Part shown: in pieces, positions 1 through 64,000 of the stretch
Numbering within the stretch: the first letter of the stretch is position 1
How the letters are laid out: each line of letters begins with the position of its first letter
DNA from: an uncultured bacterium
GTDB taxonomy: Bacteria; Verrucomicrobiota; Kiritimatiellia; CAIVKH01
Direction of reading: 5' to 3'
NCBI GenBank assembly: GCA_903906425.1
Contig: CAIVKH010000080.1
Coordinates: 1-64,000, forward strand
DNA: 64,000 nt
Position numbers and translations under genes: made by a program
The notes under the pieces: model-generated
Told to the model about the DNA's origin: nothing
The model's database searches: none
What the model saw: the letters and a program-made list of their open reading frames with translations, nothing else

Positions 1-603
1 CGGGGGCGGGGGCCCCGGCTTCAGGGGCGGGTTTTCTGCTTTGGGGGCGATTCTTTCGCAAGTTGCTGTTGTGCCGCTTTGTGCATGGTCTATCGGGGGC
101 CGGAACCCGAGTTAAATTCAATGAATTTCAGTTGTCGGACGGTGTGATTCAATTGAAGTACGGTGCGACTTCAGTTGTCGGACGCTGTGATTCAATTGAA
201 GTACGGTGCGACTTCAGTTGTCGGACGCTGTGATTCAATTGAAGCACGGTGCGACTTCAGTTGTCGGACGCCGCGTTTCAATTGTCGGACGCTGCGATTC
301 AATTGTGGCACGTTGCGTTTCAACGGGCGGACGGCGCGACTTCAATTGGCGCACGTTGCGTTTCAATTCTGCCGCGCTTCGTCTTCATGTGTTGTGCGGT
401 GCGGTTTCGTTGTACTGCGCGGCGGCGGCATCGGAATTCGTCGTGGTGCAGTCGTGCTGTGTGGGCGCACAACGGCCACACATGGCGGCGAAGCTTCCCG
501 CTGAGTCGTTTCGTGTGGCGGCACACCCGGAGGGTTCGCCCTACCCGTGGCGGTATTTTCCATCCCGTGAAAACGACCCGAATGGAACGCCGGGTGGTGC
601 GAC
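1..603. other. Non-coding region with minisatellite
   Basis: No convincing gene is visible. Open frames here are short, overlap in several frames and translate the tandem repeat into unrelated low-complexity peptides. The first 120 bases are G-rich with no recognisable motif. The 127-382 part is a tandem repeat listed separately. 383-603 is GC-rich and ends at the stop codon of the minus-strand NusG-like gene, so the region is the 3' flank of that gene. Confidence 0.6.
127..382. repeat. 21/22-bp tandem repeat (minisatellite), about 12 units
   Basis: Twelve consecutive units of 21 or 22 bp begin with TTCAATTG or TTCAGTTG and continue with a GnACGnTGnGA-like core. Unit starts are 127, 148, 170, 191, 213, 234, 256, 277, 298, 319, 341 and 362. 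Early units alternate between two variants, giving a 43-bp higher-order period that is almost identical over 127-255. Units diverge progressively towards 382. Because 43 is not a multiple of three the array is unlikely to be coding. Confidence 0.85.
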
Positions 604-1209
604 TTAGTCGATGAGTTCGATGGCGTCGGGGGGGACTTCGACCGCGAGGCCGGAGCCCATGAGTTCGACCTGGAGGATGAGCCGGCCATTCCGGCCGGCG
701 CGCTCGAAGCGGGCTTGCGCGCCTTGAAGGGGGCCGCGGGTGATGCGGCAGGGTTCGCCTGCGGCGAGGTTCTGGACGGGGCTGACATAGAGGCCGCTGG
801 AGAGGCCAGTCCAAATGTTCCATAGCTCGTGGTGGAGTTGGTCGGCCTGGCGGGGGATGCGGGGCTTGAGGACGAAGACGACGTTGCCGAGGCGGTCAAA
901 GTCGCCTTTGTCATGGTCGCCTTCGACGAAGACGAAGCCGGGGAAGAGTGGAATTTCGGAGATGCGCCGTTTTCGTCCGCTGACGGTCGGGTTGGGTACG
1001 ACGGGAAGATAGTGGGTCATCCCGCTCCTAAGAAGCCAGCGGGTCAATTTCTTTTCCCAGCGGGGGCGGGTGCGTACGCAGGTCCAGAATCGGGTCGGGC
1101 CGGGCGCCTCGCGGGTGAAAAGGTCGGCGGGGAAGAGATAGGGCTGCCGCGCGGGGGGTGCGAAGGCGGGGGCGTCTTCGCGTGGCTCGCGTCGGATCAG
1201 GTTTGGCAT
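604..1209 (-). CDS. NusG/RfaH-like transcription antiterminator
   Basis: A 201-residue protein with a NusG N-terminal (NGN) domain at about residues 40-115 (FWTCVRTRPRWEKKL, then a PLFPGFVFVEGD strand) and a C-terminal KOW segment (LAAGEPCRITRGPLQGAQARF) at about 145-170. In the family, specialised NusG paralogues such as RfaH and UpxY bind RNA polymerase and let it read through long polysaccharide operons. A roughly 40-residue N-terminal extension precedes the NGN domain; no strong ribosome site precedes the ATG, so a later start is possible. It is the last gene of a minus-strand regulatory block next to an EPS operon of more than 20 kb, which fits an antitermination role. Role is inferred from family and context. 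Confidence 0.85.
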   Translation of the reverse strand: MPNLIRREPREDAPAFAPPARQPYLFPADLFTREAPGPTRFWTCVRTRPRWEKKLTRWLLRSGMTHYLPVVPNPTVSGRKRRISEIPLFPGFVFVEGDHDKGDFDRLGNVVFVLKPRIPRQADQLHHELWNIWTGLSSGLYVSPVQNLAAGEPCRITRGPLQGAQARFERAGRNGRLILQVELMGSGLAVEVPPDAIELID

Positions 1210-1253
1210 TTGGGAGTCCGTGATGTTTGCGGCGGGTTGCGCGATGGGGGCAG

Positions 1254-2726
1254 CTACTTGCCTGGTGTGCCGATGGAGAGGGTGGCGAGTTTGCGGTAGA
1301 GCTTGGCGCGGCTGAGGCCCAGCAGGCGCGCCGCAGCGGCGAGGTTGCCGTCGGCTTTTGCCATGGCCCGGCAGATTAGTGCGCGCTCGGCTTCGGCCAT
1401 GTTGAGGGGAAGTTCGTTGCCGGCTGCCTCGGATGGTTGGGCTCCGGCTGCGGGGGCGATGCCGGGGGAGGTGGCGGCCGACGGCGCGGTGGATCGTGCG
1501 ATGGAGCCGATGCGAAGAAAATGGAGATGTTCAACGCCAACCGGACGGCCGGCGCTTTCAAGCAGGGCGCGCTCAATCATGTTCTTGAGTTCGCGGATGT
1601 TTCCGGGGAAGTCGTGTTCGCGCAGGGCGGCAAGGGCCGCGTCAGTTATGACAGGCTTGGCGATGCCCATCTCGGCGGAGAGGAGGCGGGCGAAGTGATC
1701 GGCGAGCAGCGGAATGTCGGCCTTGCGCTCGCGCAGGGGAGGCACGATGAAGTTGAAGGCGGCAAGCCGATACAAAAGGTCGGAGCGGAAGGTCCCGGCG
1801 GCAATCTTTGCGGACAGGTCGGCGTTGGTGGCGGCGATGACGCGGACATCGACGGTGCGGCCGATGCTCTTGCCAACCGGAACGACCAGCCCATCTTCAA
1901 GAACGCGGAGCAGTTTGATCTGCACGACGTGAGGCATATCGCCGATTTCGTCGAGGAAGATGGTGCCGCCGTCCGCGGTGGCGAAGCAGCCTTCGCGGTC
2001 GGCAATGGCGCCGGTGAACGAGCCGCGGGAGTGACCGAAGAGTGTGGATTCGGCAAGTTCGGCGGGGATGGCGGAGCAGTTGACAGGGACAAAGGGACGG
2101 ACGGAGCGCTGGCTGCCGAAGTGAATCGCGCGCGCGACAAGCTCCTTTCCCGTACCACTCTCGCCGTTGATCAGGACAGAGGTCTGGGCGGAGCGCTGCA
2201 GCATCTCGATGTCGGCGATGACCTTTTTGACGGCGGCGGATTTGCCGATGAATGCGCCGATGCCCCAGCGCCTGGCTTCCTGACGGGAGATGAAGGAGAG
2301 CTGGTCAGCGTAGCGATTTCGCTCCTGGACGACCGTGCGGTAGCGTACGGTGCGCTTTATGGCGGCGATCATATTGTCGCCGTCGATGGGTTTCTCAAAG
2401 AAATCAAATGCGCCGAGGCGCAGCGCGCGAATCGCGTCGTCTTTATTGGAAGAGCCAGAAAGGATGATGACGTCGGTGGTGGGGGCGTGCTTGCGGATAT
2501 ATTCGAGCACGGCCAGTCCGTCCATGCCGGGCATGCGCAGGTCGGTGATGAGAATGTCAGGCAGCGTCGAGTCGAGGCTCTTGATGAACGCGGCGGAGTC
2601 GGAATAGGCCTGAACATCGCATTTGAGCAGCCGGATCGTGCCAGCGACTGCGGAAAGCGACCGCGGGTCGTCATCCAGCACGGCAATGCGTACGTTCTCC
2701 TCGGTGTCGATATCGGGTTTGTTCAA
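1254..2726 (-). CDS. Sigma-54-dependent response regulator, NtrC family
   Basis: A 490-residue protein in NtrC order. The receiver domain (about 12-125) has acidic residues DDD 18-20, phospho-acceptor Asp62 and Lys112. The AAA+ domain has Walker A 188-194 (GESGTGK), the sigma-54 contact loop as GSFTGA (235-240) and Walker B around 253-263. A Fis-type helix-turn-helix lies near the C terminus (NLAAAARLLGLSRAKLYRKL). The start is a TTG preceded by GGAG eight bases upstream; no better ATG is in frame. It should activate -24/-12 promoters after phosphorylation, most likely by the adjacent hybrid kinase. The candidate sigma-54 promoter at 7459-7474 makes the EPS operon the obvious target (inference). 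GSFTGA is a mild variant of the usual GAFTGA. Confidence 0.93.
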   Translation of the reverse strand: MNKPDIDTEENVRIAVLDDDPRSLSAVAGTIRLLKCDVQAYSDSAAFIKSLDSTLPDILITDLRMPGMDGLAVLEYIRKHAPTTDVIILSGSSNKDDAIRALRLGAFDFFEKPIDGDNMIAAIKRTVRYRTVVQERNRYADQLSFISRQEARRWGIGAFIGKSAAVKKVIADIEMLQRSAQTSVLINGESGTGKELVARAIHFGSQRSVRPFVPVNCSAIPAELAESTLFGHSRGSFTGAIADREGCFATADGGTIFLDEIGDMPHVVQIKLLRVLEDGLVVPVGKSIGRTVDVRVIAATNADLSAKIAAGTFRSDLLYRLAAFNFIVPPLRERKADIPLLADHFARLLSAEMGIAKPVITDAALAALREHDFPGNIRELKNMIERALLESAGRPVGVEHLHFLRIGSIARSTAPSAATSPGIAPAAGAQPSEAAGNELPLNMAEAERALICRAMAKADGNLAAAARLLGLSRAKLYRKLATLSIGTPGK

Positions 2727-2829
2727 AGCGTCTCCATTGACTGAATCTCATCATCCCCCCTGTTACGAATTGTCCTTACGAATCAAAATTCGTCACTCCA
2801 CGTATAACAAGGCACGCTTTTTCGTTCAA

Positions 2830-2876
2830 CTCCAATGATTGGAAACCAGCGCGCGGCACATTTCCAATGATTGGAA
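2830..2876. repeat. Palindrome doublet 1
   Basis: Two copies of the 15-bp palindrome, at 2830-2844 (first base C instead of T) and 2862-2876 (perfect, TTCCAATGATTGGAA), start-to-start spacing 32 bp. It lies 38 bp past the stop of the minus-strand hybrid kinase and about 100 bp ahead of the NtrC-like gene. Confidence 0.9.
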
Positions 2877-2914
2877 GTTGAAGGTGTTGCAATGCGCGCG
2901 CAGGGCGCGGGGCG

Positions 2915-4546
2915 TCAGCGGGCCTTCTTGCTGACCTTTTCAATGACTTGGCGGAGTTCATCAGGGGTGGCGGGTTTTCCGACGATGTCGTCAACGCCCT
3001 CGGGTCGTTGCAGGCGGAAGTTCATCAGGTCGCCAAAGCCGGTGAGCATGATGACGGAGGTGCGCGGCGATACGGCCTTGATCGCGCGCGCCACCTCATC
3101 GCCGTTCATGCCGGGCATGGCGCGGTCGGTCATCACCAGGTCGAAGCTGCCTTTTCGGGCCTGATGGAGGGCCTCATTTCCGTCGTGCGCAAGGGTGACG
3201 GCGTGGCCGTCGGTTTCGAGGCATTGCTTCAGGAGGCGGCGGGTGACTTCCTCGTCATCGACCACGAGGATCCGCTGCGGACAGATGGCCGGCACGGCCA
3301 CCGGCAGCGGCCAACGGGCATTTGCGTCTTTACGTTCATTGATCGGCAGACGGATTTCAAATGCCGATCCCCTGCCCGGTTCGCTGGTGACGCGGATCGT
3401 GCCGCCGTGGCGCGAGACGATGCCATAACAAACGGCAAGGCCCAGCCCGGAGCCATGTTCGCCCTTGGTCGTGAAGAACGGTTCGAAGCATCTGCGCCGA
3501 ACCTCGGCGGTCATACCGACGCCGTTGTCGCGAACGGTGATCAGGCCCCAGGCATCCTCGCGGCGGGCGCTGATCTGGATCACACCGTCTTTCGGGATCG
3601 AATGCACCGCGTTGATGATCAGGTTGGTGATGACTTCGCGGATGGCCGATTCGTTGGCCATGATTCTCGGCAGATCAATGCGATCAGCCTCGATGCGGAT
3701 GTTCCGGCCCTCGGCCTGCGCCTGTACGCTCCACGCGGGCATGGTGAGCTTGACGGCCTGTCCGACGAGATCTTTGACGGATACCTCGCGGGCTTCCAGT
3801 GGTTCGGAAGGGCGGTAAAACTCTCGCAGGCGCCGGACGATCTCGCGGGCATCCAGTGCCGCCGATTTGATGTCTTCGAGGCCGCGAATAACCTCCTCGT
3901 GCTGGTTGAGAAGATCGGGGTTTGACAGGAGTCTATGTGGCACCATCAAGATCGGCATCAGGATATTGTTGAAATCGTGGGCGATCCCGCTGGCAAGTTG
4001 CCCGAGGGCGTTGATGCGTTCCTGCTGGATGACTTGCGCCTGCGTCGTGGTGATTTGATCGAGTGCCTCCTGGAGCTGGCGGTTGGCCTCGCACAGATCG
4101 GCGGCGCGCTCTTCGACCAGCCGCGCAAGTTCCTCTTTATGGTGGCGCTCCGCCAAGGCCAAACGGTCGCGCTCGTCGTTGACGACCTTCAGGCGCATGG
4201 CATTGCCGACGGACCGCAAGACGGCCGATTTGTTCACCGGCTTGGCAAGGTAGTCGAAGGCGCCGTAGCGCAGCGCTTCGGATGCGGTCTCGACGCTCGG
4301 TCCGCCGGTCATCATGATCACCTGCGTTCCCGGCGATGTCCGCCGGATCAAATGGAGCAGGTCCACGCCGGACATATCCGGCATGATGATATCGGAGATG
4401 ACGACGTCATAGACCTTCTCCCCAAGCAGCTGCTGTGCAACGCCGACATCTTCGGCGACGTCCACCTCATAGCCCTCGTTCCTCAGAAAGGCCTGAAATG
4501 TGATGCGGACATTCTTTTCATCATCGACGACCAACACTCGTGCCAT
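2915..4546 (-). CDS. Hybrid sensor histidine kinase with two receiver domains
   Basis: A 543-residue cytoplasmic protein with no membrane segment. Order: receiver (1-120, phospho-acceptor Asp52, Lys102), a charged coiled coil (about 120-180), a HisKA domain with H-box AHDFNN (His190), a HATPase_c domain (DNGVGM and GSGLGLAVCYGI boxes), and a second receiver (425-543, Asp474, Lys524). The start is placed at the ATG with GAGAGG ten bases upstream; a longer in-frame extension to 4633 lacks such a site. Input comes from another kinase phosphorylating the N-terminal receiver rather than from its own sensor. Two neighbours are candidate partners: the fusion protein at 4766-6982, which has a DHp domain but no ATPase domain, and the NtrC-type regulator at 1254-2726 as output. 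Confidence 0.93.
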   Translation of the reverse strand: MARVLVVDDEKNVRITFQAFLRNEGYEVDVAEDVGVAQQLLGEKVYDVVISDIIMPDMSGVDLLHLIRRTSPGTQVIMMTGGPSVETASEALRYGAFDYLAKPVNKSAVLRSVGNAMRLKVVNDERDRLALAERHHKEELARLVEERAADLCEANRQLQEALDQITTTQAQVIQQERINALGQLASGIAHDFNNILMPILMVPHRLLSNPDLLNQHEEVIRGLEDIKSAALDAREIVRRLREFYRPSEPLEAREVSVKDLVGQAVKLTMPAWSVQAQAEGRNIRIEADRIDLPRIMANESAIREVITNLIINAVHSIPKDGVIQISARREDAWGLITVRDNGVGMTAEVRRRCFEPFFTTKGEHGSGLGLAVCYGIVSRHGGTIRVTSEPGRGSAFEIRLPINERKDANARWPLPVAVPAICPQRILVVDDEEVTRRLLKQCLETDGHAVTLAHDGNEALHQARKGSFDLVMTDRAMPGMNGDEVARAIKAVSPRTSVIMLTGFGDLMNFRLQRPEGVDDIVGKPATPDELRQVIEKVSKKAR

Positions 4547-4701
4547 AGAAAGAATCCTCTCGTTGAAAGGTCCAGTGCGGCCGGCAACATCCGGCGGCCA
4601 GTCAATTCGCTTCATATGCGGATTCTGGATCACAGCGAAATTCTCCGCCTGCCGGTCCGTGTCACAAACTTTCGGCCAGCCCCTGCCCGGTCTCGCCGGA
4701 T

Positions 4702-4748
4702 TGCCAATGATTGGAAAACTCCGTGGCGCAGATTTCCAATGATTGGAA
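4702..4748. repeat. Palindrome doublet 2
   Basis: Copies at 4702-4716 (second base G instead of T) and 4734-4748 (perfect), spacing 32 bp. It begins 17 bp beyond the stop codon of the minus-strand WecA fusion gene and precedes the hybrid kinase gene. Confidence 0.9.
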
Positions 4749-4765
4749 AGTGAGGCGACATTTCT

Positions 4766-6982
4766 TCAACCGTTGTCAGGATCTTTGCGACTGGTCGCGG
4801 CGGACAATTCCGCTGCGCGTCGTTCCGCCGCCGCCGCCGTTGCCGCCATGGCCGCCGCGGTCACACATGGCTGCTTGAAATCCATGAACTGGCGGACAGT
4901 GGCGGCGATCCGCTCGCTTTCGCGGAGGATCTCGCCGCTGTATTCGTGCAGCGGGCTCGATCCATCCATCCGCTCCCGGATCAACTGCGCATAATTGATG
5001 ATGCCGTTGAGCGGGTTGTTGATCTCGTGGGCCATGCCGTTGAGAGCGGGGCCGCGGGAATCCTTCGGTCCGGTTTCCTGCCGCAGAAGATCGTCTATAC
5101 CCTGCGCCTTCGTCTCGGACTGCCAGCAGAAGACCGCGACATCGCGCCGGTCCACGACCTCCAGCAACCGCACCCAGGTGTCGTCGGTCAGATCGACGGT
5201 CGTCACGATCTCGCGGATCCCGTGGGCGGTGATGAGTTCATTTAGTTTGCCCACGCCGCCGAGTACCCGGTAGCCGTGAACGGTGCAGCCGGCGAGCGCT
5301 TCGTTGTCATCAAGCAGTCCGATGACGTTACGCATGGGAAGGCGCTGCTCGGCAAACATGGTCTTGGCCTTGAGGAAGAGCGTGCAGTTTGAGCCGGCGC
5401 CATAGACGAGCGTCGGAATTGTCTCAACGCCTGGAATGGAACTGCGTCGCAAAAGCAAGGGCAGCACATCGCGGACGACGCACGGAACCAGCCGCATTCC
5501 GGTGATGGCAATTCCCGTCAGGCTCCAGAAAAGGTACGCCTCGTAAAGCGGCGAGGGGGCGACCCCCATACACATGTGGATATCGAGCGCAGAACTGACC
5601 AGCGCCCCGCCGGCTAGGGCGACAATCAGCATGAAGAATTCCGCCGGCCGGGCCCGCGTCCAAAGGCGCCCGTAGGTGCGGCTCGCCACCAGAAACAGGA
5701 ACGGAATGCCGATCCAGATCGGCACATGGCTCAGCCACAAGATGCGAAACGGAATGGTGGAAGTTTCGTGCGCGACGCTAACCGTGAGGATCAGCGCCAG
5801 TGCAAAGATCGCCACATCCGCCAGTGGAAACGCGATGACCGCCAGCGTGCGCGCCGACGGACGTTGCAGCCCGCGAACCAGTGCCAGCCCGCTGTCCCAA
5901 AGCTCCACCTGCACGATGTGCCGGACGATCAGATACACCGCTGCGACAAATGCGACCAGGTAGATCGTAAGGCTCCACGAATGGAACGCGATCGAAAGCA
6001 GGCCGACGCTCATCATGGCTGCCGCCGTCACATACAGCATCGTCGCCACGCGCCGCTGCGACAGCAGGCTGCGCAACAGCCGGTGATGCAGGTGATCCTT
6101 GTCGGCTTCAAACATCTTCGAATTGCCGTTGACGCGGCCCTCGAAGCTCAGCCGGATGCGCCGTGCGCTGCGGCGCCAGATTGCAAGGATGGTGTCGAAG
6201 ATTGGTACGCCCGCCGCCAGCAATGGCACCGCCAGCGTTGTCACTGCGGCATTCTTCGAGTTCGTACACAGGCTGGCCGCCGCAAGCGTGAAGCCGAGAA
6301 ACATGCTGCCTGTGTCGCCCAGAAAAACGCGCGCCGGATTGAAATTGTAGCGGAGGAATCCGAGACACGCGCCGAGCAGGCCCAACATCACCAGCGAATC
6401 GCCCGGCATGTGCCGCAACACGAACGCACCCGCCATTCCGGCTGCCGCGATGGCTGAAAGGCCCGACGCCAGGCCATCCAGACCGTCGATCAGGTTGAAC
6501 GCGTTGACGAATCCGACGCACCAGAAGACCACGAGGCAGACATCGAGGAACATCGGCAGGCGCGTGCTGAAAAGATTCCCGAAACTGAGCTGGCCGGCAT
6601 ACAGCCCCAGCGCCGCGATGACCTGGCAACCCAACTTCACCCGCGGTGACATACCCCACCGGTCATCGATCTGTCCGACGATGGTAAGGAAGATCGACGA
6701 TGGAAGGAACCCCAGCCACCACGTCACTGAAAGCGTGTTTTCGAAAGGCTGCCACGGCAGGAAATAGATGGCGGCACAGGCGGCGTGAAAAGAGATCACC
6801 ACCGCCAGACCGCCTCCGCGCGGAATGACACCTTTGTGAATGCGCCGCTCGTCCGGGCGGTCCACCATGCCGACAGCCTTGGCGAACTTCATCACCAGCG
6901 GCGTGAGGAAATAGGCCGCCAGGAGACCGACGAGCGGAATCACGAGATACTTGGCGATGACTTGAAGATGATCGAACATCAC
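4766..6982 (-). CDS. WecA-type phosphoglycosyltransferase fused to Rossmann domain and orphan histidine-kinase DHp domain
   Basis: A 738-residue (737 from the ATG at 6979) triple fusion. The N-terminal part (about 1-370) is a WecA/TagO-like polyprenyl-phosphate sugar-1-phosphate transferase: multiple membrane segments, VDRPDERRIHKG, QIDDRWG, NAFNLIDGLDGLA, FLGDTGSMFLG and HLHHRLL. More membrane helices follow, then a CapD-like nucleotide-binding domain (about 510-630, LVYGAGSN). The C-terminal 90 residues are a HisKA/DHp domain with H-box GMAHEINNPLNGI (His652), but the protein ends about 35 residues after the second helix, so there is no HATPase domain. In the family the first domain loads the first sugar onto undecaprenyl phosphate. 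The DHp may accept phosphate in trans or dock the neighbouring hybrid kinase (inference). A possible sigma-54 promoter lies immediately upstream. Confidence 0.88.
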   Translation of the reverse strand: MMFDHLQVIAKYLVIPLVGLLAAYFLTPLVMKFAKAVGMVDRPDERRIHKGVIPRGGGLAVVISFHAACAAIYFLPWQPFENTLSVTWWLGFLPSSIFLTIVGQIDDRWGMSPRVKLGCQVIAALGLYAGQLSFGNLFSTRLPMFLDVCLVVFWCVGFVNAFNLIDGLDGLASGLSAIAAAGMAGAFVLRHMPGDSLVMLGLLGACLGFLRYNFNPARVFLGDTGSMFLGFTLAAASLCTNSKNAAVTTLAVPLLAAGVPIFDTILAIWRRSARRIRLSFEGRVNGNSKMFEADKDHLHHRLLRSLLSQRRVATMLYVTAAAMMSVGLLSIAFHSWSLTIYLVAFVAAVYLIVRHIVQVELWDSGLALVRGLQRPSARTLAVIAFPLADVAIFALALILTVSVAHETSTIPFRILWLSHVPIWIGIPFLFLVASRTYGRLWTRARPAEFFMLIVALAGGALVSSALDIHMCMGVAPSPLYEAYLFWSLTGIAITGMRLVPCVVRDVLPLLLRRSSIPGVETIPTLVYGAGSNCTLFLKAKTMFAEQRLPMRNVIGLLDDNEALAGCTVHGYRVLGGVGKLNELITAHGIREIVTTVDLTDDTWVRLLEVVDRRDVAVFCWQSETKAQGIDDLLRQETGPKDSRGPALNGMAHEINNPLNGIINYAQLIRERMDGSSPLHEYSGEILRESERIAATVRQFMDFKQPCVTAAAMAATAAAAERRAAELSAATSRKDPDNG

Positions 6983-6995
6983 ATCCGCGCATATC

Positions 6996-7011
6996 GCACA
7001 CCGCGTGCCAA
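6996..7011 (-). promoter_or_regulatory. Candidate sigma-54 promoter for the WecA fusion gene
   Basis: On the minus strand TTGGCACGCGGTGTGC matches the -24 element perfectly (TTGGCACG); the -12 element is GTGC instead of TTGC, with GG and GC ten bases apart as required. The predicted start of transcription is about 6984, only two to five bases before the GTG/ATG start codons at 6982/6979, so a transcript from it would be leaderless. That proximity lowers confidence. Confidence 0.45.
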
Positions 7012-7230
7012 GACCTGCCTAATCTACTTCTGGCTAGCCTGCAATTTATTATGAAGAATGACTCGCGACGTCCCAAGATCTGGATGTGTCCGGAATGGCC
7101 GGTTTGTCTCTTTCCGCACACACCTGCAATGCCGTCTCCCGCCTGACCGGTCGACGGTTTCTCCGAGGACGTTTCGAGATCACTGTAATGAATTCGCAAG
7201 CGCGTTGGGATAGCGCGCGCACCACCCTTT

Positions 7231-7278
7231 TTCCAATGATTGGAAGTTTCCGTAGTCGCTTGTTTCCAATGATTGGAA
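7231..7278. repeat. Palindrome doublet 3
   Basis: Two perfect copies of TTCCAATGATTGGAA at 7231-7245 and 7264-7278, spacing 33 bp. One of only two doublets in a divergent promoter region rather than next to a stop codon. Confidence 0.92.
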
Positions 7279-7458
7279 ACCATCTGGTGATTCGTCATCC
7301 AACCGCCAGAACCTGATCGTCTTTCCGCCCATCTTTGTCACCGCGGGTGTGCGAAGTGAGACAAATCGGGCATTTCGGACACTTTTCGACGGCCTCGATG
7401 CGAGCAGGCTCATTTGCGCAACGTTCATGATTGGAATGTTTAGTGATTTATCGTCGGC

Positions 7459-7474
7459 TTGGCATGATGTTTGC
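7459..7474 (+). promoter_or_regulatory. Sigma-54 (-24/-12) promoter of the EPS operon
   Basis: TTGGCATGATGTTTGC matches the consensus TTGGCACG-N4-TTGC with a single change (C to T in the -24 box). GG (7461-7462) and GC (7473-7474) are exactly ten bases apart. It lies about 155 bp ahead of the export lipoprotein gene. An NtrC-family activator and a hybrid kinase are encoded nearby, giving a complete regulatory circuit. Confidence 0.75.
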
Positions 7475-7628
7475 GAATGGAGACGCCGGCTTGTTCGTTG
7501 CGACGGTTCTTGCCGCATGCTGTCGCACGGCCCTGCCTGAGTGACCGGGTGATTTTCGGGTGCGGCATGAGTTGCCTGCGGTGTGCCCAGATAAGGTGGG
7601 CTTTGGACAGGGCGAGCAAGAGGGTGTG

Positions 7629-8357
7629 ATGATGAATATTCCGTTTATCTTTCGAGGTCTGTTGCGTGGGGCGGGAGTTCTCGCCGCCGCCGTCGCGATG
7701 GTTTGCGAAGTTGGTTGCCAGTCGTGGCGGCCAGCGTCGTCGTGTGATCGCGGCGCGTCGCGGACATCAATGCCTGTGGTGGCGAAGGCAACGGAACCGG
7801 CAATGGGTGGTCCGCGGGACGCTGAGGCGGCCAAATTGCGTGCGGGGCTCGTGGTGAATGTGTCGGTGCTCGTGGCGGGCAAGAAGGAAATCGAGGAGAC
7901 GGGCAAGCGGGTATCGGACAATGGGACGATGGTGCTGCCGCTGCTCGGAACGCTGGAGGTGGCGGACATCTCGCTGGAGGAACTGGGCACGAAACTGACG
8001 GGGCTCTATCGGAAATACTATGTTGAACCGCAGGTGCTGGTGGAGTTCGTGCGGGATGCGAATACGGAGGGTATCTCGCCGTGGGGATTTGTGACGGTGC
8101 TTGGACGCGTGAAGAATCCTGGGCGCATCGCGCTCCCGGCAACGCACGATATGACGGTGAGCGGCTCCATCCAGAAGGCGGGCGGTTTCAATACAAGCGC
8201 GAAGTCGGATGCGATCATTGTCACGCGACGTGGTGAGAACGGAAAGATCGAGACGCGGCAGATTGATCTGGATGCGGTGGGCGCGGATGGCCGTACGCAA
8301 GATGACATCGTTATCCAATCCAGCGATGTGGTCTATGTTCCGGAGGCGAGGTTCTAG
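7629..8357 (+). CDS. Polysaccharide export protein, Wza-like
   Basis: About 242 residues from the ATG at 7629, chosen over an upstream GTG at 7560 because AAGAGGG sits just ahead of it and the N terminus then becomes a clean signal peptide (hydrophobic stretch followed by VGC, a loose lipobox). Mature protein: Poly_export domain (residues about 65-130; RVSDNGTMVLPLLGTLEVADIS and KYYVEPQVLVEFV) followed by an SLBB domain (VTVLGRVKNPGRIALP and AGGFNTSAKSDAIIVTRR). Family members form the outer-membrane export channel. First gene of the EPS operon, directly downstream of the sigma-54 promoter. Shorter than E. coli Wza, as usual for lineages that pair it with a separate barrel such as the one at 38260-39489. 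Confidence 0.9.
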   Translation: MMNIPFIFRGLLRGAGVLAAAVAMVCEVGCQSWRPASSCDRGASRTSMPVVAKATEPAMGGPRDAEAAKLRAGLVVNVSVLVAGKKEIEETGKRVSDNGTMVLPLLGTLEVADISLEELGTKLTGLYRKYYVEPQVLVEFVRDANTEGISPWGFVTVLGRVKNPGRIALPATHDMTVSGSIQKAGGFNTSAKSDAIIVTRRGENGKIETRQIDLDAVGADGRTQDDIVIQSSDVVYVPEARF

Positions 8358-8359
8358 AA

Positions 8360-9796
8360 ATGCCTGCGGCAGTTCCATCCGTCGGTAAAAACCCGGGCGT
8401 AGTCTCGCGGAACTTACCGGGGTTCCTGGTCCAATTGGGGTTGGCAGGCTTGTTGATCTTCACGGCGTGGGTGTGGGCGGGACTGCGACCGTCGCTTCAC
8501 TTGGCGGCGGTGTGCATGGCAGTTTTGGTGCTGATTTTGCTTCTGGCGGCTGGACGGCGAGAAGGACGCCGGGCTCTGGCCCGCGATCCGGTCTTCTGGT
8601 TGGGCTGGCTGTTTCTTGGATATGTGTCGGTGCAGTGCGCCAACGCAGGTCGGGAACTCTATTTCGATGTGGGCCTGAAACGCTGGACATATTCGCCAGC
8701 ACGGTGGCCGGAATGGCCGTGGGCGTTCGACCGGGCGGAATCGTTGCAGATGTTGACGTGGTTCTTCCCGGCATGGATCGTGGCGCTGGCGGTGCGTTCG
8801 CCGCTGGTGAGCGGAAGGTCGCTACGGCAGTTACTGTTAGTCGTGGCGTACAGTTCAGGGCTGCTGGGTCTGCTCGGGCTGGCGCAATTCGTTTCGCACA
8901 CGAAGGCTATCTACTGGCTGGTCGACCCGGGATGCGTGTTCTTTGCATCGTTTGCCTATGCAAATCACGCGGCGGCGTATTTCGTACTGACCGCTGCATT
9001 GACGGCGGGGCTGCTCTTCCATGAACTGTTCCGGGGCGGCCGGAATGTGCGGCGGTGGCGGGTGGCGTTGCTGTCCTGCTCAATGGTGTCGTGCCTGACA
9101 GGTGCGAACCTGTCGTTGAGCCGGGCTGGCGTGATCATGGCTTGGGCGTTTGGCCTGTTCTCGGCGGCGTATGGATTGGCTCGTGGTTGGCTGCTGCTGC
9201 CGCCCGTGGGACGGGTGTATCTGGCGGCATTCGTGGTGGCGGGTGTGTGCATCTTCTATTTCGTCGTTTCGGGATTCGGCGAGCAGTCGATCTGTAAGGA
9301 GTTCACCGCAAAAGCACCAACCCATCACGCACTGGCACCGGCGCTGGGCAAGGTGAATCTGGAACTGGGTGACCGCGGGTTGCTACTTGGCGCGGCGATG
9401 GAGATATGGCGGGATCATCGCTGGTTGGGCGTCGGCGGATGGGGATACCGCCGACTGGTGGCATTCCATGTGCCGGAGACGAGCAGGGAAGACCTGCGCC
9501 GGGCCGGCAAGGCGAATGTACATTGCGATTTCATCCAGTTTCTCGTCGAGTTCGGTGTTGCAGGCTTCGGGCTCCTGCTGGGCGCGCTGGGGTGGATGGT
9601 GCTGGCAGTTGATTGCCGCGGCCTGTGGCGTGATCCGTTGCGATTAATGTGCGTGATCGGACTGGCACTGGTCGCGGTCTTAAGCCTGATCGACCTGCCT
9701 TTTCGCTGTCCCGCGATTCTGTATGTCTGGGTGTTGGCGCTCGCGGCCTTGCCTAGGTTGTATGTCAAGTCAATGCCGGTAACGACCATCAGTTGA
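8360..9796 (+). CDS. O-antigen ligase/polymerase-like membrane protein
   Basis: A 478-residue polytopic inner-membrane protein with about ten to twelve hydrophobic segments and a large periplasmic loop. Near the C terminus is the pattern LGDRGLLLGAAMEIWRDHRW followed by GVGGWGYR, typical of Wzy_C/O-antigen ligase proteins. Such enzymes join undecaprenyl-linked repeat units or transfer chains to an acceptor. It begins two bases after the export gene stop, so the two are probably translationally coupled, and is followed nine bases later by the Wzc-like gene. A second polymerase-like protein is at 13645-15234; which is the polymerase and which the ligase cannot be decided from sequence. Confidence 0.8.
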   Translation: MPAAVPSVGKNPGVVSRNLPGFLVQLGLAGLLIFTAWVWAGLRPSLHLAAVCMAVLVLILLLAAGRREGRRALARDPVFWLGWLFLGYVSVQCANAGRELYFDVGLKRWTYSPARWPEWPWAFDRAESLQMLTWFFPAWIVALAVRSPLVSGRSLRQLLLVVAYSSGLLGLLGLAQFVSHTKAIYWLVDPGCVFFASFAYANHAAAYFVLTAALTAGLLFHELFRGGRNVRRWRVALLSCSMVSCLTGANLSLSRAGVIMAWAFGLFSAAYGLARGWLLLPPVGRVYLAAFVVAGVCIFYFVVSGFGEQSICKEFTAKAPTHHALAPALGKVNLELGDRGLLLGAAMEIWRDHRWLGVGGWGYRRLVAFHVPETSREDLRRAGKANVHCDFIQFLVEFGVAGFGLLLGALGWMVLAVDCRGLWRDPLRLMCVIGLALVAVLSLIDLPFRCPAILYVWVLALAALPRLYVKSMPVTTIS

Positions 9797-9805
9797 GAAC
9801 CTACG

Positions 9806-12085
9806 ATGAACTCCAATTCACAAGACAAGATTGAGTCTACGACCATGCCGAATGCGGCAATTCCAACAAACGCGGGCAGCGCCACCTATGGTGTGCCATA
9901 TTACAGCGAGCCGCCGCAGGCAGAGGGGATATTCGGGTCGATGGACCTTCTCCGCCTGCTAAACATCCTTCTGAAGCGGTGGCTGACGATCGCGCTGGTG
10001 GTGTTGTTCATGGCGTGTGCCGGGATCTATTACCTGGGAAAGGCGACACGCCTATACCGGGCAACCGCGACCATCGAGTTGAGTACGCGGCGACCGCGCA
10101 TCTTGAATCAGCAGGCGGCCGTGATCGAGGACCCGGCGGCTATGCTGCAAATCGAAGAAACGCTCAACACTCAGATGGAGAAATTCAAGAGTGCCAGCAT
10201 CCTTCCATCGGTGTTGGCGTGCTATCGGCAGAAGAATCCCGACGACACGACGCCCGATGAGATTCTAACACACCGGCTTCAAGACGGTGTGGCGTTCAGT
10301 CTGCTTCGCAGAACCCGCCTCGTGATGATCTCATTTCTTGATGACAATCCGGTGTTCGCCGCGCACGCCTGCCAGGCATTCGCCGAAGGAACCGAGGCGG
10401 CAGCCCGTGCGGAAAACCGGACCGCATCCGATGCGGCCGTTGCATGGCTGGAAGCGCAGGCGAAAATTCAGAAGCAGGAACTTGAAAAGGCAGACCAGAC
10501 GCTCTTCGACGCGCGCCAGAAATGCAAGATGGACGTGCTGGAAGGTCAGCGCAAGACAGTCGATCAGGCGTTGCTGAGTTTCAACCAGACGCTTGTCGGC
10601 GTCGAGGGCGACCTGGCCATGCAACGGGAGTTACTCGATGCGCTGAATGCCATCGACATTAAGCCGGAGAATGTCGGAAAACTGCCAGCAAGCATCGCGC
10701 GGGCCAAGGAAGTGGAGAGTGCCATGGACCGGTGGATCGCCGCGGTGGCAGAGCACGATTCATTACTCTCGAAGTACACGCCCGAACATCCGGAGGTGGT
10801 CGCACGGGGCAAAGCGGTCGAACTGTACCACGGGCAGTTGATGGCCGCGCTCGCGCGCACCAAGACGACCGCCGCGTCGAATCTAGAACTTCTCAAGAGG
10901 CAGGCGGAAAGCCTCCGCCATAATAAGGACGAGCAAAGCAAGCTGGCTTCGAATCTGGAGCGGGACATCCTTGATGTCGATATGAAACTGGCATCACTCC
11001 AGCGCACCCGGGCTGCTGCTGATGTTTCCTATCAAGGCATCCTGAACCGGATTCAGGAGGCGCGCCTGTCTGCGGATGAGAACACAGCGACCGTGAAACT
11101 CGTCGAGGGTGCCTCCTTACCCGGTGTGCCGGTAAGTCCCAACGTGATCCGGATCTTACTTATGGCATTGTGCCTTGGCTTTGCCGGCGGTATGGGCCTG
11201 GCTCTCGTCATCGACACGATGGAGGATCGCGTGGTAGATGCCCGCGATGTTGAAACCAACACAGGACTCAAGATACTCGCGGTGGTGCCGCATGTCCGGC
11301 GCAAGAAGCACGAGGATGTCGCAGCGGCCGTCCTCACACAGCACTTCGGCGAATTGACAGAGGCGTTCGCCGGTTTGCGCTCAGTTCTTGATTCACCGTC
11401 GTATCGGGAACAATCCAAGATTGTGCTGGTGTGCAGTTCCCTTCCGAAAGAAGGAAAGACGACCGCCAGTGCCAACTTCGCCGCGACCAGCGCTCGGAAT
11501 GGGCAACGCGTTCTTCTAATCGACTTCGACTTGCGCCGTCCTCGCATGGCTGGAATCTTTCCAATGCCGGCGGGCCAGCGCGGACTGCTGGACTATCTTG
11601 CAAAAGAAGGGGGAACGGCCATGGACCTGGTGTATGCCACGGCGTGTCCAAATCTCAGCGTCATTGCCAGTCGGCCCACCCATGGCGTGAATCCTGCAGA
11701 GTTTGTCGGGGGACAGAAGGTTGTCGAACTGCTGACGTGGGCGCGTGCGAATTTTGACCGCGTCATCATCGACGCTCCGCCGCTTGGCATCGTCAGCGAT
11801 GCGATCGTTCTTGCTGGCCTTGTGGATTGCGTCCTGATCATGGCGCGACCATCCGTAAGCCGCAAACGCGTCATCCGGCACACGGTCAGCCGGTTTCGTG
11901 ATGTCGGCGTCGGTGCAATTGCCGTCGTGATGAACGATATGGATTTCTCAAAGTCTGCCTGCCACGGTTACGGGCCCTATTATCATTACCGAAAACACTA
12001 CGGCACCTACCATGATGACACCAGAGCTACTGGGAGTGGATTATCGATCGATCTCGCCGTAAATACTCAGAAGGAGACAGCATGA
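9806..12085 (+). CDS. Wzc-like polysaccharide co-polymerase with tyrosine autokinase domain
   Basis: A 759-residue protein. Wzz-type chain-length domain: first membrane helix at about 52-75, a long periplasmic coiled-coil section (about 190-410), second helix at about 450-475. Then a cytoplasmic BY-kinase: Walker A around residue 545 (SLPKEGKTT), Walker A' around 570 (VLLIDFDLRRPRM) and Walker B around 651 (RVIIDAPPLG). The C terminus carries a tyrosine cluster (YGPYYHYRKHYGTYHD), the usual autophosphorylation site. In the family, cycles of tyrosine phosphorylation control chain length and export. Stop overlaps the next gene by four bases. Confidence 0.93.
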   Translation: MNSNSQDKIESTTMPNAAIPTNAGSATYGVPYYSEPPQAEGIFGSMDLLRLLNILLKRWLTIALVVLFMACAGIYYLGKATRLYRATATIELSTRRPRILNQQAAVIEDPAAMLQIEETLNTQMEKFKSASILPSVLACYRQKNPDDTTPDEILTHRLQDGVAFSLLRRTRLVMISFLDDNPVFAAHACQAFAEGTEAAARAENRTASDAAVAWLEAQAKIQKQELEKADQTLFDARQKCKMDVLEGQRKTVDQALLSFNQTLVGVEGDLAMQRELLDALNAIDIKPENVGKLPASIARAKEVESAMDRWIAAVAEHDSLLSKYTPEHPEVVARGKAVELYHGQLMAALARTKTTAASNLELLKRQAESLRHNKDEQSKLASNLERDILDVDMKLASLQRTRAAADVSYQGILNRIQEARLSADENTATVKLVEGASLPGVPVSPNVIRILLMALCLGFAGGMGLALVIDTMEDRVVDARDVETNTGLKILAVVPHVRRKKHEDVAAAVLTQHFGELTEAFAGLRSVLDSPSYREQSKIVLVCSSLPKEGKTTASANFAATSARNGQRVLLIDFDLRRPRMAGIFPMPAGQRGLLDYLAKEGGTAMDLVYATACPNLSVIASRPTHGVNPAEFVGGQKVVELLTWARANFDRVIIDAPPLGIVSDAIVLAGLVDCVLIMARPSVSRKRVIRHTVSRFRDVGVGAIAVVMNDMDFSKSACHGYGPYYHYRKHYGTYHDDTRATGSGLSIDLAVNTQKETA

Positions 12086-13395
12086 AGCAGGCTTCCTTAA
12101 CCGCGGACCTCGCACGCAAGGTCGAAAACCGGTCCGCACGCATGGCCATCATCGGCATGGGGTACGTGGGTCTGCCACTTACTGTCGAGTTCGGAAAGCA
12201 ATTCCGGGTCGTGGGCTTTGATATCAACGAGGCCCGGCTCGATGAATTGCGCAAGGGGTACGACCGCACGCTGGAGGTGGATGCGGAAGGCCTGCGAGCC
12301 GCATCCAAACTAACCTTCTCGTCGGATCCAATGGACCTGCGCGACACAGATATATTCATCGTGACCGTGCCGACGCCGGTGGACGCGTACAAGCGTCCAG
12401 ACCTTACACCGCTGGTGCGGGCCAGTGAGACCGTTGGTAAGGCGCTCAAGGCCGGTGCGCTTGTCATATACGAAAGCACCGTCTATCCCGGTTGCACCGA
12501 GGAAGATTGCGTTCCCGTCCTGGAGACGAACAGCGGGTCGAAGTTCAACCAAGGCTTCTTCTGCGGCTACAGCCCGGAGCGCATCAACCCGGGCGACAAG
12601 GTTCACACCGTTACCAAAATCAAAAAAATAACATCAGGGTCCACTCCAGCCGTCGGCCTCGTTGTCGATGCGCTGTATCAATCAATCATTACCGCTGGCA
12701 CGCACCTGGCCCCAACCATCAAGGTTGCCGAGGCCGCCAAGGTTATCGAAAATTCGCAGCGCGACATCAACATCGCTTTTGTGAACGAACTCGCCCTCAT
12801 CTTTGAACGCATGGGTATTGATACGCTTGAAGTGCTGACCGCCGCGGGAACAAAATGGAATTTTCTCCCCTTCCGGCCCGGCTTGGTGGGCGGCCATTGC
12901 ATTGGTGTCGATCCGTATTACCTGACACACAAAGCCACGTCTCTCGGTTATCATCCTGAGATCATCCTGTCGGGCCGCCGGTTAAACGACAACATGGGCC
13001 TCCAGGTCGCCAACCGCGTCGTAAAGTTGATGACCCGGAAGGGCCATCTTATCCATGGCGCTAACGTTCTCGTGCTCGGCATTACCTTCAAGGAGAACTG
13101 CCCCGACATCCGCAACTCCAAGGTTATCGATGTCATCCACGAGTTACAAGACTTCGGCTGCAACGTAAGCGTTCACGACCCGTGGGCCGACGCCGCGGAA
13201 GTGTTGCATGAATATGGCCTGACACTCTGTAACCGTCCCACCGATGACCAGAAGGCCACGATGGATGCCATCGTACTCGCCGTTGCCCATGATAAGTTCC
13301 GCGATCTCCCGCTGGCCAAGTTCAGCAAGCAGAATGTCGTGATCTTCGACATCAAGGGTGTCCTTGATGCCGCCACCGTAGACGGTCGCCTCTGA
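12082..13395 (+). CDS. UDP-N-acetylhexosamine/UDP-sugar 6-dehydrogenase (WbpA/TviB type)
   Basis: A 437-residue NAD-dependent nucleotide-sugar dehydrogenase. N-terminal Rossmann motif IIGMGYVGLPL (about 23-33), substrate loop YSPERINPGD, the KVAEAAKVIENSQRDINIAFVNELA central helix, catalytic Cys at about 273 in GGHCIGVDPYYLT, and a C-terminal GITFKENCPDIRNS domain. The ERINPGD and KVIENSQRDINIA signatures are those of TviB/VipA/WbpA-type enzymes acting on UDP-HexNAc rather than UDP-glucose dehydrogenases, so the polymer probably contains an acidic HexNAcA sugar. Start overlaps the kinase stop (ATGA); an AGGAG site precedes it. Confidence 0.92.
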   Translation: MKQASLTADLARKVENRSARMAIIGMGYVGLPLTVEFGKQFRVVGFDINEARLDELRKGYDRTLEVDAEGLRAASKLTFSSDPMDLRDTDIFIVTVPTPVDAYKRPDLTPLVRASETVGKALKAGALVIYESTVYPGCTEEDCVPVLETNSGSKFNQGFFCGYSPERINPGDKVHTVTKIKKITSGSTPAVGLVVDALYQSIITAGTHLAPTIKVAEAAKVIENSQRDINIAFVNELALIFERMGIDTLEVLTAAGTKWNFLPFRPGLVGGHCIGVDPYYLTHKATSLGYHPEIILSGRRLNDNMGLQVANRVVKLMTRKGHLIHGANVLVLGITFKENCPDIRNSKVIDVIHELQDFGCNVSVHDPWADAAEVLHEYGLTLCNRPTDDQKATMDAIVLAVAHDKFRDLPLAKFSKQNVVIFDIKGVLDAATVDGRL

Positions 13396-13424
13396 TCCCG
13401 GAACAAGCTGCCGCACAGCCTGAG

Positions 13425-13471
13425 TTCCAATGATTGGAAAAGGCGGCCGGCACAACTTCCAACCATTGGAA
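13425..13471. repeat. Palindrome doublet 4
   Basis: Copies at 13425-13439 (perfect) and 13457-13471 (TTCCAACCATTGGAA, one base changed), spacing 32 bp, 29 bp past the dehydrogenase stop codon. Confidence 0.9.
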
Positions 13472-13518
13472 ACTCTGAATATGAAGGCCACAGGTCGTTT
13501 GACGATAAGTTCGCAAGT

Positions 13519-13551
13519 GCCATGCCTACTGCACGGTCATGAGGGCATGGC
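13519..13551. promoter_or_regulatory. Inverted repeat ahead of second polymerase gene
   Basis: A perfect 8-bp inverted repeat, GCCATGCC at 13519-13526 and GGCATGGC at 13544-13551, separated by 17 bases, about 95 bp before the GTG start of the next gene. It could be an operator or an RNA hairpin; no T-run follows, so it is not a classical terminator. Confidence 0.3.
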
Positions 13552-13644
13552 TGCATACGGGTCCAACCCGATGAAAAGGCCGGCCTACATGCTTGGTTTC
13601 GGTCACTCATACCGGCGCGGCGGCGCCGTGGAAGAACATTACCT

Positions 13645-15234
13645 GTGACGCCCCTGCCTCAACATTCAGTTAGGACAACTTCCGGCTGGAGTATCGGACC
13701 CGGCGATGGCGCCGCGACGTCATCCCGACGGTCCGCCAGAGCGGTCCCCAACGACAACGCCGGTTTGTGGCGGGATATCTTCATGCTCTATGCGATGCTT
13801 CTGGGCAGCATCATTGCGGTCTATCGCGCCCCGCCGTTCATCAACCAATTGTTCTTTGCGGTGGTCCTTATCTGCTTTGCCGTGTCCCGCCGCAATGCGA
13901 TCTTCTTTGCCTTTGCATTCTGCATCGTCAGTCGCGTTGGAAATCTGTTCACCGGATTGCTGGCCAGCGGTCAGAACGTGGCGACATATCACTTGATCGG
14001 ATTCATCGATGTCACATTCATTGATCTCTTCCTCGCCATCGCTATTGTGAAAGCACTCAAGCGCCAGGGCGCGGGACCATTTCTTTTTGTAAAACCGGTG
14101 ACGTGGCTGGCTGCGTATCTGCTCATGATGTTCATGGTTTCCATGGTTGTGGAGCCGCTCGGCTTGGGTGAGTTAGCCCGCGAGCTGCGACGGCTATTTA
14201 CGTTCTCTCTGCTTTTCTCTATGCCGCGTCTGCTGCCATCAGCATCGGATTTTCGAAGGTTCGCCGTCGTGTTGATGCCAATGATCGTGGTGCTGGCCGC
14301 GGCTCAACTCTACAGGTTTCATACGGGTGAACCGCTGGAACCAATGCTGTCAGGCTCAGACTATCCCAGTGAAATGAAGTTATCCATCATGCCTTCGCGA
14401 CTGACGATCTCCATGTTTGAGGCATTTCTTTTCTGCCTGTACGGCTTCGCACTTTTCTACTGGCAACGGTCCGCTGGCGTCCTGCCACGTGCCGTCTTCG
14501 GGCTGCTGGCTTTGCTTGCCATGCTTGTGGCAGTTGCCTCAGGTACGCGAATCTGGATGGTCAGCTACGTGGTCATCTGGATTGGCGTTGCCGTTGTGGC
14601 GCAGCGGTCTCACTTGGAACGATTCCTGATGCTGGGGGGCCTTGTCGTAGGCGCTCTCTTCATGGTGATGGGCGATTCGCGGGATGAAACTGTGTCCTTT
14701 ATCCACGACCGGGTGAACAGCGCCATGGTATATGGTCAGGGACAAGCCGCTGTCGCCGATTCATCGATTGATGTGCGTCTGCATGATAAGCTTCCAAAAT
14801 TGCTCGGTGGAATTGGCGGGAGCCCTCTGTTCGGATACGGCTTCACATCGGGCTTTTATCTCCACGAGGATTCCGACCTGGGTGCTCTCAATACTGTATT
14901 GCAGAGCGGCGTGTTGGGTCTCCTGTTGTTCATCAATCTATGGTGGGCAGTCCTATCGGTCTTGCTGAACCGGAGTGGCCTGGGGGCGTCTGGGACACGA
15001 ATGGCCAACAGGGCGCTGCAGGTCTTCTGCGCCGGCGCGATCATGGTGGATATGAGCACCATCTCGATCACCGGTTTCCATCTGCCGTCCAGTCGTATTT
15101 TCTTTCTCGTCACTTTGCTGTGCTTCATTGCGGAGAATGTCGGCTGCCGTGAAGCGGCCCGAGCGAAGGTTGTTCCGTCTTGGGGAACATCAGTGGCGGA
15201 AGATTTGCCAGCAACACGACTGCGAGCTTCATGA
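13645..15234 (+). CDS. Wzy-like polysaccharide polymerase, polytopic membrane protein
   Basis: A 529-residue protein with about ten membrane segments beginning near residue 45. It has a long loop with SGTRIWM in the middle and a GFGYGFTSGF-like stretch (SPLFGYGFTSGFYLHED) near 395-410, as in O-antigen polymerases and EPS repeat-unit polymerases. Start is a GTG with no strong ribosome site; a 55-codon open frame that ends in a GTGA overlap with this start might couple translation. The C terminus overlaps the next glycosyltransferase gene by four bases. Substrate unknown. Confidence 0.7.
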   Translation: MTPLPQHSVRTTSGWSIGPGDGAATSSRRSARAVPNDNAGLWRDIFMLYAMLLGSIIAVYRAPPFINQLFFAVVLICFAVSRRNAIFFAFAFCIVSRVGNLFTGLLASGQNVATYHLIGFIDVTFIDLFLAIAIVKALKRQGAGPFLFVKPVTWLAAYLLMMFMVSMVVEPLGLGELARELRRLFTFSLLFSMPRLLPSASDFRRFAVVLMPMIVVLAAAQLYRFHTGEPLEPMLSGSDYPSEMKLSIMPSRLTISMFEAFLFCLYGFALFYWQRSAGVLPRAVFGLLALLAMLVAVASGTRIWMVSYVVIWIGVAVVAQRSHLERFLMLGGLVVGALFMVMGDSRDETVSFIHDRVNSAMVYGQGQAAVADSSIDVRLHDKLPKLLGGIGGSPLFGYGFTSGFYLHEDSDLGALNTVLQSGVLGLLLFINLWWAVLSVLLNRSGLGASGTRMANRALQVFCAGAIMVDMSTISITGFHLPSSRIFFLVTLLCFIAENVGCREAARAKVVPSWGTSVAEDLPATRLRAS

Positions 15235-16430
15235 CGCGTGTAATTCATCTCTATGGTCGGTCGTATGGTAATCCATATCCGGCGGCGGACGATGACCGTT
15301 TCTATTGGTCATCGTGGGCCGCCAGCATCGCCGAGCGAATCCATTTGGCGGCTCCGGATTGGCGTATGGAACTGTGGCGGGCGGAGAAAAGCATACAGGA
15401 ACCGCGAACAAAGGATTTCCCGGCATTCACGGCCCGGTTGTTTCCATCCACCACCAAGCCTGTTCTCGGTGAGTACAGCCCGGAACTTATCAAGGCCCTG
15501 CAATTGGCAGCACAGACAGGCCCGATTCTGTTACATAGCCACGCCATTCATTCGAGGCGGCTTTTTCAAGCTATTCAGGGACTGCGCGGGCGCGCTCCGG
15601 TTATCGCTCAAAATCACGGAGATTTCCGCCCGTTTTGCGGTGGACGCTGTCTTGCCGGCTCCTTGGCGGATTTCGCCTTGGAGCGCCATTTTCTGCGGAA
15701 GGTGGACCATTTCTTTTATCTCCGTCGGGAAGAGAAGCGTTACCTCGATGGCGTCAATCCTATGGCAGGCAAGACTTTCATGACGGTCGGATTGGACTTT
15801 GCGCAATTCCGGCCGGCCAATCGCGAGGAGGCGAAACGTCGACTCGGCCTTGATCCCTCCCGGAAAGTGATCCTTTATGTCGGCTATCTTTACGAATTGA
15901 AAGGCGTCCACCATCTTATCGATGCATTCCAGAACCTAAGAAGGAAACATCCGCTGGAATTGCTGTTGGTGGGTGGACGAACCCACGATCCGCTGTATGA
16001 AAGGGCGCGCGAAATTGGGGCCATAGTGCATGGTCGCGTGTCTCACGAGGAAATAGTGAAGTATTATCAGGCGGCAGACGTGTATGTCGTGCCGGCGTTT
16101 CTCGCTGGCGGCTACGATGTAAGTTCTATCGAGGCGGCCGCATGCGGTGTGCCATCAGTCAACACCTATCTGGGAGAACTGCCGGCAGGTGACGCTGCCA
16201 AACTCGGTCTGATACCGCGCGATGGCGCGGATGTGACCGCGATGGTCGATCATATGCTAAGTCATCAGCACGGGTTCCCGCATTGCCGCTCCACAGCGGA
16301 GCAACACTTTTCGTGGTCGGTAATCGCCGCCCGGATTGTCGATACATACCGAAGCACGCTGGCCAACCATGTCGCGCGCCCAGCGGCGGCAGAACGTCAG
16401 GACCCGGATGCGGAGTTAGTGTCGTTATGA
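15231..16430 (+). CDS. Glycosyltransferase family 4
   Basis: A 399-residue GT-B glycosyltransferase. The C-terminal half contains KVILYVGYLYELKGVHHLIDA, LLLVGGRTHD, and the nucleotide-sugar motif region AADVYVVPAFLAGGYDVSSIEAAACGVPSV, typical of Glycos_transf_1. The N-terminal half has the HSHAIHS and IAQNHGDFRPF stretches of the acceptor domain. The ATG at 15231 overlaps the preceding stop (ATGA), favouring it over an in-frame codon at 15180. Probably adds a sugar to the lipid-linked repeat unit on the cytoplasmic face; donor and linkage cannot be read from sequence. Confidence 0.88.
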   Translation: MTRVIHLYGRSYGNPYPAADDDRFYWSSWAASIAERIHLAAPDWRMELWRAEKSIQEPRTKDFPAFTARLFPSTTKPVLGEYSPELIKALQLAAQTGPILLHSHAIHSRRLFQAIQGLRGRAPVIAQNHGDFRPFCGGRCLAGSLADFALERHFLRKVDHFFYLRREEKRYLDGVNPMAGKTFMTVGLDFAQFRPANREEAKRRLGLDPSRKVILYVGYLYELKGVHHLIDAFQNLRRKHPLELLLVGGRTHDPLYERAREIGAIVHGRVSHEEIVKYYQAADVYVVPAFLAGGYDVSSIEAAACGVPSVNTYLGELPAGDAAKLGLIPRDGADVTAMVDHMLSHQHGFPHCRSTAEQHFSWSVIAARIVDTYRSTLANHVARPAAAERQDPDAELVSL

Positions 16431-17329
16431 ACGTGCGTGTTGCCGTCATCATTCCGAGCTACGACAATGTGCGGGACACCATTGCAGCCTGTGAGGCGGT
16501 GGTCTCCGTCGGAGATTCCAGCGTGATGGTCATAGCCGTGGACGACGGATCACCAGGCGACGTGCCGGCGAAACTGGCTGAAGGTCTTTGCCATCTGCCC
16601 GGTGTCTGCCTCAAGGCCTGTGAAGTCAACAGTGGTTTTGCCGCCGCCTGCAATGCTGGCGTAGTAACCGCGCAGGAAAAATGCTCTGCAGAATTCTATC
16701 TGTTCCTCAATAACGATGCATCTCTTGCCTCGGGTGCAATCGCGGCGTTGCTTCAACCATTCGCCCTACCGAATGTGGGTCTGGTCGGGCCGAAGATTTA
16801 TCTGGGCAGCGGGCCACGGCTGAATTCGGTCGGCGGATACTTCGACAACGCGACACTGCAAAAGCGGGAAGAGGGCTGCAATGTGACGGACGTGGGTCAG
16901 TTCGATAGCCAGCGGGACGTTGAGTTTTTGATGGGCTCGGCCTTTATGATCCGCGCATCCCTCTATCACGAACTGGGTGGCATGGATGAATCCTATTTCA
17001 TGTACTCTGAAGAAGCGGATATCTGCCTTCGTGCGCTGCGGCGCGGTTTCCGTATTGTTTATAACCCTGCCGCTGTCGTTTTCCACCACCACGGAAGGAC
17101 GATGGGCGTACACAGCAACCGGGCACTATATTACTCTGTCCGCAACAAGATTCATTTTGTCTGCAAACGCGGCCGTTCCAGGCAGGTGTTTGCGACGCTC
17201 TTCATGCTTCATGCAACGACCTGGCGGGAACTGGCCGGCACTTTTGCCAAAAGGCTCCTGGTCTTTCAACTGGGCGTACTGGACGGCTTGCGTGGACGAA
17301 TGGGCCGCCGCGTTTCTCGGCTCTTTTAG
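16427..17329 (+). CDS. Glycosyltransferase family 2
   Basis: A 300-residue GT-A enzyme: VAVIIPSYDN at the N terminus, AVDDGSPGD (about 37-45), FLNNDASLASGAI as the DxD-equivalent metal site, and GGMDESYFMYSEEADICLRALRRGF as the acceptor/catalytic segment, followed by VFHHHGRTMG. This resembles rhamnosyltransferase-like GT2 enzymes. The start overlaps the preceding stop (ATGA at 16427-16430), so it is translationally coupled. A second GT2 of the same type lies at 30105. Confidence 0.88.
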   Translation: MNVRVAVIIPSYDNVRDTIAACEAVVSVGDSSVMVIAVDDGSPGDVPAKLAEGLCHLPGVCLKACEVNSGFAAACNAGVVTAQEKCSAEFYLFLNNDASLASGAIAALLQPFALPNVGLVGPKIYLGSGPRLNSVGGYFDNATLQKREEGCNVTDVGQFDSQRDVEFLMGSAFMIRASLYHELGGMDESYFMYSEEADICLRALRRGFRIVYNPAAVVFHHHGRTMGVHSNRALYYSVRNKIHFVCKRGRSRQVFATLFMLHATTWRELAGTFAKRLLVFQLGVLDGLRGRMGRRVSRLF

Positions 17330-17338
17330 GCTTTCGTC

Positions 17339-18838
17339 ATGGATGTAATCAGATATCAGGTGCTGATAGGCGCGCGGTTCGCGATCCAGTTTGTCGGCAT
17401 TTGTTCCTCGCTCGTGCTGGCGCGAACGCTCAAGGCCGAAGGCATCGGAAGTATCGGCTATGCCATTGCCTTCGTCGGCATGTTTCAGACCTTCTCTGAA
17501 CTGGGTTTCGGAACGGCCCATATTAAGCGTATCTCAGAGGGCCGGGATCTTGGCAAATGCGTAGGAACCTATCTGGTTGTCAAGGCGGCCCTGTCCATTG
17601 TCATGGTGGCGGCTATCGCGGTGGCACTTGTCATAAGTAATAATGGACGGGTCTCGACGATGCAGCAGTGGTGTATCGGCATTATTGGTTTCGCCTCGAT
17701 TCTGGAGAATCTGGCCCGCGTGCCGCTCATCACATTCTCGGCCATGAAGGAAAGCGCGAAGCAGGCGTCAGGCGAAATTGCGTACAGCGTAGTACTAGCT
17801 CTGGCGAGGCTGCTCTTTGCCCTGGCTGGGGTCAGTCTCCTCTGGCAGGCGTGGAGCCATGTCCTTGCCGCACTAAGCATGCTGCTTTTCCTCGGCTGGA
17901 TGGCCCGACGGAGTCTGCCCATCCGCCGCCCGGACCGCGAAGACTATGTTTCCTACGCCGCTTTTGCTTTGCCGTTCATGCTGGTCGGACTGCTGTCCAA
18001 GTTGGTTGAAAATATCGATATTGTGATGATTGGCTGGTTCTGCGGACCGACCGAAGTGGGACACTATGCCGTGGCGCTATCCGTGGCGCGCAACTTGCTG
18101 GTTTTCGCCGCGACTGCCAGCACATTGTTGTTTCCGACCATGTCACGCGCCCTGGCCACCGGAGCAATCAATGATGTGCGGCTGATGACGCTTGATGCGG
18201 AGAGACTGCTATCCCTGTTCCTTTTGCCGATAGCCGTGTTCGTCTGTCTGGACCGGGTTCCGCTGGCCCGCCTGCTTTGGGGCAAGGATTTCATGATCGT
18301 GACACCAACGGTTCTGGCCATCATGATCTGGTTTAGCTATCTCTCGTCAGTCACGCAGCCCTATGTCCAGTTGGTGCCTGCATCAGGACGATCAAAGATG
18401 GCCTGTCTGCTGGGCGGTGGTTTTCTCGGCCTGAATCTGCTGTTAAATGTCCTCTTCATCCCTGATCGGATTGGCGGCGTGGCGATGCTCGGGCTTGGAG
18501 CCCGAGGAGCGGCGGTGGCCTGTGTAACATCCATGGCTATTGCTAGCATCCTGTATCGACTTCCCTGCCGGCGGAAAATGGGGATTCTGATGAACCGGCA
18601 TCTGATGTGGCACGCCTTGGCAGGTGTGGCCGCCGCCGCATTCACGACTGTGGCGGGCCGTTTGTTGCCAACCACCGGTCTGCTGGAACTCGTTCGCGAC
18701 GGTCTGTTCGTGACAGTCACCTACATTGGCGGCCTGATCATGCTTGGTGAAGTATCGATAGTTGATTACAACCGCATGGCCGTATGGCTCAATCCGGTGG
18801 GGCTTCTCCGCTATTGCCACAATGAGATACGGAAATAA
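17339..18838 (+). CDS. Wzx-like flippase (MOP/PST family)
   Basis: A 499-residue protein with about 12-14 membrane helices throughout. The N terminus (VLIGARFAIQFVGICSSLVLARTLKAEGIGSIGYAIAFVGMFQTFSELGFG) is the standard polysaccharide-flippase opening. Members of this family move undecaprenyl-diphosphate-linked repeat units across the inner membrane. With two polymerase-like proteins, a Wzc-like co-polymerase and a Wza-like channel it makes this a Wzx/Wzy-dependent pathway. Nine bases separate it from the GT2 gene. Confidence 0.9.
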   Translation: MDVIRYQVLIGARFAIQFVGICSSLVLARTLKAEGIGSIGYAIAFVGMFQTFSELGFGTAHIKRISEGRDLGKCVGTYLVVKAALSIVMVAAIAVALVISNNGRVSTMQQWCIGIIGFASILENLARVPLITFSAMKESAKQASGEIAYSVVLALARLLFALAGVSLLWQAWSHVLAALSMLLFLGWMARRSLPIRRPDREDYVSYAAFALPFMLVGLLSKLVENIDIVMIGWFCGPTEVGHYAVALSVARNLLVFAATASTLLFPTMSRALATGAINDVRLMTLDAERLLSLFLLPIAVFVCLDRVPLARLLWGKDFMIVTPTVLAIMIWFSYLSSVTQPYVQLVPASGRSKMACLLGGGFLGLNLLLNVLFIPDRIGGVAMLGLGARGAAVACVTSMAIASILYRLPCRRKMGILMNRHLMWHALAGVAAAAFTTVAGRLLPTTGLLELVRDGLFVTVTYIGGLIMLGEVSIVDYNRMAVWLNPVGLLRYCHNEIRK

Positions 18839-18843
18839 CTCCG

Positions 18844-20082
18844 ATGCGTTCCCTCCGAGTCATCAACGTGCTTTATCATCCGCCGGCTTACCGTGGCAAA
18901 ACACCTGACGAGCGACCCCTTTACCATGCCGAGACGTCCGGTGGGTGGGTTGGCACGCAAGGAACGGAGTGGCCCGACCTTCTCGGCCGCGCGGTCGTCG
19001 AATTGGATTCGGAGATCGAGTATGAAGTGTGGCAACCCGATCCGCGCGCTGACCAACCCGTTTCTTGGTCTGTGACTGATCGGTTGACGCACACGCTCTT
19101 TCCGGCGCGGGCAACCTGGCAACTCTATGGCCTCCGGCCTCAGCGCTATGTCTGGTCAGAAGAACTAGCCCGGAGATTTGTGCGTTCATCCGCAAATCAT
19201 GTCATGCATGTCAACAGCCCATTTGAGGCTCTATCTCAGCGGTTGCTTGGTCGCCAGGCGCATCGGCCCTACTTGCTTGAGTACCATAGTGCAACCATGG
19301 ACATCGCGCGCGCGAAGAAAAGGGTTCACCGCAATGTTGCGATAAGTCTCTTATACTGGCGGTGGGAACAAAGCATCCGGCGTCTTGGCCGAAAGATGAT
19401 CGTGTATAAGAATTCACGGCAAATCGGATTTCTTGAATCTTGCGGGGCGATACGTTGCGAACAAATTCCGATGGGATGTTCTTTCTCGGTGTTTCGCCCG
19501 GGTTCGAAGCAAGAAGCGCGCACCAAGCTGGGCTTCGCCGCTGATGTCTGTGTGCTATCAATGGCCTCGCGATTGGTTCCGCTCAAGCAAATCGATCGCG
19601 TAATTGAAGCACTGGCCAAGCTTCCCGTCGGGGCCAGATACTGTCTCGTGATAGCTGGGCATGGAGATCCGTCTTATACAAACCATCTACTCGAACAGGC
19701 TGGCCGGAAATTGCCTGCCGGTGCGTTTCGCCTTCTTGGATTCCTTGACGATGCGGCGCTCCGCTCGGTGTTGCAAGCTTCGGATCTCTTCATTTCTGCA
19801 TCCAAGGCGGAAGGTGGCCCGGTCACGGTGATGAACGCCTTGGCGTGCGAAACGCCGGTGATGTGCACTCGCGTCGGTGGTGTCGACGACCTTCTCGCCA
19901 GGCATAGTTCCGGTATTCTGGTCGAACCCTTCGACTACGAATCATGGGTGCGCGAACTTCGGCGCGTTGTCGAGGGCACCCGCCCACCGCTGCTTTCGCG
20001 ATCTGTCGCATATGACCACTTCGACTGGTCCAGCATCGCTGCCCGGTTTATCAGCCTCTACCGTCAACTCGCCGTGACCTGA
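18844..20082 (+). CDS. Glycosyltransferase family 4
   Basis: A 412-residue GT-B enzyme. The N-terminal domain opens with RVINVLYHPPAYRGKTPDERP; the C-terminal domain contains VLSMASRLVPLKQIDRVIEAL, LVIAGHGDPSY, LGFLDDAALRSVLQASDLFISASKAEGGPVTVMNALACETPV and GILVEPFDY, which is the retaining GT4 donor site. Cytoplasmic or peripheral membrane; sugar unknown. It follows the flippase by five bases and is one base from the next GT4. Confidence 0.88.
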   Translation: MRSLRVINVLYHPPAYRGKTPDERPLYHAETSGGWVGTQGTEWPDLLGRAVVELDSEIEYEVWQPDPRADQPVSWSVTDRLTHTLFPARATWQLYGLRPQRYVWSEELARRFVRSSANHVMHVNSPFEALSQRLLGRQAHRPYLLEYHSATMDIARAKKRVHRNVAISLLYWRWEQSIRRLGRKMIVYKNSRQIGFLESCGAIRCEQIPMGCSFSVFRPGSKQEARTKLGFAADVCVLSMASRLVPLKQIDRVIEALAKLPVGARYCLVIAGHGDPSYTNHLLEQAGRKLPAGAFRLLGFLDDAALRSVLQASDLFISASKAEGGPVTVMNALACETPVMCTRVGGVDDLLARHSSGILVEPFDYESWVRELRRVVEGTRPPLLSRSVAYDHFDWSSIAARFISLYRQLAVT

Positions 20083-20083
20083 C

Positions 20084-21334
20084 ATGAAAATTCTCGTCGT
20101 CTATCCCGACCAACTTTTCCCGAACACCATGGCCAGTCACGACCGGGTTATTGAAATGGTCCGCTGTCTGGCGCTCAGCCATGAGGTCCACGTGGCCTGT
20201 CTGCTCGCGTCGACTGATGCATGGAGCCGAAACGAAGCTGGTATCTTGGAACTGGGTGCGATGCCGATACTGATCGAGCAACCGTTCAGATCGTATGTTG
20301 GCCGCAAGGTTGCAGGGTTCGCGTTTCTGTTGGCATCGATCCTTACCGGCATCGAGCGGCATTACTTCTACACGTGGAACCCGCTAATATCACTCGGGTT
20401 GATCAGCCTTCTTCGCCGCGAGTCCTATGATGCGATCCAGGTGGAATTCTGTTATCAGGCGACGTTGTTGCGACACGCACGACCCGGAACGCTCAAGGTC
20501 ATTGATACCATCGATGTCCTGTACGAGAAGCGGACAAAGGAAGCCCGGCATCACCATGGCGCCATGTTACCGTGGCAGGCCCGCCGGCGTCTGGCCGTCT
20601 TCAAGAAAATGGAACTCGAACGCACTGCACTTGCCGACATGATCATCTCCATCAGCAAACATGATCTGGATGTCTTTCGCGAGCATCTCCCAGAACATAC
20701 TCATCTACTCATTCCGATGGGTCGCCGTCCGACACCCGGCGTTGCAACGAAGAAGACGGAACATTCGCCCGCGATCCTCTTTTATGGTCACATGGGTTCC
20801 GAACAGAACCAGGCAGGCTTCTGGCGTTTCTGGGACAGGATCTATCCAATCGTCGTACAGCGGATGGGCGGCGTACGGCCCCCGGTGCTGGTGGTCGGCA
20901 CTTCGCCTCCCGAGTCCATTTGTCGGCTGCATGATGGCACGAATGTAACCGTGACGGGCTTTGTTCAGGATGTGCGACCGTGGTTCGCGCGGGCCGGCGT
21001 GCTATGTGTCCCGTTAGACCTCGCTGGTGGGTTCCGCGGTCGCGTACTCGACGCCCTCGCCGCCGGGATTCCCGTCGTGGGTACGCACAATGCACTCGAT
21101 TGTATCGCGATCAAGGATGGCCGGCATGGCTTCGTGGCCGACGCTGACGAAAGCCTTGCCGAGGGGCTCGCACTTATCCTCCGCCAGCCCGATCTCCAGG
21201 CGCGAATGGGTGCCGCCTGCCGCGCCCTGGTGAACGACGTCTATTCGATCGAGGCCACCTATGGACAGCTTCGCGACTTCTATCGCGAATCGGGATCCTC
21301 CCAACCCGCGGATAAGGAGTTCGCCCTCGCATGA
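20084..21334 (+). CDS. Glycosyltransferase family 4
   Basis: A 416-residue GT-B protein. MKILVVYPDQLFPNTMASHDRVIEMVRCLA at the N terminus, VTVTGFVQDVRPWFARAGVLCVPLDLAGGFRGRVLDALAAGIPVVGT in the donor domain. The N-terminal MASHDRVIEM layout and short donor domain resemble GT4 enzymes placed beside flippases. It ends 22 bp before palindrome doublet 5 and may close a sub-operon. Confidence 0.87.
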   Translation: MKILVVYPDQLFPNTMASHDRVIEMVRCLALSHEVHVACLLASTDAWSRNEAGILELGAMPILIEQPFRSYVGRKVAGFAFLLASILTGIERHYFYTWNPLISLGLISLLRRESYDAIQVEFCYQATLLRHARPGTLKVIDTIDVLYEKRTKEARHHHGAMLPWQARRRLAVFKKMELERTALADMIISISKHDLDVFREHLPEHTHLLIPMGRRPTPGVATKKTEHSPAILFYGHMGSEQNQAGFWRFWDRIYPIVVQRMGGVRPPVLVVGTSPPESICRLHDGTNVTVTGFVQDVRPWFARAGVLCVPLDLAGGFRGRVLDALAAGIPVVGTHNALDCIAIKDGRHGFVADADESLAEGLALILRQPDLQARMGAACRALVNDVYSIEATYGQLRDFYRESGSSQPADKEFALA

Positions 21335-21356
21335 TCACGCCCCTTGCCACCACAAT

Positions 21357-21403
21357 TTCCAATGATTGGAAACAACCGCTGCCGGAGTTTCCAATCATTG
21401 GAA
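21357..21403. repeat. Palindrome doublet 5
   Basis: Copies at 21357-21371 (G centre) and 21389-21403 (C centre), spacing 32 bp. The two are exact reverse complements, so RNA could fold into one 15-bp stem with a 17-nt loop. Located 22 bp past the preceding stop and 45 bp before the methyltransferase start. Confidence 0.93.
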
Positions 21404-21448
21404 GCCTGGCGCAGACCTTTTCCTAACTGCAAATGCCCGGCAACGACA

Positions 21449-22303
21449 ATGATGACTGATGCCACAGATAGCTTGCTGACGGACTTGTTGGCGGACGAGA
21501 CGGCTTTGCGCGATCTGCTGGCCTTCCGGAATAACCTCCATAACTCTGCTGCGCTGGCGCAGGCGGAGCTCCGGCGCAAGCATGATCATCTGGCCGAATG
21601 GTCTGACCGTCTGGCCCCTGGAGGCAGCCGCGAACTCTTCTACTATCTGCGCGAGTTTGCCGGTCGCGAAGATCAGGCGCGGTCTCAGGCCATATCACAT
21701 GATGTCTGGATGAACGGTTCGCCCGGCCGCGTGCTGGACGTCGGCTGCGGCATCGGACAAACCGTGCTCGCGCTCGCCCGCAGGTGGCCGGCACAGTATG
21801 TGGCAATGGATCCCAACCCCATCGCCTGCGCCCTGGCCAGAGTCGCGACGCGGGCCAGCGAGCGGGTGGAGGTGGTCACCGGCAGTGCCGAGCATCTTCC
21901 ATTTGCTGACAAAAGCTTCGACCGGATCCACAGCCGCGTGGTAATCCAATATACCAACAGTTATCGGGCGTTGGCCGAAATGGTGCGTTGCCTGAAACCC
22001 GGCGGAAGGCTCTATCTCAAGGTCGCCGACTGGCGTTACTACAGCCGGCGCCTCTGGCCGGTGTTGGCGCATCTGGATGGGCGGGGTCTTTTCCTCAACA
22101 GTTTCCCGCTGGCGAATGGAATAATCTGCCAATGGTTCGGGCAGCCGGCCGGTTTCAAATGGAAAGGCGCCCGCTTCCAAGAACACTTTCTCGGGCGAGG
22201 CTATCTGCGGTCTTGTGAACGCAGGCTGTCGCTCGGGCTTCTCTATGAGGACTGGTCGGCCCGCCTGCCTACGCCAAGCTATGTCTGGGAGAAACTCCCG
22301 TGA
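21449..22303 (+). CDS. SAM-dependent methyltransferase
   Basis: About 284 residues. Class I methyltransferase fold: RVLDVGCGIGQTVLALARRW (motif I), YVAMDPNP (motif II acid), EVVTGSAEHLPFADKSFDRIHS (motif III/IV), VRCLKPGGRLYLKV (post III). An N-terminal helical region of about 90 residues precedes it. The start is one of the tandem ATGs at 21449/21452; an in-frame extension back into the palindrome doublet to 21344 is not needed. Likely methylates a sugar of the repeat unit. Ends in a GTGA overlap with the next gene. Confidence 0.85.
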   Translation: MMTDATDSLLTDLLADETALRDLLAFRNNLHNSAALAQAELRRKHDHLAEWSDRLAPGGSRELFYYLREFAGREDQARSQAISHDVWMNGSPGRVLDVGCGIGQTVLALARRWPAQYVAMDPNPIACALARVATRASERVEVVTGSAEHLPFADKSFDRIHSRVVIQYTNSYRALAEMVRCLKPGGRLYLKVADWRYYSRRLWPVLAHLDGRGLFLNSFPLANGIICQWFGQPAGFKWKGARFQEHFLGRGYLRSCERRLSLGLLYEDWSARLPTPSYVWEKLP

Positions 22304-23532
22304 TTCAATTGCGGAAATATCCCTTCCCATACGTGGCGGCGCTTGCGATTTGCAGCGATCCGGACAGCACGAGAAATATGGAAGACTATGTCCGTTTTCA
22401 CGACTGGCTGGAGGAGATGCCCACGGCGAGTGGCAGAGGTCTGCATATCTCGGATGGCTTGTTCCTCAAGTCGCGCAGCCTTGTCTCATTTCTGGACGAG
22501 TCCCTCCAACTGGATGCGCGCGTTGCGGACATGGTGCGGGCTGGCCGGGTTGACACCATCCATTCCTTCGCCGAACTCGACGAGGAAGAATCAGGCGCTC
22601 CCGCCTTGACGCAAGCCTTGGATGCGCTTTCCGCGCAAGGCATCAAAGTTGATATCTGGTCGAATCACTCGAGGAGCCGCTTTAGTATGTTCACTGGCGA
22701 GGGCGATGCGCCGGGCAGCCGGTACTACCACGCCAGCCAGCTAGCCAAGTTTGGTATCCGCTTTCTGTGGTTCGCCGGATTCACGCCAATATGGGGACAA
22801 GATATTCGGGTGCAGCCAGCCCAGTTGCTTGAAATACTCCAACATCCCTGCGGCATGGAACCTTTGGTTGTGCGTAGCTGCCTTGGCATCATCGGCAAAC
22901 TGGTCCTCGCCCGGGTCTCGAGCCGTTACTCCACCTATCGCGGCAACCGTCTTTTGTGCCCTGTGATCGCGCGTGACGGCACGCGATTCTGGAGTTTCAT
23001 GCGCCATGGTGCGCGTCTCGGAAGGAATGATCGCTTCATCCATCTCGCCGAAATACTCTCAGCATCGCGCCTCGATCAGCTTATTCGACGTCAGGCTGCG
23101 ACCATCGTCTATACCCACTTTGGCAAGTCAGATGGAGATTGTGCCATCACCAATCGTGAAGCTGTTATGGAGACCTTCTCGGCACTCGCCGGGCAGACGA
23201 ATAGTATCTGGGTTTGTCCGACCTCATGCCTGCTTCGCTATGTGGTTTCCCGGGACCATCTCGACTGGACCGTTGATCAAAGATCAGCCGTGTTGACCAT
23301 TCGCGGGATAAGTGACCCTGTTTCAGGTTACCGACAAGCCACCGCGCGCGATCTGGAGGGTATCACGCTTAGCAGCCATAGGGGGGATATCCGGATTGTT
23401 GTGCCTGCTGGGATGCGAGTCGAGCGGTCAAACCAAGGCAATCAATTTCACTACCTTCTGAAGGAAGATGAAGTCGCCGTGCCGGTCGATAGTCGCGGCA
23501 TTCAAATCCAGTCCTTGGAACAGTCATCATGA
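22300..23532 (+). CDS. Possible polysaccharide-deacetylase-like protein
   Basis: A 410-residue protein I cannot place firmly. Features recalling the NodB polysaccharide-deacetylase fold are a N-terminal strand with an acidic pair (ALAICSDPDS), a conserved-looking WSNHSRSRFS segment around residues 125-135 that could be the metal-binding His motif, and YTHFGKSDG around 268-276 as a late-motif His. The last 100 residues look like a beta-sandwich. No signal peptide or membrane helix. GTG start overlaps the methyltransferase stop (GTGA), and its own stop overlaps the next glycosyltransferase (ATGA), so it is firmly inside the EPS operon. Deacetylation or other sugar editing is inference. Confidence 0.5.
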   Translation: MIQLRKYPFPYVAALAICSDPDSTRNMEDYVRFHDWLEEMPTASGRGLHISDGLFLKSRSLVSFLDESLQLDARVADMVRAGRVDTIHSFAELDEEESGAPALTQALDALSAQGIKVDIWSNHSRSRFSMFTGEGDAPGSRYYHASQLAKFGIRFLWFAGFTPIWGQDIRVQPAQLLEILQHPCGMEPLVVRSCLGIIGKLVLARVSSRYSTYRGNRLLCPVIARDGTRFWSFMRHGARLGRNDRFIHLAEILSASRLDQLIRRQAATIVYTHFGKSDGDCAITNREAVMETFSALAGQTNSIWVCPTSCLLRYVVSRDHLDWTVDQRSAVLTIRGISDPVSGYRQATARDLEGITLSSHRGDIRIVVPAGMRVERSNQGNQFHYLLKEDEVAVPVDSRGIQIQSLEQSS

Positions 23533-24698
23533 GCAATCCTGCCAGGCGTCGCATCTGTTTTGTTTCACCGTTTGCTTACCCGCTACTGGTGCCGGGTTCC
23601 TCTGGTGCCGGCGGGGCGGAGCGGCAGTTCTTTCTCTTCGCGCGTGGACTCCAGCAACGAGGATGGGAAGTATCGTTCATCACTGGTCTGCCTTCGAAGG
23701 AACTGAGTTCAGCTGAGCCTCTATTTCCTGTCTATCCGGTGAATCTTTCCTATCTGGGCGGGCATAAGACCCAGTTGCCGGCGGCATGGCTTGCACTCTG
23801 GCGGGCAATGCAGAGAGCTGATGCGAATTATTATGTGCTGAAAGTTCCCGCGCACCTGTTATCATTGATGGCGGTCTTCTGTAAAACCTATAAGCGCAGG
23901 CTCGCATCTTGGGGACAGACTACATACCGGAAAGAGAAACATCGCCGTCACATTCCGCGCAGCGCGCAATGCCTGGAATCATTTGGACTGCGTGCTGCCG
24001 ATATCCTGATTGCACAAACCGAAGACCAGGCGTCCGGCCTGCGCGACGTTACCGGCCGTCGAGTCCACGTCATTCCGAATATCGCTGAGTCTGTCGAGGC
24101 ATCCGGTGAGGCCCGAAGTTCGAACGACGGGACGAATGTGCTCTGCGATGTCTTGTGGGTCGGCAATACGACGGTCAACAAACGGCCCGGCGTCGTCATG
24201 GAGATGGCACGCTTGCTTCCTCAGGTCTCATTCGCCATGGCTATGAACAAGTCTTCCCCGGAAGAGTTCGCGAAGTGGGAAGAGGCTGCTGCGACCATCA
24301 CGAACTTGCGTTTCCTTGGGCAGCTTCCGCCCGGCCAGACAGAAGGATGGTTTAGCCGCACATGTCTTTTCCTCAATACATCGGATCGCGAGGGATTCCC
24401 CAACACTTTTCTGCAGGCGTGGATGAACGGTGTACCGGTTGTCTCGCTCGGCATAGATCCTGATTGCATCATCAAGACACACGAACTCGGCCGCCTGCCC
24501 GACCCACTGGATGTGGAACTTGCGGGAGAGGACGCGCTAAAGCTTGCCCTTTGTCTGGCACCGGTCGTTCGTAGTCTATTATCGGACGTACCGCTGCGCC
24601 GGCATATCGGTGCGAACGCCCGCCAATATGTCCTGTCCCGGCACGCACCCGACAATACCGTGCCGGCGTTGGAGAGTGTGTTACTAAGTTGTCCTTGA
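23529..24698 (+). CDS. Glycosyltransferase family 4
   Basis: A 389-residue GT-B enzyme. RRICFVSPFAYPLLVP with a glycine-rich SSGAGGAERQ loop in the N-terminal domain; VLWVGNTTVNKRPGVVMEMARLLPQ, LRFLGQLPPGQTEGWFSRTCLFLNTSDREGFPNTFLQAWMNGVPVVSL in the donor domain, the EGFPN glutamate pair being the catalytic-site signature of GT4. Coupled to the upstream gene by a four-base overlap. Confidence 0.88.
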   Translation: MSNPARRRICFVSPFAYPLLVPGSSGAGGAERQFFLFARGLQQRGWEVSFITGLPSKELSSAEPLFPVYPVNLSYLGGHKTQLPAAWLALWRAMQRADANYYVLKVPAHLLSLMAVFCKTYKRRLASWGQTTYRKEKHRRHIPRSAQCLESFGLRAADILIAQTEDQASGLRDVTGRRVHVIPNIAESVEASGEARSSNDGTNVLCDVLWVGNTTVNKRPGVVMEMARLLPQVSFAMAMNKSSPEEFAKWEEAAATITNLRFLGQLPPGQTEGWFSRTCLFLNTSDREGFPNTFLQAWMNGVPVVSLGIDPDCIIKTHELGRLPDPLDVELAGEDALKLALCLAPVVRSLLSDVPLRRHIGANARQYVLSRHAPDNTVPALESVLLSCP

Positions 24699-24772
24699 AA
24701 CCGACGCGGCGCGATCGGCGTCCGGGCATAGTGATATAAGCCGTATGCCAGGTGTCGAGAAAAGGAGAAAGT

Positions 24773-25450
24773 ATGTTAAGTCGTAGAGCCAAAGCAGCAT
24801 TCTATACGGTCGCAGGACCGCTTATGAAGGCAAATGGCAAGTTATATAGACATTTTCGGGCACCACAAGAAGGTCGCGTGAGAGTCCATTTGGGCCCGGG
24901 ACGCGATAGATATCTTGACGGCTGGATAAAAGTGGATGCCAATATCTTCTCGGGAAAAGCAGACGTGTGGGCAGATTTGAGGAACCCATTGCCCTTTCAC
25001 ACGGATTCGATTGATTCAATCTATTCGCATCACATGATCGAGCATCTTCCCGACATCGAATTCCACTTCAGGGAGGTGTATCGCTGCTTGAAGCCGGGCG
25101 GCGCATATCGTGTTGGGGGGCCGAATGGTGATTCGGCCATTACCAAATTTGTCGAAAAAGACAAGGAGTGGTTTGGTGACTTCCCAGACAAGAGAACGAG
25201 CATTGGCGGACGATTCGAAAATCTGATTTTCTGCAGGCAGGAGCATTTGACGATACTAACTTACTCGTTTCTGGATGAAATCATGACTAAGACCGGCTTC
25301 ACCGCCCTGCACGCGTGCAACCCGGTGAAAGAGACAAATTATCCGGAAATGTTTCGCGAATGCCTCCTGAAGGAGTTCGAAACAGATTTTGCCACACCCC
25401 ACACGTTGATTGTGGAGGCCTCCAAGCCGAAAAGGACACCCGGCGCTTGA
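24773..25450 (+). CDS. SAM-dependent methyltransferase
   Basis: A 225-residue class I methyltransferase-like protein. VHLGPGRDRYLDGWIKVDAN is the motif I region, DSIYSHHMIEHLPDIEFHFREVYRCLKPGGAYRVGGPNGD covers motifs IV-V. This arrangement is common in small methyltransferase-11-type proteins in EPS loci. The ATG at 24773 is chosen because AAAAGGAGAA lies just upstream; an ATG at 24752 is in frame but lacks such a site. Overlaps the next gene by one base. Confidence 0.82.
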   Translation: MLSRRAKAAFYTVAGPLMKANGKLYRHFRAPQEGRVRVHLGPGRDRYLDGWIKVDANIFSGKADVWADLRNPLPFHTDSIDSIYSHHMIEHLPDIEFHFREVYRCLKPGGAYRVGGPNGDSAITKFVEKDKEWFGDFPDKRTSIGGRFENLIFCRQEHLTILTYSFLDEIMTKTGFTALHACNPVKETNYPEMFRECLLKEFETDFATPHTLIVEASKPKRTPGA

Positions 25451-26592
25451 TGCGAGATACTCTAAATATTCTGCAACTCCACTGGGGTTTTCTGGTGGGT
25501 GGGGGTAGCCGTTATGTTCAGGGGTTGGAACACATGGCGAGACAGCATGGCATTTCGTCGCATGGTCTCTGCATACTCGATCCGCGTTGGTCGGCAGACG
25601 AAGAGGGGTTGAATCGCATTTCGCACACGCGCATCACAACGCACGGGCGGCTTGATCGCTCGTGGGTTTCGCACATCGCTACCCAAATTCGCACCCGGCA
25701 TCCAGACATGTTGATGACACACGGTTTCAACGCTCACTTCGTCGCCTGGCTGGCGCAGTTCTTCGCCCGCCCGCGAATTCCGGTGATCTGTTCCTATCAC
25801 GGTCCGTATCACGCCGTGAATTTGGGCACCCGCTTTGTTGGATACATTTATGATCGGTTCACGGAACGCTTCCTCCGCTGCAACGCCCTGGCCGTGGTCA
25901 CTGTCGCAGAACATGCGAAAGCAAGCCTCGTTCGCAAGGGCGTCCCGGCGGAGAAGATCACGGTCATCCCGAATGCGATCGAGGATGTCGCGATAGACGC
26001 GGCTGAGCGACCTGTGTGGCGGCAACGCTGGGGCGTCCATGACGGCGAGATTCTCATCGGCGCGGTAGGACGATTGGATCCAATCAAGGGACAGATGCAT
26101 CTGGTACGCGCATTCAATGTGGTTGCGACACAACATCCGTCGGCGCGACTCGTCCTCGTTGGCGACGGCCCCGACCGGGAGCGTATTGAAGAAGAGGTTC
26201 GCAAGAGCAAGCATGCCGAACGGATCATTCTTGCCGGCCGGATTTCCAACGCCAGCGAGGTCCTTCCGGCCTTTGACATCTACGTGTTGCCTTCCATGTC
26301 CGAGTGTCACTCCATCGCCCTGCTTGAAGCGATGCGTGCGGCCCTCCCTGTCGTCGCCACGGCGGTCGGTGGGAATATCGAGACGATCAATGGCGAGCGC
26401 GAAGGGTTGCTTGTCCTCGCGGGCGATCCGGCCGCCATGGGCGACGCAATCGCAAGGCTGATTCGCGACCGGGAATTCGCACGCGATCTTGGCATCGCTT
26501 CCCGCCAGCGCTTTCTCCGCGATTTCACGCAGGATTTGATGCTGAAGAAAACCGCTGCATGGCTGGGAGAATGCAGGATGAAAGCAGGTTGA
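25450..26592 (+). CDS. Glycosyltransferase family 4
   Basis: A 380-residue GT-B protein with a classical GT4 donor domain: IPNAIEDVAIDA, ILIGAVGRLDPIKGQMHLVRAF, LVLVGDGPDRERIEEEV, ILAGRISNASEVLPAFDIYVLPSMSECHSIALLEAMRAALPVVATAVGGN. The glycine-rich N terminus (FLVGGGSRYVQGLEHMAR) is the acceptor-domain loop. Start codon overlaps the methyltransferase stop (TGATG). Sugar specificity unknown. Confidence 0.9.
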   Translation: MRDTLNILQLHWGFLVGGGSRYVQGLEHMARQHGISSHGLCILDPRWSADEEGLNRISHTRITTHGRLDRSWVSHIATQIRTRHPDMLMTHGFNAHFVAWLAQFFARPRIPVICSYHGPYHAVNLGTRFVGYIYDRFTERFLRCNALAVVTVAEHAKASLVRKGVPAEKITVIPNAIEDVAIDAAERPVWRQRWGVHDGEILIGAVGRLDPIKGQMHLVRAFNVVATQHPSARLVLVGDGPDRERIEEEVRKSKHAERIILAGRISNASEVLPAFDIYVLPSMSECHSIALLEAMRAALPVVATAVGGNIETINGEREGLLVLAGDPAAMGDAIARLIRDREFARDLGIASRQRFLRDFTQDLMLKKTAAWLGECRMKAG

Positions 26593-26596
26593 TCCG

Positions 26597-27718
26597 ATGC
26601 GTCTCGTCATTTTCTCAAGCGGTTTTTCTTCGGCCCGGCTGCGTCTTCAGCCGTGGCTGACGCTGCTGGAAGTTGGATTACAGATGAAATCCTCAGGGCA
26701 CGATGTCTGGGTGGCAACGGATGGAGCCGACGACGGCAAATTGCCTCTGCCTGTCCGCCGTTTCAAATCGCTTCGCGGAACGCAATCCGAAGAAATTTCC
26801 GGCTGGCTCAAGAAGATCGCGCCGGACCGCGTGGTGACTTCGGTCTCGCCGTTCAGCCTGGCGACGGCCGGCTGGCACGCTTCGTTGAACCCGCGCTCCG
26901 CCTGGGCTTTTCTGCCCTACGCGCTCTACAGCGGCGGCGAAATGGCCCGCGCCTGGCGGCATTTGATTCCGGCCGATCGCTGGGGCTACGGAAGGAATCT
27001 CGTGATTCCGCGCGGCGTTTGGCAGCGGCGGCTGGCGCGGCGGTTTCGCGGCGTAATCTGCCAGTCGCGGCGGACCATCGACCGGCTCGGCGTGGGAATC
27101 CGGGGCGAAGCGATTTCGCCCGGCATCGACCTCGATCAGTGGCGGCCCGCGGAAAATGCGGATCGTTCCGATGCCGGACAGCAGCCATTTCTTTATGTGG
27201 GAAGTCCGAAATCCATCCGCGGCTTCAATGTTCTACTCGACGCGATGAAGCGACTGCCGCCGGCAATCCGGCTGCGCGTTCTCGCCCGCGGTCTGGACGC
27301 GGACGGCGAAACAGCTCTGAGGCAGCGTCTCTCCGGCATCGGCATTGCCGATCGCGTTGACGTTCGCGGCGGCTGGCTGTCGCGCGACGATCTGGTTTCC
27401 GAAATTCGCCAGGCCGCAGCGGTCGTATTGCCCTTCGTGCTGGTGCCCTCGGAAATTCCCGTTTCCGTCATGGAAGTCATCGCATGCGGCACGCCGGTCA
27501 TCGTGACCGACATCGACGGCTTGCCGGAGGCCGTCGGGCCTGCCGGGCTGGTCGTGCCACCGGGCGATTCCATCGCGCTCGGCGGGGCGATGAAAAATCT
27601 GTCGCAGAATCACGGCCACCTGCAGTCGTTGCGCGACGCGTGCCTGGTGCAGCGGAGGCGCTACACCGGCTGGTCCGAAGTCGCGCAGCAATGGGCCGCG
27701 CGCTTGGAAGAGAACTGA
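26597..27718 (+). CDS. Glycosyltransferase family 4
   Basis: A 373-residue GT-B enzyme: SSARLRLQPWLTLLEVGLQMKSSGHDVWVATDG at the N terminus, YVGSPKSIRGFNVLLDAMKRLP, AVVLPFVLVPSEIPVSVMEVIACGTPVIVTDIDGLPEAV in the donor domain. From here to about 38.1 kb third codon positions become visibly richer in G and C than in the preceding EPS genes, suggesting that this gene starts a different segment of the locus. It is followed five bases later by the P-loop kinase frame. Confidence 0.88.
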   Translation: MRLVIFSSGFSSARLRLQPWLTLLEVGLQMKSSGHDVWVATDGADDGKLPLPVRRFKSLRGTQSEEISGWLKKIAPDRVVTSVSPFSLATAGWHASLNPRSAWAFLPYALYSGGEMARAWRHLIPADRWGYGRNLVIPRGVWQRRLARRFRGVICQSRRTIDRLGVGIRGEAISPGIDLDQWRPAENADRSDAGQQPFLYVGSPKSIRGFNVLLDAMKRLPPAIRLRVLARGLDADGETALRQRLSGIGIADRVDVRGGWLSRDDLVSEIRQAAAVVLPFVLVPSEIPVSVMEVIACGTPVIVTDIDGLPEAVGPAGLVVPPGDSIALGGAMKNLSQNHGHLQSLRDACLVQRRRYTGWSEVAQQWAARLEEN

Positions 27719-27722
27719 CCTT

Positions 27723-28505
27723 GTGAAGATTTCCGGCATCGCAGGCGAACGCAAAGTTCCAATGATTGGAAATGACGGCGCCGTGAATTTCCAATCATTG
27801 GAAACCACCGGCGGCGCGCCCTGGCCGAAGGTCGCGGCGCGGGGAATTGCCGCGAATTCTTGCCCCGGAATCATCGCCTTCGTCGGTTCGGACGGAAGCG
27901 GAAAGAGCACGCTGGCGCGCACGGCGCAGGAGGAATGTGCGGCGTGCGGAATTCCGGCGCAGGTGGTTTGGTCGCGGTTCAATAATTTCCTGTCGAAGCC
28001 GCTGCTGGCGCTGGCGCGGGTCACGGGACATAGCCGGCGCGAAGTCCACGACGGCGTCACCTTCGGCTATCACAATTTTCGGGGCGCCGTGTTCCTGCGC
28101 CATCCGTTCATCGCTTTGCAGACGCTGGATGTGAACCTCGCCGCGGCGATGAAGGCGCGGCTCGCGGGGAAACAGGCGGGCATTTTGATCTTCGAGCGCA
28201 GCGCGTGGGACACGCTCGCGGATGTAATTCTCGACACCGGCTGCGACCGACTCGCGGTGAACGCCTGGGGCCGCTGGATGACGGCGAGCGTGAGCGGGCG
28301 CGGACCGGTGCTGTGGGTGAGCCGGTCGAAGGCGTCGATTCTCGCGACGCGTCCCGAACTGAAGCACGACCGGTTGCTCGACGAAAAAATCGCGCTCTAC
28401 GGACGCCTGGCCGCGGTCCACGGCTGGCACCGGATCGACAACAGCCGGTCGCTCGATGAAGCGAAGGCTGACGTCCGCGAGCAGGTGCGCCGGCTCGTGG
28501 CATAA
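27723..28505 (+). CDS. P-loop kinase, thymidylate-kinase-like, with palindrome doublet in its N terminus
   Basis: A 260-residue protein with Walker A GSDGSGKST at residues 55-63, an ERS motif (FERSAWDTLADVILD) mid-protein and an RxxxRPELKHDRL lid-like region, as in thymidylate-kinase-like nucleoside/sugar kinases. The only standard in-frame starts before the P-loop are the GTG at 27723 and an ATG formed by the first palindrome (27762), so at least the second palindrome copy is translated (as FQSLE). Substrate unknown; similar kinases next to glycosyltransferases may phosphorylate a nucleoside or sugar, but this is inference. The stop is 16 bases before the nucleotidyltransferase. Confidence 0.75.
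   Translation: MKISGIAGERKVPMIGNDGAVNFQSLETTGGAPWPKVAARGIAANSCPGIIAFVGSDGSGKSTLARTAQEECAACGIPAQVVWSRFNNFLSKPLLALARVTGHSRREVHDGVTFGYHNFRGAVFLRHPFIALQTLDVNLAAAMKARLAGKQAGILIFERSAWDTLADVILDTGCDRLAVNAWGRWMTASVSGRGPVLWVSRSKASILATRPELKHDRLLDEKIALYGRLAAVHGWHRIDNSRSLDEAKADVREQVRRLVA
27757..27803. repeat. Palindrome doublet 6, inside an open reading frame
   Basis: Copies at 27757-27771 (G centre) and 27789-27803 (C centre), spacing 32 bp, exact reverse complements. Read through by the kinase gene; the first copy would encode PMIG and the second FQSLE. Confidence 0.93.
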
Positions 28506-28521
28506 TTTTGGAATTGCTGGA

Positions 28522-29190
28522 ATGGGTAAGGAAAAAAAGGGTCTGCGGATGTTCGCGCCGGTGGTGATCGGCCGCTACTGGCTGCTCCAAGGCATGCTCT
28601 ACATGAACCCTGCCGAGGTCCTGCACCGTCTTCTCGTCGAGTGCATCTTCGCCGTGCTCGCATGGCTCGCGTTGATGCCGCTGGAGTCTGCCGCGTGGCG
28701 GATCGGTGCGGCGCTGGCGCTTGCGCACACCGCGAACATGGTCTTCAACGGACATCTCTTCGCGCTGTTCAAACACGATCTGTACTGGTTCGGTTTTTAC
28801 AAGCGATGGGACGATTTTGCGGAATATGTCGAGACGATGCGGGAGCGGCTGCGCAGCCGGCCCTGCGCGGGCCTGAAGCGGGCCTCGATCTATGGCAGCA
28901 TCACGCGCGGCAATTTCTCCACTTCATCAGATCTCGACATCCGCTTTCTGGCGCAACCCGGTTTGATGAACGGACTCGGCGTGGCGCAGCGTGTGTTCGA
29001 GGAACGCGCGCGGGCGCTGATCGCCGGATTCCCGCTTGATCTCTACATGGTGCACTCAAGCGAAGAACTGGCGCGGAAGATCAATCTCGAAAAGGAGCGG
29101 CCGATCATTCTCTTCGACGCCACGCATCGCGGATATCCGGTGAAATTCCGCGACGCCGCGCGCCCGCAGGCGGAGGCGTGTCATGGCTAG
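28522..29190 (+). CDS. Membrane-associated nucleotidyltransferase-domain protein
   Basis: A 222-residue protein. Two hydrophobic helices lie at about 10-70; the C-terminal half holds a minimal nucleotidyltransferase motif GSITRGNFSTSSDLDI with Gly125 and the metal-binding pair Asp137/Asp139. This is the pol-beta-like superfamily (kanamycin nucleotidyltransferase/MNT-like), which transfers a nucleotide to a small molecule or protein. The N-terminal membrane segment is unusual for it. The ATG at 28522 avoids a long overlap with the kinase gene. Ends with an eight-base overlap with the Alg14-like gene. Substrate unknown. Confidence 0.7.
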   Translation: MGKEKKGLRMFAPVVIGRYWLLQGMLYMNPAEVLHRLLVECIFAVLAWLALMPLESAAWRIGAALALAHTANMVFNGHLFALFKHDLYWFGFYKRWDDFAEYVETMRERLRSRPCAGLKRASIYGSITRGNFSTSSDLDIRFLAQPGLMNGLGVAQRVFEERARALIAGFPLDLYMVHSSEELARKINLEKERPIILFDATHRGYPVKFRDAARPQAEACHG

Positions 29191-29641
29191 GCCGTCACCC
29201 CGGATGCTCATCGTCTGCTCCGCTGGCGGCCACCTTACCGAGGCGTTGCAGGCCATCGAAGGCGTGCCCATGGAATTTGATGTGGCGACGTTCCGCCTGC
29301 CGCACCTGCAGTTGCCGCGCGGTGCTCGCGCCATTCACTACCTGACCGATCCGCACGTCAGCCCCTGGAAATATGCGGTGAATGCGGCGCAGAGCGTGAG
29401 GTTGATGCTCAAGATTCGTCCAAGCGTTGTGCTGACGACCGGCGCGGGAATCGCGATTGCGTGCGCGCTCATCGGAAAATGCATGGGGGCGAAATTGATT
29501 TTCGTGGAGACGGTGGCCGGCGTCCGGGACTTGTCGCGCACCGGCTCGCTGCTCTACCGCTTCGCCGATCTGTTCATCGTCCAGTGGCCGGAACTTCGCG
29601 GCCGGTATCCGCGCGCATCCTACGGAGGAAAGGTCCTGTGA
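29183..29641 (+). CDS. Alg14-like glycosyltransferase subunit (PssD/EpsE type)
   Basis: A 152-residue protein with the Alg14 layout: RMLIVCSAGGHLTEALQAI near the N terminus, LTTGAGIAIACALIGKCMGAKLIFVETVAGVRDLSRTG in the middle, and FIVQWPELRGRYPRASYGGKV at the end. In bacteria this is the membrane-anchoring, acceptor-binding half of a split GT1-type glycosyltransferase. Overlaps the catalytic Alg13-like gene by four bases (GTGA). The pair is usually EPS-specific and adds the second sugar to a lipid-linked intermediate. Confidence 0.85.
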   Translation: MARPSPRMLIVCSAGGHLTEALQAIEGVPMEFDVATFRLPHLQLPRGARAIHYLTDPHVSPWKYAVNAAQSVRLMLKIRPSVVLTTGAGIAIACALIGKCMGAKLIFVETVAGVRDLSRTGSLLYRFADLFIVQWPELRGRYPRASYGGKVL

Positions 29642-30108
29642 TCGTCGTTCTTCTCGGGACGAATCCCTACTCCTTCAAACGGCTGGCGTGCGCCGTGGAT
29701 GAACTCGCCGGGCGGCGGGGCTGGGACGTGTTCATGCAGACCGGATACACGGTTTGCAATCTGAGCCATTGCCGCAGCGAGCCGTTCATCCCGCTTGAGC
29801 GCGTCAGGGAACTTGTGTTCGCGTGCGATGTTTTGATCACGCAGGGTGGCGCGGGCAGCATCCACGAGGGGCTCGCCGCCGGCAAACCGGTGATCGCCGT
29901 GCCGCGCCGGCCGGAGCTGGGCGAGTCGCAGGACCGCCAGGAGGATCTCGTGGCCGCGCTCGAACGCCAGGGGCGCATCATCGCCGTGAACGACACGAAA
30001 GATCTCGAGGAGGCGATCGTGGTGGCACGAACGTTTCGCGCGGCGTCCGCGCCGGCAAACTACATTCCCATGCTGATTGGCAGCTACCTTGAAAGGTTGC
30101 AAACATGA
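29638..30108 (+). CDS. Alg13-like glycosyltransferase subunit (PssE/EpsF type)
   Basis: A 156-residue protein equal to the C-terminal donor-binding half of MurG-like enzymes: VVLLGTNPYSFKRL, then VRELVFACDVLITQGGAGSIHEGLAAGKPVIAVPRRPELGESQDRQEDLV, the sugar-nucleotide binding signature. GTG start with GGAGGAAAGG just upstream, overlapping the Alg14-like stop. Works with the preceding subunit. Its stop overlaps the GT2 start (ATGA). Confidence 0.87.
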   Translation: MIVVLLGTNPYSFKRLACAVDELAGRRGWDVFMQTGYTVCNLSHCRSEPFIPLERVRELVFACDVLITQGGAGSIHEGLAAGKPVIAVPRRPELGESQDRQEDLVAALERQGRIIAVNDTKDLEEAIVVARTFRAASAPANYIPMLIGSYLERLQT

Positions 30109-30983
30109 GCGCGTCTTCCTGCCCGCTGACGGTCATCGTCGTCGAATATTTCAGTCGGCCGCATCTCGACGGGCTGATGAATTCGCTGGCGCAATTCGAG
30201 CCCGGCGCGCCCGTCATCATCTCGTCGAACAGCGTTTATTCCGCCGAGGAAACCCGGCGGATGATCGCAGCTTTTCCCGCTGCGAAATTCATCCGCAACG
30301 AGCGCAATCTCGGTTATGCCGGCGGCGTCAACCGCGCGCTGGCGCTGGGCGAAACTCCGTACGCGGCGATCCTGAATCCCGACGTGGCGCTCACGCGCGG
30401 CATCGCTGCCAGGACGCAGGCCGTATTCGGCGGCGATGCGAAGCTCGGCATGTTCGGCCCGAAGATTCTCGACGGCGCGGGCGAGCCGACGTGCTCGTTC
30501 CGCCGGTTTTATCCTCCGCAATTCATCCTGGCCCGATATTTCGGCCTCGCAAAATTCCGCCCGTTCCGCGCCATCCCGGCGCACTACCTGATGAAAGAAA
30601 CCGGCCGTGATGCGTTCTGCTACGCCGACTGGATTTCCGGCGGCGCGATGTTTGTTCGCATGGAAGCCGCGCGCGCCGTCGGCGGAATGGACGAGCGGTA
30701 TTTTCTCTACATGGAAGACATGGACTGGTGCCGCAGTTTCTGGCGCGCGGGCTGGCGCGTCGGCTACGCGCCGGAGCCCTGCCTGATTCATCGCGCGCAA
30801 CATGCCGGCACGCGCCGCGGGCTTTCCGGCGTCTTCACGCGCGCCACGCGGCGCCAGATTCTCGGCTACGCAAAATACGTTTGCAAATGGGGCCTGCGCC
30901 GCTATGCACCTGCCGCCGACATCGAACACGGGCCGGATGGCGCGCGCGCCTCGCATCCGGTCGTGTCCGGCAATTTCCAATGA
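30105..30983 (+). CDS. Glycosyltransferase family 2 (rhamnosyltransferase-like)
   Basis: A 292-residue GT-A protein: LTVIVVEYFSRPHLDGL, FIRNERNLGYAGGVNRALALGETPYAAILNPDVALTRGI (metal-binding region), GGAMFVRMEAARAVGGMDERYFLYMEDMDWCRSFWRAGWRVGYAP (acceptor/catalytic ED motif). The family includes rhamnosyl and other hexosyl transferases. The stop codon TGA lies inside the first palindrome of doublet 7, the last two residues (FQ) being encoded by it. Confidence 0.87.
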   Translation: MSASSCPLTVIVVEYFSRPHLDGLMNSLAQFEPGAPVIISSNSVYSAEETRRMIAAFPAAKFIRNERNLGYAGGVNRALALGETPYAAILNPDVALTRGIAARTQAVFGGDAKLGMFGPKILDGAGEPTCSFRRFYPPQFILARYFGLAKFRPFRAIPAHYLMKETGRDAFCYADWISGGAMFVRMEAARAVGGMDERYFLYMEDMDWCRSFWRAGWRVGYAPEPCLIHRAQHAGTRRGLSGVFTRATRRQILGYAKYVCKWGLRRYAPAADIEHGPDGARASHPVVSGNFQ

Positions 30984-31021
30984 TTGGAAATGACGGTTGC
31001 CAGAAATTCCAATGATTGGAA
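30975..31021. repeat. Palindrome doublet 7, supplies a stop codon
   Basis: Perfect copies at 30975-30989 and 31007-31021 (both G centre), spacing 32 bp. TGA at 30981-30983 within the first copy terminates the GT2 gene. The doublet separates the glycosyltransferase genes from the RiPP-like cassette. Confidence 0.93.
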
Positions 31022-31099
31022 ACCCCGTAGAGACCTCAAAAAAATGAATCCCCGTCGCCAATCTGCCGCGCTGGAAATTTCCCGGAGGAGCCGCGTCGC

Positions 31100-32707
31100 A
31101 TGCCGGTAGGCACCAGACTCCCGGACACTGCGGACCGGCCTGCGCGGTTGCGATGGGCGCTGAATCTGGCCGCGGGCCTGGCCCCGGCGCTTCCGGCGGA
31201 TGATCGCGATGCGGAGGCTGCGCTGCAGGCGGCGGTCACATTGCCGGACGCGCACCTTCTGCCGGTCGTCGTTGCGGCATTGAAGCAGCGCGAACTGATC
31301 GGCCGGCTGCCGGCGGCGCTTCGCGAAACGATGATCCGGCGCCAGCTTGAAGCGACGGCACTTTTTCTCCGCCAGAAAGCGTGGCTGCAAAAATTTATCA
31401 GCGAGATTTTGCCTGCGGACGTGCCGGTGATGCTTCTCAAGGGCTGGGCGTTTCACGGCACGATTTATCGCGATGACGAGCCGCGCGTCGGCGGCGACAT
31501 CGATCTCCTGTTCCGCGAATGCGACTACGAACGTGTTTGCGCTCTGTTCGGAAAACTCGCGGAGCCGGTGGAACTTTACAAGGGCCGCCCCTGTTCGCGG
31601 CGCACAAGATTTGAAAACGGTTTCTGGATCGATGGCGACCACCGGCTCTGCGTCGAGCCGCACCGGTGCCTCGTGAATCCGGGCCTCGTGAAAATCGACC
31701 ACGATGCACTTTGGAAACGCAGCCTGGCGCACCCGGCGTTTGGCGATGAACGCGTGCGGATTCCGGCGGCGGAAGATGCGCTGCTCCATCTGGCGGCACA
31801 TTCGGCGATGAATCAGAACTGCGCGCCGCATACGCTGGTGGATGCGTGCCGGCTGTTGCGCGGGTGCAAGCCGGACCTCGCCGTGGTTTCATCGCGGGCG
31901 AACGAATGGGGAATAGGAGCGGTCACGAAACTGATGTTGAGCAGGGTGGGGGAGATGTTCGATATGCCGAAGCCGGCGATCGGATCGCTTTCGCCGATGC
32001 AGCGATTTCTCGGCAGGCGATGCCTCCCGGTTGACCGGCGCACGGATGACGACGACCGTCCGGCGTTTCGACTGCGGCAGATGCTTTCGCTGGGTTTGCT
32101 GGATCGCCCGCTGCTCGTGATTCCATTTCTTCTCCGGTACGCCGGCCTCCGGATACTCGATGTGATTTGTCGTCTGACCGGAAACGGAAACACGGACGCG
32201 GAATTGTCGCCGGCCGGTTCCGCAAGTTCGCGCGAATCGCAAACGCAGCCCGGGTCGCTGGCCAGCGCGGCGGACCGATATGCGATGTATCGCGGGCTGA
32301 GCATGTATCCGACGTTTCATGATCGCGACCTGGTGGTGGTCGAACCGCTCGGTTCAAGGCCGCCGCGAAAGGGCGACGTGATCTATTTCGATTCGCCATC
32401 GCGCGGCTGCCGCGTCATCCACCGGGTTATCCGGGTTCGCGCGAACTCGGTGCAAACGCAGGGCGACAGCAACGACAGGCCGGACGATTTCGAGCCGACG
32501 GCGGACTTCATCATCGGCCGCGTGGAGTCGGCCTGCCGCCCGGGGCGCGAGTGGAAAGTTGCGAATGGTTGGCGCGGCGCTTGCTTTGGTTACATCATGC
32601 GATGCCGAAACGGGCTGGCGCGGGCGGTCGCGCCGTACCGGCGGCGGAACGGTTCACGCGCGACGGCCGCGCTCGCGCTGACGGGCGCGGGAGAAGATGT
32701 GCGATGA
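31100..32707 (+). CDS. Nucleotidyltransferase (NTP_transf_5) fused to SipW/Sec11-like signal peptidase
   Basis: A 535-residue fusion. The N-terminal section (to about 360) resembles the uncharacterised nucleotidyltransferase family often found with PqqD and HPr-kinase-like proteins: VPVMLLKGWAFHGTIYRDDEPRVGGDIDLLFRECD holds the GG-D-D motif. The C-terminal section (about 390-500) is an S26/S24-type peptidase domain: nucleophile Ser401 in GLSMYPTF, a KGDVIYF strand, His441 in VIHRVIRV and Asp456 in QGDSND, a Ser-His-Asp layout like SipW/Sec11 rather than Ser-Lys LepB. No transmembrane anchor is obvious. GGAGGAG precedes the ATG. It may process the leader of the adjacent precursor, or remodel another cassette product (inference). 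Overlaps the PqqD-like gene by four bases. Confidence 0.75.
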   Translation: MPVGTRLPDTADRPARLRWALNLAAGLAPALPADDRDAEAALQAAVTLPDAHLLPVVVAALKQRELIGRLPAALRETMIRRQLEATALFLRQKAWLQKFISEILPADVPVMLLKGWAFHGTIYRDDEPRVGGDIDLLFRECDYERVCALFGKLAEPVELYKGRPCSRRTRFENGFWIDGDHRLCVEPHRCLVNPGLVKIDHDALWKRSLAHPAFGDERVRIPAAEDALLHLAAHSAMNQNCAPHTLVDACRLLRGCKPDLAVVSSRANEWGIGAVTKLMLSRVGEMFDMPKPAIGSLSPMQRFLGRRCLPVDRRTDDDDRPAFRLRQMLSLGLLDRPLLVIPFLLRYAGLRILDVICRLTGNGNTDAELSPAGSASSRESQTQPGSLASAADRYAMYRGLSMYPTFHDRDLVVVEPLGSRPPRKGDVIYFDSPSRGCRVIHRVIRVRANSVQTQGDSNDRPDDFEPTADFIIGRVESACRPGREWKVANGWRGACFGYIMRCRNGLARAVAPYRRRNGSRATAALALTGAGEDVR

Positions 32708-32988
32708 AGGGCCGGGCTTTTGCGATCGAGTATTTCGACACGGGTGCGCTGATCCTCCGCGCCGATGACGCGCGGATGATCCGACTCAATCCGACGGGCG
32801 CGGAAATTCTGCGCCTGGTCGAGTCGGGCCGTTCTGAACGGGAAATCGTTGCGGGAATCGGCCGGCTGTTCGGCATCGCAGACGAGGAGGCCGCGGAGGC
32901 GCTGGAATCGGTCCGGTCGCAGCTGATGGAACTTGGTGTGCCCTTCGCGGCGTTGCGCGATGCCGCCGCGGGCGGAGAGAGTCAATGA
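32704..32988 (+). CDS. PqqD-like peptide-binding protein
   Basis: A 94-residue protein with the PqqD winged-helix layout: a beta strand pair (ALILRADDARMIRLNPTGAEILRLVESG), then SEREIVAGIGRLFGIADEEAAEALESVRSQLMELGV. PqqD-type domains (RiPP recognition elements) bind the leader of a ribosomal peptide and present it to a radical SAM or other enzyme. It sits immediately ahead of a small peptide gene, 13 bp away, which fits this role. ATGA overlap with the upstream fusion. A second PqqD-like gene is at 33829. Confidence 0.82.
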   Translation: MKGRAFAIEYFDTGALILRADDARMIRLNPTGAEILRLVESGRSEREIVAGIGRLFGIADEEAAEALESVRSQLMELGVPFAALRDAAAGGESQ

Positions 32989-33001
32989 AGGAGACGACGA
33001 G

Positions 33002-33235
33002 ATGAGTACGAAGAAATTGAAATATGAGAAGCCGGTGGTGATGGACCTCGGCGTCGGCGAAGGCATGGGCGATTGCTTCAACGGAACGCTGATCGTCACG
33101 CCGCGCTGCCGGGCGGGCGCGTCGCCAAATCAAAACTCATCGTGCGCCAAGGGCACCTCGGCGCTGATCGGCTGCTCATCGGGAACGATCCCGCAGGATT
33201 GCAGCAACGGCGCGATCGCCACTTTCAAAACATGA
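33002..33235 (+). CDS. Candidate RiPP precursor peptide with five C-x-x-G motifs
   Basis: A 77-residue peptide. Residues 1-17 look like a leader (KLKYEKPVVMDLG contains a Y-x-x-P element like those recognised by PqqD-type domains in lasso-peptide and other systems). Residues 25-77 contain five cysteines at 25, 36, 48, 58 and 67, each in C-x-x-G-(T/A): CFNGT, CRAGA, CAKGT, CSSGT and CSNGA, spaced 9-12 residues. No membrane segment. AAGGAG lies eight bases before the ATG. Flanked by PqqD, HPr-kinase-like, PqqD and two radical SAM genes. It matches no family I recognise beyond resembling the small first proteins of SynChlorMet-type cassettes. Modification and role are inference. Confidence 0.78.
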   Translation: MSTKKLKYEKPVVMDLGVGEGMGDCFNGTLIVTPRCRAGASPNQNSSCAKGTSALIGCSSGTIPQDCSNGAIATFKT

Positions 33236-33247
33236 TGGAAGGAAAAC

Positions 33248-33294
33248 TTCCAATGATTGGAAAATGCGAGGCGGCAAACTTCCAATCATTGGAA
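33248..33294. repeat. Palindrome doublet 8
   Basis: Copies at 33248-33262 (G centre) and 33280-33294 (C centre), spacing 32 bp, exact reverse complements. It begins 12 bp past the precursor stop and lies between precursor and maturation genes, where a stem could set their relative expression. Confidence 0.93.
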
Positions 33295-33317
33295 GCCATC
33301 GTCTGGCGAACCGGGCA

Positions 33318-33839
33318 ATGACGGCACACGGCAAAAATATTCTTTTCCAGCACGCGTCCGCGGCGGAGCTGGCGGGCGGCGCGGTTTTGTTCACCGGTAA
33401 TTCCGGCGCGGGCAAGACCACGGTCATGCGGCTGATCGCGCAGACGGGCCGGCGCGTTTTCGGCGACGAGCTGGCGGTTTGTACGCGCGAGGCGGACGGT
33501 TCGTGGCTGCTGGCCGCGATGGGATCGACACGGGACGGCGAGCTGGAGCGGGCGACGAATCACGTGCCGCGGCCGGTCGCATTGATCGTCCACCTGCGGC
33601 GTCACCTGGATATTGGTTTCGCGATCCATCCGTGCCCGCCGATGGAATCCGTGGTGCTCGGCTATCAATCGATCATGGCGACGGGCCAGCACGATCCGGC
33701 CGTTCGCGCGAGCCGGTTTCGCACCTTCAGCGATTTCGCGCGGAGTGTGCCGTCGGTGATTTTGGATTTTTCATTGAATGCGGATTTTTTGCCGGCGCTC
33801 GAAAAGCGCGTGGCTGGAGGTCAGGATCATGGCAACTGA
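33318..33839 (+). CDS. HPr-kinase-like P-loop protein (ScmC-like)
   Basis: A 173-residue P-loop protein. Walker A GNSGAGKTT at residues 27-35 followed by VMRLIAQTGRRVFGDELAV, as in HPr kinase/phosphorylase domains; no N-terminal HPrK domain and no obvious HPr in the window. Such truncated HprK-like proteins recur beside PqqD and nucleotidyltransferase genes and, from memory, one is a component of the SynChlorMet cassette. It may phosphorylate a cassette protein or the peptide. Start uncertain: ATG 33318 is used, but an ATG at 33264 in the palindrome spacer is in frame. Overlaps the next PqqD-like gene by 11 bases. Confidence 0.75.
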   Translation: MTAHGKNILFQHASAAELAGGAVLFTGNSGAGKTTVMRLIAQTGRRVFGDELAVCTREADGSWLLAAMGSTRDGELERATNHVPRPVALIVHLRRHLDIGFAIHPCPPMESVVLGYQSIMATGQHDPAVRASRFRTFSDFARSVPSVILDFSLNADFLPALEKRVAGGQDHGN

Positions 33840-34113
33840 AGCAACCTATCGCAAACTGCCCGACATCGTGCTGCGCGAGGAACTCGACAGCTGGGCGCTC
33901 CTGTTCAATCCGGCCAACGGCGGCGTGGTCGGGATCAGCCCGGTCGGCGTGGCGCTGTGGCAACTTCTGGACCACCACAATACGGCGTCGGGCATGGCCT
34001 GTGCGCTGCGCGAGCGCTGCGACGACGTGCCGGCCGAGGTGGAAAACCACGTCGCCGAATATCTCCAGATGCTCTCGAAGCGCGGATTCATCGCGACGGA
34101 CGCCGCCGCGTGA
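33829..34113 (+). CDS. PqqD-like protein (ScmD-like)
   Basis: A 94-residue protein: YRKLPDIVLREELDSWALLFNPANGGVVGISPVGVALWQLLDHHNTASGMACALRERCDDVPAEVENHVAEYLQMLSKRGFI. This is the full PqqD fold with the characteristic NP..G......G..LW.LLD core. In radical SAM maturation systems it acts as the peptide chaperone. The next gene downstream encodes a radical SAM protein, the typical partner. The core (strand pair plus LW.LL helix) is distinct from the 32704 PqqD, so the two are probably not interchangeable. Confidence 0.87.
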   Translation: MATEATYRKLPDIVLREELDSWALLFNPANGGVVGISPVGVALWQLLDHHNTASGMACALRERCDDVPAEVENHVAEYLQMLSKRGFIATDAAA

Positions 34114-34159
34114 CGCCTCGCGGCGCCGCGACAGCGCATAAAATTTTCGGATCACCGGA

Positions 34160-35263
34160 ATGAGCGAAACCAACCAGCTGATGTCCACGCCGCGAACCGT
34201 GGACATCGAGATTACGCCGCGGTGCAACCTGCGTTGCTCGTACTGCTATTTCTTCGACAACCCCGGCGAGTGTTACGAGGAGCTGCCCGCGGCGGAATGG
34301 CTGCAATTCTTCGAGGAGCTTGCCGATTGCCGCGTCATGAGCGTGTGCCTTGCGGGCGGCGAACCGTTCATCCGCGCGGACCTCCGACAACTACTCGGCG
34401 GCGTCGTGAAAAACCGCATGCGATTCTCGCTGCTCTCGAATGGCGGCCTGATCGACGACGACATCGCCGCATTCCTCGCGACGACGGGCCGCTGCGACCA
34501 GGTGCAGATTTCCCTCGATGGATCGCGCGCCGAAGTCCACGACGTGTTCCGCGGCCGCGGTTCCTTCGCCGGCGCGGTGCGCGGCATCCGCACGCTGCAA
34601 CGGCACCGCGTTTCCGTCGGCGTGCGCCTGACCGTACACCGGCGCAACGTGGGCGACATCGCGGCCGCCGCGGATTTCATCCTCGGCGAACTCGGGCTGC
34701 CGTCGTTCGGAACGAATGCCGCGTCATATCTCGGCACCTGCCGGTCGCGCCAGGACGATGTCGCGCTCTCGCTCGAGGACCGCTTCACCGCGATGGAGGC
34801 GCTGCTGGCCGCGGAGAAAAAATATCCCGGCCGGATTCTCGCGCGGGCCGGCCCGCTTGCCGATGCGCGCACATGGCGGCAGATGGAACGGGCGCGGATC
34901 GACTGCGCCCCGGCGTTTCCGTCGTGCGGGCGGCTGACGGGCTGCGGCTGCGTTTTCTGGCGCATGAGCATCCGCGCCGACGGCGCGATGATTCCCTGCA
35001 CGCTGCTGCCGCACCTGACGATGGGAAGGATCAACCGCGATTCGCTGAAGGAAGTCTGGCAGAAGGCTGCGGCGCTCGCCGGAATGCGCGACCGCACTTC
35101 GATGCCGTTGAGCGAATCGCGGCACTGCGCCGGTTGCGCCTATCAATCCTATTGCACCGGCAACTGCCCGGCGCTCGCCTACACGATCACCGGCGAGGTT
35201 CATGCGCCCAGTCCCGATTCGTGCCTGCGCGACTACCTCGCAGCGGGAGGCCGGATTCCATGA
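34160..35263 (+). CDS. Radical SAM/SPASM peptide-maturation enzyme (ScmE-like)
   Basis: A 367-residue enzyme. The radical SAM cluster motif CNLRCSYC places Cys22, Cys26 and Cys29; GGEP follows (LAGGEPFIRADL), and VQISLDGSRAEVHDVFRGRGSFAGAVRGI is the typical SPASM-protein segment. The C-terminal half has many Cys (SCGRLTGCGCVFW, MIPC, HCAGCAYQSYCTGNC, SC) fitting auxiliary 4Fe-4S clusters. In the family, such enzymes install thioether or C-C crosslinks or epimerise RiPP precursors. The substrate is likely the 33002 peptide. Ends in ATGA overlap with the second radical SAM gene. Confidence 0.9.
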   Translation: MSETNQLMSTPRTVDIEITPRCNLRCSYCYFFDNPGECYEELPAAEWLQFFEELADCRVMSVCLAGGEPFIRADLRQLLGGVVKNRMRFSLLSNGGLIDDDIAAFLATTGRCDQVQISLDGSRAEVHDVFRGRGSFAGAVRGIRTLQRHRVSVGVRLTVHRRNVGDIAAAADFILGELGLPSFGTNAASYLGTCRSRQDDVALSLEDRFTAMEALLAAEKKYPGRILARAGPLADARTWRQMERARIDCAPAFPSCGRLTGCGCVFWRMSIRADGAMIPCTLLPHLTMGRINRDSLKEVWQKAAALAGMRDRTSMPLSESRHCAGCAYQSYCTGNCPALAYTITGEVHAPSPDSCLRDYLAAGGRIP

Positions 35264-36336
35264 CGACGACGCCCCCGCTGACCACGCTCTATTTGTACCT
35301 GACGGAAGGCTGCAATCTTTCATGCAAACATTGCTGGCTGAATCCGCCGTTCGATCCCGACGGCACGCGGCACGCAACGCTGCCGCTCGAACAGATCCGG
35401 CAGGTCGTGGACGAGGCGCGTCCGCTCGGCCTGAAATCGATCAAGCTCACCGGCGGCGAGGCGCTGCTGCATCCGCGCATCATGGATATCGTGGCGCTGG
35501 CAAAGGCGGAAAAGTTCGGGCTGATCATCGAGACGAACGGCGTGCTCGTGAACGATGCGCTCGTCGCCGCGCTGAAAGATCACGGCGATGTTTTCGTCTC
35601 GGTGTCGCTCGACAGCCACCGCGAGGAAGTCCACGAGGAGTTCCGTGGCAGTAAAGGCTCGTTCGGGAAGACGGTGGCCGGAATCAAAAAATTCGCGGAG
35701 GCCGGGCTGTCGCCGCAAGTCATCGGCTCGCTCATTCCGCAGAACCGGCACGAAATGCCGGAGCTGGTGCGCTTCGCGCGCGGCCTCGGCGCGGGATCGT
35801 TCAAGATGAATGTCGTGCAGCCGACGACGCGCGGCGACCAGATGCACCGGCGCGGCAACGCGGTATCGCTGCCGGAAATCCTGGAGGTCGGCCGCGATCT
35901 CGTGGACTTCGTCGGGCCGGAAACGGGCATGCGCGTTTATCCGGATTTGCCGCACGCATTCCGCCAGCTCAGCACGCTCTATCGCGATGGCGGAGGCCGC
36001 TGCACGGTGAAAAACATCATGGGCGTGCTGGCCACCGGCCGCTACGCGCTCTGCGGCATCGGCACGACCATGAAGGAACTCGTGTTCGGCGAAGTCGGCA
36101 AAGACGCGCTCGCGACGGTCTGGGAATCGCATCCGGTGCTCCGGCAGATCCGCGACGACCTGCCGCAAAAGCTCGGCGGAATCTGCGGCCGCTGCCTCAT
36201 GAAAAACCCGTGCATGGGTTCGTGCGTCGCACAAAATTTTTATCGGAAACAATCGCTCACGGCGGCCCACTGGTTCTGCGAGGCCGCAAACGAAATAGGA
36301 ATTTTTCCGGAGACGAGGATTCAGCCCGGCACGTGA
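35260..36336 (+). CDS. Radical SAM enzyme with C-terminal Cys cluster (ScmF-like)
   Basis: A 358-residue enzyme. Cluster motif CNLSCKHC gives Cys18, Cys22 and Cys25. It continues LKSIKLTGGEALLHPRIMDIVALAKAEKFGLIIETNGVLV and FVSVSLDSHREEVHEEFRGSKGSFGKTVAGIKKFAEAG. C-terminal cysteines (RCTVKN, ALCGIG, GICGRCLMKNPCMGSC, HWFCEA) fit SPASM/twitch-type clusters. It is a paralogue of the preceding gene; two such radical SAM proteins in tandem is a feature of the SynChlorMet cassette as I recall it. Start ATG overlaps the preceding stop. Stop is 11 bp before doublet 9. Confidence 0.9.
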   Translation: MTTTPPLTTLYLYLTEGCNLSCKHCWLNPPFDPDGTRHATLPLEQIRQVVDEARPLGLKSIKLTGGEALLHPRIMDIVALAKAEKFGLIIETNGVLVNDALVAALKDHGDVFVSVSLDSHREEVHEEFRGSKGSFGKTVAGIKKFAEAGLSPQVIGSLIPQNRHEMPELVRFARGLGAGSFKMNVVQPTTRGDQMHRRGNAVSLPEILEVGRDLVDFVGPETGMRVYPDLPHAFRQLSTLYRDGGGRCTVKNIMGVLATGRYALCGIGTTMKELVFGEVGKDALATVWESHPVLRQIRDDLPQKLGGICGRCLMKNPCMGSCVAQNFYRKQSLTAAHWFCEAANEIGIFPETRIQPGT

Positions 36337-36347
36337 GCGCCGGACTT

Positions 36348-36394
36348 TTCCAATGATTGGAAGCCAGCGCCGCCGGAATTTCCAATCATTGGAA
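36348..36394. repeat. Palindrome doublet 9, between convergent genes
   Basis: Copies at 36348-36362 (G centre) and 36380-36394 (C centre), spacing 32 bp, exact reverse complements. It lies 11 bp after the radical SAM stop on one side and one base after the ABC exporter stop on the other, so it cannot be a promoter element of either gene. Confidence 0.93.
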
Positions 36395-36395
36395 A

Positions 36396-38150
36396 TCACG
36401 CCGGTGGCGGCGCTGGCCGGACGGTTCCGCCTTCGACCAAAAGAATACGATCCACGTCGCGGATCACTTGTTCATGATGAGAAATGACCAGAAAAGTTGG
36501 ACGCCGCTCCATGTTTCGCAGGCGTTCCCAGATGCGCGCGCGATCCTCGCTGTCGATCCAGCTCATCGCCTCGTCGAGCACGACGATGGGCGCGGCGGAA
36601 AGCAGCGCGCGGGCGAGCGACAACCGCTGCCGCTGTCCGGCGCTGAGCTGGTCGGCGCCTTCGCCGACGCGCGCGACGAGGCCGCGCGGCAGCTGGCGGA
36701 TCGCGCCGGCCATGCGCACGGTTTCGAGCGCGCCCCAGATTTCTTCCTCGGATGCGGCGGGCCGGCCATAGGTCAGGTTCTGGCGGATGGTGCGCTGGAA
36801 CAGCGGCGCGTCCTGCGGCGCGAGCGCGACGAGGCGGCGGCCCGGCTGCGCGTTGATCGCATGGGCGTCGCGGCCGCCAACGAGAACCTGCCCGTGCCGC
36901 GGCCGGTACGAGCCGCACAGGAGATTTGCGAGCGTCGTCTTGCCGGAGCCGTTGACGCCGACGAGCCCGACAATTTCGCCGTGCCGGATGGTGAAGGAAA
37001 CATCGCCGAGGACTTTCTGGTCGGTGCGGTAGCCGAATTCCACGCCGTCGAAAATGATCGCCGGTGCCGCCGTGGATTCCGGTGCGCCCGCGGTGGGCAC
37101 GGACGAGTCGGGAGGTTCGTCGAGGATCGAACGCAGGCGGCCGGCCGCGGCGCCGATCTGGCCCATCTCGCTGGCGAGGTGGCCGAGGCGCGCCAGGGGT
37201 TGCGCCAGTTGCCAGACATAGCCCATCAGCATGAACAGGTCGCCGAGGCTGAAATCATTGCGTCCCGAAATGCGCGCGTTCACGGCGGCAACCGCCCCTG
37301 CGATGAATACCGCGACACCGCCGATGCGCGACAGGTTCGCCATGGCCGGAGAGATCCACGCGTCGTTGTAGCTTTGGAGCAGTTGAGTGTCGCGGAAACC
37401 GCGCTGGAGTTTTTCGAACCGGGCGCGCTCCGCGTCAGCCTGCCCGAAAACGCGGACCAGCCGGATGCCGCGCAGCGTGTCGAGCACGTGCAGATAAAGC
37501 CGCTTGCTGCGGGCAAACGAAAGCTGGGAGAGCCGGTGAAAACGCCGGCCGCTCCAGACCGCCAGCAGCGCGAGCAGCGGCAGCGGGGCGAGGGCGAGCA
37601 GCCCCGCCCACCACAGCGTCGAGGTGATGATGGCCAGCGCCGCGATGCCGCGCGCGACGGACTCCATGGTGGACGGCGCCAGTTCGACAAGAAACGCTGT
37701 CACTTTCCCGGGATCGCCGTAAAGCCGCCGCAGGCTTTCGCCGGCAGCGTGGCGGTCGTGGTAGGCCATGGGCAGTGTCTCGAACCGGCGATAGACCGCG
37801 TTTTCGATCTCCATGGTCACGCCGTGGACGATGCGCGACTGCTGGATCTGACGCCAAATGCCGGCAAGACCCGCAGCCAGTCGCAGCGCGGCGAGCGTTG
37901 CCAGATAGACGATCAGCAGGTGGATACTGGCACTGCCGCCCTTCGCGCCAAGTGCGTCATCGACGAGGTGGCGGTAGAACACCGGTTGAACCAGCGCGAT
38001 GGAGGCTTCGGTCGCGATCATGCACACCATGAGCAGATAGGTTTCCCGGTGCGGGCGGAGGAACGGGCGAAATGACAGCAATGTCGCCAGCAACCTTCCT
38101 GCGCGGCTTGCGGCCATTCCAAGCCGCGAACGAACCGGTGAAGTGCTCAT
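36396..38150 (-). CDS. ABC exporter, fused permease and ATPase
   Basis: About 584 residues. N-terminal six-helix transmembrane domain (about 20-320), then an ABC ATPase: Walker A VGVNGSGKTT, Q-loop LAPQDAPLFQRTI, signature LSAGQRQRLSLARALLSA, Walker B IVVLDEAMSWIDS, switch His in ISHHE. No C39 peptidase domain. This half-transporter type works as a homodimer and exports peptides, lipids or drugs. It is convergent with the radical SAM genes and divergent from the outer-membrane barrel, so it is regulated separately. Export of the mature RiPP-like product is a reasonable guess; a glycolipid is the alternative. Start is the ATG at 38150; a longer frame to 38351 lacks protein-like character. Confidence 0.85.
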   Translation of the reverse strand: MSTSPVRSRLGMAASRAGRLLATLLSFRPFLRPHRETYLLMVCMIATEASIALVQPVFYRHLVDDALGAKGGSASIHLLIVYLATLAALRLAAGLAGIWRQIQQSRIVHGVTMEIENAVYRRFETLPMAYHDRHAAGESLRRLYGDPGKVTAFLVELAPSTMESVARGIAALAIITSTLWWAGLLALAPLPLLALLAVWSGRRFHRLSQLSFARSKRLYLHVLDTLRGIRLVRVFGQADAERARFEKLQRGFRDTQLLQSYNDAWISPAMANLSRIGGVAVFIAGAVAAVNARISGRNDFSLGDLFMLMGYVWQLAQPLARLGHLASEMGQIGAAAGRLRSILDEPPDSSVPTAGAPESTAAPAIIFDGVEFGYRTDQKVLGDVSFTIRHGEIVGLVGVNGSGKTTLANLLCGSYRPRHGQVLVGGRDAHAINAQPGRRLVALAPQDAPLFQRTIRQNLTYGRPAASEEEIWGALETVRMAGAIRQLPRGLVARVGEGADQLSAGQRQRLSLARALLSAAPIVVLDEAMSWIDSEDRARIWERLRNMERRPTFLVISHHEQVIRDVDRILLVEGGTVRPAPPPA

Positions 38151-38259
38151 GGCCTTCCGCACCGGCCATTTTCCGATTCCCGATGGCGGCGGGGGATTCG
38201 GTCGCTTTTGAACAGGTACATGCTGCTTCCTCAAACGTTCCACTATACAGGTGAGAAAA

Positions 38260-39489
38260 ATGAAAACAACCATGCTGCGAATCCGTCTTTCCGCGACAGT
38301 CATTTCACTGCTCGCGCCCCTTGCGGCCTCCGCCGATCCCGGCGACGGCATCGGCGTCGGGTCCTGGCTACTCAGCCCCTACATCGACATCAACGCCACC
38401 TATGATTCGAATGTCTATAAGACCCGCGACAACGAGATCGCCGACACCTTCTTCGAACCTGAATTTGGCCTACGCATGAGTTCGTCCACCGAGACCAATC
38501 TGTTAACCCTGCGAGGAAACGCCTTCATGTCCCGCCGCGAATACTCATCGGAAAGCTCGCAGGATTTCAGTTCGTGGGGCGACAATCTGAGCCTCCAATA
38601 TGGACGGCCCGAGCACTTCACCATCGAAGGCATTCAAAGTTTCCGTCACGTACAGGACTACGACCGGCACGCCTCAGACATGGAGTCGTCCGGTCTTTCC
38701 GAAAGCATGGTGCAGGACATCCACACCCTCAGCGCGGAGCGCAACATCAACCAGATCGGTCTCGGTGCAACCCGCCGCCTCACCGACAAGACCGAGCTCA
38801 CCCTCGGGTACCGTTACTGCGACGTCCTCTATGCCAATGATCAGTTCCTCGACCTCGACGGACAGGTGGGCCAGATCGATGCGGCCTATCTCATGACCGA
38901 CAAGACCGCCGCATTCCTCAGCCTTCACGGAGGTATCCAGAATCAGGAAGGAACCGACGGATCGGCAACCTATGCCATCGCCCGCCTGGGCGCGACCACG
39001 CGCGGCTCTGATAAGATGGCATACAACGCCGGCGCCGGTATCGAGCACTACACCCGCCCCGTCGCCAGCGGCAATGAAAGTTTCGACACCTTCAACTTCA
39101 ACGTCACCGCCGACTGGTATGTCACCGAAAAAGTAACCCTGCGCTGCGGCGGCCTCAACGGCACGCAGCTATCCTCCTTTTACGAAGGCAACGGCCTCAA
39201 CTATGTCAGCGGCTGGGCCGGTGCCGGCTACCGCTGGAAACCCAGTACCATCTTATCCGTCCGTGGCATCTATCGCCGCGACAGTTATCTCGATCCCGTC
39301 CCCGACGGCAACACCACCATCGACCGTGCCGACACCCGGATTGAGGCTCACGCCCGCATCGACTACACCGCCCCCGCCAACTTCCTCAAACTCTACTTTG
39401 AAGCATCCCTGGACATCGCTGATTCAAACATCAACACTGCGGACTATGTGGACAAACGCATCATGGTCGGCGCAGAACTCCTCTATTGA
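38260..39489 (+). CDS. Outer-membrane beta-barrel protein, EPS-associated
   Basis: A 409-residue protein with an N-terminal signal peptide (LSATVISLLAPLAASADPG), then alternating amphipathic strands and polar turns through to the end. The C terminus (VDKRIMVGAELLY) ends in an aromatic residue, the usual insertion signal of outer-membrane barrels. The NATYDSNVYKTRDNEIADTFFEPEFGLR opening matches the BBP2/OMP_b-brl_2 type often found in EPS loci as the barrel partner of short Wza proteins. Likely part of the EPS export pore with the 7629 product (inference). It begins 109 bp from the divergent ABC gene. Codon style resembles the first EPS segment again. Confidence 0.78.
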   Translation: MKTTMLRIRLSATVISLLAPLAASADPGDGIGVGSWLLSPYIDINATYDSNVYKTRDNEIADTFFEPEFGLRMSSSTETNLLTLRGNAFMSRREYSSESSQDFSSWGDNLSLQYGRPEHFTIEGIQSFRHVQDYDRHASDMESSGLSESMVQDIHTLSAERNINQIGLGATRRLTDKTELTLGYRYCDVLYANDQFLDLDGQVGQIDAAYLMTDKTAAFLSLHGGIQNQEGTDGSATYAIARLGATTRGSDKMAYNAGAGIEHYTRPVASGNESFDTFNFNVTADWYVTEKVTLRCGGLNGTQLSSFYEGNGLNYVSGWAGAGYRWKPSTILSVRGIYRRDSYLDPVPDGNTTIDRADTRIEAHARIDYTAPANFLKLYFEASLDIADSNINTADYVDKRIMVGAELLY

Positions 39490-39544
39490 TCAACTTACCG
39501 CCCGGCCATCGAACTTATCCCAAAGCCGCACGATCAGGGCCGAC

Positions 39545-39591
39545 TTCCAATGATTGGAAAACCACGGCCGGCGAGCTTCCAATGATTGGAA
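39545..39591. repeat. Palindrome doublet 10
   Basis: Perfect copies at 39545-39559 and 39577-39591 (both G centre), spacing 32 bp; 55 bp past the barrel gene stop and 76 bp before the next start. Confidence 0.93.
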
Positions 39592-39667
39592 CTTATCGGA
39601 CGATAAAGCCCACGCGCTCAACTTTTGAAAAAGAAACAACCGATACTTAGGAAGGAATGAAATCATC

Positions 39668-40198
39668 ATGAAGACTGCAATATGCCTGGTTATTACCGCG
39701 ATAACTCTTACAGCAAACTGCGCCCGCGCCGACTATGTCGAACCCTCCGATGAACAAATCGAGCAGGCCGCGGCTGAGCCGGCGAAGGTGGAGGCTATGG
39801 CCAAGGACGCCACCGTGTTGGAAGGTGCCATACTCATTAAAGATGTGGTCGTAAAGATCGTGGATACCGCCCTTCCGCCCGTTACGCGCGACAAACGCAT
39901 CGGATCGGTCGTCGCCTGCGTCTTTCGGATCATGGTCACCAGAAGCAAGGAACTGTCTGTCGCCCTGGCCCGCGCCATCGCTGCAAGCCCCGGTGCCAGC
40001 GCAACACCGGACGTCGTCTCTGTCATCCAGCAGGCCGTGATGAAGGCCGCCGGCGCCGACGCCGGCAAGGCATTCGGCAACTCCTACATTCTCGCCATGC
40101 AAACCGTAGCCGGTGCGCCCGGTGGCGGAAAGTCTGTTCCGCCACTGCCTCCGCCCCCGCCCGTTGCCATCCCTTATGAAGGACAGAGCCTGCCCTGA
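39668..40198 (+). CDS. Secreted protein of unknown function
   Basis: A 176-residue protein I do not recognise. A signal peptide (MKTAICLVITAITLTANCARADY) predicts export to the periplasm. The mature part is helical and alanine-rich (EQIEQAAAEPAKVEAMAKDATVLEGAI, VTRSKELSVALARAIAASPG), followed by a proline-rich tail (SVPPLPPPPPVAIPYEG) that could span or contact cell wall. AGGAAGGAA lies upstream of the ATG. Last gene of the EPS-like segment; position beside the barrel suggests an accessory in export. Confidence 0.6.
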   Translation: MKTAICLVITAITLTANCARADYVEPSDEQIEQAAAEPAKVEAMAKDATVLEGAILIKDVVVKIVDTALPPVTRDKRIGSVVACVFRIMVTRSKELSVALARAIAASPGASATPDVVSVIQQAVMKAAGADAGKAFGNSYILAMQTVAGAPGGGKSVPPLPPPPPVAIPYEGQSLP

Positions 40199-40767
40199 TA
40201 GCCTGAGTTACTTGAGAATTCCAAACGGAACGGCCATGGACTTTTTTCTGGCCTATGTCTAACCAAACGAAAAAGATGTTTGTCCACAATCAACGATAGA
40301 ATCAAACAGATGGGAACTTAGCAGGCCAGCGCCGAGAATGAACTCGCGGCGTTTGTATGAGCGATGAACGCGCTCAGATCGCTGGATGCGGGCGCAATGC
40401 CGGTTGAGATTTTGCGAATGAGGGTGGTCCGTGCAAACGGGCCGCCCATTTTCGCGCGGAAATGAGGACCACAATGCGATCAATGTAAGGCGCGAGATTT
40501 TGGCGCGGTGTTTTCGTGACCTGCTCGGTGAATTTTCAGAGCATCTTGCCCGTTGATGAGCGATTCCGCTGCTTCGTGAACGAGGTCAATTATTGATTTA
40601 CGGGCGATGGCAAGCGACTGATCTGGACGTGTGGAAGCAGTTTGGCGAACGTCACTCCAGGTCTGAATGCGAGATGGCCCCTATGAATTTCCACTTGATG
40701 GGAAATCAGCACAGTGAATCATTGGAAATGACCGGAGACATCGAATGAAGCGAAAACAAATTGCGCC
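40199..40767. other. Intergenic region at the end of the EPS locus
   Basis: About 570 bp without a supportable gene. A short minus-strand frame at 40259-40483 has no family I recognise. The only structured element is a decayed palindrome doublet near 40689-40727. The sequence is less GC-rich than the flanks and marks the change from EPS genes to saccharolytic genes, perhaps an old insertion or deletion point. Confidence 0.5.
40689..40727. repeat. Degenerate palindrome doublet 11
   Basis: A weak copy TTCCACTTGATGGGAA (40689-40704) and a half copy AATCATTGGAA (40717-40727), closer together than in intact doublets, 41 bp before the beta-helix gene. It looks like a doublet in decay. Confidence 0.5.
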
Positions 40768-43497
40768 ATGAGCACTAGCATTGCCCGAATCCTTGCGAGC
40801 GTGTTGACGCTCGTCGTTTCTTCCGCCGCGGCTGCGGATTTCTACATTGCGACCGATGGCGACGACGCAAATCCAGGTTCGCAGGCCAAGCCTTTCGCTT
40901 CGCTCGAACGCGGGCGCGATGCAGTGCGCGCGCTGAAAAAAAACGGACTGCTCAAGGAGCCGGTGAATGTTTGGCTGCGCGGCGGCGTGTACCGACTGAA
41001 CAAACCGGTGGTGTTCACGCCGGCCGATTCGGGCACGGCGGACGCGCCGGTCAATTATGCGTCGCCGTCGGGCGAGCGCGCGATCTTGAGCGGCGGCGTG
41101 CGGCTCACGGGCGCGTGGCAGCAGACGCCGGGCAAGCCGTTCTTTCAACTTGAGATTCCGCAGGCGCGCGACGGCAAGTGGATTTTCAATTCTCTGTTCG
41201 TCAACGGCCAGTCGCGGACGCGGGCGCGTTATCCGAATTTCGGCGAGAAGGAACTGCGCGCCACGGGCCGCGAGCCGGGCGGTGACCCGCGGCAGGCGCT
41301 GCAATATCAGCCCGGCGATTTCAATCCGGAATGGACCAACCCGCAGGACATGGACGTGGTGTTGCTGTGCTCGTGGACGCCGACGATCCATCGCATCAAG
41401 GAAGTTTTGCCGGAGCAACGTGTGTTGCGTTTCCACAGTGCGCATGTCCGCACGGTGGATTTCTGGGAGCGCAATTTTCGCTTCTACATCAGCAACGTCT
41501 TCGAGGCGCTGGACGAACCGGGCGAGTGGTATCTGAACCGGCACACGGGAGTTCTTTATTACTTCCCGATGCCCGGCGAGGACCTCGCGACGGCGGAGGT
41601 TATCGCGCCGGTGATGAAGTCGCGCATAATCGAATTCGCGGGCGATCCGGCGGCGGGCGCGTTCATCGAGAATCTGCATTTTCGCGATCTGGCGTTTCGT
41701 CATCTCGATGGCGACATGGACCGATACAACGGCGCGTACCGGCAGGGGCACATGTATCTCGACGCGGCGATCAGCGCGCGCGGCCTGCGCAACTCCTCGT
41801 TCGAGCGATGCGAGCTTTCGCAGCTCGGCGAGTATGCGATGGAGCTGGCCGACGGCTGCGGCGACGTGACGGTGCGGCAGTGTCACTTCTGGGATCTCGG
41901 CGCGGGCGCGATGATGCTCGGCGTGACTGATCTGCCGACGCTCAAGGCATCGCCTGGCGATGCGGCTGCGGGCACCGGCCCGTGCGCTGTGCGCGGGCTG
42001 GTGATTGACAACAATTGCATCCACCGGCTCGGCACGATCTGGCACGGCTGCTACGGCATCGTGAACCGGTTCGCATCGCAGACGCAGATCACGCACAACG
42101 AAATTTTCGACACGCACTGGGATGCGATCGGCCTCGACGCGCGATGGACGTGGAAGGGCGAGAAATATGCCGGCGGAAATGTCGTGGCCTACAATCATCT
42201 CCACGATCTCGGCCTGCGCTATCAAACCGATGCGGCCGGCATCTACCAGTTCGGCCCGCTCGACACGCACATCCACCACAACCTGATCCACGGCACGTTC
42301 GCCTATCCGTATATCTGCGGCTTCGCGGGCATCTATCTCGACGAGCAATCGCGCGGCGCAGTCGTCGAAAACAATCTGGTCTATAACGTGGAGTGGTACG
42401 CTTATTTTCAAAACAAGGGCACGGACAACCTGATTCGCAACAACATCGGTGCGTTCGCGCGCAGCGGATTCATCGGGCGCGGCAGCACAGATAAAACATG
42501 GCCGTTCAACTTTTTCGAGGTCACTCGGAACATCTACATCGCCCGCGACACGCTCGGCATCGCTCAAGAATGGGGGCCGGGCACGAAGCCGCCGGTGCTG
42601 TGCGACAACATGTATTGGACGCTCGCCAAAGACGCGCCGCTGACGTTCGCGAACAAGAGTTTCGAAGCGTGGCAGGCCGCGGGACACGACACGAATTCCG
42701 TCGTCGGCGATCCCGGCTGCCGCAATCCGGCTGCGTTCGATTTTTCACTACCGCCCGACGCGCCCGCGTGCAAAAAGATCGGGTTCGTTCCGTTCGATGA
42801 TGAACTCCGCAAGGCCGGACTTTATGGCGATGCCGCGTGGCGCGAGCTGCCCAAAAACTTTCCGCCGCGCAAGCCCTCCGCAGTCTGGAGCGAAGAGGAT
42901 CTCGCGCGCTTCAACAACTTCGAACTCGATTTCAACCTCATGAAAGACGGTGCCGAGCCACCGGTGTTTCACGTCACCGACGCGAAGAATGCGGGCTTCG
43001 CCGTCACCAGCGAAATCGCCGGCACGCACGGAAAAAAATGCCTGAAATGCACCGACAAAAAAGGACTCGCGAAATCGTTCTATCCCTATCTCAACTTCGC
43101 CCCGCGCGCGCTCAAGCAAGGTTCGATCACGTTCACGTTTGCCGTGCAACAGCCCGCAACGAATGCCTCGAACATGTACATCTCGATGCGCGGCGATGCC
43201 GACGTGACCGGGCCAGCAGTCGGCATCGGCCGCGACGGTGTGGTGCAGGCCAACGGCAAGAAAATCGGCAAACTCGATCCGGGCGAGTGGACGCACTTTG
43301 AATTGCGCTTCGACCTCGGCGCGAAGAACACCGGGCACTACATACTCACAGTCCGCAATCGCGCCGGGCAAACCACGCACACGTTGCCGTTCGCGGCTCC
43401 GACCTTCAATGCCATCAAGTGGCTCGGCCTGACCACGCCCGACGCCGCCGATGGCGTGATCTACCTCGACGAACTCAAGCTGCAAATCACGGACTGA
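40768..43497 (+). CDS. Secreted right-handed beta-helix protein, carbohydrate-active candidate
   Basis: A 909-residue protein with a signal peptide (ASVLTLVVSSAAAADF). ATDGDDANPGSQAKPFASLERGRDAVRAL is the standard opening of right-handed parallel beta-helix proteins; Asn- and Asp-rich PbH1 coils follow to about residue 640 (for example NNCIHRLGTIWHGCYGIVNRFASQTQITHNEIFDTHWDAIGL and VVENNLVYNVEW). The last 220 residues form a separate sandwich-like module (GTHGKKCLKCTDKKGLAKSFYPYLNFAPRALKQGSITFTFAVQQ) that may bind carbohydrate. Such proteins are lyases or glycosidases acting on polysaccharide; the exact family is not clear. It precedes a GH28 gene, suggesting polysaccharide breakdown. Confidence 0.8.
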   Translation: MSTSIARILASVLTLVVSSAAAADFYIATDGDDANPGSQAKPFASLERGRDAVRALKKNGLLKEPVNVWLRGGVYRLNKPVVFTPADSGTADAPVNYASPSGERAILSGGVRLTGAWQQTPGKPFFQLEIPQARDGKWIFNSLFVNGQSRTRARYPNFGEKELRATGREPGGDPRQALQYQPGDFNPEWTNPQDMDVVLLCSWTPTIHRIKEVLPEQRVLRFHSAHVRTVDFWERNFRFYISNVFEALDEPGEWYLNRHTGVLYYFPMPGEDLATAEVIAPVMKSRIIEFAGDPAAGAFIENLHFRDLAFRHLDGDMDRYNGAYRQGHMYLDAAISARGLRNSSFERCELSQLGEYAMELADGCGDVTVRQCHFWDLGAGAMMLGVTDLPTLKASPGDAAAGTGPCAVRGLVIDNNCIHRLGTIWHGCYGIVNRFASQTQITHNEIFDTHWDAIGLDARWTWKGEKYAGGNVVAYNHLHDLGLRYQTDAAGIYQFGPLDTHIHHNLIHGTFAYPYICGFAGIYLDEQSRGAVVENNLVYNVEWYAYFQNKGTDNLIRNNIGAFARSGFIGRGSTDKTWPFNFFEVTRNIYIARDTLGIAQEWGPGTKPPVLCDNMYWTLAKDAPLTFANKSFEAWQAAGHDTNSVVGDPGCRNPAAFDFSLPPDAPACKKIGFVPFDDELRKAGLYGDAAWRELPKNFPPRKPSAVWSEEDLARFNNFELDFNLMKDGAEPPVFHVTDAKNAGFAVTSEIAGTHGKKCLKCTDKKGLAKSFYPYLNFAPRALKQGSITFTFAVQQPATNASNMYISMRGDADVTGPAVGIGRDGVVQANGKKIGKLDPGEWTHFELRFDLGAKNTGHYILTVRNRAGQTTHTLPFAAPTFNAIKWLGLTTPDAADGVIYLDELKLQITD

Positions 43498-43588
43498 ATC
43501 CCGATGAAAACGAATCTTGCAGAATCGTCGCAAGTCCACTCGCTCTGGATCGCGCAGCACACGCAAAAGAGAAAAGCGAATTCGCGGC

Positions 43589-43635
43589 TTCCAATGATTG
43601 GAAATTTGCGCGACGGAATCTTCCAATGATTGGAA
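43589..43635. repeat. Palindrome doublet 12
   Basis: Perfect copies at 43589-43603 and 43621-43635 (both G centre), spacing 32 bp, 17 bp before the GH28 start codon. Confidence 0.93.
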
Positions 43636-43652
43636 AAGATCGGAGACGATGA

Positions 43653-45722
43653 ATGAAAAGAAAAATGTCGTTGGTGCTCGCCCTGATTCTTCCGGCGTTT
43701 CTAGCAACTGCCTCCGACGTGAACGTCAAGACGTGCGGCGCGGTTGGCGATGGAGTCGCGCTGGACACGGCCGCGATCCAGGGCGCGATCAATTCGTGCG
43801 CGACGGGCGGCGGCGGTCGCGTCGTTTTTCCTGCGGGCCGTTACCTGGCCGGTTCGTTGCGGCTCGCATCGGGCGTCACGCTTGTCGTCACGCCGCAGGC
43901 GACGATCGTTGGAAGCAAATCCATACACGATTATTCGTCCGGCAATCTTCTCGATGCAACCAGTGCCGCGAACATCGGCATCGAGGGCGGCGGCGTCATT
44001 GACGGGCAGGGCGAATCGTTCTGGGAAAAGAAATCAACCGAATACAAAGGGCCGGAGTGGCGCAAGACCGCACAGTTCGATTATAGCGCGCTCAAACGGC
44101 CGTCGTTCCTTCATTTCATTCGCTGCACGAACGTCGTCTTGCGCGACATCACGCTGTCGAATTCGCCTTCGTGGACCGTACACATGCAGCGATGCGTTTC
44201 GGCCACCGTCGAGCGCGTGACCATTCGCAATCCGCTCTACGGGCCGAACACCGACGGCATTGACCTCAATTCCTGTATCGGCGTACGCGTCCGTGATTGC
44301 GACATCATCACCGGCGACGATGGCGTCGTGCTCAAGAGCAGCGAGCCCGGCCACGATCATCCGTCGCGCGACATCCGTGTTGAGAATTGCCGCATCTGGT
44401 CCGCCTGTAACGCACTCAAGATCGGCACCGAAACGCACGACAGTTTTGACGACATCCAGTTTCGCGATTGCCAGTTCTGTTGCGATTCCGCGCGCATGAT
44501 GGACCGTCCGCTGTCCGGAATCGCCATCGAATCCGTGGACGGTTCGCATCTCTCCAACATCGTCGCATCGAACATCACGATGACCAATGTCCGCACGCCG
44601 ATCTTCATCCGCCTCGGCCATCGCGGCGGCAACAGCGAACACACGCGGCAGGTGGAGCCGCGCGTTCCGGGAACCATCGAGAACGTGGTCCTCCGCAACA
44701 TCACGGCGAGCCATTCGCTGTTCGAATCGTCCATCAACGGCATCCCGGGGCATCCCGTGCGGAACGTCACGCTCGCCGACATCAAGCTGGAGTACGAGGG
44801 CGGCGGCGAACCGGACTGGGTGACGGACGACGTGCCGGACAAACCGATGATCACAAAATATCCCGAATCCCAGATGTTCGGCCGCCTGCCCGCTTATGGA
44901 CTTTATGTCCGCCACGCCGACGGCCTCCGCGTGACCAACGTCGCAATCCGCTGCCTGCGCGAGGATGCGCGCCCTGCGCTGGTCTGCGACGACGCGAACA
45001 ACGTCGAACTCGACGCGCTGAATATCGCTGCTGCTCCCGCAAACTTTCCCGTCCTCTGGTTCATCAACACCAGCAGCGCCGCCGTCCGCCGCTGCATCGC
45101 GCCAGCGGGGACGAAGACTTTTCTCGCCGTCGAATCGCCGGCGAATGGCGATGCGGTCATGGAAGCGAACGACCTGACGAAAGCTACAAGGCCACTCATG
45201 ATTCTGAAACGAGGAGAACTCCTGACCAAGGAGTTGCCTGAGTTCGCTGAACGCTCGCCCGGCATCATCACGATTCCAGCGGAAAAAATGCGCCTTGCCC
45301 ATCCGATGGCCGTCGTCACCGATTCCGTGCTTCCGTCAGGCCGCGCCATCGAAGTGCCGATTACCGGCGGACGCGAATCCGGCTCGGCGCGTTGCCGCTT
45401 CAAGATCGCGGAAGCTGGCGATTACGTCATCTGGATTCACGCTTTCGCACCTTCCGCCGAATCAGACAGCTTCTACGCAAAGATCGACGCCGGCGAACCC
45501 GTGTTGACCGATTTGTCGAAACAGGGCGCGTGGAACTGGGATCGCGTGCGTGAACGCATCGCCGACAAGCCATCGCTGAAATCGTACAAGACGTTCCATC
45601 TCGCCGCCGGCGAACATGTGCTGACCCTCCGCAACCGCGAAAGCGGCACGCGCATCGGCACGCTGGCGGTTGCGAGAAAGGACATCCCCTTCGATCCATC
45701 GCGCGATTTCAAGGGAGATTGA
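43653..45722 (+). CDS. GH28 polygalacturonase-like secreted enzyme
   Basis: A 689-residue protein with a signal peptide (LVLALILPAFLATASDV). DVNVKTCGAVGDGVALDTAAIQGAI is the GH28 opening; the active-site run contains NTDGIDLNSC (Asp), TGDDGVVLKSS (Asp-Asp) and, later, ALKIGTE. The canonical GHG motif is replaced by EPGHDHPS, so substrate or activity may deviate. A C-terminal extension of about 170 residues (AHPMAVVTDSVLPSGRAIEVPITGG onwards) looks like a beta-sandwich carbohydrate-binding module. GH28 enzymes hydrolyse polygalacturonan or rhamnogalacturonan. With KduD at 52584 this suggests pectin/uronate use. Start ATG is preceded by a GGAGA site. Confidence 0.87.
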   Translation: MKRKMSLVLALILPAFLATASDVNVKTCGAVGDGVALDTAAIQGAINSCATGGGGRVVFPAGRYLAGSLRLASGVTLVVTPQATIVGSKSIHDYSSGNLLDATSAANIGIEGGGVIDGQGESFWEKKSTEYKGPEWRKTAQFDYSALKRPSFLHFIRCTNVVLRDITLSNSPSWTVHMQRCVSATVERVTIRNPLYGPNTDGIDLNSCIGVRVRDCDIITGDDGVVLKSSEPGHDHPSRDIRVENCRIWSACNALKIGTETHDSFDDIQFRDCQFCCDSARMMDRPLSGIAIESVDGSHLSNIVASNITMTNVRTPIFIRLGHRGGNSEHTRQVEPRVPGTIENVVLRNITASHSLFESSINGIPGHPVRNVTLADIKLEYEGGGEPDWVTDDVPDKPMITKYPESQMFGRLPAYGLYVRHADGLRVTNVAIRCLREDARPALVCDDANNVELDALNIAAAPANFPVLWFINTSSAAVRRCIAPAGTKTFLAVESPANGDAVMEANDLTKATRPLMILKRGELLTKELPEFAERSPGIITIPAEKMRLAHPMAVVTDSVLPSGRAIEVPITGGRESGSARCRFKIAEAGDYVIWIHAFAPSAESDSFYAKIDAGEPVLTDLSKQGAWNWDRVRERIADKPSLKSYKTFHLAAGEHVLTLRNRESGTRIGTLAVARKDIPFDPSRDFKGD

Positions 45723-45755
45723 CTCGCGGGCCCGATGGTGAACACCGCGTTGGCT

Positions 45756-47615
45756 TCATTCGCCCGCTGAATGCGCCGCCGCGATCTCTTCGAGTTCTTC
45801 CCATCGGCGATAGGCGGTTTCGAGTTCAGCCACCATCTCTTCGCTCCGCTTCTGTGTCCGCGTGATTTCGACGGCGGGCTGACGATAGAAAGACGGATCA
45901 GCCATGGAGGCGTGCAACTGGAGCTGTCCTGCTTCAAGTGCTTCGATTCGTCCGGGCAGGCTCTCAAGTTCGCGCCGTTCGACGTTTGTGAGCTTGCGCT
46001 TTTTCGGCGCGGCCACGGGCCGGGGAGGCGTTGCCTTCTTCGCGATGCGCTCGGGTGCGGGCGGGGCGATGCGGTGCGCAACCCAGTCATCGAAGCCGCC
46101 GACGTAGTCGTTGATGAACCAGCCGTCGTCTTCGCCGAGCCGGAGGGCGGGATTTTCGGAGGAATATTTTTCGAACACGAGCGTGCTAGTGACGACGTTG
46201 TTGAGGAATGTCCGGTCGTGGCTGACGACGAGGACGGTGCCGGAATAGTTCGCGAGCTGTTCTTCCAGAAGTTCGAGCGTGTCGAGATCGAGGTCGTTGG
46301 TCGGCTCGTCGAGCACGAGGACGTTGGACGGCTCGGCGAAAAGGCGCGCGAGGAGCAGGCGGTTTCGTTCGCCGCCGGAAAGGGAGCTTACGCGCTGGCG
46401 GGCGCGGTCGGGGGCGAAGAGGAAATCCTGGAGGTAGCCGATGACGTGCCGCCGCTGGTCGTTGATGACGACGTATTCGCGGCCGTGGCCGATGTTGTCC
46501 ATCAGCGTCTGCTCTTCGTCGAGCTGCGTGCGGAGCTGGTCGGAATAGGCGATTTGCAGATTCGTGCCGCGCTCGATCGTGCCGGACTGCGGGACGAGTA
46601 CGCTCTGGCCGGCGGCGTTGGTTTCGAGCATGAGCCGCAGCAGCGTCGTTTTTCCGCAGCCGTTCGGGCCGAGGATTCCGACTTTGTCGCCGCGCGAAAG
46701 CAGCGTCGTGAAGTTGCGGATGAGCGGCTTGTCGCCGAAGCCGAACGAAACGTTCCGGGCCTTGATGACGTTCTGTCCCGTGCGCCCGGATTCCTGAATT
46801 TCGATGTTCGCGGAGCCGGTACGCTCGCGGCGGCTCGCGCGTTCCTTGCGCAATTCGAGCAGCGCGACGACGCGGCCTTCGTTGCGCGTGCGCCGCGCTT
46901 TCACGCCCTGCCGGAGCCACGCTTCTTCTTGCACAAGTTTCTTGTCGAGCCGCGACCATTCGAGCGCCTCGGCATGCAGCGATTCCTCCTTGCGCACGAG
47001 GAACGTGTCGTAGTCGCATTTCCAGTCGCTGAGGTGGCCGCGATCCAGTTCGACGACGCGCGACGCGAGCCGGCGCAGGAACGAACGGTCGTGCGTGACG
47101 AACAGAAACGTGCGGCAGTAGCGCAGCAGAAAATCCTCGAGCCACGCGATGGAATCGAGATCGAGATGGTTCGTCGGCTCGTCGAGCAGCACGATGTCCG
47201 GCGCGCCGAGCAGCGTCTTCGCGAGCAGCACGCGCCGCCGCGTACCGCCGGACAGCGTCGCGAAATCCGCATCGGGATCGACATCGAGCCGGTCGAGCAA
47301 CTGCGTCGCATCGATGCCCTGCGCGTGATAGCGGTCGTCGTCCGGATCGGGGCACACGACGTCCATCACGCGGCCTTGCAGATGCGTCGGCACCTGCTGC
47401 GGCAATCGCGCGACGCGCGCGCCGGTCGCGCTGATGATCTGCCCGTTGTCGGGCTTCGCCTCGCCCGCGAGGATGCGCAGCATCGAGCTTTTGCCCGCGC
47501 CATTCACTCCGAGCAGACAGATGCGGTCGCCGCGCTCGATGTGGAATTCCACGTCATCGAGCAGCGGCTTGCCGCCGTAGCTCAGGCTCACATTCTTCAA
47601 ACTCAGCAACGCCAT
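45756..47615 (-). CDS. uup: ABC-F family ATPase (Uup type)
   Basis: A 619-residue soluble tandem ABC ATPase with no membrane domain. First cassette: Walker A VNGAGKSS, signature LSGGTRRR, Walker B IVLLDEPTNHLDLDS. Second: Walker A PNGCGKTT, signature LSGGERNRLLLARLF, Walker B VLVLDEPTNDLDLDT. A charged linker (SRREEWLRQGVKARRTRNEGR-like region) and a C-terminal coiled coil (LPGRIEALEAGQLQLHASM) are typical of Uup, which interacts with ribosomes or branched DNA. Upstream of the ATG the frame stays open to 48143 but is not protein-like. Convergent with the GH28 gene, 33 bp apart. Confidence 0.9.
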   Translation of the reverse strand: MALLSLKNVSLSYGGKPLLDDVEFHIERGDRICLLGVNGAGKSSMLRILAGEAKPDNGQIISATGARVARLPQQVPTHLQGRVMDVVCPDPDDDRYHAQGIDATQLLDRLDVDPDADFATLSGGTRRRVLLAKTLLGAPDIVLLDEPTNHLDLDSIAWLEDFLLRYCRTFLFVTHDRSFLRRLASRVVELDRGHLSDWKCDYDTFLVRKEESLHAEALEWSRLDKKLVQEEAWLRQGVKARRTRNEGRVVALLELRKERASRRERTGSANIEIQESGRTGQNVIKARNVSFGFGDKPLIRNFTTLLSRGDKVGILGPNGCGKTTLLRLMLETNAAGQSVLVPQSGTIERGTNLQIAYSDQLRTQLDEEQTLMDNIGHGREYVVINDQRRHVIGYLQDFLFAPDRARQRVSSLSGGERNRLLLARLFAEPSNVLVLDEPTNDLDLDTLELLEEQLANYSGTVLVVSHDRTFLNNVVTSTLVFEKYSSENPALRLGEDDGWFINDYVGGFDDWVAHRIAPPAPERIAKKATPPRPVAAPKKRKLTNVERRELESLPGRIEALEAGQLQLHASMADPSFYRQPAVEITRTQKRSEEMVAELETAYRRWEELEEIAAAHSAGE

Positions 47616-48108
47616 GAAAAAATCAATCCGGATGATCCCGACGCCGCAGGGTGCGGATCGGGCGCGCGGACCATAGCCGCACTTGTGCGGCAATGCAAAG
47701 GGTGATGGCGGCGAGCCGCCGCGCCGCGTTGGTAGCAACGGTCGCTGAGCCGTCCGCGGCGAGACTTCGCTGCACGAACTGGTCTGTTGCGTCGGCACCG
47801 GCATCTTGCGGCCGGCAAACTGACGAAGAGGGTTTCCCGTTTCCGATGTCCGATTGCCCGTGAAAGGCCTTAGACTATCATACCTTGAAGTAAACAAATG
47901 ATAGTTCAAGGTATTCTTATCGTAGTATTGACAATTAATAAAATAGTCGCACGTATAATATAAATACGTTGTACTTTGATAAGAATAGTGCATACTATCA
48001 AAACAGTAGTCCAAGGTATGAAAAAGGCTCCAATTTTGCCGAAATACCAATAAAACAGCGCCAAAAGCCGGCTGGAATCCCGGCTCCGGCCCGGAAGGAA
48101 TCGCCGCC
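47616..48108. other. Divergent gap with AT-rich operator-like region
   Basis: About 490 bp between the divergent ABC-F and winged-helix genes. 47616-47870 is GC-rich without a clear motif. 47871-48020 is strikingly AT-rich for this genome and contains several overlapping inverted repeats, listed separately. No supportable gene. Confidence 0.6.
47874..48020. promoter_or_regulatory. AT-rich inverted-repeat cluster, putative operator
   Basis: Stem ATACCTTGAA (47880-47889) / TTCAAGGTAT (47905-47914); ACTATCA (47874-47880) pairs with TGATAGT (47899-47905) and recurs at 47994-48000; a TTCAAGGTATG-like end reappears at 48010-48020; ATTCTTATC (47913-47921) pairs with GATAAGAAT (47979-47987). The pattern suggests two operator copies flanking an AT-rich promoter, 88 bp before the winged-helix gene, consistent with autoregulation. 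Confidence 0.6.
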
Positions 48109-48435
48109 ATGAGCACGCCCGCAACAATACCGCCTGCCGCCATCCGCCGCGCCGACTTCTATGCAGCCTTGGCGGGCCGAAAATGCTGGAAAATTCTCGA
48201 ATACATGACCACGGGCGACGGGCATGTGACGGCAGGCGAAATCGCCCGGTTCATGCGCGTGACCAACTCCGCGGCCTTGAAGCAGCTCGACCGGCTGGTC
48301 GGCATCGGCCTCCTGGTCCGGGGCGACGGCTCACGCATCTACAAACTCCGCCCCGGCAGCAAGCCCGACCCCGCCGTCCCGCAGCTCGAATTTGGCCACG
48401 CTCTCCTCCGCTTCGACCAGCCCGACCCGCAATAG
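48109..48435 (+). CDS. Winged-helix DNA-binding protein (ArsR-like)
   Basis: A 108-residue protein. WKILEYMTTGDGHVTAGEIARFMRVTNSAALKQLDRLVGIGLLVRGDGSRIYKLRPG has the helix-turn-helix-wing order of small ArsR/MarR-like regulators: the MRVTNSAALKQLDRLV helix is the recognition helix and the GSRIYKL hairpin the wing. No metal-binding Cys pair is visible, so it is not a standard metal sensor. The AT-rich inverted repeats immediately upstream are the probable operator. Target genes beyond itself and the divergent ABC-F gene are unknown. Confidence 0.7.
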   Translation: MSTPATIPPAAIRRADFYAALAGRKCWKILEYMTTGDGHVTAGEIARFMRVTNSAALKQLDRLVGIGLLVRGDGSRIYKLRPGSKPDPAVPQLEFGHALLRFDQPDPQ

Positions 48436-48585
48436 ACCGCGCGTAGCGTAGCCCGCCCTTCATCGTCTTGAGCGCCTCGGTGTAGCCGCGGCGCTCCGTC
48501 GCCGCGTCTTCTCTCGCAGCGCCAACTGGGAGTGGCGGCGTCCCGCCGCCCAACGGCGGCCGGAGGCGCGCCGCCCCCAGTGATC

Positions 48586-48633
48586 TTCCAATGATTGGAA
48601 CCCACCGCCCGCGAAAGTTTCCAATGATTGGAA
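48586..48633. repeat. Palindrome doublet 13, between convergent genes
   Basis: Perfect copies at 48586-48600 and 48619-48633 (both G centre), spacing 33 bp. It begins 11 bp past the stop codon of the minus-strand haem protein gene. A GGCGGCG/CGCCGCC-rich dyad lies just before it, around 48530-48565. Confidence 0.92.
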
Positions 48634-48644
48634 GAGTGCGCTCT

Positions 48645-51600
48645 TCAGTCTTCGACGATGACGCGGAGGCCGGTGTTGTAGGCGCGCTGCCAGGGGCGGT
48701 AGGGGACGCGGTAGCTGGCGGTGCAGCGGAAGGGGCGGTCGTACCAGGAGCCGCCACGCACAACTTTTTCTTCGCCGGGGTTGGCGGCGTTGCGGCCGTC
48801 GTCGTCGCGATAGGGGTAGGGGCGGTAGGAGGAGCGGGTCCATTCGGCGGCGTTGCCGTGCATGTCGCAAAGGCCCCACGGATTCGGTTTGTATTTGCCG
48901 GGCGGTTCGGTGACGAAGCCGCCGTCGTTGAAACGGTCGTCGCGCGGAATCCAGTCGTCGTAGCGGTTCGGATTCTTCATCGGGCGCTGCTGCGAATAAC
49001 CGGCCAGCGCGGTGTCGGCGGCGAATTCCTGCAGCCGCTTGTCGCCGAGGTTGGCGAAGGGGGAATAATCGCTTTGCAGATCGCCGAAGAAGAACGGCGT
49101 GGCCGCGCCTGCGCGGCAGGCCCATTCCCACTGCGCCTCCGTCGGCAGCGTCACGCGCCGGCCGGTCTTCTTGGAGAGCCACGCACAGAATTCCATCGCT
49201 TCGTCCCACGAGACGCGCACGGCGGGCTGGTCGGGCTGGTCTTCGTCGTAGCCGAGCGCGCCGAATTGGTAGCCGTGGCGGTCCTCGGTGCGGCTTTCGT
49301 GTTTCGGATTGAACCGGCGAAATTGCTCGTTCGAAATCTCGAAGCGGCTCATCCAGTAGCCGCGCGGAATCTTCACGGCGCTCACCGGCTGCTCGTCTTC
49401 GTGTCCGTCCGCGCTGCCCATCAAGAATTCGCCGGCGGGAATCCAGGCGAACTCAAGGCCCGGCGCGCCGCGGGCGGATTCGCCGATGCAGATGTTGCGG
49501 CCCGCGTCGGCGGGCGTCGTCGTGCTCCAGGCGCACTGGCGCTTTTCGTCGAGCAGCGAAACCTTGCATGCGGCGAGCCGCTCGGATGCGCAGTCGGTCC
49601 GGTTCCACAGGACGATCTTTTCGACCGGGCAGGTTTCGCCGAGATCAACTTCCCACCATTCCTGCTTGCCGTCATGCGTGTGCGTCATCGAGCCGTTGCC
49701 ATAGACGCCATCCGTGTTGCCGTCCACGGCATGTGTGGCATCGCCGCCCGGATAGGTGCTCGACTGCGTCGCGTGCTTGTTCAGCGCGACGTTCTTTCCG
49801 CCCGCGAAAACCTCCGCCTCGGCCATCGAGAGCCAGCGCGCCGGACCGGCCTCGATGCGGAGATAGCGGCAGGAGGCCAGGAACGTGCTCTTCGGTTTCG
49901 GCGAATCGAGCAGGACGAGCCGGCCGTTGCTTCCGGCGGGCAGCGATTCCTTTTGTTTGCGGATCGCGTCTTCCGCCGGGAATGGCCAGCCGGCTGGATT
50001 TGAGATTTGAGATTTGAGATTTGAGATCTCCGCCGGCTTCACCGGCGTCGTGTCGTACTTCGGCGTTTCGGGCACGGCCTCGTAATCGGGGAACGGGCCC
50101 ATCGGCACATAGTGCTTGCGCAATTCCGTCGCGCGGGCTTGCAGGTTCGTCGCGCGAATGCAGCCGATGCCGGGAATCTCGCCCCACGTGCCGAAGAACG
50201 GCGCGTTCAAATCGTGCCACGCGGTCAGCCGCTCCCAGGCTTCCGCGTCGAGGTTCACGCCGTGATGGCCCTTGCGGAGAATCTGTCCGAGTTCGGTCGT
50301 GGTGAAATGGAACTCCAGCGGCGTGAACATCCGCCGGTCGCCCTCGATGCCGGGGCGGCGGAGATAGCGCTGAAGCTGGAAATACGATTCGGAAAACTTC
50401 CCGCCTCCGCCCCAACGACCCGACATCTGCGAAGTCCAGTTCGTGAGCATCAAGTCGCCTTTGAAATACGGACGATCCGGCTTCGATCCGTCGTGGCAGG
50501 AGACGCAGTAGCGATCGAGCACGGGCTGGACTTCGCGCACGAAGCTGAATCCGCGCGCCGGGCCGTGCCACGGTTCGATGGGCGTGGGCGCACGAAGCTG
50601 CGCGACGCTGGGGCCGGGCACCGGCGCGCCGCTCTGATTTTCGTGGCAGCCGATGCACGAGACTTTCTCGCCGGGCATTCCGACCATCCAGCTTCGCATC
50701 AGTTGCAGCGCCTGGCCTTTTTCATCCACGGGTTGAAGCGAGATGGGCGAGTTCGCGGGGATCGTGAAATGCGCGGAGCCGTCGGCCTCGACTGGAACCG
50801 TTCCGAGAATTCGTTTCACGTCCCACGGGCCGTCGAGGCCGATGGTGCCGTAAAGCCCGCCGAGGCTGCGGCGCGAAAAATAGTATTCGATCACGCGCAG
50901 GTTCTTCACCGCTCCGCGCGGCACGCCTTCGAGCCCGGGGCCGGTGTTCACGTCGGCGATCACGACATCGGCGGTGTCCTTCGCCAGATTCACGCGATCA
51001 GGAATCACAGGAGGCATCGTTCGTTTCTGAAGCGGAAGCGGCCACAGCAGCGCATCGCCTTCGACCGCCTTGATGAGCGTCATGTTGTCGAAGACATCGA
51101 CGAGATAAATGCCCCACAGCGATTGCGGGGTGAGCTTCGCTGCGACAAGGAAATATTTTTCGCTCAGCGGCCACGGCATCATGAACAGCGGCCAGACGCC
51201 GTCCACGAGCCGGTCGCGGACGATTGGCTCGACGGCTTTCCCGCGGCCCGGAATTTCCTGCACGATGCCTTCCGCGTTGCGGCGGCCCTCGGCGGGATCA
51301 AGGATCAGCAACCGGCCCGAACGCGGCGTGCCGTGGTGTCCGCCCGCGATGCCGACGACGCGATGCGGGTCGCCGGGAATCGGCTTCGCATAGAAGAACG
51401 AGCCGGGGAACCACGAGCCGCTGCCGCGATATTCGCGCTGGTCCGTGCCGTCGGGATTCATGTGGAAAAGCATCCGCGAATTCGAGTGCGACTGGTCCGT
51501 GTATTCCCACCGCAGATACATCACGCGTCCATTGTTCAAGACGGTCGGGCACCAGTCGCTATCCTGCTCGAACGTGAGCTGCCGGATGCTTCCGGTTTTC

Positions 51601-52328
51601 GGATCGAGCTGATAGAGACACGTCATTGCCTGCCCGCCGAACTCGCACGGCAGCCCCTGATACACGGCGGTCGAGGCGAAGATGATCCGGCCGTCGGGCA
51701 GATAGCACGGGTCGAAATGCGCGACATCGTTGCCATCGTCCGGCGTGATCTGGCGGAGATTTTTTCCATCCACGCCGATTTCCCAGACGCGCCAGTGCGT
51801 TTCCTTCGCGCTGCGTTTCGCAAAGAGCAACTTGTCGGCATCGAAATGGAGTACCGGATCGAGCAGCGACTGCTGGCCTTCCGGTTTGTAGAGCGTCGTG
51901 AACTTCGGCTCGCCGCGCAGATTCGACAGCACGGCGAATTCGTCGTTCCAGTGGCCCTCGCGCGGAAGATCGTCGCTGGTGTGCGCATTGAGCGAGCCGA
52001 CGCCGAGTTCGCGGCCCATCGCCTTGCGTGCCGCCGCCGGCTTCGGGAAGCCGCGTCTCAGAACCAGCAGCCGGTCGAAGTCCAGCAGCGGATTGGCCAG
52101 CAGCGCCGCGCGAACGGCCGCGCACGATGCTTCGTTTGAATTTGCATTGTATGCAACCAGCGCCGCGCGCGCCCTCGCCGCGTCGAACTGCTGCGGCCAG
52201 GCTTTCGCCATGTCCTCAATCGCCAGCGCCGCCGCATCGGTATTGACGGTCTCCACACCCGGCGCCGTGACCACAAAGAACAGAACAGTCGCAACCCACA
52301 TCGCAATCTGGCGAGAAAATGTCAGCAA
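48645..52328 (-). CDS. Multidomain secreted haem protein: HzsA-like, cytochrome c, discoidin and FGE-sulfatase domains
   Basis: A 1227-residue protein. A signal peptide (QIAMWVATVLFFVVTAPG) is followed by a hydrazine-synthase-alpha-like WD-type region (LRGEPKFTTLYKPEG, HFDPCYLPDGRIIFAST, TVLNNGRVMYLRWEYTDQ) with CxxCH haem sites at about 556 (CIGCH) and 608 (CVSCH). A discoidin F5/8C module comes next (NVALNKHATQSSTYPGG, about 850-930), then an FGE-sulfatase/SUMF1 domain (FAWIPAGEFLMGS to RGGSWYDRPF, about 955-1227). The start is a TTG with GGAGG five bases upstream, better than the ATG at 52301. The HzsA-like name is structural; nothing here supports anammox chemistry. It may be an electron-transfer or glycan-binding surface protein. 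Confidence 0.82.
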   Translation of the reverse strand: MLTFSRQIAMWVATVLFFVVTAPGVETVNTDAAALAIEDMAKAWPQQFDAARARAALVAYNANSNEASCAAVRAALLANPLLDFDRLLVLRRGFPKPAAARKAMGRELGVGSLNAHTSDDLPREGHWNDEFAVLSNLRGEPKFTTLYKPEGQQSLLDPVLHFDADKLLFAKRSAKETHWRVWEIGVDGKNLRQITPDDGNDVAHFDPCYLPDGRIIFASTAVYQGLPCEFGGQAMTCLYQLDPKTGSIRQLTFEQDSDWCPTVLNNGRVMYLRWEYTDQSHSNSRMLFHMNPDGTDQREYRGSGSWFPGSFFYAKPIPGDPHRVVGIAGGHHGTPRSGRLLILDPAEGRRNAEGIVQEIPGRGKAVEPIVRDRLVDGVWPLFMMPWPLSEKYFLVAAKLTPQSLWGIYLVDVFDNMTLIKAVEGDALLWPLPLQKRTMPPVIPDRVNLAKDTADVVIADVNTGPGLEGVPRGAVKNLRVIEYYFSRRSLGGLYGTIGLDGPWDVKRILGTVPVEADGSAHFTIPANSPISLQPVDEKGQALQLMRSWMVGMPGEKVSCIGCHENQSGAPVPGPSVAQLRAPTPIEPWHGPARGFSFVREVQPVLDRYCVSCHDGSKPDRPYFKGDLMLTNWTSQMSGRWGGGGKFSESYFQLQRYLRRPGIEGDRRMFTPLEFHFTTTELGQILRKGHHGVNLDAEAWERLTAWHDLNAPFFGTWGEIPGIGCIRATNLQARATELRKHYVPMGPFPDYEAVPETPKYDTTPVKPAEISNLKSQISNPAGWPFPAEDAIRKQKESLPAGSNGRLVLLDSPKPKSTFLASCRYLRIEAGPARWLSMAEAEVFAGGKNVALNKHATQSSTYPGGDATHAVDGNTDGVYGNGSMTHTHDGKQEWWEVDLGETCPVEKIVLWNRTDCASERLAACKVSLLDEKRQCAWSTTTPADAGRNICIGESARGAPGLEFAWIPAGEFLMGSADGHEDEQPVSAVKIPRGYWMSRFEISNEQFRRFNPKHESRTEDRHGYQFGALGYDEDQPDQPAVRVSWDEAMEFCAWLSKKTGRRVTLPTEAQWEWACRAGAATPFFFGDLQSDYSPFANLGDKRLQEFAADTALAGYSQQRPMKNPNRYDDWIPRDDRFNDGGFVTEPPGKYKPNPWGLCDMHGNAAEWTRSSYRPYPYRDDDGRNAANPGEEKVVRGGSWYDRPFRCTASYRVPYRPWQRAYNTGLRVIVED
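49997..50024. repeat. Heptanucleotide microsatellite inside the haem protein gene
   Basis: Four perfect copies of GATTTGA (28 bp) with a partial fifth, encoding EISNLKSQISN on the minus strand at about residues 768-777, in the linker between cytochrome and discoidin parts. A unit of seven would shift the frame on slippage. Confidence 0.85.
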
Positions 52329-52451
52329 GGTTCCTCCGTAAATGAATTGCCTTGAATTTGCCTTCGTCGCAACTTTCTCACAACTCATTGGCCATGTCTG
52401 CAAATGACGCCATCGAATTTCCGGTGCAAGCCGAGGACGCGGGATCACAGT

Positions 52452-52498
52452 TTCCAATGATTGGAAATTGCGGGCCGGCAATCTTCCAATCATTGGAA
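52452..52498. repeat. Palindrome doublet 14, in a divergent promoter region
   Basis: Copies at 52452-52466 (G centre) and 52484-52498 (C centre), spacing 32 bp, exact reverse complements, between the divergent haem protein and kduD genes, 85 bp before kduD. Confidence 0.93.
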
Positions 52499-52583
52499 CT
52501 TTCCGTTGCCCGGCGATTTCACGCCGTTGACCTTTCGGCAGGCAATAAAGATGATCGGACGATGAAAAGAAAAAGGAACGAAC

Positions 52584-53351
52584 ATGAGCAACATTATTGA
52601 TCGGTTTCGGCTGAACGGAAAAGTCGCGGTGGTCACCGGCGCGTCGCGCGGACTTGGCCAGGGAATGGCGCTGGCGCTCGCCGAAGCCGGCGCGGATGTG
52701 ATGGCGGCGGATGTGATCGATTGCGCCGAAACGCGCGAACAAATCCTGAAACTTGGCCGCAAATGCGCGACCTTGAAGCTCGATCTTTGCGCGGCCGGCG
52801 CGCCGGAAAATGTCGTGCAAAAGACGGTCGCCGAGCTGGGCCGTCTCGACATTCTCGTCAACAATGCCGGCATCATCCGCCGGACGGCATTTCTCGAATT
52901 CAGCGAGAAGGATTGGGATGACGTGATGAATCTCAACATCAAGGCGGTATTTCTGCTGAGCCAGGCGGCGGCGCGACAAATGGTCAAGCAGGGGCAGGGC
53001 GGAAAAATCATCAGCGTCGCCTCGATGCTTTCGTTCCAGGGCGGCATTCGCGTGCCGTCATACACAGCGTCAAAAAGCGCCGTGATGGGATTGACCCGCC
53101 TGATGGCGTGCGAACTCGGCCCGCAGGGCATCAACTGCAACGCCGTCGCGCCCGGCTATATGGCCACGGACAACACGAAGGCCCTGCGCGAAGACCTCGA
53201 GCGCAACAAGGCGATTCTCGAACGAATTCCTCTCGCGCGGTGGGGCACGCCCGACGATCTCAAAGGCGTTGTGGTCCTGCTCGCGTCCGAGGCCGGCGCA
53301 TATTTGAACGGCTACACAATCGCCATTGACGGTGGCTGGCTCGCGCGGTGA
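52584..53351 (+). CDS. kduD: 2-dehydro-3-deoxy-D-gluconate 5-dehydrogenase
   Basis: A 255-residue short-chain dehydrogenase. VVTGASRGLGQGMALALAEAGADVM (NAD site), NNAGIIRR, FSEKDWDDVMNLNIKAVFLLSQAAARQM, SMLSFQGGIRVPSYTASK (catalytic Ser, Tyr and Lys), VAPGYMATDNT and ERIPLARWGTPDDL down to AIDGGWLAR match KduD almost throughout. It interconverts 2-dehydro-3-deoxygluconate (KDG) and 2,5-diketo-3-deoxygluconate in pectin and alginate breakdown. A gene close to the GH28 polygalacturonase suggests a uronate pathway, though kduI, kdgK and kdgA are not in the window. An AGGAACG site precedes the ATG. Confidence 0.88.
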   Translation: MSNIIDRFRLNGKVAVVTGASRGLGQGMALALAEAGADVMAADVIDCAETREQILKLGRKCATLKLDLCAAGAPENVVQKTVAELGRLDILVNNAGIIRRTAFLEFSEKDWDDVMNLNIKAVFLLSQAAARQMVKQGQGGKIISVASMLSFQGGIRVPSYTASKSAVMGLTRLMACELGPQGINCNAVAPGYMATDNTKALREDLERNKAILERIPLARWGTPDDLKGVVVLLASEAGAYLNGYTIAIDGGWLAR

Positions 53352-53423
53352 GCGTGCCCGATGGTTCATCCATCGCGCGTCTGCTGTCTGCCGGAAAATC
53401 AGCGGGCTGCGCATCCGCCATTT

Positions 53424-55481
53424 TCAACTGGTGTCCGCGCTCATCGCGAACCGTGAGCGGAAGAGAACGAGCAATTGCGGCAGGACCAGCAAGGACATCA
53501 TCAGCGAAACGGATTTCCCAATCGTGATCGCGATCGCGAAGGAGGCGAGGCCGCGATGCGATGTGAACACCAGCGCGCCGAATCCGAGCAGGGCGGTGAT
53601 CGATGTGATGAACACGCTCCGGCCCGTGCCCGCAAGTGTCTTTTGGAGGTCGCCATTTTCGTACATGAACCGGTGGACGAGATAGATTCCGTTGTCCACC
53701 GCGATGCCGATGATGATCGGCAGCGCCATCACGTTCAGCGGATTGAGCGACACGCCGAAGAGTTTCATCAGCGCGCCCATCGAGATGATCGTGAGGATCG
53801 TCGGCAGAATCGCGAGCGCGGCCGCGAGTTTGCGGCGAAGGCCGATCCACACGGAAATGATCAGGTGAACGAAGCAGATTGAGCCGGTGATATAGAGCGC
53901 CTTCTGCGAACGCGCGACCATGAATGCGCCGAGGAACGGCATCCCCGTCACGTCGGGATCAATCGCGCGCATCTGGGCGATGAACTTCTGCTGGCGCGCC
54001 GGCTCCCAGATGTTTCCGCGCGGATAGGCATAAACCGCGAAGTGCCCCGCCTTGCTCACGAAGCCGCTCGTGAAATATTCCGGAAACGGCGCGTGCGTTG
54101 GCGACGCATCAATCAGCGCGTCGAGATCGTTGATTGAGCGGACTTCGCCGACGGTCTCAAGGTCCATCAGCTTGTTCGCGATGCGCTCGGCCCCGGCTTT
54201 CGAGTTGGCGATGAACACCGCGAACTGCGTCGAGAAATCGCTCCGGTTCGCGATCTCGCGCTCGAGGCGCACGGCCTCGGAATTGCGCGGTTCGAGATTC
54301 AAATAGTCGCCATCGAAATGCGGGCCGCCGTAGATCAGCCCGCCAATCGCGAGCACGCACAGCGAACCCGCAAGCCAGGGATGTTGCATCAGGTTGATCA
54401 ACCAGCCGAATTTTCGCGTGTGAAATGGACGCGGCTGCCGGCGGCCAGCGGGAACAACCATGAGCAGGGCGGGCAGCACTGAAATCATCGCGAGCAGACA
54501 GACGAAAATGCCCGTGCCCGCAATGGCGCCAAGCTCCGCGAAGCCGCGAAAGCCCGACAGCAGCATCACGTAAAAGCCGACTCCCGCCGTGAATGCCGCC
54601 GTGACCAACGCGGACGCCTGCGCGGTCACCGCCATCGGGATCGCCTCGCGTTCCGGCTTTCCTGACGCGACGAATTCTTCGACGCGATTGATGACCTGGA
54701 TTCCGTAATCGATGCCGAGCCCGAAAAGCGTCGAAGCGAAAAAAGAAGAGAGCAGGGTCAGGTGTCCCGGATAGATCACGATCAAGCCCGCGGTGACGAG
54801 CACGCCCGCGACGAGCGCGAGCATCGCCAGCAGCGGTCGTCGGACCGCCCGAAACGAAACGACAAATACAATCGCGATGAGTGCGAAGGAGAGGAACGAA
54901 AGTTTCGACATGTCTTTCTGGATCACATCGCGATCGTCAATCGCGTACACCGGAATTCCCGTCATGCCTGCGTGGATTTTTCCGGGGTCCAGTTTTGCGC
55001 GGTCAATCGTGCCGCGAACATTCGCGATCAGCGGCGCGGTTGCATCGGCGCTGGTTCGCGTGTCGGAAGGCTGGACGCAGATCATCAGCAGCCTGCGGTC
55101 GCGCGATGCGAGATACGGATAAACATTCGCGTCTTTCAGGACGGTGGGATCATATGGAATGCGATCAATCACGCTGCGGACGCCGGGCAGTGCGCGAAAC
55201 TGCGGGCCGAGTTGATCGACCGCCGATTCCAGAATCTTCGTGTCCTGTCCCTCGAATGTGACAACGAGCACGTTCGGTGTTCCGAATTCGTTGGCGAAGC
55301 GGAGGAACTTTTGAACTTCCGGAAGATTCTGGTCGATCAGATCGAGGTTCGAACTTAGCAGCGGCAACCGTGTCGCGACGGCCCACGCCGACAGCGCCAT
55401 CGCAACCGCCGCGATGCCGAGCACGGTCTTTGGGCGGCGGACCGAAACCGAAACGAGCGACGAAAGGAAGTTCGCGATCAT
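53424..55481 (-). CDS. MMPL/RND family membrane transporter
   Basis: A 685-residue protein with twelve predicted membrane helices in two repeats of one helix, a large periplasmic loop (about 40-190 and 400-490) and five helices. FASTLFGLGIDYGIQVINRVEEF and ALPIIIGIAVDNGIYLVHRFMYE carry the conserved GxxxDYG-type motifs of the proton-relay helix (GLGIDYGIQ; the second repeat has GIAVDNGIY). Family members such as HpnN move hopanoids or other lipids. It sits five bases from the metallo-beta-lactamase gene in an operon with respiratory genes and near a polyprenyl synthase, so a lipid substrate is plausible. Confidence 0.85.
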   Translation of the reverse strand: MIANFLSSLVSVSVRRPKTVLGIAAVAMALSAWAVATRLPLLSSNLDLIDQNLPEVQKFLRFANEFGTPNVLVVTFEGQDTKILESAVDQLGPQFRALPGVRSVIDRIPYDPTVLKDANVYPYLASRDRRLLMICVQPSDTRTSADATAPLIANVRGTIDRAKLDPGKIHAGMTGIPVYAIDDRDVIQKDMSKLSFLSFALIAIVFVVSFRAVRRPLLAMLALVAGVLVTAGLIVIYPGHLTLLSSFFASTLFGLGIDYGIQVINRVEEFVASGKPEREAIPMAVTAQASALVTAAFTAGVGFYVMLLSGFRGFAELGAIAGTGIFVCLLAMISVLPALLMVVPAGRRQPRPFHTRKFGWLINLMQHPWLAGSLCVLAIGGLIYGGPHFDGDYLNLEPRNSEAVRLEREIANRSDFSTQFAVFIANSKAGAERIANKLMDLETVGEVRSINDLDALIDASPTHAPFPEYFTSGFVSKAGHFAVYAYPRGNIWEPARQQKFIAQMRAIDPDVTGMPFLGAFMVARSQKALYITGSICFVHLIISVWIGLRRKLAAALAILPTILTIISMGALMKLFGVSLNPLNVMALPIIIGIAVDNGIYLVHRFMYENGDLQKTLAGTGRSVFITSITALLGFGALVFTSHRGLASFAIAITIGKSVSLMMSLLVLPQLLVLFRSRFAMSADTS

Positions 55482-55485
55482 CGGT

Positions 55486-56370
55486 TCAAGACTCCAGCAA
55501 CTCCGGCATCACCCACGAAATTCCGCGCCGTTTCGCTTCGGCGGCGAATCGCGGCAGCGCGGTGGCGGGGCGATCAAACGACAGGCGGAAGGTTCCGAAA
55601 TGACACGGCACGACGGTTTGCGCGCCGAGCTTCAGCGCGGCTTCGACGGCTTCTTCGGGATTCAAGTGATGAATCTTCAGCGCTCGCCGCGGCGAGAACG
55701 CGCCGATCGGCAGGATCGCAACGTCGGGATGAAACCTGCCGCGGATCGCGGCGAAATCGTTATGTGCGGCAGTGTCGCCGGCAAAATAGATTGTCAGCGA
55801 TCCCGAACGAAGGACGTAGCCGACGGCGATCTTCGGACTGCGCCACGGATGAAAGCGATCGCCGTTGTGCGCAGCCGTCACGGCGGTGATTTCGATTTCG
55901 CCGACACGGAAAGTTTCGCCGATTTGAACCGGCCGCGGCTTGGCGTGCGAGGCTTGCGCTAGCGCGAAATATTCTTCGCTGCCAACCGGGACTGCGGTGA
56001 AACCGATCTCCGGGATCCGCATTAGCGTGTCGATGTTCAAGTGATCGTAATGCGCATGAGTGATCAGCACCGCGTCGATCCGTCCGAGTTTCGCGACATC
56101 GGCGGGCAGTTTCAAAATCCGATGCGAAACGGTGCAGCGCTCCGCGGTGTTCGGATCGATCAGGATCGTGACGCCGCGCCATCGCAAAACGAAACTCGAA
56201 TGACCGAGCCACCGCAGGATGATTTCGTCGGGCAGTTTTCCACTCGCGCGCTGATCGTCGGGAATCTTCCGAAGTCCCTCCGCGATCTCGACGGGTTGCG
56301 GTTTCGTGAACCACCCGAGCTCGTACATCGCCACGGCGATTGCGATCAGCAGGATGAAAGTTCCAATCAT
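55486..56370 (-). CDS. Metallo-beta-lactamase-fold hydrolase (UlaG/NAPE-PLD-like)
   Basis: A 294-residue protein. The first 20 residues form a membrane anchor (IGTFILLIAIAVAMYELGWF). ILRWLGHSSFVLRWRGVTILIDPNTAERC leads into ITHAHYDHLNIDT, the HxHxDH metal site, followed by GEIEITAVTAAHNGDRF and IYFAGDTAAHND (further ligands). This is the NAPE-PLD/UlaG branch, which cleaves phosphodiesters or cyclic esters. The start codon ATG (56370-56368) lies inside palindrome doublet 15 and overlaps the stop of the upstream gene; the next in-frame ATG would delete most of the anchor. Substrate unknown; a lipid phosphodiester would fit the MMPL neighbour. Confidence 0.82.
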   Translation of the reverse strand: MIGTFILLIAIAVAMYELGWFTKPQPVEIAEGLRKIPDDQRASGKLPDEIILRWLGHSSFVLRWRGVTILIDPNTAERCTVSHRILKLPADVAKLGRIDAVLITHAHYDHLNIDTLMRIPEIGFTAVPVGSEEYFALAQASHAKPRPVQIGETFRVGEIEITAVTAAHNGDRFHPWRSPKIAVGYVLRSGSLTIYFAGDTAAHNDFAAIRGRFHPDVAILPIGAFSPRRALKIHHLNPEEAVEAALKLGAQTVVPCHFGTFRLSFDRPATALPRFAAEAKRRGISWVMPELLES

Positions 56371-56407
56371 TGGAAACTCCCGGGCGCCTTTGTTCCAATG
56401 ATTGGAA
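56361..56407. repeat. Palindrome doublet 15, forms a stop/start junction
   Basis: Copies at 56361-56375 (C centre on plus, G centre on minus) and 56393-56407 (G centre on plus), spacing 32 bp. On the minus strand the core of the first-listed copy reads CAATGATT, so ATGA gives the stop of the MFS-CcoO gene and the start of the hydrolase gene. Confidence 0.93.
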
Positions 56408-58307
56408 GTTTCGCGAGCTGCTGTACGAACGCGGCGACATCGGCGACCTGCTGGTCGGTGAACGATTCGTGGCCGGCCATCGAGGTGCCGGGGACGCCGA
56501 AGCGGGCGATGCGCTGGAGCGCGTCGAGTTCCTGCGCCGAACCGAAACCGGTGGCGGTGTAAAAGAAGCTGCCCTTCCGCAGATTGATTGCGGGGCGGAA
56601 AAAGTTGCGTGCCTGTGGGCCGTCGCCGCAGCCGGCCGGGCCGTGGCACGGTGTGCAAAATGTTTCGAAGATTTCTTTTCCGTGCGCGGCATCGGCGACG
56701 ATTCCCGCCGGCGGTTTCCAATCGCGAATCATTGCGTATCGCGCGGCGGCATGTTTCTGGCCGAGGCTGAAAAGATAGGCGACGAGGTCGTCGCCCCGAG
56801 TCGAATCGTCGGCGAAGAGATGCGAGTACGACGGCATTCGCGAGCCGGGAACGATCGCCTGCGGTGCGAGTAAGTGTTGCTTCTGCCATTCGGGCGTGCG
56901 GCGCAGTCCGACGTTCATCAAATCCGGACCCTGCCGGCGATTGCTGATGAACGGCGGTTTCTCGGTCATGTCCGGTTCGTGAAATGGTCCCCAGCGTTCG
57001 ACGTCACGCGTGTGAGGGCGGATGAATTGCGAGTGGCAGGTGATGCACTGTTCTTCGCGATAAACTTCGCGACCGCGAGCGACGGGGTCTGAATTCGGAT
57101 CGTGCCTCGGCGCGATGGCGTTGACAATTCCGGCGATGAGTCCGAACGCGACGAGGCCAGCGGTGCGAAACAACAATCGCGAGGCGTCGCAATTTGCGAG
57201 CGCGATGCCGGTGGCGATGACGATGCCGGAGGCGACGAGAAGTCCGGCGGGGAGGCGGTGAAGATGCTGCGCCATGCCGACGCCGAGCGCAGAGCCGAAC
57301 CAGCCGGCGATGCCGTAAAGAATCGCGGATCGCCATCGCGCGGGGATCTGTCCGGGTGAATCGGGGCGCGCGGATGGGAAGAGGATCAGCGCGACGGAAT
57401 AGGTCGAGATGCCGATCGCGTAGAGCGGGCCGGCGGCAGCGGCATCGATTCCCCATACGGCGAGCATTCGGAACGCGAGAACGAAAAGAAGAAATGTTCC
57501 GGCGAGAAGTCCGCGAAACCAACCTTTGTCGGCGAGCGCGCCGGCGAGCACCGCGGCGAGAAAATGCGTTCCGCCCATCAGCCATTGTTGCGATGGGCCG
57601 CCCCACGTGCGGCCTTTCAAGCCAGCGGTGTGCTGGATCGTCGCGAAGGCGGTGGAGTCGAGCCAGACGAGTGCTAGCAGCGCGAGGATGATGCTGGCGA
57701 AGCCCCATGATTTCAAATCGTCATCGCGCAGCGACGGGCACGCGGGAGCCGGCGAAATTTCAAGCGCTTCGCGTCGCGTCGCAAGGATCGCGATGAAACC
57801 GACGCCGCAGATCGCGGCGCAAAAGATTGTCTGAAGAACCGGCGGGCCGTCGAAGAGCGGCGGGATGTTGCAGATGAAATAGGCGAAGCCAGTCGCAGTT
57901 CCGGCCTGCAATCCGAATCGCGGACCAGGAATCAGTTTTCGCAGGCACGATGCGAGCGTGACGGTGAGCAGGCCGGTGAACGCTCCGGTCATCGCGGCGG
58001 AAATTTCCATGAAGCCGCGAATCGGAACGAGCGCGAGAAGCGCGGCGGCGGCGCATCCGGCGAAGCCAGCCAGCAAAAGTTTTCGCGCGGGAATTTTCGC
58101 CAGCAGGCGCGCGGTCAGAAAACTCGCGACGAGTCCGGCGATGCCCATGAACGTCATCGCGCGCTGCACGGCGTCGGCCGCGCCGCCGCGCGATTCGATG
58201 AGCCGGACGAGGCCGTACTGGGCGAAGAGCAGGAAATAGACGTAGGTCGCGGTGACCGCCGTCATGCCCGCAAAGCCGCGCGAAACTTTTGGCGAACCAT
58301 CAGGCAT
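56367..58307 (-). CDS. MFS-like membrane domain fused to CcoO-type cytochrome c and second cytochrome c
   Basis: A 646-residue fusion. Residues 1-400 are an MFS-like membrane domain of about twelve helices (RGFAGMTAVTATYVYFLLFAQYGL). The next part is FixO/CcoO-like: GREVYREEQCITCHSQFIRPHTRDVERWGPFHEPDMTEKPPFISNRRQGPDLMNVG with a CxxCH haem site. The last 100 residues are a class I cytochrome c, GKEIFETFCTPCHGPAGCGDG with a second haem. CcoO carries electrons to cbb3 oxidases. The oxidase subunit I gene lies immediately upstream, overlapping by eight bases, so the two encode one complex. The stop is made by the palindrome doublet, whose upstream copy encodes PIIG and whose downstream copy encodes FQ-stop. 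Confidence 0.82.
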   Translation of the reverse strand: MPDGSPKVSRGFAGMTAVTATYVYFLLFAQYGLVRLIESRGGAADAVQRAMTFMGIAGLVASFLTARLLAKIPARKLLLAGFAGCAAAALLALVPIRGFMEISAAMTGAFTGLLTVTLASCLRKLIPGPRFGLQAGTATGFAYFICNIPPLFDGPPVLQTIFCAAICGVGFIAILATRREALEISPAPACPSLRDDDLKSWGFASIILALLALVWLDSTAFATIQHTAGLKGRTWGGPSQQWLMGGTHFLAAVLAGALADKGWFRGLLAGTFLLFVLAFRMLAVWGIDAAAAGPLYAIGISTYSVALILFPSARPDSPGQIPARWRSAILYGIAGWFGSALGVGMAQHLHRLPAGLLVASGIVIATGIALANCDASRLLFRTAGLVAFGLIAGIVNAIAPRHDPNSDPVARGREVYREEQCITCHSQFIRPHTRDVERWGPFHEPDMTEKPPFISNRRQGPDLMNVGLRRTPEWQKQHLLAPQAIVPGSRMPSYSHLFADDSTRGDDLVAYLFSLGQKHAAARYAMIRDWKPPAGIVADAAHGKEIFETFCTPCHGPAGCGDGPQARNFFRPAINLRKGSFFYTATGFGSAQELDALQRIARFGVPGTSMAGHESFTDQQVADVAAFVQQLAKLPIIGTKAPGSFQ

Positions 58308-58716
58308 TTTCGCTCCGCAGGACTTTGCTCTTCAGAATGATGATTTGAATGATCGCGAACGTCGCGTCGGTGCCGGTGACGGAAAGCCACGCGTGTTCGA
58401 GTCCGCCGCGCGCAATCGTGATCGCGGTGAAGGTGGCGATGAAGATGCGGATGATGGTGGCCATCGTCAGAATTCCCTCGGTCGCGCGGTCGCGTGCCGG
58501 GCCTTTCGGCAGCAGAAACGGGAAAAGATATGAGCAGCCAACGGCGCCAACGAATGCGCCGAGGTATTGCGTGAAGACCGGTTCGGCCGGCACGGCGTGA
58601 ATTCCCATGAGCCGCAGCGTGAACAGCGGGGCGATGACGAGCAGCAGGCCGGTGGTGGCGTCGCACGCGCCGGCGAGCGCGCAGAAAATATAGGCCCAGG
58701 ATTTCTTAATCTTCAT
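58300..58716 (-). CDS. Small membrane protein, possible independent start within the oxidase frame
   Basis: An alternative reading of the end of the oxidase frame: 138 residues from the ATG at 58716, which has GAGG eight bases upstream. Four hydrophobic segments (SWAYIFCALAGACDATTGLLLVIAPLF, YLGAFVGAVGCSYLFPFLLP, TMATIIRIFIATFTAITIA, ATFAIIQIIIL). No recognised family. Such small membrane proteins accompany oxidase subunits and may help assembly. Confidence 0.5.
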   Translation of the reverse strand: MKIKKSWAYIFCALAGACDATTGLLLVIAPLFTLRLMGIHAVPAEPVFTQYLGAFVGAVGCSYLFPFLLPKGPARDRATEGILTMATIIRIFIATFTAITIARGGLEHAWLSVTGTDATFAIIQIIILKSKVLRSENA

Positions 58717-60096
58717 GTGTGTCCTCGTTTCGATTTTCGGATCGGAAGTTCCAATGATTGGAAATTGGGGGCCGCGGTTTTTCCAATCATTGGAAGTTTG
58801 CCGCATCGCGCGCCAGATGCCGCGGAGCCACGCGATCGAGGCGGTGGTCATGAGCAGGCCGGCGGCGAGGCGGATGGCGTAGGCGAGTTGCGCGGCGGAG
58901 GCGGAGTAATAGACGAGGCCTGGATTTTCGGATTCGATGTTGCCGAGAACCAGAAGCGAGCCGACGTGGAGGATGCAGCCGATCTGCCATGTCGCGAAGG
59001 CGACGGGCGAGGCGAGCGCGACGCGCCATCGGCCGGTTTCGTCGAGGGCGATGAGGGTGAGCATGAGAAAACTCGAGAGCATTCCGGCCATCGCGATGTG
59101 GGTGTGGGCGACGAGGGCGTTGGTGAATTTCCAGCGGTCGAGAATGCCGGGCATGAAGGTGAGCAGCGCGGTGGCGAGAAGGAATGCGCCCCAGAAACAA
59201 AACGCAGCGAGCCACGCGCGGCTGGCCGCGGGCCGCGTGAACCAGCGGAAGTAAACGATAAGCAGCGGCCACCAGATCACAAGGCTGGAGAGGCCGATGA
59301 TTTGCAGGGTTTCGTGGTGTGAGCGGTTGCCATGGTCGAGCCCGCTGAATGCGATCATGTGGATGACGAGCAGCAGCCACCAAGCAACAAGCCATGCGGC
59401 GTGCCGGCGTCTCGGCAGTCCGGCGACGATCGGGCACGCGAGGAAGATCACGATGACGCCGAGCGTGCTGCCGAGCAGGCTGCCACCGGTGGAACCGCCG
59501 CTGTCGGGATTGAATGGCGGATAGATGGCGGGATCGGACGCCCAATACATCAGAGGTGGAATGGCGGCGAGGATGAGGAGGAAAAGAATCTTCGTGATGC
59601 GCGGAGATTTCGTTTCGCTCGCGGCATCGGTGCGAAGTTTAAGCGCGTAACCGGCGATCAGAACGATGGCGAGACTTGTCATCGCGACGGGCATCACGAT
59701 GCGCGAGGGGCCGGACCATTCCATGAACGGCTTGCCGGAAACCTGGCCCGCGCACCATGCGCACGAGGCGAAGACGAGCGCGGCGGACCATGCTTGCAGT
59801 GCAATCATCGCGCCGGGGGCGCGATCGCGCGGCATGTACATTCGGAAGAGCAGGCCGACGAGCGGCAGGCTGCACCAGCCGTAAAGTTGCAGGTTGAGAT
59901 GCAGCGTGGCCCATTGGCCGTACACAATCGGCGCGAGGAGGCGATTCAGGCCCGGCCACAACAATAGCGCGGCGAGGAGGACGCCGATGGAATTCGCAAG
60001 AACGAGCCAGCCGAGGCTGTGTGCAGCGACATGAAACTGAAGTTCAGTCGATACGACTGCAGGGCCGCTCGATTCATCCTCGCCACAAGTTTGCAT
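58300..60096 (-). CDS. cbb3-like haem-copper oxidase subunit I, reading through into a second membrane domain
   Basis: A 598-residue open frame. The first 450 residues are a polytopic membrane protein with a low-spin haem His in ATLHLNLQLYGWCSLP, a second group SGLDHGNRSHHETLQIIG and AHTHIAMAGML, as in the short cbb3-type subunit I proteins of some PVC bacteria; the full set of CuB ligands cannot be assigned with certainty. After WRAMRQ the frame runs through palindrome doublet 16 and on into a four-helix domain that has its own ATG and ribosome site (58716). No stop codon separates the two, so it is either one fused protein or a readthrough over two genes. It precedes the MFS-CcoO gene with an eight-base overlap. 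Confidence 0.7.
   Translation of the reverse strand: MQTCGEDESSGPAVVSTELQFHVAAHSLGWLVLANSIGVLLAALLLWPGLNRLLAPIVYGQWATLHLNLQLYGWCSLPLVGLLFRMYMPRDRAPGAMIALQAWSAALVFASCAWCAGQVSGKPFMEWSGPSRIVMPVAMTSLAIVLIAGYALKLRTDAASETKSPRITKILFLLILAAIPPLMYWASDPAIYPPFNPDSGGSTGGSLLGSTLGVIVIFLACPIVAGLPRRRHAAWLVAWWLLLVIHMIAFSGLDHGNRSHHETLQIIGLSSLVIWWPLLIVYFRWFTRPAASRAWLAAFCFWGAFLLATALLTFMPGILDRWKFTNALVAHTHIAMAGMLSSFLMLTLIALDETGRWRVALASPVAFATWQIGCILHVGSLLVLGNIESENPGLVYYSASAAQLAYAIRLAAGLLMTTASIAWLRGIWRAMRQTSNDWKNRGPQFPIIGTSDPKIETRTHMKIKKSWAYIFCALAGACDATTGLLLVIAPLFTLRLMGIHAVPAEPVFTQYLGAFVGAVGCSYLFPFLLPKGPARDRATEGILTMATIIRIFIATFTAITIARGGLEHAWLSVTGTDATFAIIQIIILKSKVLRSENA
58749..58795. repeat. Palindrome doublet 16, inside an open reading frame
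   Basis: Copies at 58749-58763 (G centre) and 58781-58795 (C centre), spacing 32 bp, exact reverse complements. Read through by the oxidase frame as SNDWK then FPIIG. Confidence 0.93.
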
Positions 60097-60107
60097 CGAG
60101 GGCTATT

Positions 60108-61148
60108 TCACGCGGCAGACGCAACACAAAGCCGGTTTTCGATGCTCGATTGATCGCGGTCGAGCGCGTGTTGCACGAGCTTCAAAACGTGCCATCGTTC
60201 GGAGCGATCGACGAGCGATTGCACGAGTGAGTTTGAACCGGCCATCAGTCCAGTGACGCGGCGCCAGGCGGTGTCGCGTCCGATCGCGCTCAGCATGTTG
60301 GGTCGTTCCAGAAGGTCGTCGCGAGCGGCGGTCTTGCCGGTTTCATGAGGCGACATCAGGTGATCCTTGAAATCGTCCATGATTTGATAGCTGCGGCCCC
60401 ACAGTGACGACAGCTCGTCCAGATCGATTCGCGTGGCACGGTCAACAGCGCAGGCAATGGCCGGCAGCAGCAGCGTGAGACGGATCAGTGTGACGGTCTT
60501 TCCATTCGCGACTTCGAGGACATCGCGTTCGGTCCGCGCGCTCTCGCGGAAATTCAGATCGCGCGACTGGCCGTTGAGAATTCCCTGCGTGCCGAGACAG
60601 TTTGCGACAAGCTGCGAGGCCTCGATGCGATCTTCGGCGGGCAGATTGCCGATCACTTCCCAGAGGAGTGAATATCCGCGATTGATGAACGCGAGCGCAC
60701 CCAGCGCGGCGGCGGCTTCGCCGAACTGGACATGGGAACAAGGCGAACCGCGCCGCTCCAGCGCATCATCCATCATCGGCATGTCGTCGAAAATAAGCGA
60801 CGCGGTGTGGAAGTATTCAACGGCGATCGCGAGAGCCAGCGCACGTTCACGCGGTGCGCCGTTCGACGTCATGATGCTGAAGATCAGCCGGGCCCGAAGA
60901 AGGCTTCCGGGACTGGCGAGAACATGACCGATGACGCCGCGAAGGCGCGGCTCCGTGGCCGGGCCGCAGTCCATCATGGTTTGGAAACCGTGGAGCACTT
61001 CAGCGTGGACTTCACCGGTAGAATCACCCGCTTCGAATGACTTGTTTGAACACTTCATTTGTTCTGTTTGCGCTCCCGCTTTCATTAGATATCTCCCGAC
61101 GACTGCTCCCGCCGGCCGTCCTGTTTTCCAAGTGAAACTCGCCATCAT
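60108..61148 (-). CDS. Polyprenyl synthase (FPP/GGPP synthase family)
   Basis: A 346-residue trans-isoprenyl diphosphate synthase. First aspartate motif DDMPMMD (residues 121-127, followed by ERRG), second DDFKD (258-262), and NGKTVTL around 216-222. The usual GGKRLRP substrate loop is PGSLLRARL (80-88), losing the lysine, an odd feature for a canonical enzyme. It makes C15-C20 or longer prenyl diphosphates for quinones, carotenoids or hopanoids. A GAGGG site precedes the ATG at 61148. It ends 12 bp before the oxidase subunit gene, so the quinone tail is a plausible product. Confidence 0.87.
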   Translation of the reverse strand: MMASFTWKTGRPAGAVVGRYLMKAGAQTEQMKCSNKSFEAGDSTGEVHAEVLHGFQTMMDCGPATEPRLRGVIGHVLASPGSLLRARLIFSIMTSNGAPRERALALAIAVEYFHTASLIFDDMPMMDDALERRGSPCSHVQFGEAAAALGALAFINRGYSLLWEVIGNLPAEDRIEASQLVANCLGTQGILNGQSRDLNFRESARTERDVLEVANGKTVTLIRLTLLLPAIACAVDRATRIDLDELSSLWGRSYQIMDDFKDHLMSPHETGKTAARDDLLERPNMLSAIGRDTAWRRVTGLMAGSNSLVQSLVDRSERWHVLKLVQHALDRDQSSIENRLCVASAA

Positions 61149-61208
61149 GAGACCCTCGCCGCAAGGTCCGCGCTGATTGAAATATGCTTAACGTTCCGCA
61201 AGGCTGGC

Positions 61209-61877
61209 TCACCTTGCGACGGGCATTTGCGACGCTGCCAAGGGTGGAGGTTCAACGTTGCGCCAGCCGGCTTGAAGGAGCAATTCTTCTGCCTTGTCGG
61301 AAGGCGCGGCGAAGGCTCTCGACACCATCAGCTGCATGGCGCGGCTTATATAGAACGGATTTGCCGCGCGAGAAACGACAGGCTCCGGATCGACGACTCG
61401 AAGCGCGTCGGCGGGGCCGTCGAGGCGAAGCTTCGAAAGCGTGTACCCCGCCGTGCCGGGTCCGAGCGAAAACTCGATCATCATTTTCTTGAGAGGATCC
61501 GGGCTCGCCGTTGATTGCGTCGCTTCTCTCGTTTCGTCACCCATCACCGCATCGCGGATAATGTGCATGTCGGCGAGATAGTTCGTGGAGTCAACGTGAC
61601 CTCCGTGCTCCTCGCCCCAGCACCGGCGCTCCTCCTTTTCCATTTCATAAAGGCCGCGACGAAGATATTTGCTGTAGAGCAGCGTCTGCACGCATGCAAC
61701 ATTCCCGCGCCGGATCAGACGGACTTCCCCATGAACATTGTTCGATGACGGAATGAACGCGCGGGCCATGAACGGTCCGGCGGGCGACGCATCGCCGGCC
61801 ATGACGGTGTCCGCGCAGAGCCATCCGATGCAGAACAGAGTTGCGATGACGAGCTTCCGTGGAAAACGCAGCGTCAC
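61209..61877 (-). CDS. Secreted protein of unknown function
   Basis: A 222-residue protein not recognised as a family. N-terminal signal peptide (LVIATLFCIGWLCADTVMAGDA). Mature region: SNNVHGEVRLIRRGNVACVQTLLYSKYLRRGLYEMEKEERRCW, a YLADMHIIRDAVMGDETREATQ stretch and an FYISRAMQLMVSRAFAAPSDKAEELLLQAGW C terminus. Two to three cysteines. Stop-start overlap of four bases with the YceI-like gene; both may act in the periplasm and be co-regulated with the polyprenyl synthase. Confidence 0.6.
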   Translation of the reverse strand: MTLRFPRKLVIATLFCIGWLCADTVMAGDASPAGPFMARAFIPSSNNVHGEVRLIRRGNVACVQTLLYSKYLRRGLYEMEKEERRCWGEEHGGHVDSTNYLADMHIIRDAVMGDETREATQSTASPDPLKKMMIEFSLGPGTAGYTLSKLRLDGPADALRVVDPEPVVSRAANPFYISRAMQLMVSRAFAAPSDKAEELLLQAGWRNVEPPPLAASQMPVAR

Positions 61878-62446
61878 AACTTGGCCGCCGCCTTGCTTTC
61901 GAGCGCGACATGGGCCGTAACCTTGACGACATCCGCGACCTTGATTGCGCCGAACATCATCGAAGGCGCCTTCAGGCCGAACGCTTTCAGCGAGACCGGG
62001 AATGCGGCGTCAAACATGCGTTTGCCATCGGCCTCCTTGAAGTTCGTGAGCACGCCTTTGACTTCATTCGTCTGGCCGGAAATTGCGAGCTGGAATGAAA
62101 GCTCGTTTGTCGTCGCAGCTTTCAAGTTCACCACGCCGACTGATGGCACGACAGCTCGAATGGTGGCGAATTTATCGGCCCCGAACATCTTCCACATTTC
62201 CTCGTTTCTTCCCTTCTTGCCGGTATCCATGTTCTTGATCTGCACATCGACCGAAGTGGTGCCACCATCTTCCGCGAACGCAAACGGCGCGGTTGTGACA
62301 TGGCCAACGAAACTGTCCATCGTCACCCCCACCGCAAAATCGGCCTGGCATGTTCCCATCCATTCAGCCCTGGCTCCGACAACCTGTCCGACAGCAATGA
62401 AAGCCGCGAGGCAGGAGATACTCTTCACACTATTCGAAAAACTCAT
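61874..62446 (-). CDS. YceI-like periplasmic lipid-binding protein
   Basis: A 190-residue protein with a signal peptide (ISCLAAFIAVGQVVGARAEW). The lipocalin-like YceI signature is recognisable: DSFVGHVTTAPFAFAEDGGTTSVDVQIKNMDTGKKGRNEEMWKMF, GVLTNFKEADGKRMFDAAFPVSLKAFGLKAP. YceI proteins bind isoprenoid quinones or polyprenols. The polyprenyl synthase and oxidase genes just downstream on the same strand agree with a quinone-binding role. Loss of the canonical RDxHL variant (here RNEEMW) is mild. Upstream on the minus strand is doublet 17. Confidence 0.75.
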   Translation of the reverse strand: MSFSNSVKSISCLAAFIAVGQVVGARAEWMGTCQADFAVGVTMDSFVGHVTTAPFAFAEDGGTTSVDVQIKNMDTGKKGRNEEMWKMFGADKFATIRAVVPSVGVVNLKAATTNELSFQLAISGQTNEVKGVLTNFKEADGKRMFDAAFPVSLKAFGLKAPSMMFGAIKVADVVKVTAHVALESKAAAKL

Positions 62447-62642
62447 GGTTCTTTTCCTTTCCCATTTCTGAGGGAGCCGAAATCTAAGAGAGCGCCCCTC
62501 GATCGCAACCGATCTGCCGCTTAAGATTGTTTATGATGTGGCGAGTATTCCGGTTCCGCGTTTCATCAGACCGCCAGCGTTCGGCCTGTCGCCGCCGCCA
62601 TTGATGACGAAAGTGGCGGCGCACACGCCAAGTTCCGTGAAC

Positions 62643-62690
62643 TTCCAATCATTGGAAACAACCGCACACGACGACTTCCAATGATTGGAA
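62643..62690. repeat. Palindrome doublet 17
   Basis: Copies at 62643-62657 (C centre) and 62676-62690 (G centre), spacing 33 bp; 14 bp past the stop of the partial minus-strand gene and about 200 bp from the YceI-like start. Confidence 0.93.
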
Positions 62691-62704
62691 AAGTGCGTGG
62701 CCGG

Positions 62705-64000
62705 TCACTGAAACTCGACTTCGTAGTAGAGCGTCCGGTCGCGGGTGCCGTCGATCTCGAAGCGGCCCGCATTGATCGTGAGGCTCTTGTCGGTTCGGCG
62801 GCCATTTTGATCGAGAACGCGAACGGCAGTTACGGCGCGGCCGGCAATGGTGATGTTCGCCCTGACCGGTTCGAGAAGGATCGGCGCGCCGCCGTTGTCG
62901 ATGGTCTTGGAATCAATCGCAAAGTAGCTGAAGCCGGAATTGCAGTTGCGAGCCACCGCACTCACCAATGCGCGTTTTGCGTTGGCAAGCGTTGCGTTCT
63001 TGTCGAGCGCAGTCAGGAAGATGCTCGCGTAGGGGCATTGCAATTCGATGGTCACGTCGTCGAGCTTTTGCGGCTTGCCGGCGGCGAAACCGACGACAGC
63101 TTTCGTGCCGGGCGTGTTCACGGTGAAGAAGCCTTTGCCGCTGGTGTCCCATCGCAGTTGTTTCGTCGCGCTGACAATCGCATCGCCATCGCGGAACTTC
63201 GTCATGTCTGGGAACGTGCTCGGCTGCGGGCTGTCGGAAAATTCAATGACGGTGCGCCCGGCGGCCAGTGCTTCGGGCGGGACGCTTCCGCCAAAGGTTT
63301 TGACGTCGCCTTGCTGTTGAACTTTGTCGGTGAAGTCGAACTGGCCGGTCTCCAGATTTTTTGAACTGACGCGACGCGTGCTGATGACGGGAGCTTCCTG
63401 CACGTCGCCCCGCATGACCATTCGCGAGAGCGCCGGAAACTGGCCGAGTTGCGTCGGCACGTCGGCCTCCCAGACGCCCCACGGCGGCCAACCGGCGCGT
63501 TCGCTGAACAACCGGTGCGCGCTCTGCGATTGAAATTCCCAGCTCGCGTCCCAGCCCTGCAACCCGAGGCCATACGCGGCGATGATCGCCGGGCCTTCGG
63601 CGCTGTAGAGCGACGGATAGACGTGGATCCATTCGCTCAAGCTGAACGGCCGGTCGGCGACCTGCTGGAGACCGCTTGAAAAATATCCGCTGCCCGGTTT
63701 CGTCAGCATTGTGTCGGACAGCCCGCCGCCGAAATAATTGTGCCGGTCGATGAAGCCGACGAGATCATCGGAGCGCAGATTGAGATAGTGCGGCAGCATC
63801 GCAGGCGCCTGCCACGGAGAGCCGCACAGCGGACCCTGATAACCGGCAGCGCGAATCGCCTTCACGAAGCGCGTGTAGAATTTGTCCTGGCACGCGTGCA
63901 ACCATGCAGCGCAATCGAGCGCTCTCTGCCGCTCGCCGCTTTTAAGCGATGGCAGATGGTCATCGCCGAAAAACCACGGATTCGTCTGCGGCACGATGTT
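62705..64000 (-). CDS. Glycosidase-like protein, partial (5' end outside window)
   Basis: The last 432 codons of a larger minus-strand gene; the frame stays open to the window edge. The first part looks like the second half of a TIM-barrel glycoside hydrolase: NPWFFGDDHL, AWLHACQDKFYTRFVKAIRAAGYQGPLCGSPWQAPAM, DDLVGFIDRHNYFGGG, ADRPFSLSEWIHVYPSLYSAEGPAIIAAYGLGLQGWDASWEFQ (Ser-Glu at the likely acid/base strand). The C-terminal 200 residues look like a beta-sandwich. Family number cannot be given. A secreted glycan-degrading enzyme fits the pectin/polysaccharide theme of this side of the window. Confidence 0.6.
   Translation of the reverse strand, partial: NIVPQTNPWFFGDDHLPSLKSGERQRALDCAAWLHACQDKFYTRFVKAIRAAGYQGPLCGSPWQAPAMLPHYLNLRSDDLVGFIDRHNYFGGGLSDTMLTKPGSGYFSSGLQQVADRPFSLSEWIHVYPSLYSAEGPAIIAAYGLGLQGWDASWEFQSQSAHRLFSERAGWPPWGVWEADVPTQLGQFPALSRMVMRGDVQEAPVISTRRVSSKNLETGQFDFTDKVQQQGDVKTFGGSVPPEALAAGRTVIEFSDSPQPSTFPDMTKFRDGDAIVSATKQLRWDTSGKGFFTVNTPGTKAVVGFAAGKPQKLDDVTIELQCPYASIFLTALDKNATLANAKRALVSAVARNCNSGFSYFAIDSKTIDNGGAPILLEPVRANITIAGRAVTAVRVLDQNGRRTDKSLTINAGRFEIDGTRDRTLYYEVEFQ

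Follow-up and report, generated by a model that had tools for sequence, protein, structure and literature searches.

The SynChlorMet system appears to exist only as a set of NCBI models (NCBIfam TIGR04248-TIGR04252). A search of a library of 5.4 million papers found no publication under that name, and searches on ScmE/ScmF, on archaeal radical SAM RiPPs and on CxxG ranthipeptides found nothing on the Scm system. Among the ranthipeptides, freyrasin (PapA/PapB) has a core built of a repeated CX3D motif.

Linear polyphosphorylated peptides (LPPs; LppA-K-B-S-D-N) were characterised in 2026 in Bacillota, and were reported to be restricted to that phylum (PMC13381572). Their YxxP leaders, with a motif that continues as YxxPxVLxHQxIxFETxxS, bind a discrete RiPP recognition element (RRE); the HprK-like LppK polyphosphorylates Ser, the S26-like LppS cleaves the leader, and deletion of LppN brought no change in that study (PMC13381572). 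LPP and paeninodin clusters sit in capsular loci, and neither radical SAM enzymes nor a CxxG-repeat core are mentioned in the LPP paper (PMC13381572). In pseudomycoidin, the nucleotidyltransferase-like gene PsmN is required for the hexose carried on phospho-Ser (PMC9266682).

The window analysed here is a stretch of 64,000 nucleotides from an uncultured bacterium of the Kiritimatiellia. Seven genes, all on the + strand and closely packed, occupy positions 31100-36336. Their order and positions are as given in an earlier note on this DNA: NTP_transf_5-peptidase, PqqD, a 77-residue peptide, an HprK-like protein, PqqD and two radical SAM enzymes. The same note had seen a resemblance to SynChlorMet and proposed a search with the Scm HMMs. 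This search was run and bears the resemblance out, as both radical SAM/SPASM enzymes exceed the curated NCBIfam cut-off of 400 bits: ScmE (34160..35263, +) scores 536 bits with TIGR04250, and ScmF (35260..36336, +, with an ATG at 35260) scores 418 bits with TIGR04251. The likeness probably extends to a ScmD-like PqqD, an HprK-fold protein corresponding to ScmC, and a short precursor corresponding to ScmA. In contrast, these candidates for ScmD, ScmC and ScmA score below their cut-offs, and the extra PqqD and the PF14907-S26 fusion set the locus apart. No model named ScmB was matched by the scanned proteins of the window or of a sister locus (L203). The gene content supports the window holding a complete predicted gene set for a SynChlorMet-type modified peptide, and we think it likely that the cassette combines a RiPP pathway of the SynChlorMet type with an LPP maturation module.

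Judged from its sequence, the 77-aa ORF at 33002..33235 (+) is the ScmA-like precursor of the cassette, with a YxxP leader (KYEKPVVMDLG) followed by a core of five CxxG units. All five Cys (25, 36, 48, 58 and 67) lie within CxxG, an arrangement reached by 1 of 200,000 shuffles. The earlier note had made its reading depend on a small peptide gene in orthologous loci, and such a gene is present in most ScmE-type loci. Because of the shuffle result and these equivalents beside most ScmE genes, the ORF is not a chance one. In a set of 64 distinct precursor peptides, 412 of 487 Cys are found in CxxG. Cys spacing has its mode at 10-11 (290/425 gaps), and position +6 after the Cys is A, P or V in 77% of CxxG units; neither property was a selection criterion for the 64 precursors. 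The repeat rule read from these peptides is C-x-x-G-x-x-(A/P/V), with a period of 10-11. NCBI already models the ScmA precursor class as TIGR04252 (SCM_precur_ScmA), which misses most precursors here. The window peptide scores 6.7 bits (cut-off 35), and the model is a narrow one, since only 11 of 45 precursors match at E<=0.01, the best at 2.5e-7. No convincing further precursor copies were found in the genome of the window. An AlphaFold2 model of a nine-repeat precursor was disordered and uninformative (pLDDT 40), and we therefore make no claim on precursor shape.

ScmE and ScmF would modify the regularly spaced Cys units by radical chemistry, and the modification would most likely consist of thioether cross-links similar to those of ranthipeptides or sactipeptides. 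The combination of SPASM radical SAM enzymes with a regularly repeated Cys motif is shared with freyrasin; the window differs in having CxxG with A/P/V at +6 rather than CX3D, and in having two SPASM enzymes. ScmE scores 94 bits with the PapB model and does not reach its cut-off of 340. The distant matches of ScmE and ScmF span WgkB, GeoRSP, NirJ, PapB, StsB and mycofactocin maturase, and because these nearest models cover several chemistries, the sequence does not reveal which type of cross-link would be formed. That the similarity is only distant, and that the residues between the Cys are loosely chosen, would also fit enzymes that make C-C or ether links, epimerise residues or oxidise Cys, with the Cys serving as disulfides or metal ligands. 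We give such products a real chance, though one clearly short of even, as nearly every Cys lies in a fixed CxxG with regular 10-11 spacing in bacteria and archaea alike, and the pattern resembles the repeated CX3D of freyrasin.

Two PqqD-type RREs flank the precursor and kinase genes. The first (32704..32988, +; PF05402, 38 bits) is nearest to lasso-type PqqD models (NF033530, 28 bits), and the second (33829..34113, +; PqqD, 45.6 bits) has ScmD as its best model (TIGR04248, 83 bits, cut-off 100). Both, the ScmD-like PqqD and the first one, would bind the YxxP leader and pass the precursor to ScmE and ScmF.

The gene at 33318..33839 (+) encodes a putative ScmC, compact and divergent, with a P-loop (Walker A GNSGAGKTT). 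It scores weakly by sequence (TIGR04249, 25 bits, cut-off 125; HprK_rel_A, 25 bits), and a PDB sequence search with the kinase, the first PqqD and a precursor profile gave nothing useful; for the kinase a fold search was needed. With an AlphaFold2 model (pLDDT 82, pTM 0.80) as Foldseek query, the top PDB matches were the HprK/P structures 1kkm, 1kkl and 2qmh (E ~1e-5), in agreement with the HPr-kinase-like identity proposed earlier. The protein aligns with the C-terminal part of homologues that do score as ScmC, for example that of L203 (205 bits). On the basis of the modelled fold, ScmC is assigned as an HprK-fold kinase with predicted activity, which would phosphorylate Ser/Thr of the precursor. 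The start proposed by the ORF caller, 33264, falls within an intergenic repeat, and 33318 was taken instead.

At the head of the cassette, a nucleotidyltransferase-S26 signal peptidase fusion (31100..32707, +) provides candidate equivalents of LppN and LppS. PF14907 (NTP_transf_5) covers residues 50-287 (91 bits), and an archaeal-type S26 domain lies at ~391-476, with Ser401 in GLSMYP, His441 in VIHRV and a GDSND box. The S26 domain scores just below the cut-off of TIGR02228 (47.6 against 51.85) and just above that of PF10502 (23.2 against 22.9). LPP clusters have an archaeal-type S26 leader peptidase, and the fusion carries such a domain with Ser401 and His441 present. The PF14907 domain may decorate the phosphate with a nucleotidyl or sugar moiety. 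By analogy with the LPPs, the S26 domain is probably the leader peptidase that removes the leader. An MsbA-like ABC exporter (36396..38351, -, start probably nearer 38147) is convergent with the cassette. With LppD as the analogue, it is likely to be the peptide exporter, and would release the product here alongside the exopolysaccharide system. This gene on the opposite strand is missing from the earlier note.

The phosphorylated or glycosylated lasso peptides paeninodin and pseudomycoidin likewise combine an HprK-like kinase and a nucleotidyltransferase with a YxxP/WxxP-leader RiPP. A lasso-peptide cluster in place of SynChlorMet would account for the YxxP leader, the discrete PqqD with its lasso-type score, the kinase and PF14907, but neither a macrolactam cyclase nor a B2 leader peptidase occurs among the genes at 30105-39489. 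In their place stand two SPASM radical SAM enzymes above the Scm cut-offs and a Cys-rich repeated core. The lasso reading was rejected on the absence of cyclase and B2 peptidase, and we consider it very improbable.

The likeness to LPPs goes further: an archaeal-type S26 peptidase, a discrete PqqD/RRE, an HprK-like kinase, an NTP transferase, an MsbA-like exporter, a YxxP leader and a polysaccharide-locus context. LPPs, however, are linear and lack ring-forming enzymes, whereas the window has two radical SAM/SPASM enzymes and a CxxG-repeat core of its own. Its leader, YEKPVVMDLGVGEGMGD, has only YxxP in common with the LPP leader motif, and the fixed LPP phospho-acceptor lacks an obvious equivalent in the window peptide.

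About 60 ScmE-type loci from bacteria and archaea were compared, with statistics on contigs of at least 12 kb (n=46); weaker ScmE-like loci (L158-L164, at most 334 bits) were excluded from the statistics. Controls were other radical-SAM loci, 72 in all and 48 in the comparison at 12 kb or more. The hosts are Verrucomicrobiota, Planctomycetota, Syntrophia and other deltaproteobacteria, and methanogenic archaea. Under a strict rule, 40/65 Scm contigs have a CxxG precursor versus 1/72 controls; under a relaxed rule, on contigs of at least 12 kb, the figures are ~40/46 (the match in L207 is spurious) versus 0-1/48. PqqD is found in 46/46 Scm loci versus 1/48 controls, HprK-like genes in 41/46 versus 0/48, PF14907 in 36/46 versus 0/48, S26 in 26/46 versus 1/48 and an ABC exporter in 29/46 versus 8/48. 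On this gene content, the Scm enzyme set travels together across phyla. The extra PqqD and the peptidase fusion had been described as additions. This does not hold for the second PqqD, since at least two PqqD ORFs occur in 22/61 loci, nor for the S26 and NTP_transf_5 domains in view of the counts above; it holds only for the unusual PF14907-S26 order, the reverse being found in L155. S26-HprK fusions occur in both orders in six loci, and domain fusions joining PF14907, S26 and HprK tie the maturation module together. In the sister locus L203 the genes run ScmA-ScmD-ScmE-ScmF-S26-ScmC-ABC-PF14907, and two of them, ScmC (205 bits, cut-off 125) and ScmD (113 bits, cut-off 100), exceed their cut-offs there. 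Four loci from the window's own class (L038, L039, L156 and L157) have ScmE and ScmF yet no CxxG peptide nearby, and a conserved small ORF sought in this PqqD-fused clade gave off-frame reads only. Viral contigs yielded two weak partial matches, neither of them Scm.

The comparison yields a family of precursors that follow a clear repeat rule, places ScmC among the HprK-fold kinases, and points to a probable leader peptidase and exporter by analogy with the LPPs, which have been studied by experiment. The LPP-type maturation set now reaches beyond Bacillota, into four further lineages, archaea among them. Recognition of the CxxG-repeat precursor makes it feasible to produce the uncharacterised Scm product and test it experimentally; the system thus becomes directly testable, and its compact loci are suited to expression.

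The flanks are as first described, with glycosyltransferases upstream and an outer-membrane barrel downstream (BBP2_2, PF10082, 38251..39489, +). A Wzx/Wzy-type exopolysaccharide cluster (7560..30983, +) ends where the cassette begins. It includes a Wza-like Poly_export gene (7560), Wzy_C (8360), Wzz/tyrosine-kinase (9806), UDP-sugar dehydrogenase (12082), Wzx (17339), Alg14 (29183), a GT2 glycosyltransferase (30105) and many other glycosyltransferases. Wza plus Wzz, of the XrtA/PEP-CTERM type, occur in 8/46 Scm loci of at least 12 kb versus 0/48 controls; the eight are mostly related and therefore represent few independent events. Attachment of the peptide to the polysaccharide is possible, and is offered as a hypothesis because most Scm loci (31/46) have no polysaccharide genes detected within ~10 kb. 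That Scm represents one large RiPP class of anaerobic bacteria and methanogenic archaea, whose ten-residue CxxG repeat chain is multiply cross-linked by the two radical SAM enzymes, tagged via a phosphate-sugar link by the kinase and the PF14907 transferase, and displayed on or bound to extracellular polysaccharide, is a speculation we regard as rather unlikely.

The same 31 loci would fit an independent secreted-peptide pathway, for example antimicrobial or signalling, for which the adjacency to polysaccharide genes is meaningless. So would the bounding of the cassette by intergenic repeats and a convergent exporter, and the tree of ScmE, in which the window copy groups among Desulfobacterota, Brocadiaceae and Verrucomicrobiota sequences and which therefore suggests lateral transfer. 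The Wza and Wzz counts argue the other way, albeit from mostly related loci, as does the capsular setting of the published LPP and paeninodin clusters; we judge independence somewhat less likely than not. The bounding repeat is a twin palindrome, TTCCAATGATTGGAA x2, 32 bp apart, that recurs genome-wide. In the window it separates the GT2 gene from the cassette (30975..31021), the precursor gene from the kinase gene (33248..33294), and ScmF from the convergent ABC exporter (36348..36394).

All seven genes of the cassette proposed in the earlier note, running from a nucleotidyltransferase-peptidase fusion to two radical SAM genes, were found where it had placed them, and the Scm models it had suggested as a check, taken from NCBIfam, bear out both radical SAM assignments: ScmE (34160-35263) scores 536 bits and ScmF (35260-36336) 418, each against a cut-off of 400. 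Pfam places NTP_transf_5 (PF14907) and Peptidase_S26 in a single 535-aa ORF and identifies both small ORFs (32704-32988 and 33829-34113) as PqqD. In NCBIfam, the second PqqD matches ScmD at 83 bits (cut-off 100), and the kinase-like ORF (33318-33839) matches ScmC and HprK_rel_A weakly, at 25 bits each. In a locus of the clade nearest the window (L203), both counterparts pass their cut-offs, the kinase with 205 bits against ScmC and the PqqD with 113 against ScmD. This indicates that ScmC has a kinase fold and that the window ORF, whose structure model resembles HprK/P, is probably a compact ScmC. The 77-aa ORF at 33002-33235 has no family match above cut-off, its sole match being TIGR04252 SCM_precur_ScmA at 6.7 bits.

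Eight named ScmE loci were surveyed first; ORFs beside their ScmE genes share a YxxP leader and repeated CxxG. ScmE contigs were then gathered by whole-genome searches, with Brocadiaceae included. In the window's phylum, 16 of 388 genomes gave a strong ScmE match (8 above cut-off), and its own class accounts for only a few genomes with ScmE; strong matches were also found in 30/155 genomes of the class of a Syntrophus genome and 16/232 of that of a Methanomicrobiales genome. Peptides were called by a fixed rule that required YxxP or WxxP, three or more CxxG in a stretch of 60 residues, and no less than 60% of the Cys placed in CxxG. It recovered 61 of them, spread over 40 of the 65 Scm contigs; this set counts one contig twice (L041 = L190) and takes two contigs from a few genomes. 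The 72 control contigs, other radical SAM/SPASM loci picked up in the same scan and of different lineage make-up, gave one match, GC-rich and false. When C-x(2,3)-G was permitted and Scm contigs 12 kb or longer were considered, 40 of 46 were positive (one hit, L207, is actually a SPASM domain) versus 1/48 controls; the ORF rules were simple, and precursors on short contigs could be missed. The small peptide gene, whose absence from orthologous loci would have counted against the proposal, is present at most of them.

The 64 distinct precursors contain 487 Cys, 412 in CxxG and 52 in CxxxG, a share that is partly a product of the selection rule. Two regularities were not built into it: Cys-Cys gaps of 10 or 11 residues (290/425), and Ala, Pro or Val at position +6 from Cys in 77% of CxxG units. 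All five Cys of the window peptide lie in CxxG, a pattern matched by 1 in 200,000 shuffles. Leaders fall into types ending in AYA/AHA/AFA, GYG, GVGA or KGxG. At E<=0.01 the NCBI ScmA model picks up 11 of the 45 precursors compared with it (best E 2.5e-7), so the family is broader than the model.

Archaeal loci can hold several precursors: the methanogen-class loci L220 and L221 have five and eight respectively, several adjoining PqqD genes of their own; most end in Ser (GSS, DSS, HFS, ISSS), recalling the phosphorylated C-terminal Ser of paeninodin. The precursor at L045:12373-13032 has a long tail of about 120 residues, rich in Gly, Ser, Lys and Glu, past its repeats. No CxxG precursor was found within 10 kb in L038, L039, L156 and L157, a clade of the window's class with a PqqD-ScmE fusion, a tandem PqqD-PqqD protein, and ScmF adjoining a nucleotide-sugar dehydratase-like gene; this clade may use a different substrate.

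Companion genes were counted with iterated profiles in the same 46 Scm and 48 control contigs: PqqD in 46 versus 1, HprK-like in 41 versus 0, PF14907 in 36 versus 0, S26 in 26 versus 1 and an ABC exporter in 29 versus 8. At least two PqqD ORFs occur in 22/61 loci. Domain fusions tie these companions together: PF14907-S26 in the window, S26-PF14907 in L155, and fusions of S26 and HprK, found in either order, in L046, L154, L205, L206, L211 and L226.

A similar gene set (archaeal-type signal peptidase, discrete RRE, HprK-like kinase, NTP transferase and MsbA-like exporter) accompanies the linear polyphosphorylated peptides (LPPs) of Bacillota, described in 2026 from capsular polysaccharide loci; there the RRE is bound by YxxP, the signal peptidase cuts off the leader and the kinase places several phosphates on a single Ser (PMC13381572). 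Radical SAM enzymes and SynChlorMet are absent from the text of that study. In the lasso peptide pseudomycoidin, hexose addition to phospho-Ser requires the nucleotidyltransferase-like gene psmN (PMC9266682); PsmN and LppN are candidate members of PF14907. Because the window and most Scm loci share the LPP set, adding ScmD/E/F and the CxxG peptide, we place the Scm system beside the LPPs, as a relative that uses radical SAM enzymes and in which, by analogy, leader removal and phosphorylation would proceed as in the LPP pathway. The system is not itself an LPP, judged by its leader motif and by the lack of ring-forming enzymes that marks LPPs.

The proposed exopolysaccharide setting also holds: a complete Wzx/Wzy-type polysaccharide cluster precedes the cassette, and a convergent MsbA-like ABC exporter and then a BBP2_2 barrel follow it. 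Beyond the barrel (40768-45722) lie two right-handed beta-helix proteins (GH141-like domain; GH28), possibly polysaccharide-degrading. Wza and Wzz genes occur together within about 10 kb in 8/46 Scm loci versus 0/48 controls; these eight are mostly related and deltaproteobacterial, so independent events are few. Taken alongside the window and the LPP loci in the literature, they are no more than suggestive of an Scm-polysaccharide linkage. The scanned neighbours also include eight XrtA/PEP-CTERM-type polysaccharide export proteins, eight PEP-CTERM-type ATPases and, in L042, an exosortase.

In the ScmE tree the window groups with L155, of the same class (support 93/64), within a clade of eight (100/97) that comprises these two, Desulfobacterota, Brocadiaceae and another Verrucomicrobiota sequence. 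Mapping the group labels onto the tree takes 11 changes where four would be the minimum, indicating lateral transfer. The phylum assignment follows from L044, a Lentisphaeria MAG whose contig coincides with a genome listed under the window's phylum.

Twin palindromes, TTCCAATSATTGGAA, lie at gene boundaries; the two copies of each pair stand 32-33 bp apart around a spacer that varies. Sixteen pairs occur between 2830 and 62690 (e.g., 30975/31007, 33248/33280 and 36348/36380), with none expected by shuffling. Genome-wide the count is 1016 pairs, roughly one every 6.5 kb, versus 0 to 71 in 37 relatives; they may be a twin binding site or some repeat element spread throughout the genome.
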